DNA from: Selenomonas sp. AB3002
GTDB taxonomy: Bacteria > Bacillota > Negativicutes > Selenomonadales > Selenomonadaceae
Assembly (NCBI RefSeq): GCF_000702545.1
Contig: NZ_JNIO01000008.1
Span: forward strand, 1-64,000
DNA length: 64,000 nt
Reading direction: 5' to 3'
Under the pieces are notes generated by a model. That model ran no database searches and was not told where the DNA came from. It was given only the letters and a program-made list of their open reading frames with translations. The position numbers and the translations under genes are program-made. Below, piece after piece: positions 1 through 64,000 of the stretch; position 1 is the first letter of the stretch; the number at the start of each line of letters is the position of its first letter.

Positions 1-119
1 TGGAGCTGAAGAATTTCCGCAGCTTCGATGGCAAGTATCTCATAACCAAAAGCTCCCATGAAGTGGGCAATGGCTACACCACGAAAGTGGATTTAAGGAG
101 GGTGATTGATGGATACTGA
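1..119 (+). CDS. Tail protein D (late control gpD family), 3' fragment
   Basis: Only the last 39 codons are inside the window. They match the C-terminus of the complete gene at 38973-39986, so the missing 5' part lies outside the window or the contig. The stop overlaps the start of the next baseplate gene, as in the complete copy. See the full entry for function. Confidence 0.85.
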   Translation, partial: ELKNFRSFDGKYLITKSSHEVGNGYTTKVDLRRVIDGY

Positions 120-525
120 GGCGGAACGCCTGTTGAGGGGAATGGTAAGACCTGGTACCGTCACCAGCGTGAACGTGGCCAACAATACGGCCCGGGTGAG
201 ATTTGACGATAAGGACGGAATCGTAAGCCCGGAACTACATATATTACACCGCTGCTCAGGGAAAAATAAGGATTACTGGGTGCCGGATATTGACGATCAA
301 GTTTTATGTATCTTCAACAACAATGACAAGAATTTCTCTACCGGCTGGATACTGGGCAGCTACTTCAACGAGAAGCAGCCGCCCCAGGTACAGAATTTGG
401 ATATCATGCGCTTCGATTTTTCGGATGGCTCATATTTTGAGTACAACCGAAAGAGCCACACCCTCAATGTGCAAATCACAGGGCCAATAAATATAAATGG
501 CTCAGTTATCAATCTGAACTGCTAA
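109..525 (+). CDS. Phage baseplate assembly protein V (copy 1)
   Basis: The reading frame is intact and encodes the same 138 residues as 39976-40392. A GGAGG box seven bases upstream supports the ATG at 109; an in-frame TTG lies three bases earlier. This is the only baseplate gene of copy 1 that is fully open. The gpV family forms the central spike of contractile tails. Confidence 0.85.
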   Translation: MDTEAERLLRGMVRPGTVTSVNVANNTARVRFDDKDGIVSPELHILHRCSGKNKDYWVPDIDDQVLCIFNNNDKNFSTGWILGSYFNEKQPPQVQNLDIMRFDFSDGSYFEYNRKSHTLNVQITGPININGSVINLNC

Positions 526-539
526 AGGAGGCGGTGTAA

Positions 540-829
540 ATGCCACCACAGACAAGATTGGGGGACAACGAATACGGGACATGATGCCTGCCCGCCCAGA
601 GGCTGGCAACAGGCAGCCCGGATGTTATTGTGAACGGCCAACCGGCGGGGCGTGTAGGAGATAGCTACCCTGCCCATTCCTGCCCGCACACCTCCACATA
701 GTGGTGTAATAAATGCAGGAAGCAGCACCGTATTCATCAACAATAAGGCGCTGGGCGAATAGGTGACCCTGTATCATGCGGGGGCAGCGTGGACGTGGGC
801 AGCCCTAATGTAATCACAGGGGGCTGATG
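540..829 (+). pseudogene. PAAR-domain spike tip protein, frameshifted copy
   Basis: This is the counterpart of the intact 96-residue PAAR gene at 40407-40697. It has an extra A near 569 and lost single bases in G and C runs near 600, 690, 700 and 750, so no continuous frame remains. The indels sit mostly in homopolymers and look like sequencing errors, so the gene may be intact in the real DNA. Confidence 0.8.
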
Positions 830-831
830 GA

Positions 832-1371
832 ATGTCATTTCTTTCTAACGTGGCGGGAAGCTACGCCAAAGGACTGCAACGGAGCTTGAACAACATGGCC
901 CAGGGGGTGCTTTCCCAGGTGATGGGAAAAAACTATCTTCCTTTGGCCTGTCCATGCCCCTGGGTAGCCTGGGAGATATCGTCTTCAGGTATCCAGCCGC
1001 GAGGTTATCACCTTCGATGGCCTCAAGCGCACCACCAAAGCCGCTTTGGCACACATGAAATCAACGGCCAGAAACCTTTGCTTGAATACCTCGGCCCGGA
1101 TGGGGAGGAAATAACCTTCACCATGCGTTTTTCCACCAGCTGGGGCGTGGATCCTACAGCGCAGGCCCAGCAGCTCAGGGAACTGTGCGAGAAGGGCGAG
1201 GCCATGTATTTGATTATTGGCAATCAGACCGTGGGAGCCAATATGTGGGTAATCGAAAGCGTGGGTGAATCCCTGGTATCCGTGGATAACATGGGGCGGG
1301 TAATCGTCTCAGAGGTTGATGTAACACTCAAGGAATATGTGCCCCTTATGGGAGGAGGTGAGGGCGCTTGA
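832..1371 (+). pseudogene. Tail protein U (gpU family), copy with out-of-frame middle
   Basis: The frame is open over 179 codons, but about 40 residues in the middle differ completely from the intact copy at 40702-41241. Two extra bases in an A run near 930 are offset by two single-base losses near 985 and 1042, so the segment between is read out of frame. Both ends match gpU exactly. Treat the middle as an artefact or a real compensated frameshift, not as a divergent domain. Confidence 0.8.
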
Positions 1372-1675
1372 TAATCGATGTGACGGCAGAAATGAAGGAC
1401 ATCAACTTTGTTCCTGCCTCAGAGTATGAAGAGATTCTGCAGAACGTGCGCACCATCATCAACACCCTCAAGAAAACCGTGCCCATGGACAGAGAATTTG
1501 GCATTAACGGTGAAGTCATAGACTTGCCCATTGCAGCGGCTCAGGCGAAAATCACCGGCGAAATCGTGGCTGCAGTCAGCAAGTACGAGCCGCGGCCAAA
1601 GTTGTATCTGTGGCCTATGAGGGCAAGGAAATGGACGGCACCCTGCAGCCTACAGTGAGGATAAAGATACAATGA
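1368..1675 (+). pseudogene. Baseplate W/gp25-like protein, frameshifted copy
   Basis: This matches 41238-41546 for the first 75 residues. A lost G near 1592 then shifts the frame, giving an early stop near 1658. It starts with TTG overlapping the gpU stop, as in the intact copy. It is probably intact in the real DNA. Confidence 0.78.
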
Positions 1676-2786
1676 ACCTACAAAATTTAGCAGACCTGTC
1701 CTTTGCGGATAGAGACCCTGCAGACATTGAATCCAATGTCATAACCATAGCAGAAGGAATCCTGGGCAGGAAGCTGGCAAGGGCTGACCCTCTGAGGCTT
1801 TTCCTACTGGGGCTTGAATCCGTCATTATCCAGCAGCGGGAAATCATAGACCAATCGGCAAAGATGAACCTGCTGGCCTACGCTGTGGGGATTATCTTGA
1901 CCATATCGGCATACTGGTGGGCTGTGAACGGCTGCAGGCAACTGCCGCCAATACAACCCTCAGGTATACCCTTTCGGCAGCACGGGAGCAGGCCACACTC
2001 ATTCCTATAGGGAACCGCGTTACGGCTGGGGATGGCGTATATTTCGCCACCACAGAGGCACTTTCCATAGCTGCCGGGCAGACCACGGGGGATGTGGCGG
2101 CCACCTGTACCATTAAGGAACACAGGGCAACAGCTACGCCGTAGGGGAGCTGACCAAAATGGTTGACCCCCTGCCATTTGTGGCCAGTGTGACCAACCTC
2201 ACCGCCACGGCAGGCGGGGCTGATGTGGAGACGGATGATTCATACCGTCTGCGAATCCAGCAGGCCCCAGAAAGTTATTCCTGCGCTGGGAGCAAGGGGC
2301 CTATATCTTTTGGACAAAGACGGCCTCAGCCCTTATCTCAGATGTGGCAGTGATTTCTCCTAACCCATGTGAGGTGAATGTTTATCCTCTGCTGGAGGGC
2401 GGGCAGCTGCCGGGGCGGAAATGCTGACCTTAGTCAGCAATACCTTGAATGCCAGAACCGTGAGGCCTCTCACCGACCAGGTGAGCGTTTTGGCCCCCAC
2501 GGTGAAAAGCTATAATGTCACCCTCACCTACTACATAGATTCAGACGATGCCACCAGCGCCGTGGCCATACAGGCTGCTGTGCAAAGTGCTGTCTCTGAA
2601 TTCGTAGCCTGGCAGAAAGAGCACCTGGGGCGGGATATCAACCCCACGGAACTCTATTACAGGGTGAGGGCGGCAGGAGCAAAGCGGGCTGTGATTACTG
2701 AGCCTGTCTTTGCCGCCGTGGCTGCCAGTGAGGTGGCCATAGAAAACACCATCACGGTGAACTTTGGAGGATTGGAAGATGGTTAA
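1672..2786 (+). pseudogene. Baseplate protein J, frameshifted copy
   Basis: This is the counterpart of 41543-42661. Single-base losses near 1890, 2115, 2300 and 2413 split the frame into at least four pieces (about 1672-2010, 1917-2144, 2159-2353 and 2421-2786). Each piece matches the intact protein. Confidence 0.8.
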
Positions 2787-4527
2787 AGAGTTTAAGACCC
2801 TGAGCCTTCTGGAAATCCTCCCTGAAAGTATCAGGGGGGATCCTCAGATTGAAGCGGCGGCCAGCGCGTTGGATGCAGAACTGCAGGCCGTCACGGCAGA
2901 CATCAAAGAAAACCTGCTCATAAGCAGGATTGATGAACTGCCGGAGCGTGTCCTTGACCTGCTGGCCTGGCAATGGCATGTAGATTTCTACAGGCCCTTG
3001 GGCATGGATATAGACACCAAACGGCGGCTTATCCGTGAATCCATAGCCTGGCACCGTATCAAGGGCACCCCTGCAGCCGTGGAAAAAGTGCTGGCAGCGG
3101 CTTTCGTGGAATCCTGGGTGGAAGAGTGGTATGAATACGGCGGCAGCCCCGGCTATTTCCGGGTGACTATCTCAGACGTAATCACTGACCCGGAGGAACA
3201 GGCCAACATACTGGCGGCCATCAACAGCGCCAAGAACGAACGTTCCTGGCTGGATGCTTTGCGCTATCTGCTGGTATTGAAGGACGAACTCACTGCCAGC
3301 GACCTGCTGGCCCTGCTGGAAGAAACCGGCTTTATCGAACGTTACCCATGGGTGGGCAGGTTCGCAAACGGTGCCTATCTGGCAGGCGGGGAGCATGGGC
3401 AGCCTTCTGTGATGCGCCTACACGGCCAATGGAACCATCAGGGCCAACGGGGCAGCACCAGGGAGCAAAATCCCCAGCAGGTGTGGCCGAATATCGCCAA
3501 TGGCGAATACCAGGCGGATGGCAGCATTTACGCCAAGTGCTGGAACCATACGGGCTTATCTATGCCAACTCTGTAGGCATGGAAGTTTTCGTGGATTTGG
3601 TGAATCTCTTCCTGTCTGACCTCTACAGAATAAACATCTGGGCAGATGGCAGATTCAAGGCAGATGGCACCTTCACAGCAGGCTGGGACAACCCCATTGC
3701 AGAGGCCTTCACGGATACCACGGCGCTGGCTATCAGCGACACCGATAACGTCACTGAAACATCCGGGGGAACATTATCCACCCATGAGGCTGAAGAAGTA
3801 GGGCTGGTGAAACTGTTCTATGCAGACGGTGCTTTCTATCCCGGGAAACCTATCACGGCAGATGGCAGCCACTACGCCGGAGGCCTTATGCTGGCAGATG
3901 CCTTTGACGGCCTCACCAGCGAACCCCGGAAACCGAAGCTGGCCAATGGCAGTATAAGGCCAACGGGCGGAGAAACCCACGGCTGTGGCTATCAATGCCC
4001 GCGCCAACAGTGATGAAAACCTCAGCAGCAGGATAGTTCTGACAACTGAGGAAGTGGCGGCAGAAACCTGCAGCACCACCGAAAGAAATTCAACCAACGT
4101 GGTCACACCTCACATGGACACCGTGGACACTGGCACCCTGGCAGACGGCAGGCCGTGGCCAACGGCAGCCATAAGGCCAGCGGGCACATGATGGAAGACA
4201 GCCTGAGCCTTGCCCACGCCGTAGGGCTGGCAGACAATAACGGCACCATCTATGCTGACGGCACCAGCAGGCAGATGGCTCTATGATGGCTTTTGCCATG
4301 GAAGACGCCATCTCCATCACCGTGGGGATGGGACTTGTGGCCAACGCAGGTATTTGGCCAACGCGGCAGGGCCAGAAGGGCAGACGGGCCTACAGGGCCA
4401 ACGGCAGCACCTTCCCGGCACAGATTTACAATGCCAGATTTAATGCAGATGGCACCATCAAGGCAGATGGCAAGCATATCACCGGCTGGGCGGCGCTGTC
4501 TGCGATTACAAGTACATAGCAGCATAG
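2779..4527 (+). pseudogene. Tail protein I with ADG-repeat extension, frameshifted copy
   Basis: This is the counterpart of 42654-44414. The N-terminal gpI part is open to about 3390. The repeat-rich rest is broken by many single-base losses in GG and CC runs, so it appears as scattered short frames. The high density of indels here (about 19 net bases lost between 2764 and 4998) is the worst stretch of copy 1. Confidence 0.78.
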
Positions 4528-4539
4528 AAGGAGCAAAGG

Positions 4540-4980
4540 ATGAACAATCTGGGATTTGCCGACACCATGCAGGAAATGCGTGGGGCGGTGCATTTGGAAG
4601 TCTACAAGGCGGGAAACTTATCCTTGCAGACGATGACCACAACCTCATTGTGGCGGCGGCCGTGCCAAGCTGGCCCGCATGCTGGGGGCGGTACACGGGA
4701 CACATCACCCAGGTGGGCGTGGGTACCGGCTCAGCGGCGGCAGCTTCAGGAGATACGGCCTTACCAATACGGTGAAAGTCAATGTGTCTTCTGTGGAATA
4801 TGCCAACAACAAAGTAAAATTCAACTTTGTGATAGGCACCAACGTGCCAACGGGCTGGCAATCCGTGAGTTTGGCCTGTTCTTTGGTGATGGCACTCTCT
4901 TTTCCCGCCGGGTGAGAAAGTCCACCATCGGCAAGGAAGACGATATCCAGATTACTGGATACTGGGAAATCTATTTCTGA
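4540..4980 (+). pseudogene. Tail-fibre-like protein, frameshifted copy
   Basis: This is the counterpart of the intact 148-residue gene at 44428-44874. Several single-base losses between 4610 and 4855 break the frame, while the first and last parts remain recognisable. No function can be deduced beyond its place between gpI and the DGR target. Confidence 0.72.
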
Positions 4981-4997
4981 CACAGGAGGAAGAGTAA

Positions 4998-5433
4998 ATG
5001 GCTTATGTAGCAGAATCTGCAACGTGGAAAAACGGCGTATACCAGCTTGAGACCACAGATCCCTTGCTGGGCGGCGCTAACGGCGTGATGAATGAGGCCA
5101 TCAAAGACCTGGCCTGCCGCACGCTGTACTTGAAGACTGAGCAGGACAAAATCAAGAATGAGATTCAGACTGCCCGGGCGGCAAGGCAAGCCTCAATGCC
5201 CGCTTCGAGGCTTTGGAAATGACCTCCAAGCAGGGCGATTTCACCTTCAATGGCACCACCGGCGTTACTGTTTCCCATACTATCGGCAACACGAATTATG
5301 TTGTCAATGTGGCAGCCACGGCAAGCACCGGCGGCGATTTGGGAGATATCTATATTTCCCGTGGCGCTTATTACTTCACCGTCTACAACACCGGCGGGTA
5401 CAAGGCAATGGCCGTTATCAGATTTTGAACTAA
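4998..5433 (+). pseudogene. Tail region protein, frameshifted copy
   Basis: This is the counterpart of the intact 145-residue gene at 44892-45329. Single-base losses near 5177 and 5404 shift the frame. The start and its GGAGGAAG ribosome-binding site are intact. Confidence 0.72.
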
Positions 5434-5449
5434 TGAGGGAGGCATAGAA

Positions 5450-5851
5450 ATGCTGGATATCGTTGTAATCAATCCTGACATGAACCACGCGGAATTTCCG
5501 TGAATGAAAAAGACCATTCCGTTATTGACCTCCATGATTTCACCCTGGGCGACCTCAGGGTGAGGGGCGGAGCTTTGACCTCAGGGACTACTGGGGCGGC
5601 ATTGCCCGCATTTTCTGCGAGTACAATGGTGACCTCTCCATGGATAACACCGTGGATCACCCCTTTATGTTGGCAGAAATCTATGTGCCGGAAATCGACA
5701 CCAGGAATGTTCCCACCGGCCAGCGCGATGCCGGCGGGCAGGAAATCACCAAACCGAAATTGTTTGGCCTGACCTGTCTGACACGCGGATCCTGCTTTAT
5801 CCTATCCCCGGCCCCGTGGAAACTGAGAACGACAATGAGGAGGAAAACTAA
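5450..5851 (+). pseudogene. Tail region protein upstream of DGR target, frameshifted copy
   Basis: This is the counterpart of the intact 134-residue gene at 45346-45750. Losses in a T run near 5493, a G run near 5565 and an A run near 5755 break the frame. The last codons run directly into the start of the DGR target gene. Confidence 0.72.
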
Positions 5852-7251
5852 ATGATCAAAGACCTTTCCCTGAAAGCAATTCGTGAGCAGATTACATCCG
5901 GCATGCGTGATGTTACCTTTGTGACAGACGATGGCGGCACCACGGAAATGGTGTATATTCCGAAATTCACTATTCCGGCAGGGGCTTATGATGGCGGCGC
6001 TTTTCCTGCTGAGGCATTGAACCTGGGTGGCTTCTTCATCGACAAGTATCAGTGTTCTCACCAGACCGGCGATAATGCCAATATCCCCGTATCCCTGCCG
6101 GGGCGTATTCCCTGGGCAAATGTCAACCAGACTGAGGCAAAGACGGCCTGCGCTGCCCGCCTTATCAACGGCGTGGCCTGCCACCTGCCCACTATGAAGG
6201 AATGGGCAACTGTCTGCTTCCTGACTAAGCTGCTGGGGCATGATATCCACGGCAATAACAACTATGGCAAGGATTACCGCGACAGCAACGCCTGGGGTAA
6301 CTATGGCGTACCTGATAAGACTTGTGACGGGCGCGTACTCACCGGCACCGGCCCTGTCTCCTGGAGCTGTGACGGCACCAGCAAGGGCGTGTTTGATATC
6401 GTGGGCAATGTCTGGGAGTGGATGGACTTCAACATCACCGACGGTATCTACACCCACAAGAAAACTGCCCTTATCAACGATGCAGATGGTATCACGGCTG
6501 TGGATACCACCATTACCCTCGACACCGTGGAAGATATCGACGCATGGCCTGAAACCGGCCTCATCCTTATCGGCAGTGAGTACATCACTTATGGTGCCAT
6601 CGACAAGCAGACCTCTACCACGGCTGTGCTGTCCGGCTGCACCCGTGGGGCAAAAAGTTCCACGGCAGCCACCCACGCAAATGATGTTACCGTCTACCAG
6701 CTTACGGATTACTGTGTAATCCCCGGTGGCGCAACCGCTTATCTCACGGCAGACATTTCTGCTTCTGCTACCTCCTTCGCCTTCTCCGGCCTTGTCAATG
6801 GCCCGGACAATGACGGTTTTGCCGTAGGTGATACCCTGCAGATGGGCACTGAGCAGGCCGTTGTCACGGCGGTGGAGAGCAACACCCTCACCGTAAGCCG
6901 TGGCGCAAATGGCAGCACTGCCATCGCTCATTCCACTGGAGACGGCTTCACTAAGATTTCCCCGCAGATGAATAATAGTGACCCTGCAGGCGATGCCTAC
7001 CAGTACGCCAAGATTAACACCATGCGGTTTGAATCCGACCTGGCACCCCTTGCCCTTCCTAAGGCTGTAGGTGTCGGTACTGAGGAATGGAAGGACGGCT
7101 TCTGGATCAGGAGCAAAGGCTCCCGGGCGGCCTCCGTGGTGGCAACTGGAACGTTGGCGGCAATGCCCGTTCTGGCTTCTACCTGAGCCTGTACGACGCG
7201 CCGTCGGATCGCCTCGCTTACATCGGCTTCCGCGCCGCTTTGTCTATCTGA
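5852..7251 (+). pseudogene. DGR target protein, copy frameshifted inside the variable region
   Basis: This copy agrees with 45751-47151 except for one missing A near 7132, inside the variable region. The loss shifts the frame and gives an early stop at 7186. The bases of the variable region are otherwise the same as in copy 2, so the two copies have not diversified independently. This is one of only two indels after position 5852; the other is in the template repeat. Confidence 0.85.
7118..7245 (+). repeat. DGR variable region (VR), copy 1
   Basis: These 128 bp equal the 129-bp VR at 47017-47145 minus one A. All nine template-A substitutions are the same as in copy 2. Confidence 0.85.
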
Positions 7252-7275
7252 AATCTGTCAGCCTGATAATCTGAT

Positions 7276-7295
7276 GGCCTCGCGGTAGCGAGGCC
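7276..7295 (+). promoter_or_regulatory. DGR hairpin downstream of VR, copy 1
   Basis: A perfect 8-bp GC-rich stem closes a GGTA tetraloop, 30 bp after the VR end. It is identical to 47176-47195, where it is discussed. Confidence 0.75.
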
Positions 7296-7318
7296 TTGAC
7301 CTCAAAGGAGAAATTGAA

Positions 7319-7693
7319 TTGGAAGAAAACAACAGCAACGCACCAGCTAAAAGCGGATTTAAAGGACTTAAAATCCAGACGAAGACAGAGGATATGATTG
7401 GGTATATGTATGTAGTGCTCAGGCAGTATCCGAAATCTGAGAAATTCGTATTGGCAGCAGAGACTAAAAGAGTGGCCCTGGAACTGATGGAGCTTATCAT
7501 ATCCTGCAATAAGCACTATATGAAGAAGACCACCATGAGGGATGTGGACATACAGCTGGATACTTTGCGGGCCATGGTAAGGCTGGGGCATACATTAGGC
7601 TTCCTGAAGAATCATCCCTATGAGGTATTATCAGGCAAGATAGACGAGATAGGCCGTATGATTGGCGGCTGGATGAAAAGCATACAATCATAA
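7319..7693 (+). CDS. avd: DGR accessory variability determinant Avd (copy 1)
   Basis: The frame is intact and encodes the same 124 residues as 47219-47593. The TTG start follows an AAAGGAG box by eight bases. Avd proteins form a four-helix-bundle pentamer that binds the reverse transcriptase and the template RNA. Confidence 0.85.
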   Translation: MEENNSNAPAKSGFKGLKIQTKTEDMIGYMYVVLRQYPKSEKFVLAAETKRVALELMELIISCNKHYMKKTTMRDVDIQLDTLRAMVRLGHTLGFLKNHPYEVLSGKIDEIGRMIGGWMKSIQS

Positions 7694-7731
7694 TATCTTG
7701 TAGGGCGTATGCTGTATCTGCGCACTGGCCC

Positions 7732-7859
7732 GGCTCCCGGCGGCCATCCGTGGTGGCAACTGGAACAATGGCGGCAATGCCCGTTCTGGCTTCTACCTGA
7801 ACCTGAACAACGCGCCGTCGAATCGCAACGCTAACATCGGCTTCCGCGCCGCTCTGTCT
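7732..7859 (+). repeat. DGR template repeat (TR), copy 1
   Basis: These 128 bp equal the 129-bp TR at 47632-47760 minus one G in a GGG run near 7740. After this point the two prophage copies stay in constant register to 11657. Confidence 0.87.
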
Positions 7860-8014
7860 TTACGTCAGAAGTTTTAGGGCAATGCTGGCCCTAATCCCGG
7901 AACTAAGACAAAGGAGCATACGTCCTTGTTTTGAAAAAAGCAAAAATAAGTTATCACGCCCCCGCTTAGTAGGCAGAAAGACCGAAAAGCGGGCGCTATT
8001 TATTTGGGAGAACT

Positions 8015-9064
8015 ATGAAAACATACAACGACCTATATCCTAAAATCTATGACTTTCAGAATCTCCTGCTGGCCTACCAGAAGGCAAGAAAATGCAAGAG
8101 GTACAGGCCGGAGGTGCTGAAATTCACAGAGCACCTGGAAGAAAACCTGATAGATATACAAAACTCTCTGATCTACAAGACTTATGAGCCTGGCAGATAC
8201 AGAGAGTTTTATGTTTATGACCCTAAAACACGGCTGGTGCTGGCAGCGCCATTCCGTGACAGAGTGGTACACCATGCCTTGTGCAATCTCATAGAGCCAA
8301 TCTTTGACAGCACCTTCATTTCTGACAGCTACGCCTGCAGGAATAACAAGGGCACACATAAGGGCGTGGAAAGGCTTGTATATTTTCTAAGGAAGATGCA
8401 GGCCGAACATGGCAAAGTCTACGCCCTAAAGTGTGATATCCATCATTACTTCCAGAGCATAGACTGCTCCATTTTGGAGGGGCTTATCAGGAAGAAGATA
8501 TGGGACAGGGAAACTCAGTGGCTTTTCCATATCATTCTCTACAGCGCCGTAAGTGGAGAAGGCAGGGCCGTGGGCGTTCCCCTGGGGAATCTCACCAGTC
8601 AGCTGTCCGGCAATATCTATCTCAATGAATTGGATCACTTTGTGAAGCAGGAGCTGAAGTGCAAACACTACCTGCGCTATATGGATGATTTCATATTGCT
8701 GCACCCGGACAAGGCCCAGCTCCATGAATGGCTGAGAGAAATCAGGGTGTACCTTGAGGAAAGGCTGCTGCTGAAACTCAATGGCAAAACATCCGTCTTT
8801 CCCATCAATCAGGGCATAGATTATCTGGGCTATAGGATTTGGCCTTACAAGCTGCTGCTTCGCAAGAAGTGCATAACTCGCATGAGGAGAGGGATGGAAT
8901 ACCTGGCTAAGCACAGGGACGCATATCCTCAGGAACATATCCAATCGGTAATAGCTTCATGGTACGGCCATGCCCAGCGGGCAGACGTGCCGAATTTGAA
9001 AGACTGGCTTGAGCAGGAGGCCTGGGAGAAATTTGGCATTGTGCTCAGGAGAAAGGAAGAATGA
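8015..9064 (+). CDS. DGR reverse transcriptase (copy 1)
   Basis: The 349-residue frame is intact and the same as 47916-48965, with the YMDD active site at residues 222-225 and the DGR-type LGNLTSQ motif at 190-196. See copy 2 for detail. Confidence 0.92.
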   Translation: MKTYNDLYPKIYDFQNLLLAYQKARKCKRYRPEVLKFTEHLEENLIDIQNSLIYKTYEPGRYREFYVYDPKTRLVLAAPFRDRVVHHALCNLIEPIFDSTFISDSYACRNNKGTHKGVERLVYFLRKMQAEHGKVYALKCDIHHYFQSIDCSILEGLIRKKIWDRETQWLFHIILYSAVSGEGRAVGVPLGNLTSQLSGNIYLNELDHFVKQELKCKHYLRYMDDFILLHPDKAQLHEWLREIRVYLEERLLLKLNGKTSVFPINQGIDYLGYRIWPYKLLLRKKCITRMRRGMEYLAKHRDAYPQEHIQSVIASWYGHAQRADVPNLKDWLEQEAWEKFGIVLRRKEE

Positions 9065-9065
9065 T

Positions 9066-9500
9066 ATGTATGACTTTATTTTTGGCGTTCTGCCCACAAG
9101 GGCAAACGCTGCAGGCAGCAGCCTGCTGGGGGCATGTGGAATGGTAATAGCATATCTGTTTGGCGGGTGGAGCGCTTCACTGGAGGCCCTGGTGGTGGCC
9201 ATGGCCATAGACTACTTAACCGGGGTACTGGCAGCGTATATCAACCCGCATTTGAAACTTGATTCAAGGATTGGCTTTAAGGGCATAGGCAAGAAACTCA
9301 TGATACTTGCCCTTGTTTCCCTGGCTCATTTCCTTGACAGAGCCACGGGGCAGGAAATTATAAGCCTTATCGTGACGTGGTTTTATTTCGGCAATGAGGG
9401 CCTTTCCATCATAGAGAACGCCGCCAAGGCAGGCGTTCCCGTGCCGGAAAAGCTCAAGGAATCTTTGAAGCAGCTGCATGAGGAGGAAAGAGAACCATGA
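9066..9500 (+). CDS. Phage holin family protein (copy 1)
   Basis: Intact and the same as 48967-49401. The ATG at 9066 sits two bases after the reverse transcriptase stop and is preferred over an upstream in-frame start at 9009 that lies inside the RT gene. Confidence 0.75.
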   Translation: MYDFIFGVLPTRANAAGSSLLGACGMVIAYLFGGWSASLEALVVAMAIDYLTGVLAAYINPHLKLDSRIGFKGIGKKLMILALVSLAHFLDRATGQEIISLIVTWFYFGNEGLSIIENAAKAGVPVPEKLKESLKQLHEEEREP

Positions 9501-9637
9501 GCGACAGCAAAAACAAGGAACAGAATCAGAATGTAACCAGAACCGTGCCGGAATACAATCAGGTAAAGCCGGAGGACGATAACCTGGTAATCAAGGCTAA
9601 GCAGGAGGCCCAGAAAAAGAAGGAGGCAGGGGAATGA
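9497..9637 (+). CDS. Small hydrophilic lysis-cassette protein (copy 1)
   Basis: 46 codons, the same as 49398-49538. The start overlaps the holin stop (ATGA) and its end overlaps the amidase start. Confidence 0.6.
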   Translation: MSDSKNKEQNQNVTRTVPEYNQVKPEDDNLVIKAKQEAQKKKEAGE

Positions 9638-10128
9638 TGGAAAGAGCGAACGTCATAGACACGGGGCTTGAATTCGTGAGAGACCTCGAAACCCGCTATA
9701 AGACAGACATGATTGTCATTCACCACACGGGCCGCAATGATATCGACGCAAGCGCCCAGCAGATTCACGGCTGGCATATCAACCAGCAGGGCTGGGCAGG
9801 AATCGGCTACCATTACGTGATCCGCAAAAATGGCACCATAGAACAGGGCCGCCCACATTGGACGGTAGGAGCGCATGCCTACGGGGAGAATTCCCACACC
9901 ATCGGCATACACCTTTCCGGGGATTTCATGGAAGCAAAGCCTACCTGCGATCAGATTGAGAGCGTGGCCATGTTGCTGGCAAACCTTTGCACGGATTATG
10001 GCCTGCCTATCGACAGGGGACATATTGTGGGACACCGTGACCTCATGGCCACCAGCTGCCCCGGAGACAATCTTTATAATATGCTTGATTTGATTATCGG
10101 CAAAGCAATCTACTACGCAGTACAGTGA
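9634..10128 (+). CDS. N-acetylmuramoyl-L-alanine amidase endolysin (copy 1)
   Basis: 164 residues, the same as 49535-50029. An Amidase_2/PGRP-type endolysin; see the copy 2 entry. Confidence 0.87.
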   Translation: MMERANVIDTGLEFVRDLETRYKTDMIVIHHTGRNDIDASAQQIHGWHINQQGWAGIGYHYVIRKNGTIEQGRPHWTVGAHAYGENSHTIGIHLSGDFMEAKPTCDQIESVAMLLANLCTDYGLPIDRGHIVGHRDLMATSCPGDNLYNMLDLIIGKAIYYAVQ

Positions 10129-10144
10129 CGGAGGCACAGACTAA

Positions 10145-10762
10145 ATGACGCGGCAGGAAATAGCTTTAGAAATCGCAAAAGGACTTATCGAGACCGGCAT
10201 AGAGGGCGGCTTCGACGCTATCAGCTGCAGCACGGGGGGAGACTATCCCTCCCTGGGCTGCAGCCAGTGGGAGGGTGACAGGGCGGATGACCTTCTCGAC
10301 AGAATCCCCGGCGGGGAAAAATTCGTGGACAGATCCTATAGCGACATTGCGACGGCGGGCGAACTGGAGGAGCTGGCTCAGCTTATCAGCAGTGAAGCAG
10401 GGCAGGAGGTACAGCGGCAAAAACTACAGGAAGACTGCCTGGATTATGTAGACACACTGCAGGGCATAGTTTTCCTTGACGATAGCCGCTGCATCATTTA
10501 CGCCGGTATGTGGTGCCCTACCAGCACCAGCGTGGTGGCCCGCTTCATCCGGCGGCGGCAGGAACGCGGCTATAACATCAGGAGCCTGGAAACCTTGCGG
10601 GATATGTTCCGTGATGAATATGCCCAGGCTGCCTGCATTCCCAGAAACTGCTATGAAGGCTATGCCAACAGGGCAGAAAACACCTTCCAGTACGTGGCAG
10701 CCATAGACCTCTCCACGCCCTACGGCGTGCCCGTCTACGGTGAGGGGCCTTTCGGACGCTGA
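10145..10762 (+). CDS. Uncharacterised lysis-region protein (copy 1)
   Basis: 205 residues, the same as 50046-50663. See the copy 2 entry. Confidence 0.7.
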   Translation: MTRQEIALEIAKGLIETGIEGGFDAISCSTGGDYPSLGCSQWEGDRADDLLDRIPGGEKFVDRSYSDIATAGELEELAQLISSEAGQEVQRQKLQEDCLDYVDTLQGIVFLDDSRCIIYAGMWCPTSTSVVARFIRRRQERGYNIRSLETLRDMFRDEYAQAACIPRNCYEGYANRAENTFQYVAAIDLSTPYGVPVYGEGPFGR

Positions 10763-11009
10763 GCCACGCCGCTTTCAAAGGTGCCGGTGAAAGTAATTTG
10801 ACACATTCCAGCGATTTTCTAAAGTGACAGAAAATGTCGCTTAGGTGTCACTTTACTTTTACCGGGAAATCGTGCCCTTACTTGACCTGAAAAGTAAAGC
10901 CAGTAAGAGCATTTAGGCGAAAAGTCAAGAGCATAACGTAAAACGTAAACACCAAAAGGTAAGAGAATTTACGTTTTGCGTGAACTCTTTACGAAAAGGA
11001 GGCAGGAAA

Positions 11010-11438
11010 TTGAATGAGAAAACTAAATTTATTGGGGCGGGCCTTGCTGTTGTGCTTGTTATCCTTGCTCTGGCTGGCACCCTTTGGCTATTGTTCGGAG
11101 ACATCAGAACAGATCCCGGAACAAGTGACCCTGTCAATGAGCGAATTCAAGACCTTGAGAGAGAACAGCAGGAAGCAGCAGGAGCTATTGATGAAGCTAT
11201 CGAAAGAGCTGCAGACAGCCAGGGAACAGCTGCAGACCTCGCGGGGCGAATTGACCATAGTCAGGAACTCACTCACAGTATCTCAATCGCAAACGATGGA
11301 GCTAGAGAGGGAACTGGCAGAGCAGAAGCAGCTATCGGAGAAGCTGCAGAAGCAATTGACAGAGCTGCAGGCCTCGCAGATGAATGCGAAGAACTCATTA
11401 GAAGCAGCGAATCTATATTTGCAAAGTATGACAGATGA
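11010..11438 (+). CDS. Inner-membrane spanin-like protein (copy 1)
   Basis: The same as 50911-51339. It starts with TTG and overlaps the 11014-11550 gene entirely in another frame. Confidence 0.6.
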   Translation: MNEKTKFIGAGLAVVLVILALAGTLWLLFGDIRTDPGTSDPVNERIQDLEREQQEAAGAIDEAIERAADSQGTAADLAGRIDHSQELTHSISIANDGAREGTGRAEAAIGEAAEAIDRAAGLADECEELIRSSESIFAKYDR

Positions 11439-11550
11439 AATCAAAGCAGAGCGGCAGGCCCGGGAAAAGACCGAAAAACGCCTTAGGCAGCAGAAGACCC
11501 TATGGCAGATATTGTCTATTGCGTGTGGAGTGTGGGCTGTGGCGAAGTAA
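11014..11550 (+). CDS. Secreted coiled-coil spanin-like partner (copy 1)
   Basis: The same as 50915-51451. See the copy 2 entry. Confidence 0.65.
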   Translation: MRKLNLLGRALLLCLLSLLWLAPFGYCSETSEQIPEQVTLSMSEFKTLRENSRKQQELLMKLSKELQTAREQLQTSRGELTIVRNSLTVSQSQTMELERELAEQKQLSEKLQKQLTELQASQMNAKNSLEAANLYLQSMTDEIKAERQAREKTEKRLRQQKTLWQILSIACGVWAVAK

Positions 11551-11590
11551 CTTCCTATATATAAATGGCGTACAGTATCAATAGTCTAGA

Positions 11591-11805
11591 AAGTTACACA
11601 CAAGTTACAAAAATGGCGATAATCCCATTAAAATAGTAGCTCCCAGTTCTCCAAGCGCTGATTTATACAGCACGAAGGGAAAGTTACAAAAGCCCGTCAC
11701 CTCAATGGTGGCGGGCTTTTTCAATTCTCTGTAAAGAAATAGTGTATCAATACAGAGGGGTATTTTTTACTCTAAAAGTTACACACAAGTTACGTACAAG
11801 TTACA
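11591..11805. other. attP region: core boundary at 11657 flanked by integrase arm sites
   Basis: The two prophage copies stay collinear up to 11657 and 51558 and then diverge: this copy continues to the integrase, the other to chromosome. So 11657 marks the right edge of the crossover core. The heptamer AAGTTAC occurs at 11591, 11602, 11681, 11776, 11787 and 11798. Within clusters the copies are exactly 11 bp apart, about one helical turn. Two lie left of the core and four right of it, the layout expected of arm-type sites for a lambda-like tyrosine recombinase. The left edge of the core cannot be set because no attL is visible. Confidence 0.72.
11691..11721 (+). terminator. Rho-independent terminator in the attP region
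   Basis: An 11-bp stem (one G-T pair) closes a 5-base loop and is followed by five T residues. It lies between the core and the integrase gene. In the circular or tandem form it would stop rightward lysis transcription from entering the integrase as antisense. Confidence 0.75.
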
Positions 11806-11807
11806 AA

Positions 11808-12830
11808 TCAGATTAGGTTTATAGCTTCAACCAGCTGCTGGATTGTCTTATGGGTATAGACACGATGGGTAATATTGGCGGAGCGGTGGCCGAGAATTAA
11901 CTGCATGGTTTTCAAGTCAACCTTTGCGTTATCCAGCAGGGAAGCGCAAGTGTGACGGCCATCACCAGGCAAGTGTTCAGTGGGCAGGCCCATTATGATG
12001 GGAGACCTCTCCCAGATATGGTCACGGAGCCTGTCATAGGTTTTCATTGGCTTTCCGTCACGGCTATCAATGACCAGGTATTCGTTATCAGGACTATACA
12101 TTTCGGCAATGAAGGGGAATATCTTCTCTGCTATGGGAATGGCCCGGTTTTTGCCGGCGGGGGTTTTCAGGCCACCCATCATATACCTTTCGTCCAGGTG
12201 TACGTCTGCTACCTTGATTTTCAATAGCTCAGTGGGGCGCAGGCCGGTATAGGACAGGATGAGCGCGAACCTGGCACCTTCATCATCAGTGTGCTGCCAG
12301 AGTAGGGCCAGTTCTGCATCAGTGAAAGGATTGTGCATGTCGCTATCCTCAGAGGGCGGCAGCTCCACGGTGGTGGCCACATTGGCTGTCACCAGCTCCA
12401 AATCAATGGCGAAGTTGCAGAGTTTGTTGCATAACGTCTTGATATTCTTCTTTGTGGAATACCCCAACTCACACGCATCCACCTCTCCCTGAATGTGGCG
12501 CTTGCGGATATCCACAAAGGCCATTTTATGAAGATGGGGGACACGCTTATAGGCGGCCTTGTAGCAGTTTGGAATATCCCCGGAATACTTATTCTCTCCC
12601 CAGCGCTCATATAGTTCGGCAAAAGTGACCTTGTGGCTGTCCAGATCATAAGGATTTTCGTTGTACGCCATAAGGGCCGCAATGGCCTCAGTACGTTTGG
12701 CGTAATATCCCAGGTACTTTTGTATCTGCCTGCCATCATCTGTCCAGCCGGCTGTGACCCGGACAGCGTAAGGCTTGCGCCTTTTGCCGGGCAATTTGGT
12801 GACGCTCCCGGAAGAATTTGGCAATCTCAT
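11808..12830 (-). CDS. int: Phage tyrosine recombinase (integrase)
   Basis: A 340-residue site-specific recombinase that would insert and excise the phage at the att sites next to its 3' end. The catalytic region shows Arg198 in TGLRPTELL, Arg292 and His293 in GRHTCASLL, LGHR at 313-316 and the nucleophile Tyr325 in THRVYTH. An N-terminal arm-binding segment and a SAM-like core-binding segment (about 65-150) fit the family. One oddity: the usual His three residues before Arg292 (HxxR motif) is Gly289 here. The gene is transcribed toward the att site, and its 3' end abuts three AAGTTAC arm repeats. An ATG start at the 12830 end gives a normal family length. Confidence 0.93.
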   Translation of the reverse strand: MRLPNSSGSVTKLPGKRRKPYAVRVTAGWTDDGRQIQKYLGYYAKRTEAIAALMAYNENPYDLDSHKVTFAELYERWGENKYSGDIPNCYKAAYKRVPHLHKMAFVDIRKRHIQGEVDACELGYSTKKNIKTLCNKLCNFAIDLELVTANVATTVELPPSEDSDMHNPFTDAELALLWQHTDDEGARFALILSYTGLRPTELLKIKVADVHLDERYMMGGLKTPAGKNRAIPIAEKIFPFIAEMYSPDNEYLVIDSRDGKPMKTYDRLRDHIWERSPIIMGLPTEHLPGDGRHTCASLLDNAKVDLKTMQLILGHRSANITHRVYTHKTIQQLVEAINLI

Positions 12831-12938
12831 AAAATCACCGTCCCTTTTTTGTTTGATAGTGGGACAGGCTGCAGAGAGTGGGCTATAATATCCTTAGGTT
12901 GTTTCTCTGCGAGCCTATCGGTCATGAGGTTCGTACAA

Positions 12939-12972
12939 AGCCCCAGCAAATCTCCACTGCTGGGGCTTTTTG
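12939..12972. terminator. Hairpin terminator upstream of int
   Basis: A perfect 10-bp stem, AGCCCCAGCA with its complement at 12958-12967, is followed by a T run on the plus strand. It lies between the integrase start and the repressor end. Confidence 0.7.
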
Positions 12973-13015
12973 CTTAGATGGATGGAGGGTATTGGCATAA
13001 CTTCCTTTCTTAAAA

Positions 13016-13050
13016 GAGCCGCCTATGGCTGTGGGCGGCTCTTTTCTTTT
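13016..13050. terminator. Bidirectional terminator after the repressor gene
   Basis: An 8-bp GAGCCGCC stem is flanked by a T-rich run on the right and an A run on the left, so it can end transcription on both strands. On the minus strand it follows the repressor stop by about 50 bases. Confidence 0.7.
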
Positions 13051-13102
13051 GGGAATTGGAAAATAATGGCGGGGTCGTCTGTTTTGGCAGGCGGCTCTTT
13101 TG

Positions 13103-13606
13103 TTATGCCCTTTTGGGCGCGGTATCTTCTGAGGGGGGCTGCTTGCCTTGAGCGCCAGCGGCGTGGATATCCTGCAGCTCCTTGCGGTAGGCCTCCACCT
13201 CTGCTTCAATGTCGCTGCCTGGGGGCGGGGCTTCCTTCCCCTGGATGGCATCGGCCAGCATGGTGACATATTTGAGCATCTGCCGCCGTTCCTCTGCTGG
13301 CAGGGTGAGGAAGAAGCGGGCAAGGTTTTGCTCTGCCTGATTCAGATTGAACTCTTTGGCGAAGTTGGCGAACAGGGAGTTTTCCGGGGAATCGTACATA
13401 TCCCCCTCACCGTCCACCAGCCATGCGCGGCGCACGTTGAACTTTTCGCAGATCAGCTTGATGTTTTGGTCGGTGACGGTGCCCCCGCGCTCCATCTTGC
13501 CTATGGCACCGCCACCAAGGCCGATTTTTTCGCCAAAAGTTGCCTGGTTATACCTTAGTGACTTGCGTAAAACCTCTATACGAGTGTTGATATTTGACGT
13601 TTCCAT
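13103..13606 (-). CDS. CI-like phage repressor (XRE family HTH)
   Basis: 167 residues with an N-terminal XRE helix-turn-helix at about residues 8-60 (NQATFGEKIGLGGGAIGKMERG). There is no C-terminal LexA/CI peptidase domain; the rest is helical and charged. The family represses early lytic promoters to keep lysogeny. The gene is divergent from the early genes that begin at 13864. The intergenic region holds four ACTGAGT sites, likely its operators. Without a peptidase domain, induction by RecA-stimulated self-cleavage is unlikely, so another antirepression route is inferred. A CACCTCCTTT stretch (AAAGGAGGTG on the minus strand) just upstream of the ATG is the ribosome-binding site. Confidence 0.85.
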   Translation of the reverse strand: METSNINTRIEVLRKSLRYNQATFGEKIGLGGGAIGKMERGGTVTDQNIKLICEKFNVRRAWLVDGEGDMYDSPENSLFANFAKEFNLNQAEQNLARFFLTLPAEERRQMLKYVTMLADAIQGKEAPPPGSDIEAEVEAYRKELQDIHAAGAQGKQPPSEDTAPKRA

Positions 13607-13641
13607 AAATATTTTTCACCTCCTTTGAAAAATATTTTATA

Positions 13642-13743
13642 TTACTGAGTGACATAAATCAAGATAAATATCTTGACATAAGTAACTGAGTGATTTAATA
13701 TAGCTGTATAAAGATTACTGAGTTACAAAAACTGTAACTGAGT
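13642..13743. promoter_or_regulatory. Four-copy operator cluster (T[TA]ACTGAGT)
   Basis: The nonamer T-T/A-ACTGAGT occurs at 13642, 13683, 13715 and 13735, all in the same orientation. Its ACT-G-AGT core is itself a short palindrome. The cluster fills the divergent promoter region between the repressor and the early gene. Repeated short dyads here are what CI/Cro-type proteins bind. Binding by the 13103-13606 protein is inferred from position. Confidence 0.68.
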
Positions 13744-13750
13744 TTGCGAA

Positions 13751-13839
13751 CTGGCCCTAAAGGGCCAGTATAGCACTATTCTAAGAATAGTGCTATACTG
13801 GCCCTAAAGGGCCAGTATAGCACTATTCTTAGAATAGTG
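13751..13839. repeat. Large compound palindrome in the early promoter region
   Basis: CTGGCCCTAAAGGGCCAG (13751-13768) is followed by a 29-bp perfect palindrome centred at 13783 (TATAGCACTATTCT with its complement), then the same 18-mer again (13798-13815), then most of the 29-mer again. Positions 13751-13815 form one 65-bp near-perfect palindrome; the whole is also a 47-bp direct repeat. It can extrude as a cruciform or form strong RNA hairpins just before the first early gene. Confidence 0.85.
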
Positions 13840-13863
13840 GCGCTGACGGAAAGGAGGGGGCGG

Positions 13864-14124
13864 ATGGTATTTGAGGGGATACCGAACTATTACCATGAGG
13901 ATAAAGTCACCCGCATAGTAGGGGATGGAATCCTGCAGGAGTGGTATGGAACCATCAAGACAGAAGAAGGGGGCCTTGCGTGCTCCAAATGTCATGAAGC
14001 ATACAAGGCCAAAACGGTTTTTGCTATTCATGGAGAAGAAAGACAGACACTTGTCTACCGTTGCGAGTGTGGCAATTACCGTATTTCCATCACTCACAAG
14101 CCGGATACTGACCCCTTACGTTGA
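13864..14124 (+). CDS. Small zinc-ribbon early protein
   Basis: 86 residues. Cysteine pairs CSKC and CECG suggest a zinc ribbon in the C-terminal half. It is the first gene of the rightward early operon, directly after the palindrome. ATG 13864 is chosen because GGAGGGGG lies five bases upstream; an in-frame GTG at 13837 is inside the palindrome and less likely. I do not recognise the family. Its first position suggests a role in early regulation, but this is only positional. Confidence 0.6.
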   Translation: MVFEGIPNYYHEDKVTRIVGDGILQEWYGTIKTEEGGLACSKCHEAYKAKTVFAIHGEERQTLVYRCECGNYRISITHKPDTDPLR

Positions 14125-14340
14125 ATCCCATTCATCTATTCCTGTAGGGGTATCAATGGGGAGTGGGATATTATCCCAGGTGCTTTCACCCGTATGTTGC
14201 GTGTAGACATCATCTGCCGCCGCATGGGGGGCATGGTAACGGCCTAAAATTTCGCCATTCAGTCGCAAGGTGTAGCGACCATCTTCCAGCTGAATAGTGA
14301 AAAGGCCGGCAGGACTATCATAGAAGAACATTTCAATCAC
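14116..14340 (-). CDS. Small conserved-looking protein on the minus strand
   Basis: 74 residues, antisense to its neighbours and overlapping the previous gene's end by nine bases. A strong ribosome-binding site (AAAAGGAGGTGATTGAA before the ATG, read on the minus strand) and a compositionally normal protein with a SPAGLFTIQLEDGRYTLRLNG stretch argue that it is real. The sequence suggests a small beta-rich fold. Function unknown. An oppositely oriented gene inside an early operon may be expressed in the lysogen. Confidence 0.62.
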   Translation of the reverse strand: MIEMFFYDSPAGLFTIQLEDGRYTLRLNGEILGRYHAPHAAADDVYTQHTGESTWDNIPLPIDTPTGIDEWDST

Positions 14341-14406
14341 CTCCTTTTTATGGGGGAGGTATTCGACAGGGGGCGGGGCGTTCCTGCCATGGAAGGGAGG
14401 ATGCCT

Positions 14407-14907
14407 ATGGGCAAAAGAGCATTAGGTGTGTCGATACGTGAGAAAGCAGACGGCACGAAAGTTTACATAGTCAGATGGGAAGAATATGGCGGTGAAGAGA
14501 GACAATGCAAGAGCAGGGAATTCCCCCGCCCGGAGCTGGAGGGCACACTGGAAGCATTTGGACAGTTTATCCCCTACCTGTGCCTTATCCCCGCAAGCAG
14601 AATCAACTATACCACCATAGCCGGTGCCAGCATCAAATATCCTAAGGCTGGCAACCCCACTCTGACCCTGGGCGTGAGCCTGGGACTGGAGAACGGCCTG
14701 GACTTCGACTTTGAATCCCCGGCGGTGCCTCTCCACATGGAGAAATACACGCTGGAGAACGCCCAGACCTGGGCAGAGAAATGCAGCGCCGTGGCAAAGC
14801 TCCTCTGTGATGAAATCATACTCTACGCAGAGGGCAAGCGTGCCCAGCAACAATTGGAATTTGAACAGAAAGAAGAATCTGAAAAGGAAGAGGGAGGCGA
14901 TAACTGA
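14407..14907 (+). CDS. Uncharacterised early phage protein
   Basis: 166 residues with a Glu/Lys-rich C-terminal tail (EFEQKEESEKEEGGDN). ATG 14407 follows GGGAGG by six bases; upstream in-frame starts overlap that box. The N-terminal part alternates short strands and helices, with no catalytic motif that I recognise. It is followed at once by a 58-codon gene that shares its stop region. Confidence 0.6.
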   Translation: MGKRALGVSIREKADGTKVYIVRWEEYGGEERQCKSREFPRPELEGTLEAFGQFIPYLCLIPASRINYTTIAGASIKYPKAGNPTLTLGVSLGLENGLDFDFESPAVPLHMEKYTLENAQTWAEKCSAVAKLLCDEIILYAEGKRAQQQLEFEQKEESEKEEGGDN

Positions 14908-15083
14908 TGTATGTGTCCACAGAAGATGCCCTGCGTGAAGCATTGAAGAACGAACAGGCCCGCCGGGAAACCATGGAAGTCATCGAGGCTATTCGCAAAA
15001 TGGGCGGGGAGGCTACCATTCTGAGGCTGGCAGGTGCCATACTCACCGCCACGCCCCTGAACTTCAAGAGCGCCACGGCCTAA
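14907..15083 (+). CDS. Small helical early protein (58 aa)
   Basis: Begins MYVSTEDALREALKNEQ and is mostly predicted helix. Its ATG overlaps the preceding stop (coupled translation, with GGGAGG upstream). No known family recognised. Confidence 0.5.
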   Translation: MYVSTEDALREALKNEQARRETMEVIEAIRKMGGEATILRLAGAILTATPLNFKSATA

Positions 15084-15096
15084 GGGAGGGAGCGCT

Positions 15097-15333
15097 ATGA
15101 TCAGAAAAATCATGCCGGAGCTGGCAGCCTCCATGATGGGCAAGGGGCCGCAATTTATCCGCATCGGCTTGCAGAGAAACCTCCTGCCCTTCGGCCAGGC
15201 GGTGCCCACTGGCACCACCGGCAGGAAACCGAAATTCTCTTACTACATCAGCCCCAAATTATTTATGGAGTACACAGGATTCACTGAAGCACAAATCAGG
15301 GAAGCAGCAGCCAAGGGAGGCTATTCCCTCTGA
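15097..15333 (+). CDS. Small basic early protein (78 aa)
   Basis: A GGGAGG box lies eight bases before the ATG. The protein is basic with a central FSYYISPKLFMEYTGF stretch and a helical end. It sits before the replication gene. Function unknown. Confidence 0.5.
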   Translation: MIRKIMPELAASMMGKGPQFIRIGLQRNLLPFGQAVPTGTTGRKPKFSYYISPKLFMEYTGFTEAQIREAAAKGGYSL

Positions 15334-15469
15334 CCGGCAGGCAAATCGGAGGGCGGTGTTTTGCACCGCTTTCCGGGCTTGTTTAAGGAATTAGTATTAC
15401 GACAAATATCCTGTATAACCATGCAGAAATCAAGGAATCTCACAGCCAAAAACAGATGGAGAAACAGCC

Positions 15470-16294
15470 ATGGCCTACATGAAGAAAAGGTGGGTATCCC
15501 ACGATAAAAGTATTTTCATAGAGGACAAGTACCACTCCCTCCGGGCTATGCCAAAGAATCCTCTGGTGAGAGAGAGGAGGAGGCCCAGGGCAGGAGGCAG
15601 CACAACCGAAACCCAGGAGAAGATAAACCTCAGACACAGGACGGAGAAACTGACCCGCCTAATAATGGACAATTTCAAGCCCGGGGATTGGTGGGCCTCC
15701 TTTACTCTGTCTGAAAAAGTCCCTGTGGAGAGATTCAAGGCAGAGTACGCGAAGATGATCAGAAATCTGCGCACCTTCTATAAGAAGCACGGGCAGGATT
15801 TGAAATACATAGCCGTACACGAAAACATCACAGGCAAGGGCAGGCTCCATGGCCATATCATTCTCCCTTTCCTGCCGGGGGTGCCCTTCCCCCAGATGAA
15901 GGCCGAAATGGAAAAGGCATGGGGGCTGGGAGATTGTCACTTCAAGCCCTATGAGGCCCGGGCCATGGACGCGGCAAGATTGGCGGCCTACATGACAAAA
16001 GAAGACGTGCTGACCACCAAACTGAATGCGAAAGCCCAGGCGGTGAAGGCGGGGCTGGATGTGAAGAAGCTGGATGCAGAGATAAAAGAAATCAAGTCAA
16101 AGCGTTCCCGCATCTGCCCCAGCAAGAACCTTATCCGCACCAGGGCTGTCACCCAGCAGATAACCCGCCATGATACCTACAGCGACAAAATCAAAGCCCC
16201 AAAAGGCTACCATGTCGTAAAGGAATTGAGTTACAACGGCTATACAATAGACGGCTACCCCTACCAGCACGCTGTCTATGAGCGTGACGGGTAG
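15470..16294 (+). CDS. Rolling-circle-type replication initiator (HUH endonuclease-like)
   Basis: 274 residues. GRLHGHII (His127-Gly-His129) fits the metal-binding HxH motif of HUH nickases, and AAYMTKED (Tyr174, Lys177) fits their YxxK nucleophile motif at the usual spacing. HUH proteins nick one strand at an origin and start rolling-circle replication, as P2 gpA does. The gene ends directly before five DnaA boxes and precedes RecU and SSB genes, which supports a replication role. The central residue of the HUH triad is Gly rather than hydrophobic, so the assignment is good but not certain. A lysine-rich helical segment follows the Tyr motif. Confidence 0.72.
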   Translation: MAYMKKRWVSHDKSIFIEDKYHSLRAMPKNPLVRERRRPRAGGSTTETQEKINLRHRTEKLTRLIMDNFKPGDWWASFTLSEKVPVERFKAEYAKMIRNLRTFYKKHGQDLKYIAVHENITGKGRLHGHIILPFLPGVPFPQMKAEMEKAWGLGDCHFKPYEARAMDAARLAAYMTKEDVLTTKLNAKAQAVKAGLDVKKLDAEIKEIKSKRSRICPSKNLIRTRAVTQQITRHDTYSDKIKAPKGYHVVKELSYNGYTIDGYPYQHAVYERDG

Positions 16295-16305
16295 ACAATA
16301 TAAAG

Positions 16306-16378
16306 TTATTCACAGGATAAAGGCTTATTCACAGTTTTATCCACAGAATAAACAGAGTTATTCACATACTTATCCACA
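16306..16378 (+). promoter_or_regulatory. Cluster of five DnaA boxes: candidate phage replication origin
   Basis: TTATTCACA at 16306, 16325 and 16358, and TTATCCACA at 16337 and 16370, all match TTATNCACA and point the same way. Spacings are 19, 12, 21 and 12 bp. The 98-bp gap holding them is AT-rich and separates the HUH Rep gene from a GTG-started gene. DnaA boxes next to a Rep gene are typical of plasmid and phage origins that borrow host DnaA. Confidence 0.85.
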
Positions 16379-16392
16379 AAGGAGGCAAAGCC

Positions 16393-16731
16393 GTGACCCG
16401 TTACTACTGCAAGGATGAAAAATGCAAGCTATCCCACAAAAAGCGGCCTATCTGTTGCTGGTATTGCCCTAATTTCGCCTGGTGCAAGGACACGGGCGTG
16501 ATAGGAGACTGCCATTACCAGACCTGTGGCAAATGTGAGCGGGTATCAGACCACCATTGGCGCTATTTCAGGTACATTCAAGAAATATCTCTGACATGGC
16601 TGGTGGGATTGAGTACGAAACTTTATCCCGTGCGCAAATGCCTGAAAAAGAAAATCCTGAGGGGGAAGAAATATGAGGCTAAGAGGAATCGGCGGAATAG
16701 AGTCGCCACACACCACACGCCGCTGGCATGA
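16393..16731 (+). CDS. Cysteine-rich small protein
   Basis: 112 residues, with at least ten Cys in the first 60 (CCWYCPNF and CGKC motifs), so probably a metal-binding knuckle. It starts with GTG after a perfect AAAGGAGG box that also borders the last DnaA box. The C-terminal part is very basic (KCLKKKILRGKKYEAKRNRR). Possibly a nucleic-acid-binding protein of the replication module; family not recognised. Confidence 0.65.
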   Translation: MTRYYCKDEKCKLSHKKRPICCWYCPNFAWCKDTGVIGDCHYQTCGKCERVSDHHWRYFRYIQEISLTWLVGLSTKLYPVRKCLKKKILRGKKYEAKRNRRNRVATHHTPLA

Positions 16732-16834
16732 GCCAAAGACCTACTGGAATCCAAAGAAGGACTTTCACATCATGACCAAGGAGGAGTTTTGCCGGAAACT
16801 GAGGGAGGATTTAGATGCCAGACGCAGGGCGTAG
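16673..16834 (+). CDS. Small basic protein (53 aa)
   Basis: Overlaps the end of the previous gene by 59 bases in another frame and ends 20 bases into recU-like. The C-terminal part (YWNPKKDFHIMTKEEFCRKL) reads like a normal phage protein, with a strongly charged helix after it. A weak GGGGGAAG box precedes it. Confidence 0.45.
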   Translation: MRLRGIGGIESPHTTRRWHEPKTYWNPKKDFHIMTKEEFCRKLREDLDARRRA

Positions 16835-17369
16835 CTACATCAGCAGAGTGAACAACAGCCAGGGCCGAATTATGGAAGACATGATAATGGGGGCGGCAAG
16901 GAAGTATGAACAGGAGGGCCGTCTGGTGCTGCACAAGGAAAGCGAACCTTTCCGCGTGGTGAAGAATCTTGACCGTGCCCGGGGGCGGGCAGAGGTGCAA
17001 TTCGTCGCTAGGGCGCACCCCGATTTCATTGGCTGCCTCAGGGGAGGCCGTCTTATCGCCATAGAAGCCAAGTATACCCAGACAGACCGCATAAAGTACA
17101 GCGCCGTCACCGAAACACAGGCGGAAATCCTCACCAAATACTATAAGGCGGGGGCGGGTGCTTTTATCTGCTGTGGCATAGGCAAGGGATACGAACTAAA
17201 GTATTTTATGGTGCCCTGGGCAACATGGATCTACATGAAGGAAATCTATGGCCATAAGTACGCCACGGCTGAGGATTTGAACCCCTATGAGGTGAAGGCC
17301 GATATGGTGATTCATTTCCTCGACTACATAGGCCCCAGCGGTGCAAGGCTGGAAGACCTGATGGCATAG
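16815..17369 (+). CDS. RecU-like Holliday junction resolvase
   Basis: 184 residues. PDFIGCLRGG (Asp70), AIEAKY (Glu84, Lys86) and TETQAEIL (Gln102) form the PDDEXK-type nuclease core seen in RecU and phage relatives. The family cuts four-way DNA junctions during recombination and replication. It is shorter than host RecU and lies with the HUH Rep and SSB genes. A GGGAGG box precedes the ATG. It could be another PDDEXK nuclease of the same superfamily. Confidence 0.72.
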   Translation: MPDAGRSYISRVNNSQGRIMEDMIMGAARKYEQEGRLVLHKESEPFRVVKNLDRARGRAEVQFVARAHPDFIGCLRGGRLIAIEAKYTQTDRIKYSAVTETQAEILTKYYKAGAGAFICCGIGKGYELKYFMVPWATWIYMKEIYGHKYATAEDLNPYEVKADMVIHFLDYIGPSGARLEDLMA

Positions 17370-17414
17370 CCACGCCTGCCGGAAACAATCACATGACCAA
17401 AAGGAGAAACAACC

Positions 17415-18014
17415 ATGAACAACTACCTTTCAAAGCCGGAAAAAGTCAGCATGACGCGGATTATGCTGCTGGTGGACTTGCTCGACCAGGTAATAGCAGA
17501 CTACCAGAAGGCCAAGGGTGTGGATGCGGAATTTATGAAAGACCTTCGCACCTGTCGCACCTGGGGCAAGAAAGCCATCAAACGGCGCTATGATTTCCTC
17601 GACCTCGACGCAGCCAAGGACTTCACCCGGCACATTCACCACATGGACATCATCTTTGTGCCAAACGACAAGGCCCAGCACTACTACAAGATAGTGCAGG
17701 ACATGGCGGGGGCTATCTGCATGAACGCTGATGACTTCGCCAAGCTCTATTCCGGCTTTATCCCCAAGACCTGTGGCAAATGCCATAAGAAAGCCTGGAA
17801 GAAATGCCTGATCCGCGAGATTTTCCGAAAGTACGGCGTGGAGACAGTCAACAACAATGCCAAGAACTGCCCCTATAGCTACCTTGAAGCGGGCATAGAT
17901 TTGGAAGAGTGGGCCAAGGAATGGGCCAAGGCCAACGGCATGAAGTATGATTCAGAAAATATGTGGGAATCAGACGGAGAAGTTCATGAGACCCCGGAGG
18001 AAGCTGCTGTCTGA
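17415..18014 (+). CDS. Phage protein resembling DUF5651
   Basis: 199 residues. The first 130 are helical (MNNYLSKPEKVSMTRIMLL and following), then TCGKC with a later Cys before an RE pair suggests a small metal site. The overall pattern resembles the DUF5651 proteins common in Firmicutes phages; this is from memory. An AAAGGAG box lies ten bases upstream. Function unknown. Confidence 0.6.
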   Translation: MNNYLSKPEKVSMTRIMLLVDLLDQVIADYQKAKGVDAEFMKDLRTCRTWGKKAIKRRYDFLDLDAAKDFTRHIHHMDIIFVPNDKAQHYYKIVQDMAGAICMNADDFAKLYSGFIPKTCGKCHKKAWKKCLIREIFRKYGVETVNNNAKNCPYSYLEAGIDLEEWAKEWAKANGMKYDSENMWESDGEVHETPEEAAV

Positions 18015-18027
18015 GGGAGGGGCGCAC

Positions 18028-18303
18028 ATGGAAAGGATAATGACCTGCCAGCTATGCGGTGCCACCTTCACAGTCACCAGCAAAAAAAGCAACGCCAAGT
18101 ATTGCCCTGAATGCAGGATGGCTATCCATCACAGCAACGCATACAGAGAAATGGTGTACGGCCGCAGGGACAGGAAAAGAAAGGCAAGCATGGCAAGGCT
18201 CGACCAGCTGGCAAGAGAAGCCAGAGCGCACGGCCTCAGCTACGGCTATTATGTGGCCCTGCTCAAAGGCTATCCGATAAGATGGGAGGCAATGAATGTA
18301 TGA
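18028..18303 (+). CDS. Zinc-ribbon small protein
   Basis: 91 residues: CQLCGATF, then CPEC about 20 residues on, a two-pair zinc knuckle, followed by a basic helical region. ATG 18028 follows GGGAGG; longer in-frame extensions overlap the previous gene. It overlaps the next start by eight bases. Confidence 0.6.
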   Translation: MERIMTCQLCGATFTVTSKKSNAKYCPECRMAIHHSNAYREMVYGRRDRKRKASMARLDQLAREARAHGLSYGYYVALLKGYPIRWEAMNV

Positions 18304-18466
18304 TGCAGTAGTGGCGATACTGGCAGGGGTGCTGGTGTCACTCGCAGGATTTGCAGCAGTAATGGGAATAGGTGAATTACTCAGGAGGAAAAGCAGGAAT
18401 GAATTTAGTGATACTCAAGGGAAGACTTACGAAAGACCCGGAAATAAGGTACACCCAAAGCGGTAA
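18296..18466 (+). CDS. Single-span membrane microprotein (56 aa)
   Basis: Residues 4-29 form one transmembrane helix (VVAILAGVLVSLAGFAAVMG), followed by a basic tail. The start overlaps the upstream stop, after GGGAGG. The end overlaps the first 68 bases of ssb in another frame. Role unknown. Confidence 0.48.
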   Translation: MYDAVVAILAGVLVSLAGFAAVMGIGELLRRKSRNEFSDTQGKTYERPGNKVHPKR

Positions 18467-18800
18467 GCCCGTGGCCACCTTCGGACTGGCCACCGATAAG
18501 CCCTACCGGCAGGAAAACCAGAACGGCCCCACGGCAGACTTTCACAATTGCGTAGCCTGGGACAAACTGGCTGAGACAATCGGCAACAATCTGGTGAAGG
18601 GCAGGGAAATCCTCCTGAGGGGGCGCTTGCAAACCCGCCAATATGAAGACCGGGACGGAATCAAGCGCTATACCACAGAAGTGGTGCTGGAAAGAATGGA
18701 ATTCTGTGGCAGCAAGCCCCAGGGCCAGAACCCCGCCGGCGCACCACCTGCCGGGGAAGGATTTGGCGGGGATATTTCAGATGAAGAGATACCATTCTAA
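18399..18800 (+). CDS. ssb: Single-stranded DNA-binding protein
   Basis: 133 residues: an N-terminal OB fold (MNLVILKGRLTKDPEIRYT at 1-19, VATFGLAT, FHNCVAWDKLAE) and the acidic tip DEEIPF that recruits partner proteins. The linker is short and Gly/Pro-rich. ATG 18399 follows AGGAGG by ten bases; it matches the family start exactly. It coats single strands made during phage replication. Confidence 0.95.
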   Translation: MNLVILKGRLTKDPEIRYTQSGKPVATFGLATDKPYRQENQNGPTADFHNCVAWDKLAETIGNNLVKGREILLRGRLQTRQYEDRDGIKRYTTEVVLERMEFCGSKPQGQNPAGAPPAGEGFGGDISDEEIPF

Positions 18801-18826
18801 GCCTATTCGCAGAAGGAGACAGAGCA

Positions 18827-19048
18827 ATGAGAGGGATTTGTGAGCCGATATGTGACGGCGTTTCCATAATGGGGGACATGGGCGGGATAGCAATTCACTT
18901 CAACCCCGGGGAAGAATGGCATTTCCACCAGGATAGGAAACATGAAGACCGCCTGCTGGTGGACAGGGGGCAGGACGTTGCTATCAGCATGACCGTGCAT
19001 CAGTTTTATGAGACCTTCAAAGTAAAGGAGCGTGAAGACGGTGCTTGA
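18827..19048 (+). CDS. Small hypothetical protein (73 aa)
   Basis: Has Cys5 and Cys9, a central HFNPGEEWHFHQD segment and an acidic end. An AGAAGGAG box precedes the ATG. No family recognised. Confidence 0.5.
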   Translation: MRGICEPICDGVSIMGDMGGIAIHFNPGEEWHFHQDRKHEDRLLVDRGQDVAISMTVHQFYETFKVKEREDGA

Positions 19049-19241
19049 GTTTAATATGAATTCGATTATCTGGTTTTTTGCGGGGGCGTTCTCCACATTG
19101 GCTGTGTTCATCATTATGGGCCTGTGCATAGTATCAGGCCACCACTCCCGCGTGGAAGAGAAAATCAAGAATCAGAACATGAGGATTGAGAACTGGAAGG
19201 CCACGCCGGACAGGCTGGCAATGACCAAAAGGGGGAAATAG
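19032..19241 (+). CDS. Single-span membrane protein
   Basis: 69 residues if started at GTG 19032; GTG 19041 has better spacing from the AAAGGAG box and ATG 19056 is also possible. One transmembrane helix (SIIWFFAGAFSTLAVFIIMG) is followed by a charged tail. Overlaps the previous gene's end by 17 bases. Confidence 0.5.
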   Translation: MKTVLEFNMNSIIWFFAGAFSTLAVFIIMGLCIVSGHHSRVEEKIKNQNMRIENWKATPDRLAMTKRGK

Positions 19242-19243
19242 CC

Positions 19244-19366
19244 ATGACCTACAGGGGAAAGAAGATCCTCCGGCTCATGGGCTGGATGAAGGGTAACACC
19301 GCCGTAACGAAAATCCAGTATGAGGATAAAACCACAGAATTCATCATCAGCGTAAGACTGAAATAA
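19244..19366 (+). CDS. Microprotein (40 aa)
   Basis: ATG just after the previous stop, with a GGGGGAAA box upstream. Basic N-terminus and a beta-prone end (EFIISVRLK). Supported only by spacing and coding-like composition. Confidence 0.38.
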   Translation: MTYRGKKILRLMGWMKGNTAVTKIQYEDKTTEFIISVRLK

Positions 19367-19385
19367 CAGCCAGGGGGCGGATATC

Positions 19386-19541
19386 ATGACCGAAAAGAAA
19401 ACCGCATTGGGCGAACTCATTGAAAGCCTCGACAAAATGACCCGCGAAGAATGGCAGACGCTCATGGTGAGCGATAAGCTGGATGAAGGCATTATCCAGC
19501 TGCTGGAACTGGTGGGCAGACAGAGAGGCTGGCTGAATTAA
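19386..19541 (+). CDS. Small helical protein (51 aa)
   Basis: Acidic, predicted all-helical: TALGELIESLDKMTREEW then a second helix with DEGIIQLLELVG. A GGGGGCG box precedes the ATG. Family not recognised. Confidence 0.48.
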   Translation: MTEKKTALGELIESLDKMTREEWQTLMVSDKLDEGIIQLLELVGRQRGWLN

Positions 19542-19563
19542 CGCGAATTTAACACGCGCGAGT

Positions 19564-19613
19564 GTTTATCGTGCGAAATTTAACGCGAATAATGCGTTAA
19601 ACGTGCGATAAAC
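19564..19613. repeat. Nested inverted repeat in an intergenic gap
   Basis: GTTTATCG (19564) pairs with CGATAAAC (19606), enclosing TTTAACGC (19579) paired with GCGTTAAA (19594). The 147-bp gap also repeats CGTGCGAAAT twice. It is rich in GCGA/TCGC words unlike its neighbours, so it may be a protein-binding or structured region. Purpose unknown. Confidence 0.6.
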
Positions 19614-19688
19614 CCCGCGAAGTCAGCAATCATGCGGGATAAATCGTGCGAAATCATCAAAAATCCTGCAAATAAAGGAGAAACAACC

Positions 19689-19958
19689 ATGTGGGACGAT
19701 GAAAATCAGCGCCGTCAGATGGAAAAGCGCATAGCTCTTTTCGATTTGAAGAAGGAACTGACCCAAGACCTCCTGCCCTGCCCATTCTGTGGGGCCAAGA
19801 TAGAAAAGGGAGACGGCTGGGCGCTTCTTGAAAAGTGGCGGCTAAGTAGTGATGAATGGCGGATTACATGCCCGCATTGCTCTGCAGCAGGAGCTGGGGC
19901 ACAGTCGATAGAGTGGGCTGTGCTGAACTGGAATACCAGGGCGGGGGTGGAGAAATGA
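19689..19958 (+). CDS. Lar-like restriction alleviation protein
   Basis: 89 residues. LLPCPFCGAKIE, then CPHCSA and a terminal AVLNWNTRA match the Lar family layout (CPFCG ... CP.C ... WN.R). Lar proteins of Rac-type prophages lessen type I restriction of the phage DNA; many family members are untested. ATG 19689 follows AAAGGAG. The stop overlaps the next start. Confidence 0.68.
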   Translation: MWDDENQRRQMEKRIALFDLKKELTQDLLPCPFCGAKIEKGDGWALLEKWRLSSDEWRITCPHCSAAGAGAQSIEWAVLNWNTRAGVEK

Positions 19959-20206
19959 CCGACTTAAAGAGGAACCGCATTGAGGAAGTCGCGGCCCTGT
20001 TTGGCAAAAAGCCCGGGGTGTCTTTTGTGGTGGACGATGGCACCGGCTATAAGCCTGCCGAAATCAGATTTTCCTATCATGGCTGCATCGAACGCTATGA
20101 CGGCAGGATGTGGCAACCGGCAGAGTATTTTCTGGAGCCGCTGGTTATGGGGCGGTGCTGGGAGGTAAAAGAGTACAAGCAGGAAAATCTATTCAGGGAC
20201 GAATGA
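19955..20206 (+). CDS. Hypothetical early protein (83 aa)
   Basis: Its ATGA overlaps the Lar-like stop, which implies coupled translation. Beta-rich middle (GVSFVVDDGTGYKPAEIRFS). No family recognised. Confidence 0.52.
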   Translation: MTDLKRNRIEEVAALFGKKPGVSFVVDDGTGYKPAEIRFSYHGCIERYDGRMWQPAEYFLEPLVMGRCWEVKEYKQENLFRDE

Positions 20207-20218
20207 GGGGGCGGAACA

Positions 20219-20566
20219 ATGGCAAGGAACAAAATCACCTTTGAAAAAGATTATGATGAGGCATGTCGTGCCATATATCGCTTCATCGGCACCCAGCGGC
20301 AGCCCACGCTGGATGAAATAGAAGAATTCATCGTGGATAATAATCTGCAGTATGAGATTGATGATTACTTCATGGTGTGCGCCATAAAGGGGAGCGCTGC
20401 CGAGAGCGGGTATCAGGGCTGGAACGATAATGAGAAGAACAAAGTTGTCGAATTCTGGGGCTACAATGGCGGCAGCGGCGATGGCTGCTGTCCTATCTGT
20501 GGCCACGAAAGAGACATGAGCGGCAGCAGGTGCCCGGTGTGTGATAAGCCATGGGAGGAAAGCTGA
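20219..20566 (+). CDS. Protein with C-terminal zinc ribbon (115 aa)
   Basis: Helical N-terminal 65 residues, then CCPICGHERD and CPVCDKPW, a rubredoxin-type zinc knuckle. A GGGGGCGG box lies upstream. Function unknown. Confidence 0.58.
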   Translation: MARNKITFEKDYDEACRAIYRFIGTQRQPTLDEIEEFIVDNNLQYEIDDYFMVCAIKGSAAESGYQGWNDNEKNKVVEFWGYNGGSGDGCCPICGHERDMSGSRCPVCDKPWEES

Positions 20567-20881
20567 ATGATGGAGCAAGACCCCGTAATGAGGGATTTTA
20601 CCACCATGATCCTATGGAGCTGGAACCAGCCAGGAGGCAAAAAGCCGGAATCGAACCTGCAGGCGCTCAAAGATGCCGTGCGTGACCTCTGCCAGATGAC
20701 TACCCAGAAAAGCGCCGGGCAGAAATCCCCATTATCTGGGAGGAAGTACAAGTCAAAGGATATAAGCGTGGCTGAGAATTTGGAGCGGGTGAAATTCACC
20801 ATCATCTGTGAAGCTGTCTTGCTGGTGCTATCCGGGAAATTGGACAAATTGGAGGAGGAAAATGATGGGCAGGAAGAATAA
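20567..20881 (+). CDS. Hypothetical helical protein (104 aa)
   Basis: Starts ATGATG directly after the preceding stop. Mostly helical and ending in an acidic tail. No motif recognised; overlaps the next gene by 20 bases. Confidence 0.5.
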   Translation: MMEQDPVMRDFTTMILWSWNQPGGKKPESNLQALKDAVRDLCQMTTQKSAGQKSPLSGRKYKSKDISVAENLERVKFTIICEAVLLVLSGKLDKLEEENDGQEE

Positions 20882-21143
20882 AAAGAGAAGGCAGTATAAA
20901 GAAGCCGAAAGTTTTGATACCGGGCAGTATCTCTATGCGTTCCTTCACCTACACTGCGATAAACATGGGAAACCCAGATGCACAAAATGCCAGAGGCCTA
21001 TGTCTGAAATGACAGGAAAGGAAGTATGGCTGGGAAAATTTTGGGTAACACATCTTATATGCGAGTGTGGGGAGCATGCCCTGAGAATTGTGGGCGCGGG
21101 AAGCAAATATGAAACCCCATGGGCTGACGATGACGAAGAATAA
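20862..21143 (+). CDS. Zinc-ribbon protein (93 aa)
   Basis: Basic start (GRKNKKRRQYKE), then CTKCQRPM and CECGEHAL, two Cys pairs about 30 residues apart. The ATG follows GGAGGAGG. Probably a metal-binding DNA-associated protein; inferred only. Confidence 0.56.
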   Translation: MMGRKNKKRRQYKEAESFDTGQYLYAFLHLHCDKHGKPRCTKCQRPMSEMTGKEVWLGKFWVTHLICECGEHALRIVGAGSKYETPWADDDEE

Positions 21144-21150
21144 TAATTTT

Positions 21151-21268
21151 GCTAGGTAAATCGTGAAATTTGCTAGGTTTAGACAAAAACTATATAAAAC
21201 TATCTAAAACTTACTAGATTTTTCGCCAGGTTAGATAGTTGCTAGGTAATTTGTGGAATTTGCGAGGT
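21151..21268 (+). repeat. Imperfect direct repeat with AT-rich spacer
   Basis: A 28-bp unit starting GCTAGGTAA and ending AGGT occurs at 21151-21178 and 21241-21268 with four mismatches. Each unit contains an inner GC[TG]AGGT pair. The AT-rich spacer carries ACTATATAAAACTATCTAAA. The second unit ends six bases before the start of the 21274 gene. It may be an operator or iteron-like set. Confidence 0.62.
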
Positions 21269-21273
21269 AGAAA

Positions 21274-21564
21274 ATGGTTTTGGAAAAAGAAATGCAGAAA
21301 GACTTTCCCCAGGACAGCGAAAACAACGAATACAGGTACCTTTCAGCCCCGTGGCTGGATGAAATCGCCACAGGCCTCACGGCGGGGGCGGTGAAACACC
21401 CCGGGGAGACATGGAAGACCATTCCCGCGGATGAACACCTTGCCCGCGCCATGAGGCACATCAATCTTTATCGGATGGGAGACAGAAGCGAACCCCATCT
21501 GATAAATGCCAGCATGAGGCTCATGATGGCCTACGCCACCAGCAAGAACGAACGCGGCGAATAG
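21274..21564 (+). CDS. DUF5664/MazG-like nucleotide pyrophosphohydrolase-type protein
   Basis: 96 residues. RAMRHINLYRMGD followed by EPHLINASMRLMMAYA matches the helical metal-binding pattern (ARHL ... HLxHAxxxxxFL) of the phage dATP/dGTP pyrophosphohydrolase-like DUF5664 family; APWLDEIATGLTAGAVKHPG fits its N-terminal part. Such enzymes may adjust nucleotide pools. Activity is inferred from family resemblance. Confidence 0.55.
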   Translation: MVLEKEMQKDFPQDSENNEYRYLSAPWLDEIATGLTAGAVKHPGETWKTIPADEHLARAMRHINLYRMGDRSEPHLINASMRLMMAYATSKNERGE

Positions 21565-21581
21565 CAAGGGGAGGCGGGAGT

Positions 21582-21833
21582 ATGAAGGGAGAAATCCACG
21601 TTTATGTAAATGGCATGCCCAGTGATGGCCTTGTGACCTTCTGGGAGGCAAACGAGGCCGTCAAGATGCACCGGGCGCTGGTGAGAACCAATCAGACACA
21701 CTTCATCAATCAGAAAATCATGGACATGGGCTATAAAATCTATGTCCATAAAGATGGAATCTCAACCCTGATAGGCAAGGCAGAAGCCAAGGCTATCAGG
21801 AAATTCGTGAGGGGGCTGCAAAATGACCAATGA
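21582..21833 (+). CDS. Hypothetical protein (83 aa)
   Basis: Small alpha/beta protein with a YVNGMPSDGLVTFWEANEA segment. A GGGGAGG box precedes the ATG; the stop overlaps the next start by 11 bases. Confidence 0.52.
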   Translation: MKGEIHVYVNGMPSDGLVTFWEANEAVKMHRALVRTNQTHFINQKIMDMGYKIYVHKDGISTLIGKAEAKAIRKFVRGLQNDQ

Positions 21834-22401
21834 GGAAATAGAAGCAATAATACATGATCTGCAGGCACTGTCTGAGAGGAATAACCTCAATAAACAGCAT
21901 AAAGAATCCTGCATCAAGGCCATATCCCTCCTGAGGCCTATGATAGAGGAAACCACCATGCCGGAACCCCAGGAGGAAAAGCGGGACGAAAACACCGTCA
22001 CGGTAGACCTCTCCATTCCGGGCCTGCCTATACAGATTATGGAGCTGGATAAATACAGCGCCATGCAGCTGGTGGAGAAGTTCCGGCACAGCAACCCGCC
22101 TGTTTTTGCTTGTAATCTGCCCGGGGGCGGGCTGTGGGAGGTGGATTTACAAAAGGTAGCATCTATTTCCAGTGATGATCTGGAAGCCACAGCTGACGAA
22201 GAGGCGGAAGAAGACCGCGAACCCCAGAGGCCTGTTCCTTCATATAAGAAGAAAGAACGCTCCAATGGATGGCGGCGGGGAGAAGTTACCTGCCACAATT
22301 GCGGGGCAGATTATGAAGCCGATATCCATGAGCGGTGGACATACGTGAGGTGCAAATACTGCCATGAAAGCAATACCACCGTCACCTACCCGGACGAATA
22401 A
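21823..22401 (+). CDS. Protein with C-terminal zinc ribbon (192 aa)
   Basis: Helical N-terminus, an acidic low-complexity linker (EATADEEAEEDREPQ), then CHNCGADYE and CKYCHES, a zinc ribbon. Translation is likely coupled to the gene before it. It closes the early block; the next 223 bp hold a possible promoter and a tiny Arg-rich frame. Function unknown. Confidence 0.56.
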   Translation: MTNEEIEAIIHDLQALSERNNLNKQHKESCIKAISLLRPMIEETTMPEPQEEKRDENTVTVDLSIPGLPIQIMELDKYSAMQLVEKFRHSNPPVFACNLPGGGLWEVDLQKVASISSDDLEATADEEAEEDREPQRPVPSYKKKERSNGWRRGEVTCHNCGADYEADIHERWTYVRCKYCHESNTTVTYPDE

Positions 22402-22475
22402 ATAAACAGAAATCGAGGCAGACAGTTCGACAAATGTACAATATAATAGTAAAATTATTGCCAAAGAGAATCCTT

Positions 22476-22565
22476 ATGAGGATTCAGCCCTTGCGGCATA
22501 TCAGAGCCAGGGCAAGGCGGAAACGCGCCGCCCAGGAGAGAGACCGCCGCCGGGGGCGGATTTGA
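22476..22565 (+). CDS. Possible Arg-rich microprotein (29 aa)
   Basis: The frame ATG 22476 to TGA 22565 encodes a peptide with 12 Arg and Lys residues (RHIRARARRKRA). A TATAAT box lies at 22442, but the ribosome-binding site is weak. It fills the gap between the early genes and the late regulator. Coding status is uncertain. Confidence 0.25.
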   Translation: MRIQPLRHIRARARRKRAAQERDRRRGRI

Positions 22566-22624
22566 CCGATTAGCACCACTGAGAAACAGCCTATCTTTTC
22601 AGGGAGACTATCGGAGGAATCAAA

Positions 22625-23146
22625 ATGGCATTGACGGAAAAGGACTTGAAGCAGATAACCCAGACCATCGAAGAGGTGGGCAGGAGAATCATGAACGAGG
22701 GGCGCAAGGCAGACAGGAGCGCATACAAATCCACCGAAAGGCGGCTGAGAGCCTACCCCACCCTCAAGGACAATATCCAGCGCTATGAAGCAGACATCAA
22801 AGATATTGCCCGGGAGGATATGGGCAAATCAGCAGATATCGTTATCTTCCAGTCCCATAGCGGGAAAGCCCCGGAGCGGGATTTGGAAGAACTTCGCCGG
22901 GAGAAAATCTTCTCCCTCACAGAACGCCTATACCGGGATAGCCGGGAGGTGGGGGAGATAGAGACCGCTTTGGACTATATCAAGAATCAGGAATACTATC
23001 GCATTGTGCCCATGATTTACTTCGAGGGCAAGAGCCAGAAGGAAATAGAGGTGGAGCTGCATTGTGACAGATCAACCATCTGGAGGAATCGCAAGGTGCT
23101 GGTGGCAAGGATGAGCGAAGTCCTCTATGGGGCAGATGCACTCTGA
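22625..23146 (+). CDS. ArpU-like late transcription regulator (sigma-70 region 4-type HTH)
   Basis: 173 residues. The C-terminal SQKEIEVELHCDRSTIWRNR is a sigma-region-4-like helix-turn-helix; the N-terminal part is a long helical segment. ArpU/RinA-type proteins activate late operons in phages of Firmicutes and usually sit just before the terminase genes, as here. ATG with GGAGG upstream. Confidence 0.72.
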   Translation: MALTEKDLKQITQTIEEVGRRIMNEGRKADRSAYKSTERRLRAYPTLKDNIQRYEADIKDIAREDMGKSADIVIFQSHSGKAPERDLEELRREKIFSLTERLYRDSREVGEIETALDYIKNQEYYRIVPMIYFEGKSQKEIEVELHCDRSTIWRNRKVLVARMSEVLYGADAL

Positions 23147-23452
23147 GGCTTGATTCAAGGCTTGCTTTCAGCTTGCACACCCAGAAGCAAGCTGCAGGCA
23201 AGTTACCAGCAAGTTAAAATCTCCAGCGCTTATGCGGGCTGGTGGAAGCGAAAGACTGGAATCGGCAAGTTACAGGCAAGTTAGCTGCAACACACTGCTG
23301 AGAAATCATGCAACATACATGTGAAAAAAACTGTGATATACTAGGGGTGTGGAAAAAGTGTAGCCATTTGGAGACATCGATTCTGCTCCCTAAAGGATAT
23401 GGAGAAGAGCACAGACTTGAAATCTGTGCTCTTTTTCTTTGGCTGAAAGGCG
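23147..23452 (+). promoter_or_regulatory. Late control region: CAAGTTA repeats, promoter and terminator
   Basis: This 306-bp gap holds four GCAAGTTA copies (two pairs) within about 90 bp, a possible binding array for the upstream regulator. An extended -10 box (TGATATACT, hexamer 23337-23342) without a clear -35 box suggests an activator-dependent promoter. A perfect terminator follows at 23406-23440, so late transcription may need read-through. Confidence 0.5.
23406..23440 (+). terminator. Rho-independent terminator before the packaging genes
   Basis: A 10-bp perfect stem, AGAGCACAGA with its complement at 23423, with a 7-base loop and a T-rich tail. It lies 13 bases before the next gene's GTG. 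Confidence 0.82.
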
Positions 23453-23677
23453 GTGAAGCGTGCTTTGGAGGTTCACTGTGACAACAGGAAGTGTATCTAT
23501 CACGACACTGCAGCAGATATGTGCTGCAGTGAGTGCGTGACCTATGAGAACAGGCTTTGCATGACTTACTCACGAAAGGGTGAGACAGCAGGGCTGATGC
23601 AGCCAGACTTCAAGGCACGCTGCCACAAGCACGGCGGCGGGAAATACAAGTCTGACCGCGTGAAACGGATTCGCTAG
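23453..23677 (+). CDS. Cys-rich small protein before terminase (74 aa)
   Basis: Has eight Cys in a spaced pattern (CDNRKCIYH, CCSECVTY) and a basic end. GTG start with AAAGGCGG upstream. Possibly a metal-binding regulator; family not recognised. Confidence 0.52.
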   Translation: MKRALEVHCDNRKCIYHDTAADMCCSECVTYENRLCMTYSRKGETAGLMQPDFKARCHKHGGGKYKSDRVKRIR

Positions 23678-23745
23678 GCACCCCCCGGGTGTCGCGGGTC
23701 CTCCTGGGGCCAATCAGCCACACGGGTCTGCGAGTCGCGGGCCTT
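23677..23745. other. Candidate cos/packaging start site
   Basis: A GC-rich non-coding stretch just before the terminase small subunit repeats GTCGCGGG at 23691 and 23734 within CCCCGGGTGTCGCGGGTCC-type sequence. Phages with Nu1/GpA terminases usually carry cos directly upstream of the small subunit, and lambda cosN also contains a CGCGGGT word. The cut position cannot be read from sequence alone. Confidence 0.4.
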
Positions 23746-23806
23746 TTCTGCGCGAAATCAAAAAAATCTGGTTGACAATCTGACCAACAGGAAAGGAGGT
23801 GGCAGG

Positions 23807-24328
23807 GTGCCAGATGAAAATGGTTCGCACGCGCGCGAAACAGAAGAAGAAAAGTTTATTTTCTCAACCAACGACACCTGCCAATTCTTCCAAATCTCGC
23901 GGGAAACTTTGTCAGCCTGGCAGAAAAAGGGCGCTCCCAAGGAAGGCCGGGGAAAATGGAACATCAAGGCCCTCATGGAATGGCGCTACACCGGCAAGCA
24001 CGTAGAAAGCCCGGAAACCCGCAAGCTCAAGGCTGAGGCGGATTTGAAGGAGGCCAAGGCCGCCCAGGAAAAAATCAAACTGGGCGTGACCAAAACCGAA
24101 TTTATCCCCGCCGCGCTGGTTCAGAGTGAGCTGACCCGCCTGCTGGCCAACGTGAAGAAGTCTTTGCTGGTGGTGGGCCACAATGTGGCGGCAGATTTGG
24201 CCGCTTTAGATGCAGAAGTAGTAACTATCGCAAAGAACGAAGTTGACAAGCGCATAAATGACGCGCTGCTGGAGCTGTCAGAAGGGAGGCTGTACCGTGG
24301 CAGGGCGAAGAAAAAAGCGAAGAAATGA
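23807..24328 (+). CDS. Terminase small subunit (Nu1-like)
   Basis: 173 residues. A MerR-like winged helix at about 18-60 (FSTNDTCQFFQISRETLSAW) is followed by a long coiled segment and a basic tail, the Nu1 family layout. The small subunit binds cos or pac DNA and loads the large subunit. GTG start with AAAGGAGGT upstream; the end overlaps the large subunit gene by 32 bases. Confidence 0.82.
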   Translation: MPDENGSHARETEEEKFIFSTNDTCQFFQISRETLSAWQKKGAPKEGRGKWNIKALMEWRYTGKHVESPETRKLKAEADLKEAKAAQEKIKLGVTKTEFIPAALVQSELTRLLANVKKSLLVVGHNVAADLAALDAEVVTIAKNEVDKRINDALLELSEGRLYRGRAKKKAKK

Positions 24329-26117
24329 GCTGGAATATCCTGAGTGGATAATGAACGCCCTGGCGATGCTGAAACCCCCGGAAAAGCTGACCGTCTCAGA
24401 GTGGGCGGATAAATACCGTGTCCTCTCAGAACTGGATAGCGCGTCCCCTGGGCATTGGCGCACCAGCAAGACCCCGTACCTCAGGAAGGTGATGGACGCT
24501 TTCAACGATGATTTTGTTCACGATATCACCTTTTGCGCCGGTTCGCAGCTGGGAAAGACATCGGCAGAGCAAAACATGATAGGCTATGCCGTGGCGCAAG
24601 ACCCCGGGCCTATGCTCATAGTCTACCCATCGGAAAAACTGGCAAAATTCACCTCAGAAAAGCGACTGCAGCCCCTGATCCAGCTAAGCCCAGACCTGTC
24701 ACAACACTTCAAGGAGCGGGAAAGCAAGGATTTGGAGCTGGCTTTTGACAGTATGTATATTGCCCTCACCGGGGCAAATAGCCCCTCAGACCTGTCAAGC
24801 CGCCCTGTGCGCTATGTGTTCTTTGACGAAATCGACAAATTTCCGAAATGGACGGGGGCGGAAGCTGGCCCCCTGGAACTGGCAGCAGAGCGCACAAAGA
24901 CATTTTACAACTTCAAGATTGTGAAAGTCTCCACCCCCACACTGAAAACTGGCAACATCTGGCAAGGCTGGCTGAATGCAGATGTACAGTATAAGTATTT
25001 TGTGCCCTGCCCTCATTGCGGAGAAATGCAGGCCCTTGAATTTGGGCAGGTGAAGTGGCCGGAGGGGGCGGACGAAAACGAGGCCAAAATGGCGGCTTAC
25101 TACGAATGCAAGCACTGCCATGAGCCTATAGATGACCGCCAGAAGCCTGCCATGCTCAGAGCCGGGGAGTGGCGGGGGGAGAGGAAAAAGAGCGGGCGGG
25201 CCGTGAAAGTGGCCTTCCACCTCAACAGCATCTATTCCCCCTGGCTGAACTTTGGCGATGTAGCGGCGAAGTTCATTGCAAGCAAGGATGAACCTGCCCT
25301 GCTCATGAACTTTATCAACTCATGGCTGGCAGAGCCGTGGGTGGACAAATCCAGCCGTCTGCATTCGGATGTGGTCATGGAAAAGCAGTTGCCTTATGAG
25401 CGGGGCACAATGCCTGCTGAAGCCCAGATTCTGACAGCTGGCATTGACGTGCAGCTGGATCACTTCTGGTATTCCGTTCGCGCCTGGGGGCCGCACCTCA
25501 CCAGCTGGCTGGTGGATTATGGGAGATTGGAGACCTGGGCAGACATAGAAGCCATGCTGGATAGGAATTACCCGGATACAAACGGGGAAATCCACAACAT
25601 CAATCTGGCCTGCATGGATTCAGGCTACAATACCGACGAGGTTTATGCCTTCTGCGCTCATCACATGGACGTGCTGGTGCCCACCAAAGGTGCCAGCAAC
25701 CCGCTGAAATCCCGCTACAATGTCACGATTCTGGATAAAAGCGTGTCCAGCTTTGGCCTCAGGCTCTATACCATGGACACAGACCAACTAAAGAACTTTG
25801 TGGCCTCACGTATGAGCATAGATGCCGGAGCGCACGGCAGCTGGAATGTCTACCGTGACATTGACCGCGAATACTGCGACCAAATCTGTTCAGAGCAGAG
25901 GGTGGAGCGCAAGGATAAAAAAGGCCGTGTCTCCATAGGCTGGGAGAAAATCAGCTCCCACGCCGCCAACCATCTGCTGGACTGCGAGACCAACAACATT
26001 TTGGCTGCCGAAATCATAGGAGTGAGATACCTCATAGAGCCGGAGATAGAGGCAGAGGAAGAAGAAACCGAAGAAGAACCCCAGGACTGGCTGGGAGTGC
26101 GAGAAGATTGGCTATGA
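24297..26117 (+). CDS. Terminase large subunit (GpA family)
   Basis: 606 residues. The ATPase has the Walker A-like GSQLGKT at 82-88 and Walker B-like VFFDEID; the C-terminal half holds the nuclease (GIDVQLDHFW and CMDSGYNTDEV segments carry the expected Asp residues). A CPHCGE/CKHC zinc knuckle lies between. It pumps DNA into proheads and cuts at cos. GTG 24297 follows GGGAGG by seven bases; a longer frame begins inside the small subunit gene and is less likely. Confidence 0.92.
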   Translation: MAGRRKKRRNELEYPEWIMNALAMLKPPEKLTVSEWADKYRVLSELDSASPGHWRTSKTPYLRKVMDAFNDDFVHDITFCAGSQLGKTSAEQNMIGYAVAQDPGPMLIVYPSEKLAKFTSEKRLQPLIQLSPDLSQHFKERESKDLELAFDSMYIALTGANSPSDLSSRPVRYVFFDEIDKFPKWTGAEAGPLELAAERTKTFYNFKIVKVSTPTLKTGNIWQGWLNADVQYKYFVPCPHCGEMQALEFGQVKWPEGADENEAKMAAYYECKHCHEPIDDRQKPAMLRAGEWRGERKKSGRAVKVAFHLNSIYSPWLNFGDVAAKFIASKDEPALLMNFINSWLAEPWVDKSSRLHSDVVMEKQLPYERGTMPAEAQILTAGIDVQLDHFWYSVRAWGPHLTSWLVDYGRLETWADIEAMLDRNYPDTNGEIHNINLACMDSGYNTDEVYAFCAHHMDVLVPTKGASNPLKSRYNVTILDKSVSSFGLRLYTMDTDQLKNFVASRMSIDAGAHGSWNVYRDIDREYCDQICSEQRVERKDKKGRVSIGWEKISSHAANHLLDCETNNILAAEIIGVRYLIEPEIEAEEEETEEEPQDWLGVREDWL

Positions 26118-26162
26118 GAGCCGCCTGTAGTGGGCGGCTTTTTATTATGCCCATGAAAGGGG

Positions 26163-26384
26163 GTGAACAGTTTGGAGGAATTGGAAATTTTACGGGGCCA
26201 GCTGGCAAGCGTGAGGGAAACCATTGCTGCCATTGAGGGCGGGGCCCAGGAATACCAGATAGCTAACCGCCGGATCAGCAAGGCTGACCTGGCCACACTA
26301 TATAAGCGTGAGGCAGAACTAAAGGCCAGCATTGCCCGCCTGGAAGACGGCGGGGTGTATTTCGCTGAACTGGGGCGGCTATGA
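26163..26384 (+). CDS. Head-tail joining protein (gpW/DUF6148-like)
   Basis: 73 residues, mostly helical, with the ANRRISKADLATLYKREAEL pattern typical of the small protein encoded between GpA terminase and portal. GTG 26163 lies right against AAAGGGG; TTG 26172 has better spacing. Role: head completion or connector, by family and position. Confidence 0.68.
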   Translation: MNSLEELEILRGQLASVRETIAAIEGGAQEYQIANRRISKADLATLYKREAELKASIARLEDGGVYFAELGRL

Positions 26385-27919
26385 ACATTCTTGAGAAAGC
26401 TATAGCTTTAATTTCGCCACAGTGGGCCTGCCAGCGGGCGTTTTACGCTGAAAGCCTCAGAAGTTACGAGGCCGGGGAGGTGTCGCGGTTCAATGATGGC
26501 TGGATACCTGTCAACACTGACACGGAAAACAGCGAAAAATCCCAGCGCGACCTCATCAAAGCCCGTGCCCGCTATCTGGAAGACAACAGCGACATAGCGG
26601 GGGCGGCTATTGGCGGTATTGTGCGCAATGTGGTGGGTACGGGTATCAAACCCCAGGCCCGCACCGGTGACGATGACCTCAACAAGCAGATAGAAGCCTT
26701 GTGGGCTGAGTGGTGCAGGGCGGAAAACTGCGACATTACCGGGCAGCAGACTTTTGAAGAGCTGCAAGCCCTGCTTTTGCGCCGGAAAGTGGTTGACGGG
26801 GAGATTTTCATCAAGAAAACCGTGAACCGCCGGGGTAAATTCCCCCTTAGGCTGCAGATAATCAAGTCTGACCTGCTGAGCCAGTACATGATTACAGCCC
26901 CCAAAACGGGCAATGTTATCCGTTCCGGCGTGGAATTGGACAACTATCTGAAGCCGGTGGCCTACTGGATAGACAAGAAAAGCCCTGATGGCTTTATCCA
27001 GTATGACCCAGACCGCATTCCGGCAGGGGAAATAATCCACCTGTGGACGCGGAAACAGCCTGACCAAATCCGTGGAATCTCAGATTTAGCCCCCATCATC
27101 AAGCGGCTCAAGGATACACAGGATTATTTGGACGCTGAGACCGTGGCGGCAAGAATCGCCGCCTGTTTTTCCGTCTTTATCACCACTCAGGACGGCACGG
27201 CTGGCAAAATTGGCCGTATCGGCAACACCAAAGACCCGGAAAACAAGAAACTGCAATCCTTGCGGCCCGGTATGATCAAATACCTGGCGCCCGGGGAGAA
27301 GGTGGAAACTGCCAACCCTTCCCGTGGCATGGCCAACGCGAGGGATTATGTTGCTATCCAGGAGCGATTGGCGGGGGCGGGCCTGGGCATGAGCTATGAA
27401 CTCATGAGCCGGGACTTCGACAAAGCCAGCTTTTCCAGCGCACGGCAGGGAATGCTTGAAGACCGCAAGACCTTTGAGCCTATGCAGCGCTATCTGGCAG
27501 AGCACCTGTGTGCTCCCGTCTATCGGGAATGGCTGGATTTGTGCGTGATGGCTGGCCTGTTGCAAATCCCTGATTACTACGAGAACAGGGAGAAGTATCA
27601 GGCCTGCGATTGGGTGACACCCGGCTGGGCGTGGATAGACCCCAGCAAGGAAGTCAATGCCGATATCATAGCCCTGCAGAACGGGGGCAAAACCCTTGCC
27701 CAGTGGTGTGCAGAACGTGGTTACGATTGGCGCGAACAGCTTGAACAGATGGCACTGGAGAAGGAAACGGCAGAGGCTATGGGCCTTACCCTGGCAATTC
27801 ATACGCCTATCACCGTTCAGGCAGCTTTAAGCAACCATGCGAATGCCGCCGGGGGCGGCGAGGAAGAAAGTGAGGAGGAAGACGATGGAACCAAAAGCGA
27901 AGACCAGGAACAAGAATGA
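26381..27919 (+). CDS. Phage portal protein (lambda gpB family)
   Basis: 512 residues. RARYLEDNSDIAGAAIGGIV and VVGTGIKPQAR near the N-terminus, RRKVVDGEIFIK, and the stem/crown region RLAGAGLGMSYELMSRDFDK are characteristic of lambda-type portals. The portal dodecamer forms the DNA channel at one capsid vertex. The start overlaps the preceding stop by four bases. The tail is acidic. Confidence 0.9.
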   Translation: MNILEKAIALISPQWACQRAFYAESLRSYEAGEVSRFNDGWIPVNTDTENSEKSQRDLIKARARYLEDNSDIAGAAIGGIVRNVVGTGIKPQARTGDDDLNKQIEALWAEWCRAENCDITGQQTFEELQALLLRRKVVDGEIFIKKTVNRRGKFPLRLQIIKSDLLSQYMITAPKTGNVIRSGVELDNYLKPVAYWIDKKSPDGFIQYDPDRIPAGEIIHLWTRKQPDQIRGISDLAPIIKRLKDTQDYLDAETVAARIAACFSVFITTQDGTAGKIGRIGNTKDPENKKLQSLRPGMIKYLAPGEKVETANPSRGMANARDYVAIQERLAGAGLGMSYELMSRDFDKASFSSARQGMLEDRKTFEPMQRYLAEHLCAPVYREWLDLCVMAGLLQIPDYYENREKYQACDWVTPGWAWIDPSKEVNADIIALQNGGKTLAQWCAERGYDWREQLEQMALEKETAEAMGLTLAIHTPITVQAALSNHANAAGGGEEESEEEDDGTKSEDQEQE

Positions 27920-29795
27920 GCCGTTGACCCGTGACTTTCGCGGGGAAATCTCCTGCCGCGCGGCGGGGGAAGAACAGGACAACCGCACCGTTGACCTGTC
28001 TCTTTCCAGCGAAGAACCCTATAGGCGCTGGTTTGGTAATGAGATACTGCTTCATGAAGCGGGAGCCATTGACCTCACCCGCCTGCAGGAAATCGGCGTT
28101 ATGCTTTTCAACCATAATTCCTACAGCGTAATAGGAAAAATCCTTTCCGTGGAGCTGGATGAAGGAGAGCATAAGCTGAGGGCGGTGGTTCAGTTTGATG
28201 AAGACGAGGAAAGCGAGAAAATCTACCAGAAGGTTAAGAGCGGCACCCTCAAGGGCGTATCTGTTGGCTACATGGTGGAGGAATGGGAAGAAGTCCAGGA
28301 AGATAAAAAGAGCGAAGATGGCCGTTTCGAGGGCCCTTGCTACATTGCCAAGAAATGGATGCCCTATGAGCTTTCGATTGTTTCCGTGCCTGCTGATCCC
28401 ACCGTAGGTGTAGGACGAAGTTTGGATAATGAGCCTGAAGAAAGAAATGGAGATGCAAAAATGGACGAAAACATGAAGAATCCCACCCAGGGGGAACCGG
28501 AGACTAAAGCACAGGCACAGCCTCAGCCCCAGCCCCAGGTAAATGAGGAGGAAGTAAAGAGCGCAGCCGTACAGGCAGAGCGTCAGCGCGTCAAGGAGAT
28601 TGATGGCCTTTGCCGTCAGTTTGGCATGGATTCTGCCAAATTTATCGAAGAGGGCACCACCGTGGAAGCTGCCCGCGCCGCCGTGCTGGAACAGCTGGCC
28701 AATGAGCGCAAGCCCCAGCAGGTAAACGTACAGGCAGACGAAATGGACAAATTCCGTTCCGCTGCCATTGATGGCCTTGCCATGAGGGCGGGCCTTGCCA
28801 TCGAGAAGCCTGCTGCCGGTGCTGATGAATTCCAGGGCAAGCGTATGCTTCGCCTGGCTGCAGAGTGCATCGAGCGCGAGGCTGGCAAGAACACCAGCCG
28901 CATGAAGGATGAAGACCTTGTGCGTGATGCCTTGACCGGCACCGGCGCTTTCCCCGGTATCCTCTCCAACGTGGCCAACAAGTCCATGGCTCAGGCATAC
29001 CAGGCAGCGCCTACCACCTACCAGTATTGGACTGCCAAGGGCAGCAATTCCGACTTCAAGGACGCTACCCGCTATCGCCTGAGTGAAGCCGATACACTTG
29101 AGAAAGTGAACGAGAACGGTGAATTCAAGCACGGCGACCTCACGGAAAACTCTGTGAAGACCTCTATTGCCACCTATGGCAAGACTTTCAGCCTCACCCG
29201 GCAGGCCATTATCAACGATGACCTGGGCGCACTGAAAACCCTGCCCTCTATCTATGGCGCTGCCTGCCGCCGCATGATTAACCAGATGGTCTACAAGCTG
29301 CTGGCAGACAACCCCGTCATTGAAGGTAAGACCCTCTTCCATGCAGGCCATGGCAATCTGCAGAGCGCAGCCCTCACCGTGGCAGGCCTGGGCACCATCA
29401 AGGCAGCTATGGCCAAGCAGAAGAATATCGGCGGCAAGGAATTCCTGAATATCCAGCCTGCCTATATCCTTGTGCCCGTGGAGCTGGAAGTTACGGCGGC
29501 CCAGCTGATTCATTCCGTAGTGGATCCCAGCAAGAACAACGCCACCGTGAACCCCTTCGCCAACAAGCTGTCTGTGGTTGCTGACCCTGAGCTGGCTACG
29601 GCAAATGAATTCTACCTTGTGGCAGCTCCAGGCCTCATTCCCACCGTGGAAGTCACCAGCCTGAACGGCAATGAGACCCCCACCATGGAGAGCGCCGTGC
29701 AGTTTGACACCCTGGGCATTAAGTGGCGTATTTACCACGATGTGGGCGTGAACCTGCTTGACTATCGCGGAATCCAGAAGAGCGTTATCAGCTAA
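27885..29795 (+). CDS. Fused prohead protease and major capsid protein
   Basis: 636 residues (ATG 27885 after GAGGAGGAA). Residues 1-190 are an HK97-type prohead protease: NHNSYSVIGKI supplies the likely catalytic His and GTLKGVSVGYMV the Ser. A Gln/Glu-rich linker with coiled-coil character (about 200-300) probably acts as the scaffold. The C-terminal third (AGHGNLQSAALTVAGL ... NNATVNPFANKL ... KWRIYHDVGVNLLDYRGIQ) resembles the Mu gpT-type capsid. Such fusions are known in phages of this group. Self-cleavage would release the mature capsid protein; the cleavage site is not visible to me. Confidence 0.87.
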   Translation: MEPKAKTRNKNEPLTRDFRGEISCRAAGEEQDNRTVDLSLSSEEPYRRWFGNEILLHEAGAIDLTRLQEIGVMLFNHNSYSVIGKILSVELDEGEHKLRAVVQFDEDEESEKIYQKVKSGTLKGVSVGYMVEEWEEVQEDKKSEDGRFEGPCYIAKKWMPYELSIVSVPADPTVGVGRSLDNEPEERNGDAKMDENMKNPTQGEPETKAQAQPQPQPQVNEEEVKSAAVQAERQRVKEIDGLCRQFGMDSAKFIEEGTTVEAARAAVLEQLANERKPQQVNVQADEMDKFRSAAIDGLAMRAGLAIEKPAAGADEFQGKRMLRLAAECIEREAGKNTSRMKDEDLVRDALTGTGAFPGILSNVANKSMAQAYQAAPTTYQYWTAKGSNSDFKDATRYRLSEADTLEKVNENGEFKHGDLTENSVKTSIATYGKTFSLTRQAIINDDLGALKTLPSIYGAACRRMINQMVYKLLADNPVIEGKTLFHAGHGNLQSAALTVAGLGTIKAAMAKQKNIGGKEFLNIQPAYILVPVELEVTAAQLIHSVVDPSKNNATVNPFANKLSVVADPELATANEFYLVAAPGLIPTVEVTSLNGNETPTMESAVQFDTLGIKWRIYHDVGVNLLDYRGIQKSVIS

Positions 29796-29814
29796 GGAAC
29801 AGGAGGAAGAAAAC

Positions 29815-30153
29815 ATGGCAAAAGCAATTTACACGCAGAAAGGCGATAATATCGACTTCACTGCATCTTCTGATGTGGGCTACATGGACGTTGTGCCTCT
29901 GGAAGACAGGGTGGGCGTAGCCCTTGAGGATATCCCTGCCGGGAAGACCGGCACCATCACCTTGACGGGCACCTTTAAGATGCCTGCCGGGGCCGGCGAA
30001 ATCAAGCAGGGCGAGAAGGTGTACTGGGATGGCACTAACGAGGTGGTCACCGCCACGTCTTCCAGCAATACCTTTGTTGGCTACAGCGTCATTGCCAAGC
30101 CTGCCACTGCCGACACTGTCAGCACTGCCTACACCAGCGTCAGGCTGGGGTGA
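29815..30153 (+). CDS. DUF2190 capsid-associated protein
   Basis: 112 residues, all beta. GDNIDFTASSDV and GVALEDIPAGKTGTITLTGTF match the DUF2190 family found right after capsid genes, thought to be decoration proteins. ATG 29815 after GGAGGAAGAAA. Confidence 0.8.
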   Translation: MAKAIYTQKGDNIDFTASSDVGYMDVVPLEDRVGVALEDIPAGKTGTITLTGTFKMPAGAGEIKQGEKVYWDGTNEVVTATSSSNTFVGYSVIAKPATADTVSTAYTSVRLG

Positions 30154-30503
30154 TGTCTTTCAAGGATATGGTGGCGGCAGATATTTCTGCCGTCTTCCTC
30201 AACCCGGACGAATTCGGGGAGACCCACACCCTTGAAGGCAAGGAATGTATTTGTGTAGTCTCTGGGGACTTGACCGGGGACAGGAAGGCAAATGTCCAGG
30301 GCGGAAAACGCACCCCGGAGGGCCTTCATGGCGATTATGTCACTGTCTGCGTGAAAACCTCAGACCTTAGCAAAATTCCTGCAGAGGGCACCCCGTTCCG
30401 CATGGATGGCAAGCGCTATGTGGTGGATAAATGCACCGAAGATATGGGCATGCTGACCATCGAACTGGGGGCCTATCGCATGAGAGGCGGCGCATTTGCA
30501 TGA
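30153..30503 (+). CDS. Head-tail attachment protein (lambda FII-like)
   Basis: 116 residues. DISAVFLNPDEFGETHTLEG fits the N-terminal pattern of the Phage_attach/FII-like family, which completes the neck. It overlaps the DUF2190 gene stop and runs into the next gene with a four-base overlap. Confidence 0.6.
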   Translation: MSFKDMVAADISAVFLNPDEFGETHTLEGKECICVVSGDLTGDRKANVQGGKRTPEGLHGDYVTVCVKTSDLSKIPAEGTPFRMDGKRYVVDKCTEDMGMLTIELGAYRMRGGAFA

Positions 30504-31063
30504 TTGAAATAGATGCCAGCGAAATCGCAAAGGCTCAAGAACTATTGCGGGGGCTGCCGGGGGCGGCTCAGAAGGCGGCTAATACGGCAATCCGCAAAAG
30601 TATCCGGGGAGCCAAGAAGGACGCAACCCAAAAAGCAAAAGAGCGCTACACCATCAAACCCACCTACATCACGAGAACCATGAAGGTATCTTTCCAAGGG
30701 GGCGGCGCTGTGCTGACCTCGCGGGGGCGGGTGAACGACCTGGCATATTTCAAGCATAAGCCCACGGCTGTACCAAAGAGACGGCCCCCACGGGGCAATT
30801 ACCTTTACAGCCAAGTGGTGAAGGGGGAGGGCGGCACCATTGCCCATGCCTTCCTGGCTAAGATGAAATCTGGCCATGTGGGTGTGTTCCGGCGCACGGC
30901 AGGAAGCAGCAGCCTTCCTATTGCCAAGCTGTCCGGCCCATCGACCCCGCAAATGTTGGAAAGCCCCTCTGTGCGTGAGTTTGTAGAGACTAAGGCGCAG
31001 GAGAGGCTGAGTAAGGAACTGGATAGAGAGGTGAGAGCCTTCCTTATGGGCTATAGAAGATGA
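30500..31063 (+). CDS. Minor tail protein Z-like
   Basis: 187 residues, basic. AAQKAANTAIRKSIRGAKKD and RYTIKPTYITRTMKV are typical of GPZ family proteins, tail or neck components. ATG 30500 overlaps the previous stop. Confidence 0.74.
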   Translation: MIEIDASEIAKAQELLRGLPGAAQKAANTAIRKSIRGAKKDATQKAKERYTIKPTYITRTMKVSFQGGGAVLTSRGRVNDLAYFKHKPTAVPKRRPPRGNYLYSQVVKGEGGTIAHAFLAKMKSGHVGVFRRTAGSSSLPIAKLSGPSTPQMLESPSVREFVETKAQERLSKELDREVRAFLMGYRR

Positions 31064-31578
31064 CCCCGGCAAGATTGGTACAGGCCGTCACGGCAGAAAT
31101 AAAAGAAGCCGTGAAGGACTACAAAATGAAGGCTGAAGGACAGGAAGACAAAACCGTCTCTGTCTATACTCAGCATATCCCTGATGAAGACTTCGAGAAC
31201 GACACCTATTACCCGCTTGTAATCGTAAGCTGGCAAGGTACGGAGGATACAGAAGACGGCTCAGAAGCCGTCATAGGCCTCACCTTTGGTATTTACGGTG
31301 AAGACGGGCAGGGGACAGATGGGGAAGGAGCAGACGGCAGAGGCCCGGGGGCGTGGCAGGACTTGCTTTCAATCATGGAGCGGGTACGGCAGCGCCTGCT
31401 GATTTTCCGCATATTGGACAATCGCTTCCGCCTTACCCTTCCCGCGAAGTTTGAGACCATTGAAGCCCAGCCCATTCCCTTCTGGTTTGGCTATGCAACC
31501 CTGAGGTATCAGGTGGGCCAGCCGGATCAGCACATGGAAGCAGACTGGTACAAGATTATGGAGGAGTATATCTCATGA
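31060..31578 (+). CDS. Probable tail terminator/neck protein
   Basis: 172 residues. The position between GPZ and the sheath, and the layout (helix, then YYPLVIVSWQGTEDTEDG and a WFGYATLRYQV strand pair), fit a tail-completion protein. I do not recognise a specific family. An acidic Gly/Asp loop (DGQGTDGEGADGRG) is notable. Confidence 0.5.
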   Translation: MTPARLVQAVTAEIKEAVKDYKMKAEGQEDKTVSVYTQHIPDEDFENDTYYPLVIVSWQGTEDTEDGSEAVIGLTFGIYGEDGQGTDGEGADGRGPGAWQDLLSIMERVRQRLLIFRILDNRFRLTLPAKFETIEAQPIPFWFGYATLRYQVGQPDQHMEADWYKIMEEYIS

Positions 31579-31871
31579 GCAAAAGACAGGAAGCCAAAGA
31601 GCAGGAAGTAAAAGCGCCTGCTCAGGAAAAGCAGGAGGTGCAGCAGGCGGAAGCGCCTGTTATGTATCTCGGCCCTAACGTCCTTTCCAAAGGTTTGAAG
31701 ACCTACACGGTTTACAAGCAGGAGCCTGCTGAACTGATTCTGTCCTTGCAGGCAGAATTCAAGACCATCAACCGGCTCTTTGTTCCCGTGGCGGCAGCAA
31801 CCCAGGCTATGGCGGATATCCAGAAGAAGGGCACCCCCATCAACCTGGCATATAAGGAAATGAAGCAGTAA
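31575..31871 (+). CDS. Small tail-region protein (98 aa)
   Basis: A Glu/Lys/Gln-rich N-terminal 40 residues and a compact C-terminal part (VMYLGPNVLSKGLKTYTVYK). It overlaps the preceding stop and is directly followed by the sheath gene. It may be a sheath-assembly helper, from position only. Confidence 0.5.
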   Translation: MSKRQEAKEQEVKAPAQEKQEVQQAEAPVMYLGPNVLSKGLKTYTVYKQEPAELILSLQAEFKTINRLFVPVAAATQAMADIQKKGTPINLAYKEMKQ

Positions 31872-31887
31872 GAGGAAGGAGAAAAAT

Positions 31888-33333
31888 ATGTCTTACAAGC
31901 ATGGTATTTACACCGGCGAAGTGGCCACCAGCCTGGTGCCCATGACCCAGACTGACAGCGGCCTGATTATCGCTTTCGGTACGGCCCCGGTACACCTGGC
32001 AAGCGACCCGGCAGCGGTGAACACCCCTGTACTCTGCTACACCTACGCTGAGGCAGTGGCAGCTTTTGGCTATTCCGCTGAGTGGGACAAGTACACCCTC
32101 TGCGAAGTTATGAAAACCCACTTTGCCCTGTTCAACATGGCTCCCATCGTGCTGGTGAACGTCCTGGATAAGGACAGCCACAAGGCAGCTGTGACCCAGG
32201 CAGAGTGCAATCTCACCGACAAGGTGGGCACCATCACAGACCCCGCCCTGCTGGAAGGTATCAAGGTTTACGCCGCCACCGACGGTGAAGAGCTGGTGGC
32301 AGACACCGACTACACCGCCGCCCATGACGATGACGGCAATCTCATCATCACGGCCCTCTCCGGCGGCGCGATCGCAAGCGCTTCCAAAGTGTACGTTTCC
32401 TACACGAAACTGACCCCTACCACCGTGGTGCCTGCCGATATCATCGGCGGTATCGACATTGCGACCAACAAGGCAGAAGGCCTGGAGCTGATTGATGAAA
32501 TCTATCCCCGCTTTGGCCTTGTGCCGGGTATCATCATTGCCCCCGGCTGGAGCAGCAACGTCAACGTGGCAGCAGTGATGAAGGCCAAAGAGCATAACAT
32601 CTGTGGTCACTTCAACGCCATTTCCATCTGCGACATTCCCACTGAGACGGTGAAGACCTACACCGCCGCCAGCGAATGGAAGAATGCCAACATCGGCGCT
32701 GACAAGGACTGCATTCTCTGCTGGCCTCTCTTGAAGCAGGGCGATGAAGTATTCCACCTGTCCACCCAGCTGGCCAGCGTGATGAACTACACCGACGCGC
32801 AGCACGACGATATCCCTTATTATTCCCCGTCTAACAAGTCCCTGCAGGCCAATGGCGCTTGCCTGGCAGATGGTACGGAAATCTACCTGAACAATGCCCA
32901 GGCCGCCTACCTCAACGGGCAGGGTGTAGTAACAGCGCTGAACTTTATCGGCGGCTGGAAGTCCTGGGGCAACCGTACCACGGCCTACCCCTCCAACACT
33001 GATGTGAAGGACAACTTCATTCCTATCCGCCGTATGTTCAACTGGATTGGCAACACGCTGATCACCACCTTCTGGAACAAGATTGATGACCCCATGAACA
33101 AGAGGTTCATTGAGACCATCGTGGACAGCGCCAACATCTGGCTGAACGGCCTCACGGCGAAAGGTGCCCTCCTGGGCGGGCGTGTAGAATTCCGCGAGGA
33201 TGAAAATACCACCACCGGCCTGATGGATGGCATTATCTACTTCCATGTCTACATCACCCCGCCGTCTCCTGCCCGTGAGATTCATTTCGTGCAGGAGTAT
33301 GACCCGGATTATATCTCCACCCTGTTCGCGTGA
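31888..33333 (+). CDS. Tail sheath protein (gpFI family)
   Basis: 481 residues. The N-terminal HGIYTGEVATSLVPMTQTD, an inserted domain (about 95-160) and the C-terminal IRRMFNWIGNTLITTFWNKID ... MDGIIYFHVYITPPSPAREI are characteristic of contractile sheath proteins. This shows the phage is a myovirus. AGGAAGGAG precedes the ATG. Confidence 0.93.
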   Translation: MSYKHGIYTGEVATSLVPMTQTDSGLIIAFGTAPVHLASDPAAVNTPVLCYTYAEAVAAFGYSAEWDKYTLCEVMKTHFALFNMAPIVLVNVLDKDSHKAAVTQAECNLTDKVGTITDPALLEGIKVYAATDGEELVADTDYTAAHDDDGNLIITALSGGAIASASKVYVSYTKLTPTTVVPADIIGGIDIATNKAEGLELIDEIYPRFGLVPGIIIAPGWSSNVNVAAVMKAKEHNICGHFNAISICDIPTETVKTYTAASEWKNANIGADKDCILCWPLLKQGDEVFHLSTQLASVMNYTDAQHDDIPYYSPSNKSLQANGACLADGTEIYLNNAQAAYLNGQGVVTALNFIGGWKSWGNRTTAYPSNTDVKDNFIPIRRMFNWIGNTLITTFWNKIDDPMNKRFIETIVDSANIWLNGLTAKGALLGGRVEFREDENTTTGLMDGIIYFHVYITPPSPAREIHFVQEYDPDYISTLFA

Positions 33334-33348
33334 TGAAAGGAGAAAGCA

Positions 33349-33876
33349 ATGGGAAACATTAACATTGTGCGCGATAAACTCATCAACTTTGAAGTCTTTA
33401 TCGCTGGTGGCCGCAAGCTGGGCATGGCAGACATCACCCTGCCCAGCATCGAGTATAAGACTGCTACCCTGTCCGGCGCTGGTATCGGCGGTGAGATTGA
33501 AATGCCCACCCCGGGCCACACCGCCAGCATGGAGCTGGAAATCAATTGGCGCACTCTCAATGAGGATGTGACCAAACTGCTGGCCATGAAGGCCCATGAT
33601 CTGGAAATCAGAGGCTCCAATGAGCAGTATGATGCAGGTACCGGGGAAATCAAGAGTGAGGCCGTCAAAATCAACGTGCGCACTCTGCCCAAAAAGAGCG
33701 ACACAGGCAGCTACAAGCCTGCTGATCACACTGACACCAAATCCACCCTTGAGATTATCTATATCAAAATTGCGGTGGCTGGCAAAGTGGTGCTGGAAAT
33801 CGACAAGCTCAATTACATTCACTTTGTGGATGGCGTGGACTTCCTTGCCAGCGTAAAGAGTGATTTGGGCCTGTGA
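33349..33876 (+). CDS. Major tail tube protein (gpFII family)
   Basis: 175 residues. INFEVFIAGGRKLGMADITLPSIE and PGHTASMELEINWRTLN are typical for P2-type tube proteins. It lies after the sheath gene, as in P2. AAAGGAG box upstream. Confidence 0.92.
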   Translation: MGNINIVRDKLINFEVFIAGGRKLGMADITLPSIEYKTATLSGAGIGGEIEMPTPGHTASMELEINWRTLNEDVTKLLAMKAHDLEIRGSNEQYDAGTGEIKSEAVKINVRTLPKKSDTGSYKPADHTDTKSTLEIIYIKIAVAGKVVLEIDKLNYIHFVDGVDFLASVKSDLGL

Positions 33877-33888
33877 TAGGAGGATAAC

Positions 33889-34221
33889 ATGGCAGAAAAA
33901 GAGACTAAGGACGTGGAGGCTGTAGAGACTGTGAAGGAAGAGAAGAAGGAACTTGACTTCTCAGATCTGGAAGCCAAGCTGGGCGAACTCAACGCCCAGG
34001 CCTTCATGGATGCAGAGCGCGCCTGCCGCATGAAAGCAGACGCAACCCCGGACATCACCTATAGCGCCGGATTCAGAGCAAGGCTGGCAGCCCGCGCCCT
34101 GGGCGTGGACTTCAAGGAAATTCAGAATTTGCCCATTCCCGTATTTGCAGAAATCACGGCAAGGGTGCTGAATTTTTTATTGTCGTCTTCGGCCGCCAAG
34201 CTGATGAATGGCGAAGGGTAA
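33889..34221 (+). CDS. Tail assembly chaperone, zero-frame product (gpE-like)
   Basis: 110 residues, with an acidic start and a helical body ending in LNFLLSSSAAKLMNGEG. Position between tube and tape measure is that of P2 gene E. These chaperones coat the tape measure during tail polymerisation. Near its end the slippery heptamer TTTTTTA allows the longer product annotated separately. AGGAGG precedes the ATG. Confidence 0.8.
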   Translation: MAEKETKDVEAVETVKEEKKELDFSDLEAKLGELNAQAFMDAERACRMKADATPDITYSAGFRARLAARALGVDFKEIQNLPIPVFAEITARVLNFLLSSSAAKLMNGEG

Positions 34222-34385
34222 TCAGCCCTGAGGCCATTTTCCTCCCAAAGGAAGACAGCCCCACCCACAAGCTGAGAAAAATCATATTTGCCTTGCGGGA
34301 GACCGGCAGCATGGAATATTGGCAGAACCAGACCCTTAGGGAGTTTGGGGACTGGATGGAAGTGCTGAAGGAGGCCAAAAAATAG
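33889..34385 (+). CDS. Tail assembly chaperone, -1 frameshift product (gpE+E'-like)
   Basis: TTTTTTA at 34173-34179 lies in phase as T TTT TTA after codon AAT. A -1 slip gives 97 zero-frame residues plus 68 residues ending at TAG 34385. The extension reads RQADEWRRVISPEAIFLPK and ends in a Trp-containing helix, a normal protein with no other start covering it. P2 E/E' and lambda G/GT make the same kind of pair. The same heptamer serves as a -1 slippery site in HIV-1. A second stimulating structure was not identified. Confidence 0.78.
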
Positions 34386-34390
34386 GCAAT

Positions 34391-34415
34391 AAAAAAGCCC
34401 CGCCGAAAGGCGGGG
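34391..34415 (-). terminator. Minus-strand terminator of the antisense microgene
   Basis: A 7-bp CCCCGCC/GGCGGGG stem with GAAA/TTTC loop has six T residues after it when read on the minus strand. It begins six bases past the microgene stop. On the plus strand there is no T run, so tail transcription is not stopped. Confidence 0.8.
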
Positions 34416-34420
34416 AAACA

Positions 34421-34528
34421 TCAGGCAGTTTTGAAAAACAAGCAGATAAGTTTGTAAGCAATACCGGCAGCGAACCCAAGAACAGCTGCACCGATTATCA
34501 GAGCTAGGAAAAGTGTGATACCAATCAT
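34421..34528 (-). CDS. Antisense membrane microprotein (35 aa) with its own transcription unit
   Basis: Reads MIGITLFLALIIGAAVLGFA and on to FFKTA: one long hydrophobic helix with a short basic end. Everything needed for expression is present on the minus strand: extended -10 box (TGGTATAAT), a GGGGGT ribosome-binding site nine bases before the ATG, and a terminator after the stop. It sits between the chaperone and the tape measure, against the direction of all late genes, which is the layout of a moron expressed in the lysogen. It could be a superinfection-exclusion factor, a small toxin or a lysis modulator; the sequence does not decide. Confidence 0.68.
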   Translation of the reverse strand: MIGITLFLALIIGAAVLGFAAGIAYKLICLFFKTA

Positions 34529-34568
34529 GTTCCTGACCCCCTTATGTTGCTGAAATTATCTTGCTTTT

Positions 34569-34578
34569 ATTATACCAG
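34569..34578 (-). promoter_or_regulatory. Extended -10 promoter for the antisense microgene
   Basis: Read on the minus strand, TG-G-TATAAT is a perfect extended -10 box 41 bases before the start codon. No -35 box is evident, as is usual for extended -10 promoters. It is only five bases from the ribosome-binding site of the tape measure gene on the other strand. Confidence 0.65.
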
Positions 34579-34596
34579 AAAGGAGGCGGTTTGGGA

Positions 34597-37500
34597 GTGG
34601 CAGCAGGAAAAATATTTGCTATATCTTTCGCCATAAACGCCATGATGGGGGCGGGATTCACTGCAGCCATGAACCAGGGCGGGGCAGCTATGCAACGGCT
34701 CAGCGAAAAGACGAAAGAAATCAATGCCGCGCAGAAACGCCTGGATAGAGCCTGGCAGGATTCACAGAATCAAATAAAGGCCTATTCCCGCCAAATGCAG
34801 AGCCTGCAGACCCAGTACAGTCAGGGCAAGATATCCGAAAGCCAGTACCAGAATTCCATGCAGCGCATCTCTCAGAGCATGAGACAGGCGGGCATGAGTG
34901 CTGAGGATTATCGTGGACACCTGGCACGGCTCAAGGCAGAAATGAACCAGACCCAGGCTGCAGCCAAACGCCTTGAAGCGGCACAAGCGGGCAGGATGGC
35001 GGCAAGCGCCAAAATGAGTGCTGCCTGGGCTGGCATGCAGAGTGGCTTTGCCACGGCTGGCATGGTGGCAGCGCCTGTTATTGGTGCCGTGGAAACGGCG
35101 GCAAACTTCGAGGCAGCCATGTCCAAAGTACAGGCTATCACGGGAATCACGGATAAAGCGGACGAGCGCATGATAGCCCTCACCAATACGGCCCGCAAGC
35201 TGGGCGAAACAACCCAGTTTAGTGCCACCCAGGCGGCACAGGCTATGTCTTATTTAGGCATGGCGGGCTGGGATACTAATCAGATAATCGGCGGCATGCC
35301 CGGACTGCTGGCCCTTGCGGCAGCAGGTGGCACAGACCTGGCACGCACAGCGGATATTATTTCTGATGACTTGACCGCCTTTGGCCTGTCTGCTGATCAG
35401 GCAGGACACATGGCTGATGTATTTGCCGTCACCGTCACGAAGACTAACACCAACGTGGAAATGCTGGGCGAAACCATGAAGTACGCTGCCCCGGTGGCTA
35501 AAGCCTTTGGGGCCTCCATGGAAGAGACGGCAGCCCTTGCAGGTATCATGGCTAACAGTGGCATTAAAGCCAGTCAGGCAGGTACAGCCTTGCGCTCTGG
35601 CTTTTTGAGACTGGCAGGGCCGCCGAAGGCAGCCAGCAAGGCTATGGATGAACTGGGTATATCCCTGTCAGAAGCGCAGGCCCAGCAGCAGGAAGCTGCA
35701 GCCGCCTTGAAAGATTTGGGCATTGAAATGGAAGACCTCTCAGGCAAGCCCAAAAAGATGGGGGCAATCCTCACAGAACTGAGAGCCAAGATGGATGGCC
35801 TCAGTCAAGAAGACCGCCTGGCACGTCTTAAAGCTATCTTTGGTACTGAGGCAGCCACCGGCTGGCTGTCCGTTTTGGAAGCTGGCCCGGAGGTATTCGA
35901 AAGCCTGGTCAATGAAATGGAGAACTGCGACGGTAGGGCCGAACAGATGGCCAAGACCATGCAGGACAACGCTAAAGGAGCATGGACGCAATTCAAGAGC
36001 GCCCTGGAGGGCGTAGCAATCTCCTTAGGTACCATCTTCCTGCCGGCAATCACCACAGGTATTAAGACCATGGCAGAAGCGGCAGGGAGTGCATCGGGCT
36101 GGATAAAGGAAAATGAGGGGCTGGTAAAGTCAATCGGTGAGATAGGTGCAGGATTGGCGACGGCCTTTGTTTTCTTCAAAACCTTTCAGATGGGCAAGGC
36201 CGCTGTGGATCTTGTGTCAAGTTCCTTTGAGCTGTATAGCAGTGTACTGCGCACAACGACAGGGGGGCAGAAGCTGCTGACTTTGGCCACCACGGCACAG
36301 GCAAGGGCTATGTCTATCTTGCGGGCGGCAATGAATGCGGATATGTATCGCAGCATGGGCACCCAGGCGGCGAACGTGTTCCGTAGTATTGGCACCCAGG
36401 CAATGACCACATTCAGAGCCATCGGCGTTCAAGCTGCAGCTGCATTCAACAATGTGAGCGCTCAGGCTGTGGCTCTTATGGGGCGCATGAAAGCACTCAA
36501 ATGGGGAGACATTGCCACAAGTATGACCACCTCTATGGAAAAGGCTTATGCAAGCATGGGGGCGGCTACAGATAGAGCCATAGCCTCCATACAGGGAAAA
36601 TGGCAGGCTTTGTCCGCCAGAATGAGCAATTTCAGCCTGGCTGGTACAGCACAGTCAGCTGGCACGGCTGTGCAGGGCAGGTGGCAGAGCCTCAAGCAGG
36701 CGGTGGCCACAAATATGGGCGCTGCCAGCCAAGCCTTTGCCAATGGTGCAGCCGCCATAAAGAGAAACGCGGCAAGCGCTGGAACCGCCGTGATGAACAT
36801 GGTGAGGAATTTCAACATAGGCAACGCTGTCCAAGCCGCGACACAGGGGCTGAAGCGGATGGGGGCAGCAATCCTCAGTGTAGGCAGGGCAGGCCTTGCG
36901 GCAATGTTCTCACCCCTGGGCGTGGCTATCATGGCCATAGCGGGGGCGGCCTATCTTATCTATTCAAACTGGGATAAAGTTGGCCCCTTCTTTATGGAGC
37001 TATGGGGGCGGATAACTGAGGCTTTCAGCAATGCCTGGACAATGATACAGCCAGCTTTGGCACAACTGGGGGCGGCGTTTGATGGATTGATGGGCTTATT
37101 TGCCAACGCATGGGCTGCATTGCAGCCTGTCTTTGCCCAGCTGGGCACAACCTTCGGCAATATCATAGCTGCCATAGCCCCTGCTTTTGCCCAGCTGGGT
37201 GTAACTATCGGTAATTTGGCCGTATCCATGGGGCCTGTTCTCACTCAGCTGGGGCAGACCATTATGACGACCTTTGAAGCCATTGCCAGCAGTGGTGTCT
37301 TTGAATATCTGATTCAGGCGGCGCAAATGCTGGCCACCATTTTCGGCGGCGCACTGGTGGGGGCTTTTATCGTCTTTGCTAATGTGGCAGTGGGAACCGT
37401 CACCACGGCTATTGGTATCGTGGCCTCCGTCATCACCGGCGCTATCGGCATATTCAGTGGGCTGATTCAATTCATCACCGGCGTATTTGCCCTTGATTGG

Positions 37501-38766
37501 CAGACCGCATGGAGCGGCATTGTGAACATCTTCCAGAGCATTTTCAGCACCCTGGGCAATATCGCTGACAGTGTGCTGGGCGGTATAAAGAACACTGTCA
37601 ATGGCATTATCAGCTCCATTAAGAGCGTGGCTGGCTTTGGCGGTGGGGGCGGCAGTGAAATACCTGCCAATGCAAGAGGCGGTATCTATCGCAAAGGTGC
37701 TTTCCTCACCACTTTTGCAGAAGAATCCCCTGAGGCCGCTATTCCCCTTGATGGTTCGCAGAGAGCCTTTGCTTTGTGGCAAAAAGCTGGTGAAATGCTG
37801 GGAATAAAAATCCCCGGACAGGAAGAGAACCAGAAGCCCACCGCTGACCCGTGGAAGAATGCAGGCCGTATGTACCAGACCACGGCACCAGCACCACAGC
37901 AGGAGGATAAACCTCGCCACCATACCACTATCTGGGAGAAGGCTGGGGCGCTGCTGGGCATACCTGCCCAAAGAAAGCAGGAAGAGGAAAACAGACAACC
38001 TGCCATTAACCCCTGGCAGGACGCTGGACGTATGTTCCAGACTGCAGCCCCCGTACAGGAGGCGAAAGAGGAACAGCCTCACCGCCACACCACCATTTGG
38101 GAGAAAGCTGGGGCGCTGCTGGGCATACCCGCCCAAAGAAAGCAGGAAGAGGAAAACAGACAACCTGCCATTAACCCCTGGCAGGACGCAGGGCGTATGT
38201 TCCAAAACGTAGCGCCACCCCAGCAGGAGAAGGAAGGCCAGACCCGCCGCCATACTACCATCTGGGAAAAGGCAGGGGCTTTGCTGGGCATACCTCCCCA
38301 CAGACAGGACAGGCCTCAGAGGAACCCGGAAAGAAACGAATCTTCAAGGCCTGTCGTGAATCCGTGGCAGGACGCTGGGCGTATGTTCCAGGCAACACCA
38401 CCTAAGCAGAAAGATGGCAAGCCTCAAGAAAGAATCCCTAGCCTTTGGGAGAATCTGGGGGCGGCGCTGGGGGCAGGCATTCCTCAAACACAGGAAACCC
38501 CGGCACTTCCTACGGGCTTATGGAACAAAGCGGCGGATATTTTCGGCTTTGATGGCGCTGGTGGCGGTGATAGCTTCACCACCAACAATAACAGCACTAC
38601 CACCGAAATCACCCCGCCGGCCATTACCATCAACCTCACAGTAAATGGTAATGCAGAGCCTGGCCCCATCAAGCAGGCCGTGCTGGATGCAGGGCAGAAG
38701 GTACAGCGTTCCTTTGAAGAGCAGATGGCAGAATTCAGCAGGATGAAAGCGAGGCGGGCTTTTTGA
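34597..38766 (+). CDS. Tail tape measure protein
   Basis: About 1389 residues (GTG 34597, ten bases after AAAGGAGG; TTG 34591 is possible). Its length sets tail length. An N-terminal coiled coil (about 25-140) precedes the TP901-type core (NFEAAMSKVQAITGITDKAD, GETTQFSATQAAQAMSYLGM). A long Ala-rich helical part and hydrophobic segments (GLAAMFSPLGVAIMAIAGAA; a second near 910-960) follow. The C-terminal NARGGIYRKGAFLTTFAEESPEAAIPLDG is family-typical. After it, a 55-residue unit repeats about four times (37840-38535), which is unusual; see its own entry. Confidence 0.92.
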   Translation: MAAGKIFAISFAINAMMGAGFTAAMNQGGAAMQRLSEKTKEINAAQKRLDRAWQDSQNQIKAYSRQMQSLQTQYSQGKISESQYQNSMQRISQSMRQAGMSAEDYRGHLARLKAEMNQTQAAAKRLEAAQAGRMAASAKMSAAWAGMQSGFATAGMVAAPVIGAVETAANFEAAMSKVQAITGITDKADERMIALTNTARKLGETTQFSATQAAQAMSYLGMAGWDTNQIIGGMPGLLALAAAGGTDLARTADIISDDLTAFGLSADQAGHMADVFAVTVTKTNTNVEMLGETMKYAAPVAKAFGASMEETAALAGIMANSGIKASQAGTALRSGFLRLAGPPKAASKAMDELGISLSEAQAQQQEAAAALKDLGIEMEDLSGKPKKMGAILTELRAKMDGLSQEDRLARLKAIFGTEAATGWLSVLEAGPEVFESLVNEMENCDGRAEQMAKTMQDNAKGAWTQFKSALEGVAISLGTIFLPAITTGIKTMAEAAGSASGWIKENEGLVKSIGEIGAGLATAFVFFKTFQMGKAAVDLVSSSFELYSSVLRTTTGGQKLLTLATTAQARAMSILRAAMNADMYRSMGTQAANVFRSIGTQAMTTFRAIGVQAAAAFNNVSAQAVALMGRMKALKWGDIATSMTTSMEKAYASMGAATDRAIASIQGKWQALSARMSNFSLAGTAQSAGTAVQGRWQSLKQAVATNMGAASQAFANGAAAIKRNAASAGTAVMNMVRNFNIGNAVQAATQGLKRMGAAILSVGRAGLAAMFSPLGVAIMAIAGAAYLIYSNWDKVGPFFMELWGRITEAFSNAWTMIQPALAQLGAAFDGLMGLFANAWAALQPVFAQLGTTFGNIIAAIAPAFAQLGVTIGNLAVSMGPVLTQLGQTIMTTFEAIASSGVFEYLIQAAQMLATIFGGALVGAFIVFANVAVGTVTTAIGIVASVITGAIGIFSGLIQFITGVFALDWQTAWSGIVNIFQSIFSTLGNIADSVLGGIKNTVNGIISSIKSVAGFGGGGGSEIPANARGGIYRKGAFLTTFAEESPEAAIPLDGSQRAFALWQKAGEMLGIKIPGQEENQKPTADPWKNAGRMYQTTAPAPQQEDKPRHHTTIWEKAGALLGIPAQRKQEEENRQPAINPWQDAGRMFQTAAPVQEAKEEQPHRHTTIWEKAGALLGIPAQRKQEEENRQPAINPWQDAGRMFQNVAPPQQEKEGQTRRHTTIWEKAGALLGIPPHRQDRPQRNPERNESSRPVVNPWQDAGRMFQATPPKQKDGKPQERIPSLWENLGAALGAGIPQTQETPALPTGLWNKAADIFGFDGAGGGDSFTTNNNSTTTEITPPAITINLTVNGNAEPGPIKQAVLDAGQKVQRSFEEQMAEFSRMKARRAF
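37840..38535 (+). repeat. 165-bp tandem repeats in the tape measure gene
   Basis: Units begin at matching positions 37942, 38107 and 38272, exactly 165 bp (55 codons) apart, with degenerate units at both ends. Each codes for a TTIWEKAGALLGIP motif, a Gln/Glu/Arg linker and an NPWQDAGRMFQ motif. The first two units are nearly identical at DNA level over about 100 bp, so the array can expand or contract by slippage or recombination. Confidence 0.88.
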
Positions 38767-38969
38767 GCAGGACATACACCACCAAAAGTGGCGATATCTG
38801 GGACTTGATAGCCTATGAACAGCTGGGGGATTGTAAATACGTCAATCAATTGATGGAGGCCAATCCCCGGCACCTTGACACGGGCATATTTTCAGCCGGG
38901 GTAGTTCTCACTTTGCCGGAAATCACAGAGGATAACAAAGTGAAGAGCCTGCCCCCGTGGAGGAGGTAG
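38763..38969 (+). CDS. Tail protein X (LysM-like)
   Basis: 68 residues: TYTTKSGDIWDLIAYEQLGD and GVVLTLPEI fit the LysM-type gpX family of P2-like tails. TTG start overlapping the tape measure stop. Confidence 0.82.
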   Translation: MSRTYTTKSGDIWDLIAYEQLGDCKYVNQLMEANPRHLDTGIFSAGVVLTLPEITEDNKVKSLPPWRR

Positions 38970-38972
38970 GCC

Positions 38973-39986
38973 ATGGAGGTACGGCGCACAAATATCAAAT
39001 GCCTGTATGATTCACAGGATATATCCCAGGACATAGCCGCTTTCCTCAAATCCTTCACTATCAATGAGGTGCTGGGCGGGGAGGCAGATGAAGCAGAAAT
39101 CTCCCTCCATGACCGGGAAGAGTTATGGATGGGGGACTGGATGCCGGAACTGGGGGCCACCATGGACATCACCCTGCAGGTTCAGAACTGGGAGGGTGAG
39201 GGAGATACCAGGGAGCTGCCTTTTGGCAAGTTCGATGTGGATGAAATCTCCATAAGCGGCTGGCCCCATGAAGTCAAAATCAAGTTGATTTCCGTACCTG
39301 TCACCGGCGGGATAAATTCCGTCAAGCGCACCAGGGCGTGGGAGAAAGTGAAACTTTCGGCCATTGCTCAGGACGTGGCAGGCGGGGTAGGCATGGAACT
39401 CTACTACGACACAGAGGAAGACCCCATGCAGGAGAGGGCAGAGCAGTCAGAGCAGACAGACCTTTCCTTCCTGCAGAAGCTATGCAAGGACGCAGGCCTT
39501 TCCCTCAAAGTCACGGATAACAAAATAGTTATCTTCGATGTGTCAAAGTATGAGAAGGAAGACCCGGTGCTGACCATCGTCAACGGCACCAGCGCGGTGA
39601 AATCCTTTGAGTGTAGGCAGACTGTCCACCAAATCTATAAGGCCTGCCATGTCAAATATAAGCACTCAAAGAAAGATGAACTCATAGAGTTTACTTTTAC
39701 AGACCCCAAAAGGGAGAAGGGCGAAACACTGGAAATCAACGAAAAAGTTGAATCCGTGGCTGAGGCTGAGAAGCTGGCCAAGAAGAAGCTCCATGAGAAG
39801 AATCTTGAAGAAACATCTGTCAGCCTCACCATGGCGGGCAATTTCGCCTTGCTGGCCTCCAACACTGTGGAGCTGAAGAATTTCCGCAGCTTCGATGGCA
39901 AGTATCTCATAACCAAAAGCTCCCATGAAGTGGGCAATGGCTACACCACGAAAGTGGATTTAAGGAGGGTGATTGATGGATACTGA
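38973..39986 (+). CDS. Tail protein D (phage late control gpD family)
   Basis: 337 residues. An N-terminal beta domain (LKSFTINEVLGGEADEAEIS), LSFLQKLCKDAGLSLKVTDN in the middle and a C-terminal NTVELKNFRSFDGKYLITKS are typical of gpD, the hub at the base of the tail spike. Its 3' end is repeated at window position 1. GGAGG precedes the ATG. Confidence 0.88.
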   Translation: MEVRRTNIKCLYDSQDISQDIAAFLKSFTINEVLGGEADEAEISLHDREELWMGDWMPELGATMDITLQVQNWEGEGDTRELPFGKFDVDEISISGWPHEVKIKLISVPVTGGINSVKRTRAWEKVKLSAIAQDVAGGVGMELYYDTEEDPMQERAEQSEQTDLSFLQKLCKDAGLSLKVTDNKIVIFDVSKYEKEDPVLTIVNGTSAVKSFECRQTVHQIYKACHVKYKHSKKDELIEFTFTDPKREKGETLEINEKVESVAEAEKLAKKKLHEKNLEETSVSLTMAGNFALLASNTVELKNFRSFDGKYLITKSSHEVGNGYTTKVDLRRVIDGY

Positions 39987-40392
39987 GGCGGAACGCCTGT
40001 TGAGGGGAATGGTAAGACCTGGTACCGTCACCAGCGTGAACGTGGCCAACAATACGGCCCGGGTGAGATTTGACGATAAGGACGGAATCGTAAGCCCGGA
40101 ACTACATATATTACACCGCTGCTCAGGGAAAAATAAGGATTACTGGGTGCCGGATATTGACGATCAAGTTTTATGTATCTTCAACAACAATGACAAGAAT
40201 TTCTCTACCGGCTGGATACTGGGCAGCTACTTCAACGAGAAGCAGCCGCCCCAGGTACAGAATTTGGATATCATGCGCTTCGATTTTTCGGATGGCTCAT
40301 ATTTTGAGTACAACCGAAAGAGCCACACCCTCAATGTGCAAATCACAGGGCCAATAAATATAAATGGCTCAGTTATCAATCTGAACTGCTAA
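39976..40392 (+). CDS. Baseplate assembly protein V (spike)
   Basis: 138 residues: OB-fold part (RPGTVTSVNVANNTARVRF) and a C-terminal beta segment (LDIMRFDFSDGSYFEYN). gpV forms the membrane-piercing spike whose tip is capped by the PAAR protein encoded next. ATG 39976 is preferred over TTG 39973 because of spacing from AAGGAGG. Confidence 0.88.
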   Translation: MDTEAERLLRGMVRPGTVTSVNVANNTARVRFDDKDGIVSPELHILHRCSGKNKDYWVPDIDDQVLCIFNNNDKNFSTGWILGSYFNEKQPPQVQNLDIMRFDFSDGSYFEYNRKSHTLNVQITGPININGSVINLNC

Positions 40393-40406
40393 AGGAGGCG
40401 GTGTAA

Positions 40407-40697
40407 ATGCCACCACAGACAAGATTGGGGGACAACGATACGGGACATGATGCCTGCCCGCCCAGAGGGCTGGCAACAGGCAGCCCGGATGTTATTGTGA
40501 ACGGCCAACCGGCGGGGCGTGTAGGAGATAGCTACCCTGCCCATTCCTGCCCCGCACACCCTCCACATAGTGGTGTAATAAATGCAGGAAGCAGCACCGT
40601 ATTCATCAACAATAAGGCGGCTGGGCGAATAGGTGACCCTGTATCATGCGGGGGCAGCGTGGACGTGGGCAGCCCTAATGTAATCACAGGGGGCTGA
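40407..40697 (+). CDS. PAAR-motif spike tip protein
   Basis: 96 residues. Repeated ATGSPDVIVNGQPAGRVGD and INNKAAGRIGDPVSCGGSV units with His and Cys residues make the metal-capped cone of PAAR proteins. It would sharpen the gpV spike. AAAGGAGG box upstream. Confidence 0.9.
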   Translation: MPPQTRLGDNDTGHDACPPRGLATGSPDVIVNGQPAGRVGDSYPAHSCPAHPPHSGVINAGSSTVFINNKAAGRIGDPVSCGGSVDVGSPNVITGG

Positions 40698-40701
40698 TGG
40701 A

Positions 40702-41241
40702 ATGTCATTTCTTTCTAACGTGGCGGGAAGCTACGCCAAAGGACTGCAACGGAGCTTGAACAACATGGCCCAGGGGGTGCTTTCCCAGGTGATGGGAAAA
40801 CTATCTTCCTTTGGCCTGTCCATGCCCCTGGGTAGCCTGGGAGATATCGTCTTTCAGGTATCCAGCCGCGAGGTTATCACCTTCGATGGCCTCAAGCGCA
40901 CCACCAAAGCCCGCTTTGGCACACATGAAATCAACGGCCAGAAACCTTTGCTTGAATACCTCGGCCCGGATGGGGAGGAAATAACCTTCACCATGCGTTT
41001 TTCCACCAGCTGGGGCGTGGATCCTACAGCGCAGGCCCAGCAGCTCAGGGAACTGTGCGAGAAGGGCGAGGCCATGTATTTGATTATTGGCAATCAGACC
41101 GTGGGAGCCAATATGTGGGTAATCGAAAGCGTGGGTGAATCCCTGGTATCCGTGGATAACATGGGGCGGGTAATCGTCTCAGAGGTTGATGTAACACTCA
41201 AGGAATATGTGCCCCTTATGGGAGGAGGTGAGGGCGCTTGA
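40702..41241 (+). CDS. Tail protein U (P2 gpU family)
   Basis: 179 residues. MPLGSLGDIVFQVSSREVIT, ARFGTHEINGQKPLLEYLG and MWVIESVGESLVSVDNMGR match the P2 gpU family (tail completion). Follows PAAR by four bases. Confidence 0.82.
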   Translation: MSFLSNVAGSYAKGLQRSLNNMAQGVLSQVMGKLSSFGLSMPLGSLGDIVFQVSSREVITFDGLKRTTKARFGTHEINGQKPLLEYLGPDGEEITFTMRFSTSWGVDPTAQAQQLRELCEKGEAMYLIIGNQTVGANMWVIESVGESLVSVDNMGRVIVSEVDVTLKEYVPLMGGGEGA

Positions 41242-41546
41242 TAATCGATGTGACGGCAGAAATGAAGGACATCAACTTTGTTCCTGCCTCAGAGTATGAA
41301 GAGATTCTGCAGAACGTGCGCACCATCATCAACACCCTCAAGAAAACCGTGCCCATGGACAGAGAATTTGGCATTAACGGTGAAGTCATAGACTTGCCCA
41401 TTGCAGCGGCTCAGGCGAAAATCACCGGCGAAATCGTGGCTGCAGTCAGCAAGTACGAGCCGCGGGCCAAAGTTGTATCTGTGGCCTATGAGGGCAAGGA
41501 AATGGACGGCACCCTGCAGCCTACAGTGAGGATAAAGATACAATGA
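41238..41546 (+). CDS. Baseplate wedge protein W (gp25-like)
   Basis: 102 residues. EYEEILQNVRTIINTLKKTV and DLPIAAAQAKITGEIVAAVS fit the gp25/W family of wedge proteins. TTG start, nine bases after GGAGGAGG and overlapping the gpU stop. The end overlaps gpJ. Confidence 0.82.
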   Translation: MIIDVTAEMKDINFVPASEYEEILQNVRTIINTLKKTVPMDREFGINGEVIDLPIAAAQAKITGEIVAAVSKYEPRAKVVSVAYEGKEMDGTLQPTVRIKIQ

Positions 41547-42661
41547 ACCTACAAAATTTAGCAGACCTGTCCTTTGCGGATAGAGACCCTGCAGACATTG
41601 AATCCAATGTCATAACCATAGCAGAAGGAATCCTGGGCAGGAAGCTGGCAAGGGCTGACCCTCTGAGGCTTTTCCTACTGGGGCTTGAATCCGTCATTAT
41701 CCAGCAGCGGGAAATCATAGACCAATCGGCAAAGATGAACCTGCTGGCCTACGCTGTGGGGGATTATCTTGACCATATCGGCATACTGGTGGGCTGTGAA
41801 CGGCTGCAGGCAACTGCCGCCAATACAACCCTCAGGTATACCCTTTCGGCAGCACGGGAGCAGGCCACACTCATTCCTATAGGGAACCGCGTTACGGCTG
41901 GGGATGGCGTATATTTCGCCACCACAGAGGCACTTTCCATAGCTGCCGGGCAGACCACGGGGGATGTGGCGGCCACCTGTACCATTAAGGGAACACAGGG
42001 CAACAGCTACGCCGTAGGGGAGCTGACCAAAATGGTTGACCCCCTGCCATTTGTGGCCAGTGTGACCAACCTCACCGCCACGGCAGGCGGGGCTGATGTG
42101 GAGACGGATGATTCATACCGTCTGCGAATCCAGCAGGCCCCAGAAAGTTATTCCTGCGCTGGGAGCAAGGGGGCCTATATCTTTTGGACAAAGACGGCCT
42201 CAGCCCTTATCTCAGATGTGGCAGTGATTTCTCCTAACCCATGTGAGGTGAATGTTTATCCTCTGCTGGAGGGCGGGCAGCTGCCGGGGGCGGAAATGCT
42301 GACCTTAGTCAGCAATACCTTGAATGCCAGAACCGTGAGGCCTCTCACCGACCAGGTGAGCGTTTTGGCCCCCACGGTGAAAAGCTATAATGTCACCCTC
42401 ACCTACTACATAGATTCAGACGATGCCACCAGCGCCGTGGCCATACAGGCTGCTGTGCAAAGTGCTGTCTCTGAATTCGTAGCCTGGCAGAAAGAGCACC
42501 TGGGGCGGGATATCAACCCCACGGAACTCTATTACAGGGTGAGGGCGGCAGGAGCAAAGCGGGCTGTGATTACTGAGCCTGTCTTTGCCGCCGTGGCTGC
42601 CAGTGAGGTGGCCATAGAAAACACCATCACGGTGAACTTTGGAGGATTGGAAGATGGTTAA
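41543..42661 (+). CDS. Baseplate protein J
   Basis: 372 residues. GVYFATTEALSIAAG, SYRLRIQQAPESYSCAGSKGA and the NPCEVNVYPLLEGGQLPGAE loop are typical of gpJ wedge proteins, which link the baseplate to fibres. Four-base overlap with gpW. Confidence 0.9.
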   Translation: MNLQNLADLSFADRDPADIESNVITIAEGILGRKLARADPLRLFLLGLESVIIQQREIIDQSAKMNLLAYAVGDYLDHIGILVGCERLQATAANTTLRYTLSAAREQATLIPIGNRVTAGDGVYFATTEALSIAAGQTTGDVAATCTIKGTQGNSYAVGELTKMVDPLPFVASVTNLTATAGGADVETDDSYRLRIQQAPESYSCAGSKGAYIFWTKTASALISDVAVISPNPCEVNVYPLLEGGQLPGAEMLTLVSNTLNARTVRPLTDQVSVLAPTVKSYNVTLTYYIDSDDATSAVAIQAAVQSAVSEFVAWQKEHLGRDINPTELYYRVRAAGAKRAVITEPVFAAVAASEVAIENTITVNFGGLEDG

Positions 42662-44414
42662 AGAGTTTAAGACCCTGAGCCTTCTGGAAATCCTCCCTGA
42701 AAGTATCAGGGGGGATCCTCAGATTGAAGCGGCGGCCAGCGCGTTGGATGCAGAACTGCAGGCCGTCACGGCAGACATCAAAGAAAACCTGCTCATAAGC
42801 AGGATTGATGAACTGCCGGAGCGTGTCCTTGACCTGCTGGCCTGGCAATGGCATGTAGATTTCTACAGGCCCTTGGGCATGGATATAGACACCAAACGGC
42901 GGCTTATCCGTGAATCCATAGCCTGGCACCGTATCAAGGGCACCCCTGCAGCCGTGGAAAAAGTGCTGGCAGCGGCTTTCGTGGAATCCTGGGTGGAAGA
43001 GTGGTATGAATACGGCGGCAGCCCCGGCTATTTCCGGGTGACTATCTCAGACGTAATCACTGACCCGGAGGAACAGGCCAACATACTGGCGGCCATCAAC
43101 AGCGCCAAGAACGAACGTTCCTGGCTGGATGCTTTGCGCTATCTGCTGGTATTGAAGGACGAACTCACTGCCAGCGACCTGCTGGCCCTGCTGGAAGAAA
43201 CCGGCTTTATCGAACGTTACCCATGGGTGGGCAGGTTCGCAAACGGTGCCTATCTGGCAGGCGGGGAGCATGGGGCAGCCTTCTGTGATGGCGCCTACAC
43301 GGCCAATGGAACCATCAGGGCCAACGGGGCAGCACCAGGGGAGCAAAATCCCCAGCAGGTGTGGCCGAATATCGCCAATGGCGAATACCAGGCGGATGGC
43401 AGCATTTACGCCAAGTGCTGGAACCATACGGGGCTTATCTATGCCAACTCTGTAGGCATGGAAGTTTTCGTGGATTTGGTGAATCTCTTCCTGTCTGACC
43501 TCTACAGAATAAACATCTGGGCAGATGGCAGATTCAAGGCAGATGGCACCTTCACAGCAGGCTGGGACAACCCCATTGCAGAGGCCTTCACGGATACCAC
43601 GGCGCTGGCTATCAGCGACACCGATAACGTCACTGAAACATCCGGGGGAACATTATCCACCCATGAGGCTGAAGAAGTAGGGCTGGTGAAACTGTTCTAT
43701 GCAGACGGTGCTTTCTATCCCGGGAAACCTATCACGGCAGATGGCAGCCACTACGCCGGAGGCCTTATGCTGGCAGATGCCTTTGACGGCCTCACCAGCG
43801 AACCCCGGAAACCGAAGCTGGCCAATGGGCAGTATAAGGCCAACGGGGCGGAGAAACCCACGGCTGTGGCTATCAATGCCCGCGCCAACAGTGATGAAAA
43901 CCTCAGCAGCAGGATAGTTCTGACAACTGAGGAAGTGGCGGCAGAAACCTGCAGCACCACCGAAAGAAATTCAACCAACGTGGTCACACCTCACATGGAC
44001 ACCGTGGACACTGGCACCCTGGCAGACGGGCAGGCCGTGGCCAACGGCAGCCATAAGGCCAGCGGGCACATGATGGAAGACAGCCTGAGCCTTGCCCACG
44101 CCGTAGGGCTGGCAGACAATAACGGCACCATCTATGCTGACGGCACCAGCAGGGCAGATGGCTCTATGATGGCTTTTGCCATGGAAGACGCCATCTCCAT
44201 CACCGTGGGGATGGGACTTGTGGCCAACGGCAGGTATTTGGCCAACGCGGCAGGGGCCAGAAGGGCAGACGGGGCCTACAGGGCCAACGGCAGCACCTTC
44301 CCGGCACAGATTTACAATGCCAGATTTAATGCAGATGGCACCATCAAGGCAGATGGCAAGCATATCACCGGCTGGGGCGGCGCTGTCTGCGATTACAAGT
44401 ACATAGCAGCATAG
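42654..44414 (+). CDS. Tail protein I with a long ADG/ANG-repeat extension
   Basis: 586 residues (ATG 42654 after GGAGGA; TTG 42639 possible). Residues 1-190 are a P2 gpI-type baseplate protein (GMDIDTKRRLIRESIAWHRI, KGTPAAVEKVLAAAF). The remaining 390 residues carry over 15 short repeats of the form NGxYxADG or DGxxxADG (ADGRFKADGTFTAGWD, ANGRYLANAAGARRADGAY), likely a beta-repeat stalk. P2 gpI lacks such a tail. It may replace or anchor a fibre that presents the DGR target. Confidence 0.85.
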   Translation: MVKEFKTLSLLEILPESIRGDPQIEAAASALDAELQAVTADIKENLLISRIDELPERVLDLLAWQWHVDFYRPLGMDIDTKRRLIRESIAWHRIKGTPAAVEKVLAAAFVESWVEEWYEYGGSPGYFRVTISDVITDPEEQANILAAINSAKNERSWLDALRYLLVLKDELTASDLLALLEETGFIERYPWVGRFANGAYLAGGEHGAAFCDGAYTANGTIRANGAAPGEQNPQQVWPNIANGEYQADGSIYAKCWNHTGLIYANSVGMEVFVDLVNLFLSDLYRINIWADGRFKADGTFTAGWDNPIAEAFTDTTALAISDTDNVTETSGGTLSTHEAEEVGLVKLFYADGAFYPGKPITADGSHYAGGLMLADAFDGLTSEPRKPKLANGQYKANGAEKPTAVAINARANSDENLSSRIVLTTEEVAAETCSTTERNSTNVVTPHMDTVDTGTLADGQAVANGSHKASGHMMEDSLSLAHAVGLADNNGTIYADGTSRADGSMMAFAMEDAISITVGMGLVANGRYLANAAGARRADGAYRANGSTFPAQIYNARFNADGTIKADGKHITGWGGAVCDYKYIAA

Positions 44415-44427
44415 AAGGAGGCAAAGG

Positions 44428-44874
44428 ATGAACAATCTGGGATTTGCCGACACCATGCAGGAAATGCGTGGGGCGGTGCATTTGGAAGTCTACAAGGCGG
44501 GGAAACTTATCCTTGCAGACGATGACCACAACCTCATTGTGGCGGCGGGCCGTGCCAAGCTGGCCCGCATGCTGGGGGGCGGGTACACGGGACACATCAC
44601 CCAGGTGGGCGTGGGTACCGGCTCAGCGGCGGCAGCTTCAGGAGATACGGGCCTTACCAATACGGTGAAAGTCAATGTGTCTTCTGTGGAATATGCCAAC
44701 AACAAAGTAAAATTCAACTTTGTGATAGGCACCAACGTGGCCAACGGGCTGGCAATCCGTGAGTTTGGCCTGTTCTTTGGTGATGGCACTCTCTTTTCCC
44801 GCCGGGTGAGAAAGTCCACCATCGGCAAGGAAGACGATATCCAGATTACTGGATACTGGGAAATCTATTTCTGA
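44428..44874 (+). CDS. Putative tail-fibre/adaptor protein (148 aa)
   Basis: Contains HITQVGVGTGSAAAASGDTG and NGLAIREFGLFFGDGTLFSR, the kind of pattern seen in N-terminal attachment domains of phage fibres (trait: REFGLF near the end). AAGGAGG precedes the ATG. It probably joins the gpI stalk to the variable receptor-binding protein; inferred from position. Confidence 0.58.
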   Translation: MNNLGFADTMQEMRGAVHLEVYKAGKLILADDDHNLIVAAGRAKLARMLGGGYTGHITQVGVGTGSAAAASGDTGLTNTVKVNVSSVEYANNKVKFNFVIGTNVANGLAIREFGLFFGDGTLFSRRVRKSTIGKEDDIQITGYWEIYF

Positions 44875-44891
44875 CACAGGAGGAAGAGTAA

Positions 44892-45329
44892 ATGGCTTAT
44901 GTAGCAGAATCTGCAACGTGGAAAAACGGCGTATACCAGCTTGAGACCACAGATCCCTTGCTGGGCGGCGCTAACGGCGTGATGAATGAGGCCATCAAAG
45001 ACCTGGCCTGCCGCACGCTGTACTTGAAGACTGAGCAGGACAAAATCAAGAATGAGATTCAGACTGCCCGGGGCGGCAAGGCAAGCCTCAATGCCCGCTT
45101 CGAGGCTTTGGAAATGACCTCCAAGCAGGGCGATTTCACCTTCAATGGCACCACCGGCGTTACTGTTTCCCATACTATCGGCAACACGAATTATGTTGTC
45201 AATGTGGCAGCCACGGCAAGCACCGGCGGCGATTTGGGAGATATCTATATTTCCCGTGGCGCTTATTACTTCACCGTCTACAACACCGGCGGGTACAAGG
45301 GCAATGGCCGTTATCAGATTTTGAACTAA
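44892..45329 (+). CDS. Tail-fibre region protein (145 aa)
   Basis: A helical N-terminal half with coiled-coil character (LYLKTEQDKIKNEIQTA) and a beta-rich C-terminal half (FNGTTGVTVSHTIGNTNYVV). This helix-then-beta design suits a short trimeric fibre. Strong GGAGGAAG box. Family not recognised. Confidence 0.56.
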   Translation: MAYVAESATWKNGVYQLETTDPLLGGANGVMNEAIKDLACRTLYLKTEQDKIKNEIQTARGGKASLNARFEALEMTSKQGDFTFNGTTGVTVSHTIGNTNYVVNVAATASTGGDLGDIYISRGAYYFTVYNTGGYKGNGRYQILN

Positions 45330-45345
45330 TGAGGGAGGCATAGAA

Positions 45346-45750
45346 ATGCTGGATATCGTTGTAATCAATCCTGACATGAACCACGCGGAATTTTCCGTGA
45401 ATGAAAAAGACCATTCCGTTATTGACCTCCATGATTTCACCCTGGGCGACCTCAGGGTGAGGGGGCGGAGCTTTGACCTCAGGGACTACTGGGGCGGCAT
45501 TGCCCGCATTTTCTGCGAGTACAATGGTGACCTCTCCATGGATAACACCGTGGATCACCCCTTTATGTTGGCAGAAATCTATGTGCCGGAAATCGACACC
45601 AGGAATGTTCCCACCGGCCAGCGCGATGCCGGCGGGCAGGAAATCACCAAAACCGAAATTGTTTGGCCTGACCTGTCTGACACGCGGATCCTGCTTTATC
45701 CTATCCCCGGCCCCGTGGAAACTGAGAACGACAATGAGGAGGAAAACTAA
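45346..45750 (+). CDS. Protein directly upstream of the DGR target (134 aa)
   Basis: Beta-rich (NHAEFSVNEKDHSVIDLHDF, LRDYWGGIARIFCEYNGDL), with a Glu/Asn-rich end. It stops one base before the DGR target ATG, so the two are likely translated together. Possibly a chaperone or carrier for the variable protein; no family recognised. Confidence 0.56.
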   Translation: MLDIVVINPDMNHAEFSVNEKDHSVIDLHDFTLGDLRVRGRSFDLRDYWGGIARIFCEYNGDLSMDNTVDHPFMLAEIYVPEIDTRNVPTGQRDAGGQEITKTEIVWPDLSDTRILLYPIPGPVETENDNEEEN

Positions 45751-47151
45751 ATGATCAAAGACCTTTCCCTGAAAGCAATTCGTGAGCAGATTACATCCGG
45801 CATGCGTGATGTTACCTTTGTGACAGACGATGGCGGCACCACGGAAATGGTGTATATTCCGAAATTCACTATTCCGGCAGGGGCTTATGATGGCGGCGCT
45901 TTTCCTGCTGAGGCATTGAACCTGGGTGGCTTCTTCATCGACAAGTATCAGTGTTCTCACCAGACCGGCGATAATGCCAATATCCCCGTATCCCTGCCGG
46001 GGCGTATTCCCTGGGCAAATGTCAACCAGACTGAGGCAAAGACGGCCTGCGCTGCCCGCCTTATCAACGGCGTGGCCTGCCACCTGCCCACTATGAAGGA
46101 ATGGGCAACTGTCTGCTTCCTGACTAAGCTGCTGGGGCATGATATCCACGGCAATAACAACTATGGCAAGGATTACCGCGACAGCAACGCCTGGGGTAAC
46201 TATGGCGTACCTGATAAGACTTGTGACGGGCGCGTACTCACCGGCACCGGCCCTGTCTCCTGGAGCTGTGACGGCACCAGCAAGGGCGTGTTTGATATCG
46301 TGGGCAATGTCTGGGAGTGGATGGACTTCAACATCACCGACGGTATCTACACCCACAAGAAAACTGCCCTTATCAACGATGCAGATGGTATCACGGCTGT
46401 GGATACCACCATTACCCTCGACACCGTGGAAGATATCGACGCATGGCCTGAAACCGGCCTCATCCTTATCGGCAGTGAGTACATCACTTATGGTGCCATC
46501 GACAAGCAGACCTCTACCACGGCTGTGCTGTCCGGCTGCACCCGTGGGGCAAAAAGTTCCACGGCAGCCACCCACGCAAATGATGTTACCGTCTACCAGC
46601 TTACGGATTACTGTGTAATCCCCGGTGGCGCAACCGCTTATCTCACGGCAGACATTTCTGCTTCTGCTACCTCCTTCGCCTTCTCCGGCCTTGTCAATGG
46701 CCCGGACAATGACGGTTTTGCCGTAGGTGATACCCTGCAGATGGGCACTGAGCAGGCCGTTGTCACGGCGGTGGAGAGCAACACCCTCACCGTAAGCCGT
46801 GGCGCAAATGGCAGCACTGCCATCGCTCATTCCACTGGAGACGGCTTCACTAAGATTTCCCCGCAGATGAATAATAGTGACCCTGCAGGCGATGCCTACC
46901 AGTACGCCAAGATTAACACCATGCGGTTTGAATCCGACCTGGCACCCCTTGCCCTTCCTAAGGCTGTAGGTGTCGGTACTGAGGAATGGAAGGACGGCTT
47001 CTGGATCAGGAGCAAAGGCTCCCGGGCGGCCATCCGTGGTGGCAACTGGAACGTTGGCGGCAATGCCCGTTCTGGCTTCTACCTGAGCCTGTACGACGCG
47101 CCGTCGGATCGCCTCGCTTACATCGGCTTCCGCGCCGCTTTGTCTATCTGA
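45751..47151 (+). CDS. DGR target: FGE-sulfatase/C-type-lectin-fold variable tail protein
   Basis: 466 residues, the likely receptor-binding tip. The fold is that of formylglycine-generating-enzyme domains: GGFFIDKYQCS (59-69), LPTMKEWATVCF (112-123), FDIVGNVWEWMD (181-192), and a terminal GFRAALSI. Two related beta domains of about 78 residues (206-283 and 291-368; each with a G-xxxIGxE-like core and a late H-x-x-x-D/G turn) are inserted before the C-terminal lectin part. The last 43 codons are the VR. Residues V435, S446, Y448, D449, D453, L455 and Y457 are all Asn in the template. No active-site Cys pair of a true FGE is evident, so it is a binding scaffold. Confidence 0.93.
   Translation: MIKDLSLKAIREQITSGMRDVTFVTDDGGTTEMVYIPKFTIPAGAYDGGAFPAEALNLGGFFIDKYQCSHQTGDNANIPVSLPGRIPWANVNQTEAKTACAARLINGVACHLPTMKEWATVCFLTKLLGHDIHGNNNYGKDYRDSNAWGNYGVPDKTCDGRVLTGTGPVSWSCDGTSKGVFDIVGNVWEWMDFNITDGIYTHKKTALINDADGITAVDTTITLDTVEDIDAWPETGLILIGSEYITYGAIDKQTSTTAVLSGCTRGAKSSTAATHANDVTVYQLTDYCVIPGGATAYLTADISASATSFAFSGLVNGPDNDGFAVGDTLQMGTEQAVVTAVESNTLTVSRGANGSTAIAHSTGDGFTKISPQMNNSDPAGDAYQYAKINTMRFESDLAPLALPKAVGVGTEEWKDGFWIRSKGSRAAIRGGNWNVGGNARSGFYLSLYDAPSDRLAYIGFRAALSI
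47017..47145 (+). repeat. DGR variable region (VR)
   Basis: Aligns without gaps to the TR at 47632-47760 (offset 615). Nine differences (47053, 47054, 47087, 47092, 47095, 47107, 47113, 47114, 47119) all fall where the TR has A: four to G, four to T, one to C. The only other mismatch in the block is C to T at 47140, at the 3' end where the initiation-of-mutagenic-homing segment lies. Confidence 0.96.
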
Positions 47152-47175
47152 AATCTGTCAGCCTGATAATCTGAT

Positions 47176-47195
47176 GGCCTCGCGGTAGCGAGGCC
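47176..47195 (+). promoter_or_regulatory. DGR hairpin/cruciform with GRNA tetraloop
   Basis: GGCCTCGC and GCGAGGCC form a perfect 8-bp stem around GGTA, 30 bp after the VR. Studied DGRs (Bordetella phage BPP-1) have a 7-10 bp GC-rich stem with a 4-base GRNA loop just past the VR that aids target recognition. No T run follows, so it is not a simple terminator. The TR is not followed by such a hairpin, which fits a target-only signal. Confidence 0.85.
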
Positions 47196-47218
47196 TTGAC
47201 CTCAAAGGAGAAATTGAA

Positions 47219-47593
47219 TTGGAAGAAAACAACAGCAACGCACCAGCTAAAAGCGGATTTAAAGGACTTAAAATCCAGACGAAGACAGAGGATATGATTG
47301 GGTATATGTATGTAGTGCTCAGGCAGTATCCGAAATCTGAGAAATTCGTATTGGCAGCAGAGACTAAAAGAGTGGCCCTGGAACTGATGGAGCTTATCAT
47401 ATCCTGCAATAAGCACTATATGAAGAAGACCACCATGAGGGATGTGGACATACAGCTGGATACTTTGCGGGCCATGGTAAGGCTGGGGCATACATTAGGC
47501 TTCCTGAAGAATCATCCCTATGAGGTATTATCAGGCAAGATAGACGAGATAGGCCGTATGATTGGCGGCTGGATGAAAAGCATACAATCATAA
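47219..47593 (+). CDS. avd: DGR accessory variability determinant (Avd)
   Basis: 124 residues, all helical. YPKSEKFVLAAETKRVALEL and the end IDEIGRMIGGWMKS are typical of bAvd proteins, which form a positively charged pentamer bound to the RT and needed for template-primed cDNA synthesis. TTG start eight bases after AAAGGAG. It lies between VR hairpin and TR, the usual order. Confidence 0.92.
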   Translation: MEENNSNAPAKSGFKGLKIQTKTEDMIGYMYVVLRQYPKSEKFVLAAETKRVALELMELIISCNKHYMKKTTMRDVDIQLDTLRAMVRLGHTLGFLKNHPYEVLSGKIDEIGRMIGGWMKSIQS

Positions 47594-47631
47594 TATCTTG
47601 TAGGGCGTATGCTGTATCTGCGCACTGGCCC

Positions 47632-47760
47632 GGCTCCCGGGCGGCCATCCGTGGTGGCAACTGGAACAATGGCGGCAATGCCCGTTCTGGCTTCTACCTG
47701 AACCTGAACAACGCGCCGTCGAATCGCAACGCTAACATCGGCTTCCGCGCCGCTCTGTCT
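47632..47760 (+). repeat. DGR template repeat (TR)
   Basis: The invariant donor for the VR. Translated in the VR frame it has Asn (AAC or AAT) at all seven variable sites, codons that A-mutagenesis can turn into many residues without making stop codons. Adenines in structural codons nearby are kept in the current VR. Confidence 0.96.
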
Positions 47761-47915
47761 TTACGTCAGAAGTTTTAGGGCAATGCTGGCCCTAATCCCG
47801 GAACTAAGACAAAGGAGCATACGTCCTTGTTTTGAAAAAAGCAAAAATAAGTTATCACGCCCCCGCTTAGTAGGCAGAAAGACCGAAAAGCGGGCGCTAT
47901 TTATTTGGGAGAACT
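47761..47915 (+). ncRNA. TR downstream spacer: probable template RNA extension
   Basis: 155 bases between TR and RT. Two hairpins are visible: AGGGC/GCCCT near 47777-47793 and CCCGCTT/AAGCGGG near 47862-47895. In characterised DGRs the RNA past the TR binds RT and Avd and carries the priming adenosine. A short GGGAGAA ribosome-binding site for RT ends it. The RNA boundaries are inferred. Confidence 0.6.
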
Positions 47916-48965
47916 ATGAAAACATACAACGACCTATATCCTAAAATCTATGACTTTCAGAATCTCCTGCTGGCCTACCAGAAGGCAAGAAAATGCAAGA
48001 GGTACAGGCCGGAGGTGCTGAAATTCACAGAGCACCTGGAAGAAAACCTGATAGATATACAAAACTCTCTGATCTACAAGACTTATGAGCCTGGCAGATA
48101 CAGAGAGTTTTATGTTTATGACCCTAAAACACGGCTGGTGCTGGCAGCGCCATTCCGTGACAGAGTGGTACACCATGCCTTGTGCAATCTCATAGAGCCA
48201 ATCTTTGACAGCACCTTCATTTCTGACAGCTACGCCTGCAGGAATAACAAGGGCACACATAAGGGCGTGGAAAGGCTTGTATATTTTCTAAGGAAGATGC
48301 AGGCCGAACATGGCAAAGTCTACGCCCTAAAGTGTGATATCCATCATTACTTCCAGAGCATAGACTGCTCCATTTTGGAGGGGCTTATCAGGAAGAAGAT
48401 ATGGGACAGGGAAACTCAGTGGCTTTTCCATATCATTCTCTACAGCGCCGTAAGTGGAGAAGGCAGGGCCGTGGGCGTTCCCCTGGGGAATCTCACCAGT
48501 CAGCTGTCCGGCAATATCTATCTCAATGAATTGGATCACTTTGTGAAGCAGGAGCTGAAGTGCAAACACTACCTGCGCTATATGGATGATTTCATATTGC
48601 TGCACCCGGACAAGGCCCAGCTCCATGAATGGCTGAGAGAAATCAGGGTGTACCTTGAGGAAAGGCTGCTGCTGAAACTCAATGGCAAAACATCCGTCTT
48701 TCCCATCAATCAGGGCATAGATTATCTGGGCTATAGGATTTGGCCTTACAAGCTGCTGCTTCGCAAGAAGTGCATAACTCGCATGAGGAGAGGGATGGAA
48801 TACCTGGCTAAGCACAGGGACGCATATCCTCAGGAACATATCCAATCGGTAATAGCTTCATGGTACGGCCATGCCCAGCGGGCAGACGTGCCGAATTTGA
48901 AAGACTGGCTTGAGCAGGAGGCCTGGGAGAAATTTGGCATTGTGCTCAGGAGAAAGGAAGAATGA
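47916..48965 (+). CDS. DGR reverse transcriptase
   Basis: 349 residues. RT motifs in order: FRDRVVHHALCNLIEP (80-95), CDIHHYFQSID with Asp141, VPLGNLTSQLSGNIYLNELD with the DGR-type LGxxxSQ (190-196), RYMDDFILL with catalytic YMDD (222-225), and IDYLGYRIW (268-276). It lacks extra domains. With Avd it copies TR RNA into cDNA with random bases opposite template A, and the cDNA then replaces the VR. The 3' end is two bases from the holin start. Confidence 0.97.
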   Translation: MKTYNDLYPKIYDFQNLLLAYQKARKCKRYRPEVLKFTEHLEENLIDIQNSLIYKTYEPGRYREFYVYDPKTRLVLAAPFRDRVVHHALCNLIEPIFDSTFISDSYACRNNKGTHKGVERLVYFLRKMQAEHGKVYALKCDIHHYFQSIDCSILEGLIRKKIWDRETQWLFHIILYSAVSGEGRAVGVPLGNLTSQLSGNIYLNELDHFVKQELKCKHYLRYMDDFILLHPDKAQLHEWLREIRVYLEERLLLKLNGKTSVFPINQGIDYLGYRIWPYKLLLRKKCITRMRRGMEYLAKHRDAYPQEHIQSVIASWYGHAQRADVPNLKDWLEQEAWEKFGIVLRRKEE

Positions 48966-48966
48966 T

Positions 48967-49401
48967 ATGTATGACTTTATTTTTGGCGTTCTGCCCACAA
49001 GGGCAAACGCTGCAGGCAGCAGCCTGCTGGGGGCATGTGGAATGGTAATAGCATATCTGTTTGGCGGGTGGAGCGCTTCACTGGAGGCCCTGGTGGTGGC
49101 CATGGCCATAGACTACTTAACCGGGGTACTGGCAGCGTATATCAACCCGCATTTGAAACTTGATTCAAGGATTGGCTTTAAGGGCATAGGCAAGAAACTC
49201 ATGATACTTGCCCTTGTTTCCCTGGCTCATTTCCTTGACAGAGCCACGGGGCAGGAAATTATAAGCCTTATCGTGACGTGGTTTTATTTCGGCAATGAGG
49301 GCCTTTCCATCATAGAGAACGCCGCCAAGGCAGGCGTTCCCGTGCCGGAAAAGCTCAAGGAATCTTTGAAGCAGCTGCATGAGGAGGAAAGAGAACCATG
49401 A
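48967..49401 (+). CDS. Phage holin family protein
   Basis: 144 residues with three likely membrane helices: GSSLLGACGMVIAYLFGG, ALVVAMAIDYLTGVLAAYI and MILALVSLAHFLDRA/ISLIVTWFYF. The pattern SSLLGACG...MAIDYLTGVLAA... resembles the phage_holin_4 (toxin secretion/phage lysis holin) family. It would open the inner membrane for the amidase. AAAGGAAG box; ATG 48967. Confidence 0.82.
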   Translation: MYDFIFGVLPTRANAAGSSLLGACGMVIAYLFGGWSASLEALVVAMAIDYLTGVLAAYINPHLKLDSRIGFKGIGKKLMILALVSLAHFLDRATGQEIISLIVTWFYFGNEGLSIIENAAKAGVPVPEKLKESLKQLHEEEREP

Positions 49402-49538
49402 GCGACAGCAAAAACAAGGAACAGAATCAGAATGTAACCAGAACCGTGCCGGAATACAATCAGGTAAAGCCGGAGGACGATAACCTGGTAATCAAGGCTA
49501 AGCAGGAGGCCCAGAAAAAGAAGGAGGCAGGGGAATGA
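49398..49538 (+). CDS. Small hydrophilic lysis-cassette protein (46 aa)
   Basis: Charged and without membrane segments (MSDSKNKEQNQNVTRTVPEY). It overlaps the holin stop (ATGA) and the amidase start, so translation is coupled across all three. GGAGGAAAG box upstream. Role unknown. Confidence 0.6.
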   Translation: MSDSKNKEQNQNVTRTVPEYNQVKPEDDNLVIKAKQEAQKKKEAGE

Positions 49539-50029
49539 TGGAAAGAGCGAACGTCATAGACACGGGGCTTGAATTCGTGAGAGACCTCGAAACCCGCTAT
49601 AAGACAGACATGATTGTCATTCACCACACGGGCCGCAATGATATCGACGCAAGCGCCCAGCAGATTCACGGCTGGCATATCAACCAGCAGGGCTGGGCAG
49701 GAATCGGCTACCATTACGTGATCCGCAAAAATGGCACCATAGAACAGGGCCGCCCACATTGGACGGTAGGAGCGCATGCCTACGGGGAGAATTCCCACAC
49801 CATCGGCATACACCTTTCCGGGGATTTCATGGAAGCAAAGCCTACCTGCGATCAGATTGAGAGCGTGGCCATGTTGCTGGCAAACCTTTGCACGGATTAT
49901 GGCCTGCCTATCGACAGGGGACATATTGTGGGACACCGTGACCTCATGGCCACCAGCTGCCCCGGAGACAATCTTTATAATATGCTTGATTTGATTATCG
50001 GCAAAGCAATCTACTACGCAGTACAGTGA
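49535..50029 (+). CDS. Endolysin: N-acetylmuramoyl-L-alanine amidase
   Basis: 164 residues, Amidase_2/PGRP fold. Zinc ligands are readable as His30 (IVIHHTGRN), His134 (IVGHRD) and Cys142 (TSCPGDNLY). It cuts the amide bond between muramic acid and L-Ala. No signal peptide, so it depends on the holin. Starts ATGATG. Confidence 0.93.
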   Translation: MMERANVIDTGLEFVRDLETRYKTDMIVIHHTGRNDIDASAQQIHGWHINQQGWAGIGYHYVIRKNGTIEQGRPHWTVGAHAYGENSHTIGIHLSGDFMEAKPTCDQIESVAMLLANLCTDYGLPIDRGHIVGHRDLMATSCPGDNLYNMLDLIIGKAIYYAVQ

Positions 50030-50045
50030 CGGAGGCACAGACTAA

Positions 50046-50663
50046 ATGACGCGGCAGGAAATAGCTTTAGAAATCGCAAAAGGACTTATCGAGACCGGCA
50101 TAGAGGGCGGCTTCGACGCTATCAGCTGCAGCACGGGGGGAGACTATCCCTCCCTGGGCTGCAGCCAGTGGGAGGGTGACAGGGCGGATGACCTTCTCGA
50201 CAGAATCCCCGGCGGGGAAAAATTCGTGGACAGATCCTATAGCGACATTGCGACGGCGGGCGAACTGGAGGAGCTGGCTCAGCTTATCAGCAGTGAAGCA
50301 GGGCAGGAGGTACAGCGGCAAAAACTACAGGAAGACTGCCTGGATTATGTAGACACACTGCAGGGCATAGTTTTCCTTGACGATAGCCGCTGCATCATTT
50401 ACGCCGGTATGTGGTGCCCTACCAGCACCAGCGTGGTGGCCCGCTTCATCCGGCGGCGGCAGGAACGCGGCTATAACATCAGGAGCCTGGAAACCTTGCG
50501 GGATATGTTCCGTGATGAATATGCCCAGGCTGCCTGCATTCCCAGAAACTGCTATGAAGGCTATGCCAACAGGGCAGAAAACACCTTCCAGTACGTGGCA
50601 GCCATAGACCTCTCCACGCCCTACGGCGTGCCCGTCTACGGTGAGGGGCCTTTCGGACGCTGA
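50046..50663 (+). CDS. Uncharacterised lysis-region protein, possibly muralytic
   Basis: 205 residues, next to the amidase, with GGAGG upstream. SCSTGGDYPSLGCSQWEGDR recalls the Gly-x-Ser-x-Gly-xx-Gln motif of lysozyme-like and chitosanase-like folds, followed by DDLLDRIPGG. That would make it a second peptidoglycan enzyme, but no clear catalytic Glu can be assigned. Six Cys residues are unusual for a cytoplasmic phage enzyme. Confidence 0.55.
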   Translation: MTRQEIALEIAKGLIETGIEGGFDAISCSTGGDYPSLGCSQWEGDRADDLLDRIPGGEKFVDRSYSDIATAGELEELAQLISSEAGQEVQRQKLQEDCLDYVDTLQGIVFLDDSRCIIYAGMWCPTSTSVVARFIRRRQERGYNIRSLETLRDMFRDEYAQAACIPRNCYEGYANRAENTFQYVAAIDLSTPYGVPVYGEGPFGR

Positions 50664-50720
50664 GCCACGCCGCTTTCAAAGGTGCCGGTGAAAGTAATTT
50701 GACACATTCCAGCGATTTTC

Positions 50721-50756
50721 TAAAGTGACAGAAAATGTCGCTTAGGTGTCACTTTA
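50721..50756. promoter_or_regulatory. Perfect inverted repeat upstream of the spanin genes
   Basis: TAAAGTGACA (50721) and TGTCACTTTA (50747) form a 10-bp perfect inverted repeat with a 16-base spacer. It lies in the 247-bp gap before the overlapping spanin-like pair and could be an operator. The same sequence occurs at 10820-10855. Confidence 0.55.
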
Positions 50757-50836
50757 CTTTTACCGGGAAATCGTGCCCTTACTTGACCTGAAAAGTAAAG
50801 CCAGTAAGAGCATTTAGGCGAAAAGTCAAGAGCATA

Positions 50837-50882
50837 ACGTAAAACGTAAACACCAAAAGGTAAGAGAATTTACGTTTTGCGT
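50837..50882. promoter_or_regulatory. Hairpin just before the spanin ribosome-binding site
   Basis: ACGTAAAACGTAAA (50837) pairs with TTTACGTTTTGCGT (50869) with one G-T pair, 18-base loop. It ends about 14 bases before the AAAGGAGG that serves both overlapping genes, so it may affect their translation. Confidence 0.55.
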
Positions 50883-50910
50883 GAACTCTTTACGAAAAGG
50901 AGGCAGGAAA

Positions 50911-51339
50911 TTGAATGAGAAAACTAAATTTATTGGGGCGGGCCTTGCTGTTGTGCTTGTTATCCTTGCTCTGGCTGGCACCCTTTGGCTATTGTTCGGA
51001 GACATCAGAACAGATCCCGGAACAAGTGACCCTGTCAATGAGCGAATTCAAGACCTTGAGAGAGAACAGCAGGAAGCAGCAGGAGCTATTGATGAAGCTA
51101 TCGAAAGAGCTGCAGACAGCCAGGGAACAGCTGCAGACCTCGCGGGGCGAATTGACCATAGTCAGGAACTCACTCACAGTATCTCAATCGCAAACGATGG
51201 AGCTAGAGAGGGAACTGGCAGAGCAGAAGCAGCTATCGGAGAAGCTGCAGAAGCAATTGACAGAGCTGCAGGCCTCGCAGATGAATGCGAAGAACTCATT
51301 AGAAGCAGCGAATCTATATTTGCAAAGTATGACAGATGA
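50911..51339 (+). CDS. Inner-membrane spanin-like protein, nested in another gene
   Basis: 142 residues from TTG 50911, eight bases after GGAGG. An N-terminal membrane anchor (FIGAGLAVVLVILALAGTLW) is followed by a long helical, Ala/Glu/Arg-rich periplasmic part (EREQQEAAGAIDEAIERAAD). That is the i-spanin (Rz) plan. The whole frame lies inside the 50915-51451 gene in a different frame. Either alone could be a chance frame, but its signal anchor and coiled-coil composition argue that it is real. Confidence 0.62.
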   Translation: MNEKTKFIGAGLAVVLVILALAGTLWLLFGDIRTDPGTSDPVNERIQDLEREQQEAAGAIDEAIERAADSQGTAADLAGRIDHSQELTHSISIANDGAREGTGRAEAAIGEAAEAIDRAAGLADECEELIRSSESIFAKYDR

Positions 51340-51451
51340 AATCAAAGCAGAGCGGCAGGCCCGGGAAAAGACCGAAAAACGCCTTAGGCAGCAGAAGACC
51401 CTATGGCAGATATTGTCTATTGCGTGTGGAGTGTGGGCTGTGGCGAAGTAA
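50915..51451 (+). CDS. Secreted coiled-coil protein, spanin-like partner
   Basis: 178 residues. A signal sequence (LLGRALLLCLLSLLWLAPFG) ends at Cys27, then a long coiled coil (about 40-155) and a hydrophobic end (LWQILSIACGVWAV). Cys27 could be lipid-modified, but the residues before it (F-G-Y) do not fit a classic lipobox. It starts four bases after the overlapping TTG gene and shares its ribosome-binding site. Lambda Rz/Rz1 are also overlapped; spanins fuse the inner and outer membranes, which makes sense in an outer-membrane-bearing Negativicutes host. Confidence 0.66.
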   Translation: MRKLNLLGRALLLCLLSLLWLAPFGYCSETSEQIPEQVTLSMSEFKTLRENSRKQQELLMKLSKELQTAREQLQTSRGELTIVRNSLTVSQSQTMELERELAEQKQLSEKLQKQLTELQASQMNAKNSLEAANLYLQSMTDEIKAERQAREKTEKRLRQQKTLWQILSIACGVWAVAK

Positions 51452-51491
51452 CTTCCTATATATAAATGGCGTACAGTATCAATAGTCTAGA

Positions 51492-51558
51492 AAGTTACAC
51501 ACAAGTTACAAAAATGGCGATAATCCCATTAAAATAGTAGCTCCCAGTTCTCCAAGCG
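51492..51558. other. attR: prophage-chromosome junction
   Basis: Collinear with 11591-11657 and then different. Two AAGTTAC arm sites (51492, 51503) remain on the phage side. Bases after 51558 are chromosomal and lead into a terminator at 51590. No tRNA could be recognised at the junction. Confidence 0.75.
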
Positions 51559-51589
51559 TTAATCCGCTTACAAGAGAATATTGCAAGAT

Positions 51590-51620
51590 CCCGTCAGACA
51601 TGGTTTGGCGGGGTTTTTTT
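51590..51620 (+). terminator. Terminator just right of attR
   Basis: A 7-bp stem (CCCGTCA/TGGCGGG, one G-T pair) and seven T residues. It probably belongs to a chromosomal gene whose body now lies left of the prophage, outside the window. Confidence 0.65.
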
Positions 51621-51719
51621 ATGCTTGTCAGGCCATGGAGCGATGGCAGTCAGTGCTGGTTGTTGTGCATGATGACGAATGTTTTTGTAGAATCTACATC
51701 TATTTACAAAAATTAATCC

Positions 51720-51748
51720 TTGACAAAAGGGGTGAAGGCAGGTATTAT
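51720..51748 (+). promoter_or_regulatory. Promoter of the trp operon
   Basis: TTGACA (51720-51725), 17-base spacer, TATTAT (51743-51748): a near-consensus vegetative promoter placed about 45 bases before the T-box stem I. Confidence 0.83.
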
Positions 51749-51798
51749 AAAGACCATCAGTTGGAGTTACAACTTTACAGCGTTTAAATCGTAGAGCA

Positions 51799-52081
51799 GA
51801 AAGAGTAGTCAGATTGCAGTCCTTCAGCGAGTCGGGGACCGGTTTTCCGGAGGTGGGAGGCCCGATGGACGAGGTTTGATGAATGGTTCTGTGAGAGCTC
51901 ACCGAAAGCATTGCATAAATGCCAGTAGGCTGGGACGGCTGCCTCCGTTACAGGGCTAGGGCATCGAGCTTTTCTCCGTGCCTGAAATGAGGAGCCTTTC
52001 TTTAGGTTTGAATCGGGTGGCACCGCGAAGATATTTCGCCCCGGCAGGAAGAGATATTTCCTGCCGGGGCTTTTGTTTTTT
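51799..52081 (+). promoter_or_regulatory. T-box riboswitch (tRNA-Trp) controlling the trp operon
   Basis: The leader has a stem I region with the AGTCAG-type and GGTGG distal motifs, the T-box sequence TCGGGTGGCACCGCG at 52013-52027, and a terminator with a 12-bp stem (CCCCGGCAGGAA) at 52039-52069 followed by a T run. GAATGGTTC at 51881 places TGG, a Trp codon, at the likely specifier position (51884-51886). Uncharged tRNA-Trp would stabilise the antiterminator and switch on the Trp biosynthesis genes that follow. The codon call depends on folding I did by eye. Confidence 0.92.
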
Positions 52082-52090
52082 ATAATTCCT

Positions 52091-52147
52091 CTTAGCCTGC
52101 CCCGCTTGCGGGGAAGGTGGCAGCCCGCAGGGCTGACGGAAGGGGGA
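52091..52147 (+). repeat. Intergenic repeat, copy A (before trpF)
   Basis: TTAGCCT, a CCCCGCTTGCGGGG hairpin, a second GC-rich hairpin and CGGAAGGGGG. The same architecture appears inverted at 52781-52835. It looks like a REP/BOX-type dispersed element. Confidence 0.6.
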
Positions 52148-52159
52148 GGAGGCTGTGAG

Positions 52160-52774
52160 ATGATAGTCAAGATATGCGGGATGAAGACAGAGGAGGCTGC
52201 CTTGGCGGCAGAAGCTGCCGGGGCTGATCTTTTGGGCTTTATCTTCTACAAGGGCAGCCGCCGCTATGTGGCGCCGGAGATTGTGAAAGAGATTTCCACC
52301 GGGATCAGGCATAGCAAGAGAGTGGGCGTCTTCGTGGATGCTCCCTTATCCGAAGTCAATGAGATTGCAGAGTTCTGCAGCCTTGATTACGTACAGCTGC
52401 ATGGCCATGAAGATGAGGCTTATGCCAGACGGGTAGCAAGGCCGGTCATCAAAGCTTACCGTTATGGAGATAACTTCAACGCTGATGAGGCCGGGCATTA
52501 TCCGGCAGAAATCATACTGCTGGACAGCTTTGTGAAAGGTGAGGCGGGAGGCACGGGCATGACCTTCGCCTGGCAGGAAGCCAGCCGGGAGGTGGCCAGC
52601 CTTGGGAAGCCCTTGCTGGTGGCAGGGGGGATTTCTGAGGAGAATCTTTCCGAGGTGGCGGAAACCTTTCATCCCTACGGCGTGGATGTGTCCGGCAGCC
52701 TGGAGGAGCAGGGAGAGAAATCAGTGAGGCTGATAACTTCCTTCCTGCGGGAGGCAGAGCGATGGCGGGGCTGA
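52160..52774 (+). CDS. trpF: Phosphoribosylanthranilate isomerase
   Basis: 204 residues, TIM barrel. VKICGMKTEEA (Cys catalytic base), FYKGSRRYVAPE, VQLHGHEDE, SFVKGEAGGTGMTF and VAGGISEENL are the family's phosphate and active-site segments. It converts phosphoribosylanthranilate to CdRP, third step of Trp synthesis. ATG 52160 follows GGAGG; an upstream in-frame extension runs through the repeat and is rejected. Confidence 0.93.
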   Translation: MIVKICGMKTEEAALAAEAAGADLLGFIFYKGSRRYVAPEIVKEISTGIRHSKRVGVFVDAPLSEVNEIAEFCSLDYVQLHGHEDEAYARRVARPVIKAYRYGDNFNADEAGHYPAEIILLDSFVKGEAGGTGMTFAWQEASREVASLGKPLLVAGGISEENLSEVAETFHPYGVDVSGSLEEQGEKSVRLITSFLREAERWRG

Positions 52775-52780
52775 AGGCCG

Positions 52781-52835
52781 TTCCCCCTTCCACCACTAGC
52801 GTGGTCCCCCTCCCCCGTAAACGGTGGAGGCTAAA
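52781..52835 (-). repeat. Intergenic repeat, copy B (after trpF, inverted)
   Basis: Read on the minus strand it gives TTAGCCT, a CCGTTTACGG hairpin, a second hairpin and GGAAGGGGG, matching copy A in order. It fills the gap between trpF and trpC. Confidence 0.6.
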
Positions 52836-52859
52836 TTAAAGACAGAGAGGTACAAGACC

Positions 52860-53669
52860 ATGAAAGATATATTAGCCGAGATTGTGGCAAAGAAAAAAGA
52901 GATTGTAAATGACGCCCGCAGGGAAATGCCTTTGACGGAAATCAAGGCCAGGCTGAATGAGGGCAAGGGGCAGTTCGGACATTTCCGCATGTCCCACAGC
53001 TTCCGCCAGCGGGATTGGAATCTGATTGCCGAGTGCAAGCTCCAGTCCCCGGCCAAGGGGAGGCTGAACAAGACCCACTCCGTGGTGGAGATGGCCCATA
53101 TCTATGAGGCCAACGGGGCGGCCATGCTGTCCGTCCACACTGACCCGCACTTCCTGGGCAGCAATGAATCCTTCAGGGAAGTGCGCCAGGCGGTGGAGCT
53201 TCCCCTGCTGCGGAAGGATTTCGTCATTGACGAGTATCAGCTCTATGAGGCCAGGCTCCTGGGGGCGGATGCGGTGCTGCTGATAGCCCGCATCCTTTCT
53301 CCCGCCCAGCTCAAGGAGTACCTTTACACCACCTGGAGCCTGGGCATGGATGCCTTGGTGGAGGTCCATGACGAAGAGGATATGGAGGCGGCTCTGTCCA
53401 CTCCTGCTGAGTACATCGGCATCAACAACCGCAATCTGGTGACCTTTGAGACAGATATCCAGAATACGCTGGAGCTGCTGCCCTATGTGACGGGGGAGCG
53501 CAGACTTATCAGCGAAAGCGGCGTCTTCACCCGGGAGGATGCGGAAATCCTGCAGCAGGCAGGCTGCAAGGGCATCCTGGTGGGGGAGGGACTGGTGAGG
53601 GCCAATGATATAGCCCGCCAGACCCGCCTGATGGCAAAGGTTGGAGAAAAGGCCGAGGCTTCGGCTTGA
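52860..53669 (+). CDS. trpC: Indole-3-glycerol phosphate synthase
   Basis: 269 residues. [14 protein letters not shown] (Glu, Lys), [38 protein letters not shown] and [13 protein letters not shown] are the catalytic and phosphate-binding segments. The usual IAEVKxxSPSKG reads [15 protein letters not shown] 52860 with GAGAGG upstream; an earlier GTG lies in the repeat. Makes indoleglycerol phosphate from CdRP. Confidence 0.93.
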
Positions 53670-53695
53670 CTATATTAGGAAATGAGGAATATCTG

Positions 53696-54880
53696 ATGAA
53701 TACCAAGGGCAGATTTGGCAAGTTTGGCGGACAGTACGTGCCGGAAATCGTGATGCCGGCTCTGAATGAGCTGGAGGAAGCTTATCTCAAATACAAAGAG
53801 GATCCTGAGTTCCAGGAGGAGTTCAGGAGCTACCTGCGGGAGTATGCAGGACGTCCCACCAATCTCTACTATGCAGAGCGGCTGACAAAGCACTATGGCA
53901 GGGCCAGGATTTTCCTCAAGCGGGAAGACCTGCTGCATACAGGCGCCCACAAGATCAACAACGCCCTGGGCCAGGCTCTTCTGGCCAAGCGCATGGGCAA
54001 GAAGCGGGTGGTGGCTGAGACAGGCGCAGGCCAGCACGGCGTGGCCACGGCTACCGTGGCAGCCCTTTTCGGTATGGAATGCCACGTATTCATGGGGGCG
54101 GTGGATGTGGAACGCCAGAAGCTCAATGTGTTCCGCATGAAGCTCCTGGGAGCCAAGGTCATTCCCGTTTCCTCTGGCACCGGCACTCTGAAGGATGCCA
54201 CCAGTGAGGCCATCCGCTACTGGGCTACCAATATCCAGGACACCCACTACATCATCGGTTCTGCCGTGGGGCCCCATCCTTATCCGGCCATGGTCAGGGA
54301 TTTCCAGAAATGCATTGGCGAGGAAATCCGCCAGCAGTCCGTGGAGAAGCTGGGGGGGCTGCCGGATTATGTGGTGGCCTGCGTGGGCGGCGGCAGCAAT
54401 GCCATCGGAACCTTCTATGACTTCCGTGATGATAAGTCAGTGAAGAAAATCGGCGTAGAGGCCGGCGGCCGGGGTGAGGCTGCCGGGGACAACGCCAAGA
54501 CCCTGTCCGGCACCGGTGAGCCGGGCATCCTGCACGGGGCTTTCAGTTATCTCCTGCAGGACGACGACGGCCAGGTGGTGGAGGCCTACAGCATTTCTGC
54601 CGGCCTGGATTATCCCGGGGTAGGCCCGGAGCATTCCTTCTACAAGGACAGCGGCGTGGCCCAGTATGTATCTGTCACCGATGAGGAGGCATTGGCGGCC
54701 TTCCAGCGCCTCTCCGGCATCGAGGGCATCATCCCTGCGGTGGAGAGCTCCCATGCCCTGGCATATCTGGAGAAGCTGATGCCTGAGACCAGCCCGGAGG
54801 AAACCGTAGTGGTGACTCTTTCAGGACGTGGGGACAAGGATGTGCAGATGGTGGCAAAGGTATTGGGGGAGGAAGCATGA
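53696..54880 (+). CDS. trpB: Tryptophan synthase beta chain
   Basis: 394 residues. PLP lysine is Lys86 in [22 protein letters not shown] binds the cofactor phosphate; [13 protein letters not shown] is the family start, so ATG 53696 is chosen over a longer frame that overlaps trpC. It joins indole and Ser to make Trp. Ends in ATGA overlap with trpA. Confidence 0.96.
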
Positions 54881-55674
54881 TGGCTACGAGGCTGGAAAAT
54901 AAATTCGCAGAGCTGAAAGACCAGGGCCGCAAGGCGCTGATCATCTATATCACCGCCGGCATGCCCGATGCAGCCGGCACCATCGAGGCAGTGCGCCGGG
55001 CTGTGGAAGCCGGGGCGGACATCATCGAGCTGGGAGTGCCCTTCTCTGACCCCATGGCAGACGGTCCTGTCATCCAGACTGCTTCTGTGGAGGCATTGAA
55101 GCATGGTATGACCCTGCCCAAGGTTTTTGAAATCGTGAGGGAGATCCGCAAGTTCTCCGAGGTTCCCCTGGTGGCCATGGGCTACATCAACCAGATGCAC
55201 CACTACGGCTTTGAACGCTTCGTGGAAGATGCCATGGCAGCAGGCATGGACGGCCTCATTGCCCCTGATGTGCCCCATGAGGAGGCCGGGGACATGAGGA
55301 AGATAGCTGCTGCTCACAGCTTCCACTTCATGGAGTTCGTCACTCCCGGCACCACAGGGGAGCGCATGAGCGCCACCTGCACCGAAGCCACCGGCTTCGT
55401 GTACTGTGTGTCCAACTACGGTGTCACCGGGGTGAAGGAGATTGACTACAGCGTCATTGGCAGAGTCTGCGCCGAGGCCCGCAAGCATACAAAGGTTCCT
55501 CTGGCCATCGGCTTTGGCATCGGCACCCCGGAGGCGGCTGCGGCGGCTGCTGCCCATGCAGACGGGGTCATCGTGGGCAGTGCCGTGGTGAAGCGCTTGC
55601 TGGACGGCCGGCAGGACGAGGCCATGGAGCTAATCGGCAATATGCGCAAGGCTCTGGACAAGGCTTTTGGCTGA
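54877..55674 (+). CDS. trpA: Tryptophan synthase alpha chain
   Basis: 265 residues. [18 protein letters not shown] (Glu and Asp catalytic), [12 protein letters not shown] and [11 protein letters not shown] are diagnostic. It releases indole from indoleglycerol phosphate and channels it to TrpB. Overlaps trpB by four bases. Confidence 0.96.
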
Positions 55675-55749
55675 GGTCCTGACAGGAAAATCCTGCTCTC
55701 ATGACGAATACTCCTGCATGTGGATTTTTGACAGACAGGAGGCAGCAAG

Positions 55750-56052
55750 ATGAGCATTTTTGAGGATTTTGAGAACAAGAAGAAAATAAATATGCAGGAT
55801 GACCCGGTGGAGCTTTTGAAGAAAGTAAGGGTCAAGGATGGCAACCTCATCACCCGCCGCCATGGCCGCCACACCCAGGAAATCCTGGCAAAGTACAATC
55901 AGTCTATTATCCAGTATCAGGAATATATGCGCAGTCACGATGACAACAGGGAGCAGCGGGTTATGCTGTACTCCGAGATCAAGACCCTGGGGTGGGTGCT
56001 GGGCAAGCCTGAGAAGGATATCATCAAGGATATCAATACTGCCAAAGTTTAG
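55750..56052 (+). CDS. Small helical protein inside the trp operon
   Basis: 100 residues, charged and helical (DDPVELLKKVRVKDGNLITR). Not chorismate mutase: the expected Arg/Lys/Glu pattern is absent. It lies between trpA and trpE with only short gaps, so it is likely co-transcribed. No family recognised; a role in Trp metabolism is unproven. GGAGG before the ATG. Confidence 0.66.
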   Translation: MSIFEDFENKKKINMQDDPVELLKKVRVKDGNLITRRHGRHTQEILAKYNQSIIQYQEYMRSHDDNREQRVMLYSEIKTLGWVLGKPEKDIIKDINTAKV

Positions 56053-56057
56053 GGGCG

Positions 56058-57560
56058 ATGTCTATGGAGCTGAAGCCTTCAAGAGAAGAATTCGTAAGCA
56101 TGTCTGAAAGGGCAAATCTCATTGCCCTTTCTACGGAAATAAATATGGATATGGATACCCCGGTATCGGTCTATGCCAAGCTGGTGGAGGGCAGCCGGGG
56201 ATATATCCTGGAGTCGGTGGATACCACCCACCAGCAGTTCGGCAGGTACTCCTTCATAGGAGCGGAGCCCTTCGTGCGTCTCCAGGTCTTCAAGGACCAC
56301 CTCATGGTGCAGCAGGACGATGTCATGCGCTGCATACAGGGGGAGCCGGTGGCGGCTCTGAAGGAGTATATGAGGGAGTTCCGTCCCCTGCTGACAGATG
56401 AACTGCCCTTGGTGAACGGGGGACTGGTAGGCTATTTCAACTACGAGATAGCCGCTGTCTTTGACCGGGTGCGGGGCCTCTCCATTGGGGAAAATGAGAT
56501 TCTGGGCCAGTTCATGATCTGCCGCCTGCTGGTGGTCTTTGATGCTCTGAAGAACTCTGCCAGGTTAGTGTATCTGGCAGAGTCCCAGGGCAGGGAAGCG
56601 GCGGAGGCCTACGACGAAGCTGTCGCTCGCATGGAAGAGGTGGTGAAATGCCTGGAGGGGCCTGTGCCCCGTACTGCTGCAGAAGAAAAGCAGAGGGAGC
56701 AGAAGCTGGACTTCCAGGCTCTCTATGGTCAGGCACCAAAGGATTTCCTGGAGGCTATCGGCAAGGCCAAGGAGCATATCTTTGCCGGGGATATCTTTCA
56801 GGTAGTGCCTTCCCGGCAGTTCCGGGCGTCCATCACCAAGCCCTGCTTCCATTTCTACCGCAGGCTGCGTCAGGTGAATCCCTCTCCCTATATGTTCTAT
56901 CTGGACTTCGGCCCGGTGAAGCTGGTGGGAGCGTCTCCAGAGATGCTGGTGAAGGTGGCGGGGAGGACGGTCTATACGTATCCAATTGCAGGTACCAGGC
57001 GCAGGGGAGGCAGCCTCAGGGAGGACGAGGCGCTTTCTGTTGAGCTGAAGGCCGACGAAAAGGAATGTGCTGAGCATTCCATGCTGGTGGACCTGGCCCG
57101 CAACGATCTGGGCCGCATCAGCGAGGCTGGCACTGTGCGGGTGACGAAGCTGAAGGAAGTGGAATACTTCAGCCATGTCATGCACATGGTATCAGAAGTG
57201 CAGGGAAAGCTCAGGCAGGAGTACGCTCCCATGGATGTGCTGCGGGCTACCTTTCCTGCAGGCACCGTCAGCGGGGCGCCGAAGCTCCGGGCCATGGAGA
57301 TCATCAATGAACTGGAGCCTGTGCGGCGTGGGTCCTATTCCGGCACTGTGGGCTATATGGACTTTGCCGGGAATATGGACATGTGCATCACTTTGCGCAC
57401 CATGCGCATCGAAAAGGACAGGGAAGCGGTCATTCAGTCCGGTGCGGGCATTGTGGCTGATTCCGTGCCGGAGAAGGAATATCAGGAAATCCTGCAGAAG
57501 TCCAGGGCGCTCTTTGAAGTAGTGGAGGAGGTGGAAAACGGTGATATTGCTTTTAGATAA
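56058..57560 (+). CDS. trpE: Anthranilate synthase component I
   Basis: 500 residues. The N-terminal ESVDTTHQQFGRYSFIGAEP contains the Trp feedback-site Ser/Gly region. The C-terminal chorismate-binding core shows FQVVPSRQFRA, PSPYMFYLDFG, GASPEMLVKV, PIAGTRRRG, HSMLVDLARNDLGRI, TFPAGTVSGAPK and QSGAGIVADSVPEKEY. Starts six bases after the preceding gene and overlaps trpG by 20 bases. Confidence 0.96.
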   Translation: MSMELKPSREEFVSMSERANLIALSTEINMDMDTPVSVYAKLVEGSRGYILESVDTTHQQFGRYSFIGAEPFVRLQVFKDHLMVQQDDVMRCIQGEPVAALKEYMREFRPLLTDELPLVNGGLVGYFNYEIAAVFDRVRGLSIGENEILGQFMICRLLVVFDALKNSARLVYLAESQGREAAEAYDEAVARMEEVVKCLEGPVPRTAAEEKQREQKLDFQALYGQAPKDFLEAIGKAKEHIFAGDIFQVVPSRQFRASITKPCFHFYRRLRQVNPSPYMFYLDFGPVKLVGASPEMLVKVAGRTVYTYPIAGTRRRGGSLREDEALSVELKADEKECAEHSMLVDLARNDLGRISEAGTVRVTKLKEVEYFSHVMHMVSEVQGKLRQEYAPMDVLRATFPAGTVSGAPKLRAMEIINELEPVRRGSYSGTVGYMDFAGNMDMCITLRTMRIEKDREAVIQSGAGIVADSVPEKEYQEILQKSRALFEVVEEVENGDIAFR

Positions 57561-58116
57561 CTACGATTCCTTCACTTACAATGTATATCAGCTGCTTTCG
57601 GAACTGGGGGCGGAGGTAGAGGTCATCCGCCACGACAAGATCACGGTGGATGAAATCCGCAGGAAAGGCTATGAGGCCATGGTCATCTCCCCCGGTCCCG
57701 GGGTGCCAAAGGACGCAGGCATCAGCGAGGAGGCTGTCCGTGAGCTGGGGAAGGACTTGCCCATCCTGGGCATCTGCCTGGGTCATCAGGCCATTGGCGA
57801 GGTATACGGCGGCAAGGTGGTGCGGGCTGGCGAGATCGTCCATGGCAAGCCGTCTCCCATCCATCATAATGGCAAGGGCCTCTATGAAGGTCTGCCCCAG
57901 GATACGCCTGTGGCCCGCTATCATTCTCTGATAGTGGAGAGGGAAAGCCTGCCGGACTGCCTGGAAGTCACCAGCGAGCTCTCTGATGGCATCATCATGG
58001 GGCTCAGGCACAGGGAATATCCGGTGGAGGGCATCCAGTTCCACCCGGAATCCATCCTCACACCAGAGGGGCACAGGATGCTGCAGAACTTCCTTGGGCA
58101 ACTTAAGAAAATGTAA
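57541..58116 (+). CDS. trpG: Anthranilate synthase component II (glutamine amidotransferase)
   Basis: 191 residues, class I amidotransferase: Cys79 nucleophile in GICLGHQAIGE, His-x-Glu in FHPESILT. MILLLDNYDSFTYN is the family start; the codon is GTG. It passes ammonia to TrpE and may also serve folate synthesis (PabA). It is the last trp gene here; no trpD follows. Confidence 0.95.
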   Translation: MILLLDNYDSFTYNVYQLLSELGAEVEVIRHDKITVDEIRRKGYEAMVISPGPGVPKDAGISEEAVRELGKDLPILGICLGHQAIGEVYGGKVVRAGEIVHGKPSPIHHNGKGLYEGLPQDTPVARYHSLIVERESLPDCLEVTSELSDGIIMGLRHREYPVEGIQFHPESILTPEGHRMLQNFLGQLKKM

Positions 58117-58160
58117 CTTTGTAACATAATTTTTGCCTTTCTGAATATTCCATGCAGGAA

Positions 58161-58189
58161 TTTTTCAGATTCTCGCGGAATAATATAAT
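58161..58189 (+). promoter_or_regulatory. Possible promoter upstream of the 58245 gene
   Basis: TATAAT at 58184-58189 with a weak TTTTTC -35 box 17 bases upstream. About 55 bases before the TTG start. Confidence 0.5.
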
Positions 58190-58244
58190 CATAGAGAATC
58201 GGGGTAACGAGGGATGATTCAGTGACGAAAGCGAGGAGATAGGC

Positions 58245-58700
58245 TTGGAGAAATTCTACCGATGGCTGCTGTCTAGCGAATGGTCGGAGCGTTTGAAGGC
58301 TTATGCTTACATCGAAACGGATTTGCGGCTTCGGGATTGTTATGTCCTGAATGATGACAAATGGAATGATATGAAGATGCTGGTGGGCCAGATACTCTCC
58401 ATACATTTCAAGAAGTATCCCGCTGAGAGCGTATTGGATTTTTCAGAGCGGATCGTCAGGCTCTATGAAGTGCTGATAAGGCCCCTGTCTGAGGAGCAGA
58501 GCAAGCATCACCGTTTCACCATGAAACTGTTGATGGATATTTACGACGAGGATGATAAGGCAGCTCAGCAGGAAATCCGCCAGTATTTCGTGCGGAAAGA
58601 CCTTGATGAGAATAAATCAGTTCTGGAAAGCCTGTTCAACTGTTATGAAGCGATGATGGAGCGCGTGCGCAGCCGCTATCAGATGACTGCCATGGCCTAG
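58245..58700 (+). CDS. Uncharacterised helical protein (151 aa)
   Basis: All-helical and charged (WLLSSEWSERLKAYAYIETD, HHRFTMKLLMDIYDEDDKAA). TTG start seven bases after GAGGAG. Its TAG stop forms the left edge of the MITE-like element, so the element may have supplied the stop. Family not recognised. Confidence 0.66.
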   Translation: MEKFYRWLLSSEWSERLKAYAYIETDLRLRDCYVLNDDKWNDMKMLVGQILSIHFKKYPAESVLDFSERIVRLYEVLIRPLSEEQSKHHRFTMKLLMDIYDEDDKAAQQEIRQYFVRKDLDENKSVLESLFNCYEAMMERVRSRYQMTAMA

Positions 58701-58863
58701 GGCGTGTTGATTAATTCACTAAGCCCATCTTCACGGGTCTTGACTGTCCCTGCTTCGTTGACAAATCCTCGACATAGCACCGCTATGCCTCCGGTTTGTC
58801 GCCTTGCAATGGACAGCCAATCCCCGCAAATCTAGGCCAAGTTCATTTAATCAACACGCCCTA
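58698..58863. mobile_element. MITE-like palindromic element with TA ends
   Basis: Perfect 17-bp inverted ends, TAGGGCGTGTTGATTAA at left and its complement ending CACGCCCTA at right, bound about 165 bp. The interior is also an imperfect palindrome (GACTGTCC/GGACAGCC, CATAGCA/GCTATG), so the RNA would fold as one long hairpin. The flanking TA fits IS630/Tc1-mariner-type target duplication. No transposase; it would be moved in trans. Confidence 0.76.
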
Positions 58864-58880
58864 ATGCGCTGACCATAAGA

Positions 58881-58913
58881 TGTGCCGGAGGAGACCTTCG
58901 GCACATTTTCTTT
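58881..58913 (+). terminator. Terminator before clpB
   Basis: A 7-bp TGTGCCG/CGGCACA stem with an 11-base loop and a TTTTCTTT tail. It separates the trp-side genes from clpB. Confidence 0.75.
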
Positions 58914-58915
58914 AT

Positions 58916-58973
58916 CAATAAGGTCAAAAAGTCAAGAAAATCATTTGACTTTTTGACCTTATTGTGTTTTAAT
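58916..58973 (+). promoter_or_regulatory. clpB promoter with a 20-bp palindromic operator
   Basis: CAATAAGGTCAAAAAGTCAA (58916) and its exact complement at 58945-58964 are 9 bases apart. The right arm contains TTGACT (58945), and TTTAAT (58968) lies 17 bases on, a fair promoter. The arm-N9-arm layout recalls CIRCE, but the sequence is not CIRCE. The GTCAA words recall CtsR boxes, but the spacing (8 rather than 10) does not match. A stress repressor site is inferred. Confidence 0.72.
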
Positions 58974-59025
58974 GAGTACATAAGGAATTGAAATCACTCT
59001 TGCAATCAAGATTGGAGGCATATAT

Positions 59026-61599
59026 ATGGGACAGGAAAAATTCACGGCCCGCACTTTGGCGGCCTTGCAGTCGGCACAGCAGCTGGCTGCCATGAAATAT
59101 CATCAGGAAATCACTTCGGCCCATGTGCTGCTGGCGCTGGCCAAGGAGCCGGAGGGGCTTTTGGCCACTATCTTTGAGGACTGCCAGACGGATCTGCCTT
59201 TGCTGAAGGCCAAGCTGGAGCAGGTGCTCAGCAAGATTCCCGGGGTGAAGGGCACGGACCGCCTCTCTATGGGCATGGATATGGTGCGAGTGCTGGGCAG
59301 GGCGGAGGAACTTTCCAAGTCCATGAAGGACGAGTATGTTTCCACCGAGCATCTGCTGCTGGCTCTGGTGACGGACGGCTCAGAAGAAGTGCAGTCTGTC
59401 TGTCGGGAGTTCAAGCTCACCAAGAGCCGCATTCAGGACTCCATCAAGAAGAACCGCAAGCAGAATGTCACCAGCGATAACCCTGAGGAGGGCTACAAGT
59501 CTCTGGAGAAATACGGCCGGGATCTAACAGACCTGGCCCGCCATGGCAAGCTGGACCCGGTGATTGGCCGTGATGAGGAAATCAGGAGGACTATCGAAAT
59601 CCTCTCCCGCCGCACCAAGAACAACCCGGTGCTCATCGGTGAGCCTGGCGTGGGCAAGACCGCCATTGTAGAGGGGCTGGCCCGCCGCATTGTGGCAGGG
59701 GACGTGCCGGAATCCCTGAAGAACAAGACCCTTTATTCCCTGGATATGGGCGCTTTGGTGGCAGGAGCCAAGTTCCGCGGGGAATTCGAGGAAAGGCTCA
59801 AGGGCGTGCTGAATGAGATTGCCAAGTCCGACGGGCAGATTCTCCTTTTCATCGATGAAGTGCATACGGTAGTGGGGGCAGGTGCTGCCGAGGGGGCTAT
59901 GGACGCAGGCAATATCCTGAAGCCCATGCTGGCCCGGGGCGAGCTGCGCTGCATTGGTGCCACCACCCTCAATGAGTACAGGAAGTATATCGAGAAGGAT
60001 ACCGCACTGGAGCGCCGCTTCCAGCCTGTGCTGGTGGGCCAGCCCAGCGTGGAGGACACCATCTCCATCTTGCGCGGGCTCAAGGAGCGCTATGAGGTGC
60101 ATCATGGGGTGCGCATCCGTGATGCGGCTCTGGTGGCGGCAGCCACTTTGTCTGACAGGTATATTTCCGACAGGTTCCTGCCGGATAAGGCCATCGACCT
60201 GGTGGATGAAGCTGCTGCCAAGATGCGCACGGAAATCGAGTCCATGCCCGGTCCCCTGGATGAACTGCGCCGCAAGATCATGCAGCTGGAAATCGAGGAA
60301 CAGGCTTTGAACAAGGAGACTGACGAGGCTTCCAAGGAGAAACTGCAGGGCATCCGTGAGGAAAAGGCCCAGCTCCAGCAGCAGGAGAAGGAACTGCAGG
60401 CCAAGTGGGAAAGCGAGAAACAGGCTATCCTGCGGGTCAGGGCCATCAAGAAGGAGATCGACGAGGTAAACGGCCAGATGGAGGCCGCCGAGCGGGCCTA
60501 TGACCTGAACCGCTTATCGGAGCTGAAATACGGCAAGCTGCCCCAGCTGCAGAAGACCCTGCAGGAGGAGGAAGCTGCTATTGCCGCCCGCGCCCAGGGT
60601 GAGCAGCTCTTGAAGGAAGAAGTGGGGGAGGAAGATATCGCCAAGGTGGTGAGCCGCTGGACGGGCATTCCCGTGTCCAAGATGCTCACGGGCGAGAGGG
60701 AGAAGCTGATTCATCTGGAAGATGTGCTCCATGAGCGGGTGGTGGGCCAGGACGAGGCAGTGAAGGCTGTCAGTGAAGCTATCCTGCGGGCCCGGGCCGG
60801 CATCAAGGACCCCAACCGTCCCATCGGTTCCTTCATCTTCCTGGGCCCCACGGGGGTGGGCAAGACGGAACTGGCCAAGACTTTGGCAGAGGCTCTTTTT
60901 GACGATGAGCGCAGCATGATCCGCATTGATATGTCCGAGTACATGGAGAAGCACTCTGTGGCAAGGCTCATCGGTGCGCCTCCGGGCTATGTGGGTTACG
61001 ATGAGGGTGGTCAGCTGACGGAAGCTGTGCGTCGTCGTCCCTATAGCGTCATCCTGTTGGACGAGATAGAGAAAGCACATCGTGATGTGTTCAACGTGCT
61101 CCTGCAGATCCTGGACGATGGTCGCCTCACTGATGGCAAGGGCCGGGTGGTGAACTTCAAGAACACAGTCATCATCATGACCAGCAATCTGGGTTCCCAT
61201 GAAATCCTCAACAAGGATTACGAGGAGGCCAAGGGGGCGGTGAAGGAACTGCTGAAGGAATACTTCCGTCCCGAGTTCCTGAACCGGGTGGATGACACCA
61301 TCGTCTTCAAGGCCCTGGAAAAGGAGCAGGTAAAGGGCATCGCTGCCATCCTCTTGAAAGCCCTGGACAAGCGCCTGGAGAAGCAGGTGGGAATCACCCT
61401 CACCTGGAGCGAAGAGGCTCTGGACACTCTGGCAGACAAGGGCTTCGACCCCAACTTCGGTGCCCGCCCCCTGAGGAGGCTCCTGACCCATACGGTGGAG
61501 ACAGAGCTTTCCAAGGAAATCATCAAAGGCGAAGTGCAGGAAGGGGATACGGTAAGGATCGAGGCAGAAAACGGCGAGTTCGTGTTCAGGAAAAGCTGA
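59026..61599 (+). CDS. clpB: ATP-dependent disaggregase ClpB
   Basis: 857 residues, the normal length. N-terminal Clp repeat domain (about 1-145), AAA1 with GEPGVGKT and [13 protein letters not shown], a middle coiled coil (about 410-525), AAA2 with GPTGVGKT and LLDEIEKAH, and the C-terminal GARPLRRLL. It extracts proteins from aggregates with DnaK. GGAGG precedes ATG 59026. The palindrome upstream suggests heat-shock control. Confidence 0.97.
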
Positions 61600-61633
61600 G
61601 ACCGCCATTACAATAGAATGAAGGTTGATTTCG

Positions 61634-61673
61634 CTGGTTTGTTCTATTATACTGGAACAAACCAGTATTTTTT
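61634..61673 (+). terminator. clpB terminator
   Basis: An 11-bp perfect stem, CTGGTTTGTTC with its complement at 61655, followed by TATTTTTTG. Confidence 0.88.
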
Positions 61674-61689
61674 GTCTCAGGGGTGACAT

Positions 61690-61843
61690 TTACCTTGCTT
61701 TTCCAATTGGTCACGCAGTGAGTGACCAATTGAGTTGGACACATTATCGTATGCTACTGAAGGTCGAAAATGAGCAGGAACGGGATTTTTATGCTCAGGA
61801 GTGTGCTAAATCAGGTTGGAGCACTCGTCAGTTGGAACGGTAG
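61690..61843 (+). pseudogene. Remnant of a DUF1016 (YhcG-type) nuclease gene
   Basis: About 50 codons, LSWTHYRMLLKVENEQERDF and SGWSTRQLER, match the conserved N-terminal signature of DUF1016/YhcG PDDEXK proteins (LSWSHYR.LL.v.n...R.fY...). The frame stops there and nothing downstream continues it, so only a fragment remains. Confidence 0.65.
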
Positions 61844-62141
61844 AGGATTGAGGAAAGGGATATTTGATTTTGTCGTTGCTGGCAGGAGAAAGGGGAGCTG
61901 ATGTAGAAGTAAACACAAACTAGGACGTTTGTAGACCGATAGTGGAAAGGAGGCTTTCATCATGTACGGCAGTGAAGTTCTTCGTGTGCCTGCCTTCATC
62001 CCCCCATAGGAAACGAATGTCCGTTAGAGAGATACAGAATAGATGGTTTATTAAGTTGTGGAAAAAATCATATCAAGATTTGCAGCCCTGCGGCAATGCC
62101 GGAGGGTGATTTGTGTTGTTTTTAACAGGGAGGTTTTACAG
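61844..62141. other. Gap with gene debris, no confident gene
   Basis: I see no full gene here. A tiny frame at 61962 (MYGSEVLRVPAFIPP) after AAAGGAGG is the only start-like feature. The neighbouring DUF1016 fragment suggests an eroded locus. Confidence 0.5.
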
Positions 62142-63017
62142 ATGGAGAGGATCAAAGTTCGGAGATTCCTGGCAGGGCTGGTGATGGTTTGCTTCATGAT
62201 GTGCATAGGGCTATTGCAAGTGCTGGCTCAAGGCAGCGCCGTCACGGACTGGGAGAATGATATTGTTACTGGCACGGGCTATGGTGCCCCACCAGACAGG
62301 GCGAAGAATCCAGGACACGCCAGGATTCTCGCCCATCAGGCAGCCATGCTGGATGCCTACAGACGCTTGGCAGAACAGGCCAATGGAATTCACATCACGG
62401 CAGAAAGCACCATCGAAGACAATATATCCACTGGGGATATTGTAGCCGGGCAGGTGGATGCAGTGGTGAAGCGGGCAAAAGTTATTTCAGAAAACTATGA
62501 CGAGTATGGCAACTGCACGGTGGTATTGGAAGTCCCCCTCTACGGCGTGACTAATTCCCTTGCCAAGGTAGCCCTGAAGCCCGTGGAAAAAGAAGCTTTC
62601 CCCGCGCCCTCCGTAAATGTATCTGTGTCGGTGGAGACAAGTGGCACTCCGACGGCTCCTGCCCCTAGTGGCAATATCGCTGCCACGGGAGGTTATACGG
62701 GGCTGGTGGTAGACTGCAGCGGACTGGGGTTAAGTCCTGTAATGTCCCCGGTCATAAGGAACGCCGACAGCCAACCTATCTATGGCTACAAGAATCTGGA
62801 CTATGACAAAGTGATAGCCAAGGGTATGGCTAGTTATGCAAACGGCATGAACGGCAACAAGAGCCGCGCCGGGAGCAATCCCCTGGTGGTGAAGGCCGTG
62901 AGACTGGAGAGCCACAACAGCTACCCCGTGATTTCCACGGCAGATGCGGATAAGGTACTGGCAGAGAATCAGAAGTGCCATTTTCTGGATAATTGTGCGG
63001 TGGTATTTGTGAGGTAA
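62142..63017 (+). CDS. Secreted LPP20-like protein
   Basis: 291 residues with a signal peptide (RFLAGLVMVCFMMCIGLLQV, cut near AQG). WENDIVTGTGYGAPPD followed by ARILAHQAAMLDAYRRLAEQ is the LPP20 domain seen in outer-membrane or periplasmic proteins of Negativicutes and epsilon-proteobacteria. A Thr/Pro/Ala linker (about 175-205) leads to a second beta domain (GYTGLVVDCSGLGLSPVMSP). ATG 62142 after AGGGAGG is preferred over a longer frame. Confidence 0.8.
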   Translation: MERIKVRRFLAGLVMVCFMMCIGLLQVLAQGSAVTDWENDIVTGTGYGAPPDRAKNPGHARILAHQAAMLDAYRRLAEQANGIHITAESTIEDNISTGDIVAGQVDAVVKRAKVISENYDEYGNCTVVLEVPLYGVTNSLAKVALKPVEKEAFPAPSVNVSVSVETSGTPTAPAPSGNIAATGGYTGLVVDCSGLGLSPVMSPVIRNADSQPIYGYKNLDYDKVIAKGMASYANGMNGNKSRAGSNPLVVKAVRLESHNSYPVISTADADKVLAENQKCHFLDNCAVVFVR

Positions 63018-63041
63018 ATTTGAGAAAAGAGGTCATGCTTT

Positions 63042-63665
63042 ATGTTTTTAGAAAAGATAAAAATGAGATGGTTTGTATTATTGATTTGCAGTACTTTCCT
63101 TTTATGTATATCTGAAATAAATATTTGTTCAGCAGCGAGAACTCCCTTGTATGATAATGTAACTTTTGATGAAATTGTGTATCAATATAATCAAAGTATA
63201 GTATCATTTTACGATAAGATATTCGAAAGTGGTGAGGTTAGTGGCACATATGTGGCAAAGAACAAGAAGAAAGTTGGAGGTGATGCAAACGGAAGCCTGT
63301 ATAACTATGAGTTGGGAGGGAGAAAAAATCAAATAGTCAGATTCCTGACCAATGAACGTAATGAAGTGTTGGTAATAGATGTAGCATTGCATATACAATC
63401 TCCGATCATGCAGAATGTTAAGAATAACAATAATCCTGCATTTGCTAGTGATATGATAATGTTTTTGCTTTTGGTGTCGGGTGCTATGTTTGATTTACCA
63501 AAAGCTGATTATAACGCAATCGTTGAAGGCGTGAAGGGAATGGAATTTTTTAATACTGGTAAAACTAGTATTAAATTTGTTAACAATAACAGGAAATACT
63601 TTGTGGAAAAATATTTTGATGAAAATATAAGAGCGGTGAGAGTTGAGATAAGTGCGGAACGATAG
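63042..63665 (+). CDS. Secreted protein of unknown family, AT-rich
   Basis: 207 residues with a signal peptide (WFVLLICSTFLLCISEINIC). Base composition is clearly more AT-rich than upstream genes, which suggests transfer. FDEIVYQYNQSIVSFYDKIF resembles the start of the next gene, so these are likely paralogues. No domain recognised. Confidence 0.66.
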   Translation: MFLEKIKMRWFVLLICSTFLLCISEINICSAARTPLYDNVTFDEIVYQYNQSIVSFYDKIFESGEVSGTYVAKNKKKVGGDANGSLYNYELGGRKNQIVRFLTNERNEVLVIDVALHIQSPIMQNVKNNNNPAFASDMIMFLLLVSGAMFDLPKADYNAIVEGVKGMEFFNTGKTSIKFVNNNRKYFVEKYFDENIRAVRVEISAER

Positions 63666-63788
63666 AGTCGGAAAAAGTCAATCGGAGGAAATGATTTTTA
63701 AAGCATATATGGGGATTGTTTTATGATATTTTTGAGACAATAAGGTTTGTTAAAGAGCAAAAAGATAAAGATTAGGAGGGACCAAGTT

Positions 63789-64000
63789 ATGGTTTACTAT
63801 GTATTGAAGAAGAGCTTCATGGTGTTGGTAATGTTTGCTTTCCTGTGTGTACCATTACCCGGTATCTGTTCAGCAGAAGATAAATTATTGTGTAGTGGAA
63901 TATATATGGAAGATGTAGTGAAGCGTTACAATGATTTAATAACCAAGGAATATGAGAATGATTATAAAGGCTTTGGTAAGGAGTGTTTTTCCGCTAATAG
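63789..64000 (+). CDS. Secreted paralogue, truncated by the window end
   Basis: At least 70 codons, no stop before the window edge. A signal peptide (LVMFAFLCVPLPGICSAED) and a MEDVVKRYNDLITKEYEN stretch parallel to the upstream gene's VTFDEIVYQYNQSIVSFYD. AT-rich like its neighbour. TTAGGAGG precedes the ATG. Confidence 0.66.
   Translation, partial: MVYYVLKKSFMVLVMFAFLCVPLPGICSAEDKLLCSGIYMEDVVKRYNDLITKEYENDYKGFGKECFSAN

Follow-up and report, generated by a model that had tools for sequence, protein, structure and literature searches.

A BPP-1-type diversity-generating retroelement in a temperate, contractile-tailed Selenomonas phage and the probable kinship of its spacer RNA to Rfam RT-14

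The window considered here, i.e., the whole 64,000-nucleotide stretch at the start of contig NZ_JNIO01000008.1 of Selenomonas sp. AB3002, carries a diversity-generating retroelement (DGR) within a prophage. All its parts are found at the positions and in the order that the initial annotation had given, namely a target gene with a variable repeat (VR) at its 3' end, a hairpin, avd, a template repeat (TR) and a reverse transcriptase (RT). The features of the locus are as follows:

11641..51558, no strand assigned: prophage of 39.9 kb, with 17-bp att cores at 11641-11657 and 51542-51558
1..11657, forward strand: right end of the prophage read a second time, equivalent to 39868-51558, DGR included, with an attP-type junction
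45751..47151, forward strand: DGR target gene, 466 aa, FGE-type C-type-lectin, final gene in the tail-fibre block
47017..47145, forward strand: VR, 129 bp, at the target 3' end, with A-specific differences from TR and from the SIG239 VR
47123..47151, forward strand: probable IMH (invariant VR 3' end), placed by site 47140 and the last A site
47176..47195, forward strand: hairpin/cruciform, 8-bp GC-rich stem and loop GGTA, 30 bp past VR
47219..47593, forward strand: avd, 124 aa, TTG start, recognised by Avd profiles
47632..47760, forward strand: TR, 129 bp, 23 adenines, of a single TR/VR system
47753..47897, forward strand: spacer part of the template RNA, matching Rfam RF02921 'RT-14', with covarying helices
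47916..48965, forward strand: DGR reverse transcriptase, 349 aa, with RVT_1 and 8ub7 matches and YMDD

The two proteins of the cassette are recovered by profile searches. The product of avd matches NF033474 DivGenRetAVD, an equivalog model, at 111 bits (cut-off 80), PF22296 bAvd with an E-value of 8.4e-31 and the Avd family phrog_3206 with 1.5e-34. The RT matches RVT_1 (E 4e-17) and retains an intact YMDD catalytic motif, and its best solved match is the BPP-1-type RT 8ub7 (E 8e-72), which places it among the DGR-type RTs with YxDD. Between the target gene and avd, the 73 bases at 47146-47218 that include the hairpin have a DNA folding z-score of -4.06; the published rule for IMH hairpins (PMC3240598) calls for a GC-rich stem of 7-10 bp and a 4-nt GRNA loop at 4-34 bp from VR, and the AB3002 hairpin agrees with it in stem, loop (GGTA being a GRNA) and distance.

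The surrounding element has integrated into rpsI at its 3' end (S9 model NF001099, 202 bits against 112), with attL on contig C2; TrpC and TrpB score above their profile cut-offs and TrpF below. An integrase is encoded at 11808-12830 on the reverse strand (phrog_1, E 4e-47). Phrog matches to tail genes of the contractile type, including the tail sheath (phrog_23, E 1.5e-92), bear out the earlier assignment of the DGR to a contractile-tailed prophage. A megablast search of 30000-51500 of the window against a phage collection returned no relative.

As previously reported from the letters alone, TR and VR are both 129 bp and differ at 10 sites, nine of them at TR adenines within seven Asn codons and one at a non-A position. 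With 23 adenines among the 129 TR bases, such a concentration of differences has a hypergeometric p of 3.6e-7. The adenines occupy 10 AAY codons and three further codons with one A each, and TR translated in the target frame reads GSRAAIRGGNWNNGGNARSGFYLNLNNAPSNRNANIGFRAALS. The sole non-A difference, a C to T change at VR position 124 (site 47140), is best kept apart from the rewriting. T is also found at this site in the VR of SIG239, a Selenomonas ruminantium prophage that is the closest relative, with C in both TRs. Because the difference is common to the two phages, position 124 can be read from the alignments as probably an IMH/IMH* marker rather than a mutation; to the left, the probable IMH is bounded by the final A site, at VR position 106.

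Closely related phages provide a clean natural experiment, in which the overwriting of VR from TR can be demonstrated without sequencing reads. The SIG239 DGR (L075, identical to L014 and L064) has an RT that is 87% identical, a target of equal length, the same hairpin and a near-identical TR. Its VR is unlike that of the AB3002 phage at 18 of the 23 A sites. The two TRs differ at positions 6, 12, 24 and 75, and among the 106 non-A sites the two VRs differ at exactly these four, each with the letter of its own TR; given four VR differences, the probability of their falling on the same positions is 2e-7. Thus, in two diverged phages, VR equals its own TR at the non-A sites except 124. The target outside VR is 84.4% identical to its SIG239 counterpart, so that, with equally fast drift, some 16 non-A differences would be expected in VR rather than four. 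The mirrored TR changes, along with the scatter at A sites, indicate that TR has overwritten VR since the phages split. Likewise, in the S. ruminantium-type phages L015 and L076 the 122-bp TRs are identical, and the VRs differ at 17 sites, 16 of which are A sites. The comparison with related genomes that the initial annotation had proposed therefore comes out in favour of the DGR, as both pairs scatter mainly at TR-A sites, and it supports adenine-specific retrohoming into this VR more strongly than the TR/VR pattern does. Across 41 relatives, 557 of 591 differences lie at A, a tally that is partly circular, having been made with a filter of ≥70% A; of the 77 loci, 25 yielded no pair. To the extent that sequence can speak, the parts of a DGR, the adenine-specific differences and the TR-to-VR overwriting after divergence from the relatives are all present at this locus.

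These observations leave vanishingly little room for the notion that TR and VR are a chance or ordinary gene-conversion repeat beside an RT of some other kind, for instance a group II intron maturase. The best NCBIfam match of the RT is indeed a group II maturase model, but it lies far under the cut-off (126 against 300), whereas the other RT-like match of the genome, at C8:1514327, passes that model (357 against 300) and is a separate element. Moreover, the best solved match is a BPP-1-type RT, an Avd is present, the adenine bias is as given above, and the SIG239 comparison reveals TR-VR co-evolution, with VRs tracking their own TRs at non-A sites and scattering at A sites. A more serious contender, albeit still an unlikely one, is that the DGR is a recent fossil, its VR rewritten in the past and the system now silent, e.g., with avd or RT unexpressed. 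It could draw on the identical VR, free of any A-site substitution, in the two phage readings of the one assembly. However, RT, avd and TR are all open and undamaged, and none of the 23 TR adenines has been lost in a relative that is 82-91% identical at the DNA level in target, avd, spacer and RT; this speaks against a fossil, because loss of function would let the TR adenines drift. The DGR is presumably active at the present day.

The second of those readings, in which the DGR block recurs at about 5852-9064 (VR 7118-7245, TR 7732-7859, RT 8015-9064), was absent from the initial annotation. Were it another prophage in decay, carrying a broken DGR of its own, this would account for its frameshifting indels, which fall in several of the tail genes as well as in VR (7133) and TR (7739). 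Yet this is very improbable: 1-11657 has no substitution against 39868-51558 over 11.6 kb, its 40 single-base indels comprise 37 losses, 30 of them of G, and all fall within 7.7 kb of the contig start, a pattern expected of an uncorrected long-read contig end. The copy also joins the left end of the phage exactly at the 17-bp att core. It is an attP-type junction read at the contig end, which implies either excision of the phage or a tandem lysogen. As its VR has no substitutions, this copy, possibly derived from few reads, reveals no variation in the culture. Another, degenerate DGR in the window is rejected, the copy differing by indels only, at the contig end. A search of the genome with TR gave only four matches, two TR and two VR, and the duplicated contig end accounts for one such pair; remote second targets are rejected on the same result, and that end aside the genome has a single TR/VR system.

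We hold it as nearly certain that the element is a DGR of BPP-1 type, belonging to a temperate Selenomonas phage that has a contractile tail and sits in rpsI, and that it has diversified the VR of its target from TR. DGRs are already well known, and the copy in this prophage is a clear new example. The locus adds a well-formed DGR to a genus for which a text search of the literature found one paper with both terms, a review of rumen viruses. The enzymatic steps would be those of BPP-1, by analogy with which they are proposed here. TR would be transcribed together with the RT-14-type spacer, and the RT with Avd would copy TR into cDNA with random bases opposite adenines. This cDNA would then replace VR upstream of an IMH boundary, which the sequence places between VR positions 106 and 124, with the GGTA-loop hairpin assisting. 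The outcome would be variation at the 10 residues of the AAY codons and at the three with one-A codons, in the lectin-fold end of the tail-block protein.

That protein shows sequence kinship to FGE-sulfatase (PF03781 at residues 78-196, E 4.5e-7, 30.2 bits against a cut-off of 23.3) and to TaqVP of the Thermus aquaticus prophage DGR (PDB 5vf4), its best PDB sequence match (residues 7-191, E 3.5e-15). Together with the location of VR at the very C-terminus, as in TaqVP, this marks it as a C-type-lectin of the FGE subtype, to which TaqVP belongs according to PMC6328139. In contrast to TaqVP, it has 466 residues rather than 381, some 85 more, and carries an insert at residues ~205-375, ahead of VR, with phrog matches within it; among 12 aligned targets the insert occurs in the four from Selenomonas only. 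An AlphaFold model built on the 12-sequence alignment has a mean pLDDT of 50, with residues 432-444 below 50, and the Foldseek best fold match, again TaqVP, comes from this poor model. Hence, it is by reference to TaqVP, TvpA and Mtd that the variable residues are placed at the surface. The lectin-fold end probably contacts the host surface, and the target may be seen as the putative receptor-binding tip. The list of open reading frames also contains a 519-aa antisense frame at 45271-46830 on the reverse strand.

A close known counterpart of the AB3002 system is the DGR of the Bordetella phage BPP-1, with which it shares the gene order mtd/VR-avd-TR-brt and strand, a similar TR/VR size (129 against 134) and TR-RT gap (155 against 144), a hairpin with an 8-bp stem and a 4-nt GRNA loop, and non-A differences only at the 3' end; the BPP-1 RT is 41.5% identical over 98% to that of AB3002. 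It differs in that the AB3002 target is nearest TaqVP and not Mtd, the hairpin lies 30 bp from VR, the phage is integrated in rpsI rather than at a tRNA 3' end, and the spacer RNA matches RT-14 and not Phage_DGR. BPP-1 is also short-tailed, unlike the contractile-tailed AB3002 phage. The DGRs of Faecalibacterium prophages can be set beside this one by description: they too belong to temperate phages, of other hosts, and their VR variation has been demonstrated in reads (PMC11792537).

The difference in spacer RNA leads to one modest novelty. RT-14 is an orphan family in Rfam, a structured RNA named only from its proximity to reverse transcriptases. The AB3002 spacer matches its model RF02921 at 56.2 bits (gathering threshold 48.1), and RF03022 Phage_DGR, which BPP-1 matches at 104.7 bits, was not detected within 45000-52200 at an E-value limit of 0.1. 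In 398 genomes RT-14 was found at 14 places, and every one of these has a relative of the RT downstream and a relative of avd upstream. At gathering it was found in three of 16 relatives, and 17 further loci yielded no match to any Rfam family at that threshold. When the E-value limit was relaxed to 1, seven of 11 records matched, two above the cut-off, and BPP-1, the genome of L079 and the Selenomonas phages L015 and L076 remained unmatched; sub-cut-off matches also appeared in four of 14 control genomes. We consider it likely that, across a broad clade of this phylum's phages and prophages, RT-14 represents the spacer half of the template RNA of DGRs, with a fold that the Rfam models leave unlinked to the BPP-1 spacer. 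If so, at least two distinct RNA architectures would exist in DGRs for starting mutagenic cDNA synthesis. The link would allow DGRs to be found by RNA searches and marks an RNA candidate for cDNA priming outside BPP-1, whose own system has been reconstituted in E. coli (PMC12875486). Folded alone, the spacer RNA is weakly better than its shuffles (z -1.9, 8 of 200 equal). Better evidence for structure comes from covariation in its helices, counted in nine of the 14 aligned spacers (L016, L017, L023, L078 and L079 excluded), from which nine the structure itself was derived.

The diversity-generating retroelement (DGR) is an ordinary but clean one, and its parts stand, all on one strand, in the order that the initial annotation had claimed:

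45751-48965, plus strand: DGR block, comprising target gene, variable repeat (VR), hairpin, avd, template repeat (TR) and reverse transcriptase (RT), in that order
47017-47145, plus strand: VR, 129 bp, near-copy of the TR
47176-47195, plus strand: hairpin, 8-bp GC stem with a GGTA loop, 30 bp from the VR
47632-47760, plus strand: TR, 129 bp, with 23 adenines
47753-47897, plus strand: match to the structured RNA RT-14 (Rfam RF02921), taking in the last 8 bases of the TR and stopping 18 bases short of the RT; 56.2 bits against a cut-off of 48.1

The avd gene is identified by Pfam, PHROGs and NCBIfam, and the RT retains YMDD, with 8ub7, the reverse transcriptase of Bordetella phage BPP-1, as its best solved relative. 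BPP-1 brt is 41.5% identical to it over 98%, and the order and spacing of the parts are those of the annotated BPP-1 cassette. The hairpin satisfies the rule as stated in PMC3240598, i.e., a stem of 7–10 bp and a GRNA loop lying 4–34 bp from the VR. A single survey lists 948 non-redundant DGRs (PMC6642488); the extras offered here are modest, namely natural proof of overwriting, an attP-type junction and the RT-14 assignment.

The ungapped 129-bp alignment of TR and VR shows 10 differences, nine of them at TR adenines within seven Asn codons (p 3.6e-7), as the initial annotation had described. The sole non-A difference, C in the TR to T in the VR at position 124, recurs in the DGR of a S. ruminantium prophage (SIG239). 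It is of a known sort, because in BPP-1, compared likewise, the four non-A sites (120, 124, 127 and 128) among 22 differing sites all fall at the 3' end; from the sequences, it is read as an IMH/IMH* marker, i.e., of the invariant VR 3' end, rather than a product of mutagenesis.

Two comparisons among relatives bear on whether the VR is indeed rewritten from the TR. The RT of SIG239 is 82.5% identical to that of the window in DNA and 87% in protein, and their TRs differ at positions 6, 12, 24 and 75. At non-A sites the two VRs differ at exactly these four positions, with letters matching the respective TRs, while 18 of the 23 A sites differ. Outside the VR the targets have diverged by 15.6%, and drift at that rate would predict about 16 non-A differences in the VR; given four differences, the probability of hitting the same four positions is 2e-7. 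Similarly, an IMG/VR contig (L015) and S. ruminantium UBA6979 (L076) have identical 122-bp TRs, and their VRs differ at 17 sites, 16 of which are A sites. At the level of sequence, both comparisons show a VR overwritten from its TR. The core claim of the initial annotation, adenine-specific rewriting, is thereby upheld along with the TR/VR differences, and the check that it had proposed, comparison of VRs in related Selenomonas prophages, gave variation at A sites and non-A changes that track the phage's own TR. The kinship of SIG239 to Selenomonas rests on a genome of the same genus (G002), which agrees with its record over the 4,047 bases compared.

These relatives come from 77 RT-matching loci (a few being overlapping stretches of one contig), collected from a single scan of viral contigs, a single scan of genome contigs and a search of the genus; the three records of SIG239 are one sequence where they overlap and were tallied once. 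Self-comparison found a TR/VR-like pair in 52 loci, or 41 distinct pairs after 11 duplicates, and none passing a filter of at least 70% A differences in the other 25. In the distinct pairs 557 of 591 differences lie at TR adenines, which make up 1126 of 4853 TR bases, a tally that came through this filter and so describes the set rather than tests the adenine claim; the SIG239 and L015/L076 comparisons are independent of it. A perfect stem of at least 6 bp with a loop of 3–8 bases, between 10 bases before and 90 after the VR end, accompanies 31 of the 41 pairs, a count made without a null.

The spacer between TR and RT is where RT-14 is matched. It would have a role in priming cDNA synthesis by analogy with work on BPP-1, whose own spacer RNA, in the equivalent position, matches another family, Phage_DGR (RF03022; 104.7 bits); neither family has a clan in the Rfam search output. 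Of 16 relatives, three had an RT-14 match that reached the cut-off, in each case extending from the end of the TR in the direction of the RT; 17 others had none. A looser search matched seven of 11 records, but neither BPP-1 nor the L015 and L076 phages of Selenomonas. This partial recovery indicates that some of these DGRs, but not all, fall within the family. Across 398 genomes drawn from the phylum there are 14 RT-14 places in 12 genomes (13 above cut-off, two being the window's own copies), and the same search of 14 control genomes gave no match. Every one of the 14 has a relative of the window RT downstream and an avd relative upstream, the RT being within about 55 bases at 13 and about 610 bases away, beyond a second RNA, at one (L113). 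Eleven have a TR/VR pair that differs mostly at TR adenines and ends where the RNA starts; of the remaining three, L111 is truncated where its contig stops and two lie in a two-RNA locus of one genome (G225). Over nine spacers the helices have 87.7% paired cells as against 62.9% in shuffles and 34–50% with partners slid by 1–3 columns, a count that favors itself, the structure being derived from the same nine sequences (five of 14 aligned spacers excluded, two pairs among the nine near-duplicates). One paper reportedly described the RT-n motifs, and that description may already make the link to DGRs; a literature search for "RT-14 RNA" or RF02921 found no paper. The sole paper found with both a DGR term and a citation of the RT-n paper invokes it, in the passage concerned, in connection with two protein domains rather than RT-14 (PMC8143477). 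Other RT-n families may be DGR RNAs too. At L115, a related locus, a weak match to the orphan family RT-15 (5553-5635; 26.9 bits, cut-off 82) overlaps an RT-14 match in a DGR spacer.

Some relatives carry unusual template arrays. In the related DGR of L114 (contig C59 of G225, 1980-3640 in locus coordinates), and also in L115 (4349-5984), the stretch from avd to RT holds several template-like copies. L114 has four, which differ mutually at non-A sites too, and two of the four are followed by an RT-14 RNA; one copy (3226-3337) matches the expressed VR (1981-2092) perfectly over 112 bp. The VR of L122, on another contig of G225, is 99% identical to that copy, with flanks about 84% identical. Multi-TR loci are described in PMC6642488; an exact VR copy inside a template array is odd, and such copies look like stored or reusable templates. 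At L116 (3601-4158) both the VR, which lies within the target ORF, and the TR have an RT-14 RNA directly behind them (3711-3871 and 4004-4151, respectively). The locus gave no match to the avd query, and its VR looks like a duplicated TR-spacer unit.

The target is FGE-type by sequence (PF03781), its nearest relative by sequence being TaqVP (PDB 5vf4), the variable protein of a Thermus prophage DGR (PMC6328139). In an alignment of 12 targets, the four from Selenomonas alone have an insert of about 105 residues, with two stretches alike by eye, which matches phrog_1101 (tail protein), phrog_4406 (virion structural protein) and phrog_7578 (unknown function); the structure model is too poor to position it. 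Judging by analogy with Mtd and by a position that closes the fibre block, the lectin end would be the receptor-binding tip.

That the element rides on a contractile-tailed prophage, as first annotated, is confirmed by PHROGs (tail sheath, baseplate wedge, tape measure, portal, terminase, holin and amidase) and Pfam (tail protein I). Its borders add features:

11641-11657 and 51542-51558, strand not given: 17-bp att core, absent from the initial annotation
51783-52046, strand not given: T-box in host DNA right of the prophage

The core also ends rpsI (30S protein S9; 202 bits, cut-off 112) on contig C2, there joined to the integrase end of the phage. The prophage therefore spans 11641-51558 and sits in the 3' end of rpsI. 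Five congeners were examined, and in two of them an integrase relative sits next to the end of rpsI (L094 and L098, with 71% and 79% identity). The host DNA to the right has trp genes, with TrpC and TrpB above NCBIfam cut-offs and TrpF matched below.

The first bases of the contig, 1-11657, repeat 39868-51558; the two differ by 40 single-base indels and by no substitution, and this second copy continues through the att core into the left end of the phage. The join is a phage–phage (attP-type) junction, so either the phage is a tandem lysogen or the DNA that was sequenced held it in partly excised or concatemeric form. Of the indels, all of which fall in the first 7.7 kb, 37 are losses, 30 of them of G. 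They resemble uncorrected long-read errors, and the VR and TR frameshifts of this copy (7133 and 7739) are therefore best not taken for biology; no A-site substitution was seen in its VR relative to the other copy. The stretch 1-7739 is rich in single-G losses, making gene calls there (split tail genes) unreliable.

At 13750-13839, adjoining a gene that probably encodes a repressor (13103-13606; weak match of DicA type), two dyads, ACTGGCCCT/AGGGCCAGT and ACTATTCT/AGAATAGT, form a 47-bp unit that occurs twice in the window and once on contig C2 (the attL-linked reading); either the phage readings truly differ or the assembler slipped, and the units may be an operator array. NCBIfam assigns the genome's only other DGR RT match at E 0.001 (contig C8, 1514327-1515214) to the group II intron maturases (357 bits, cut-off 300).
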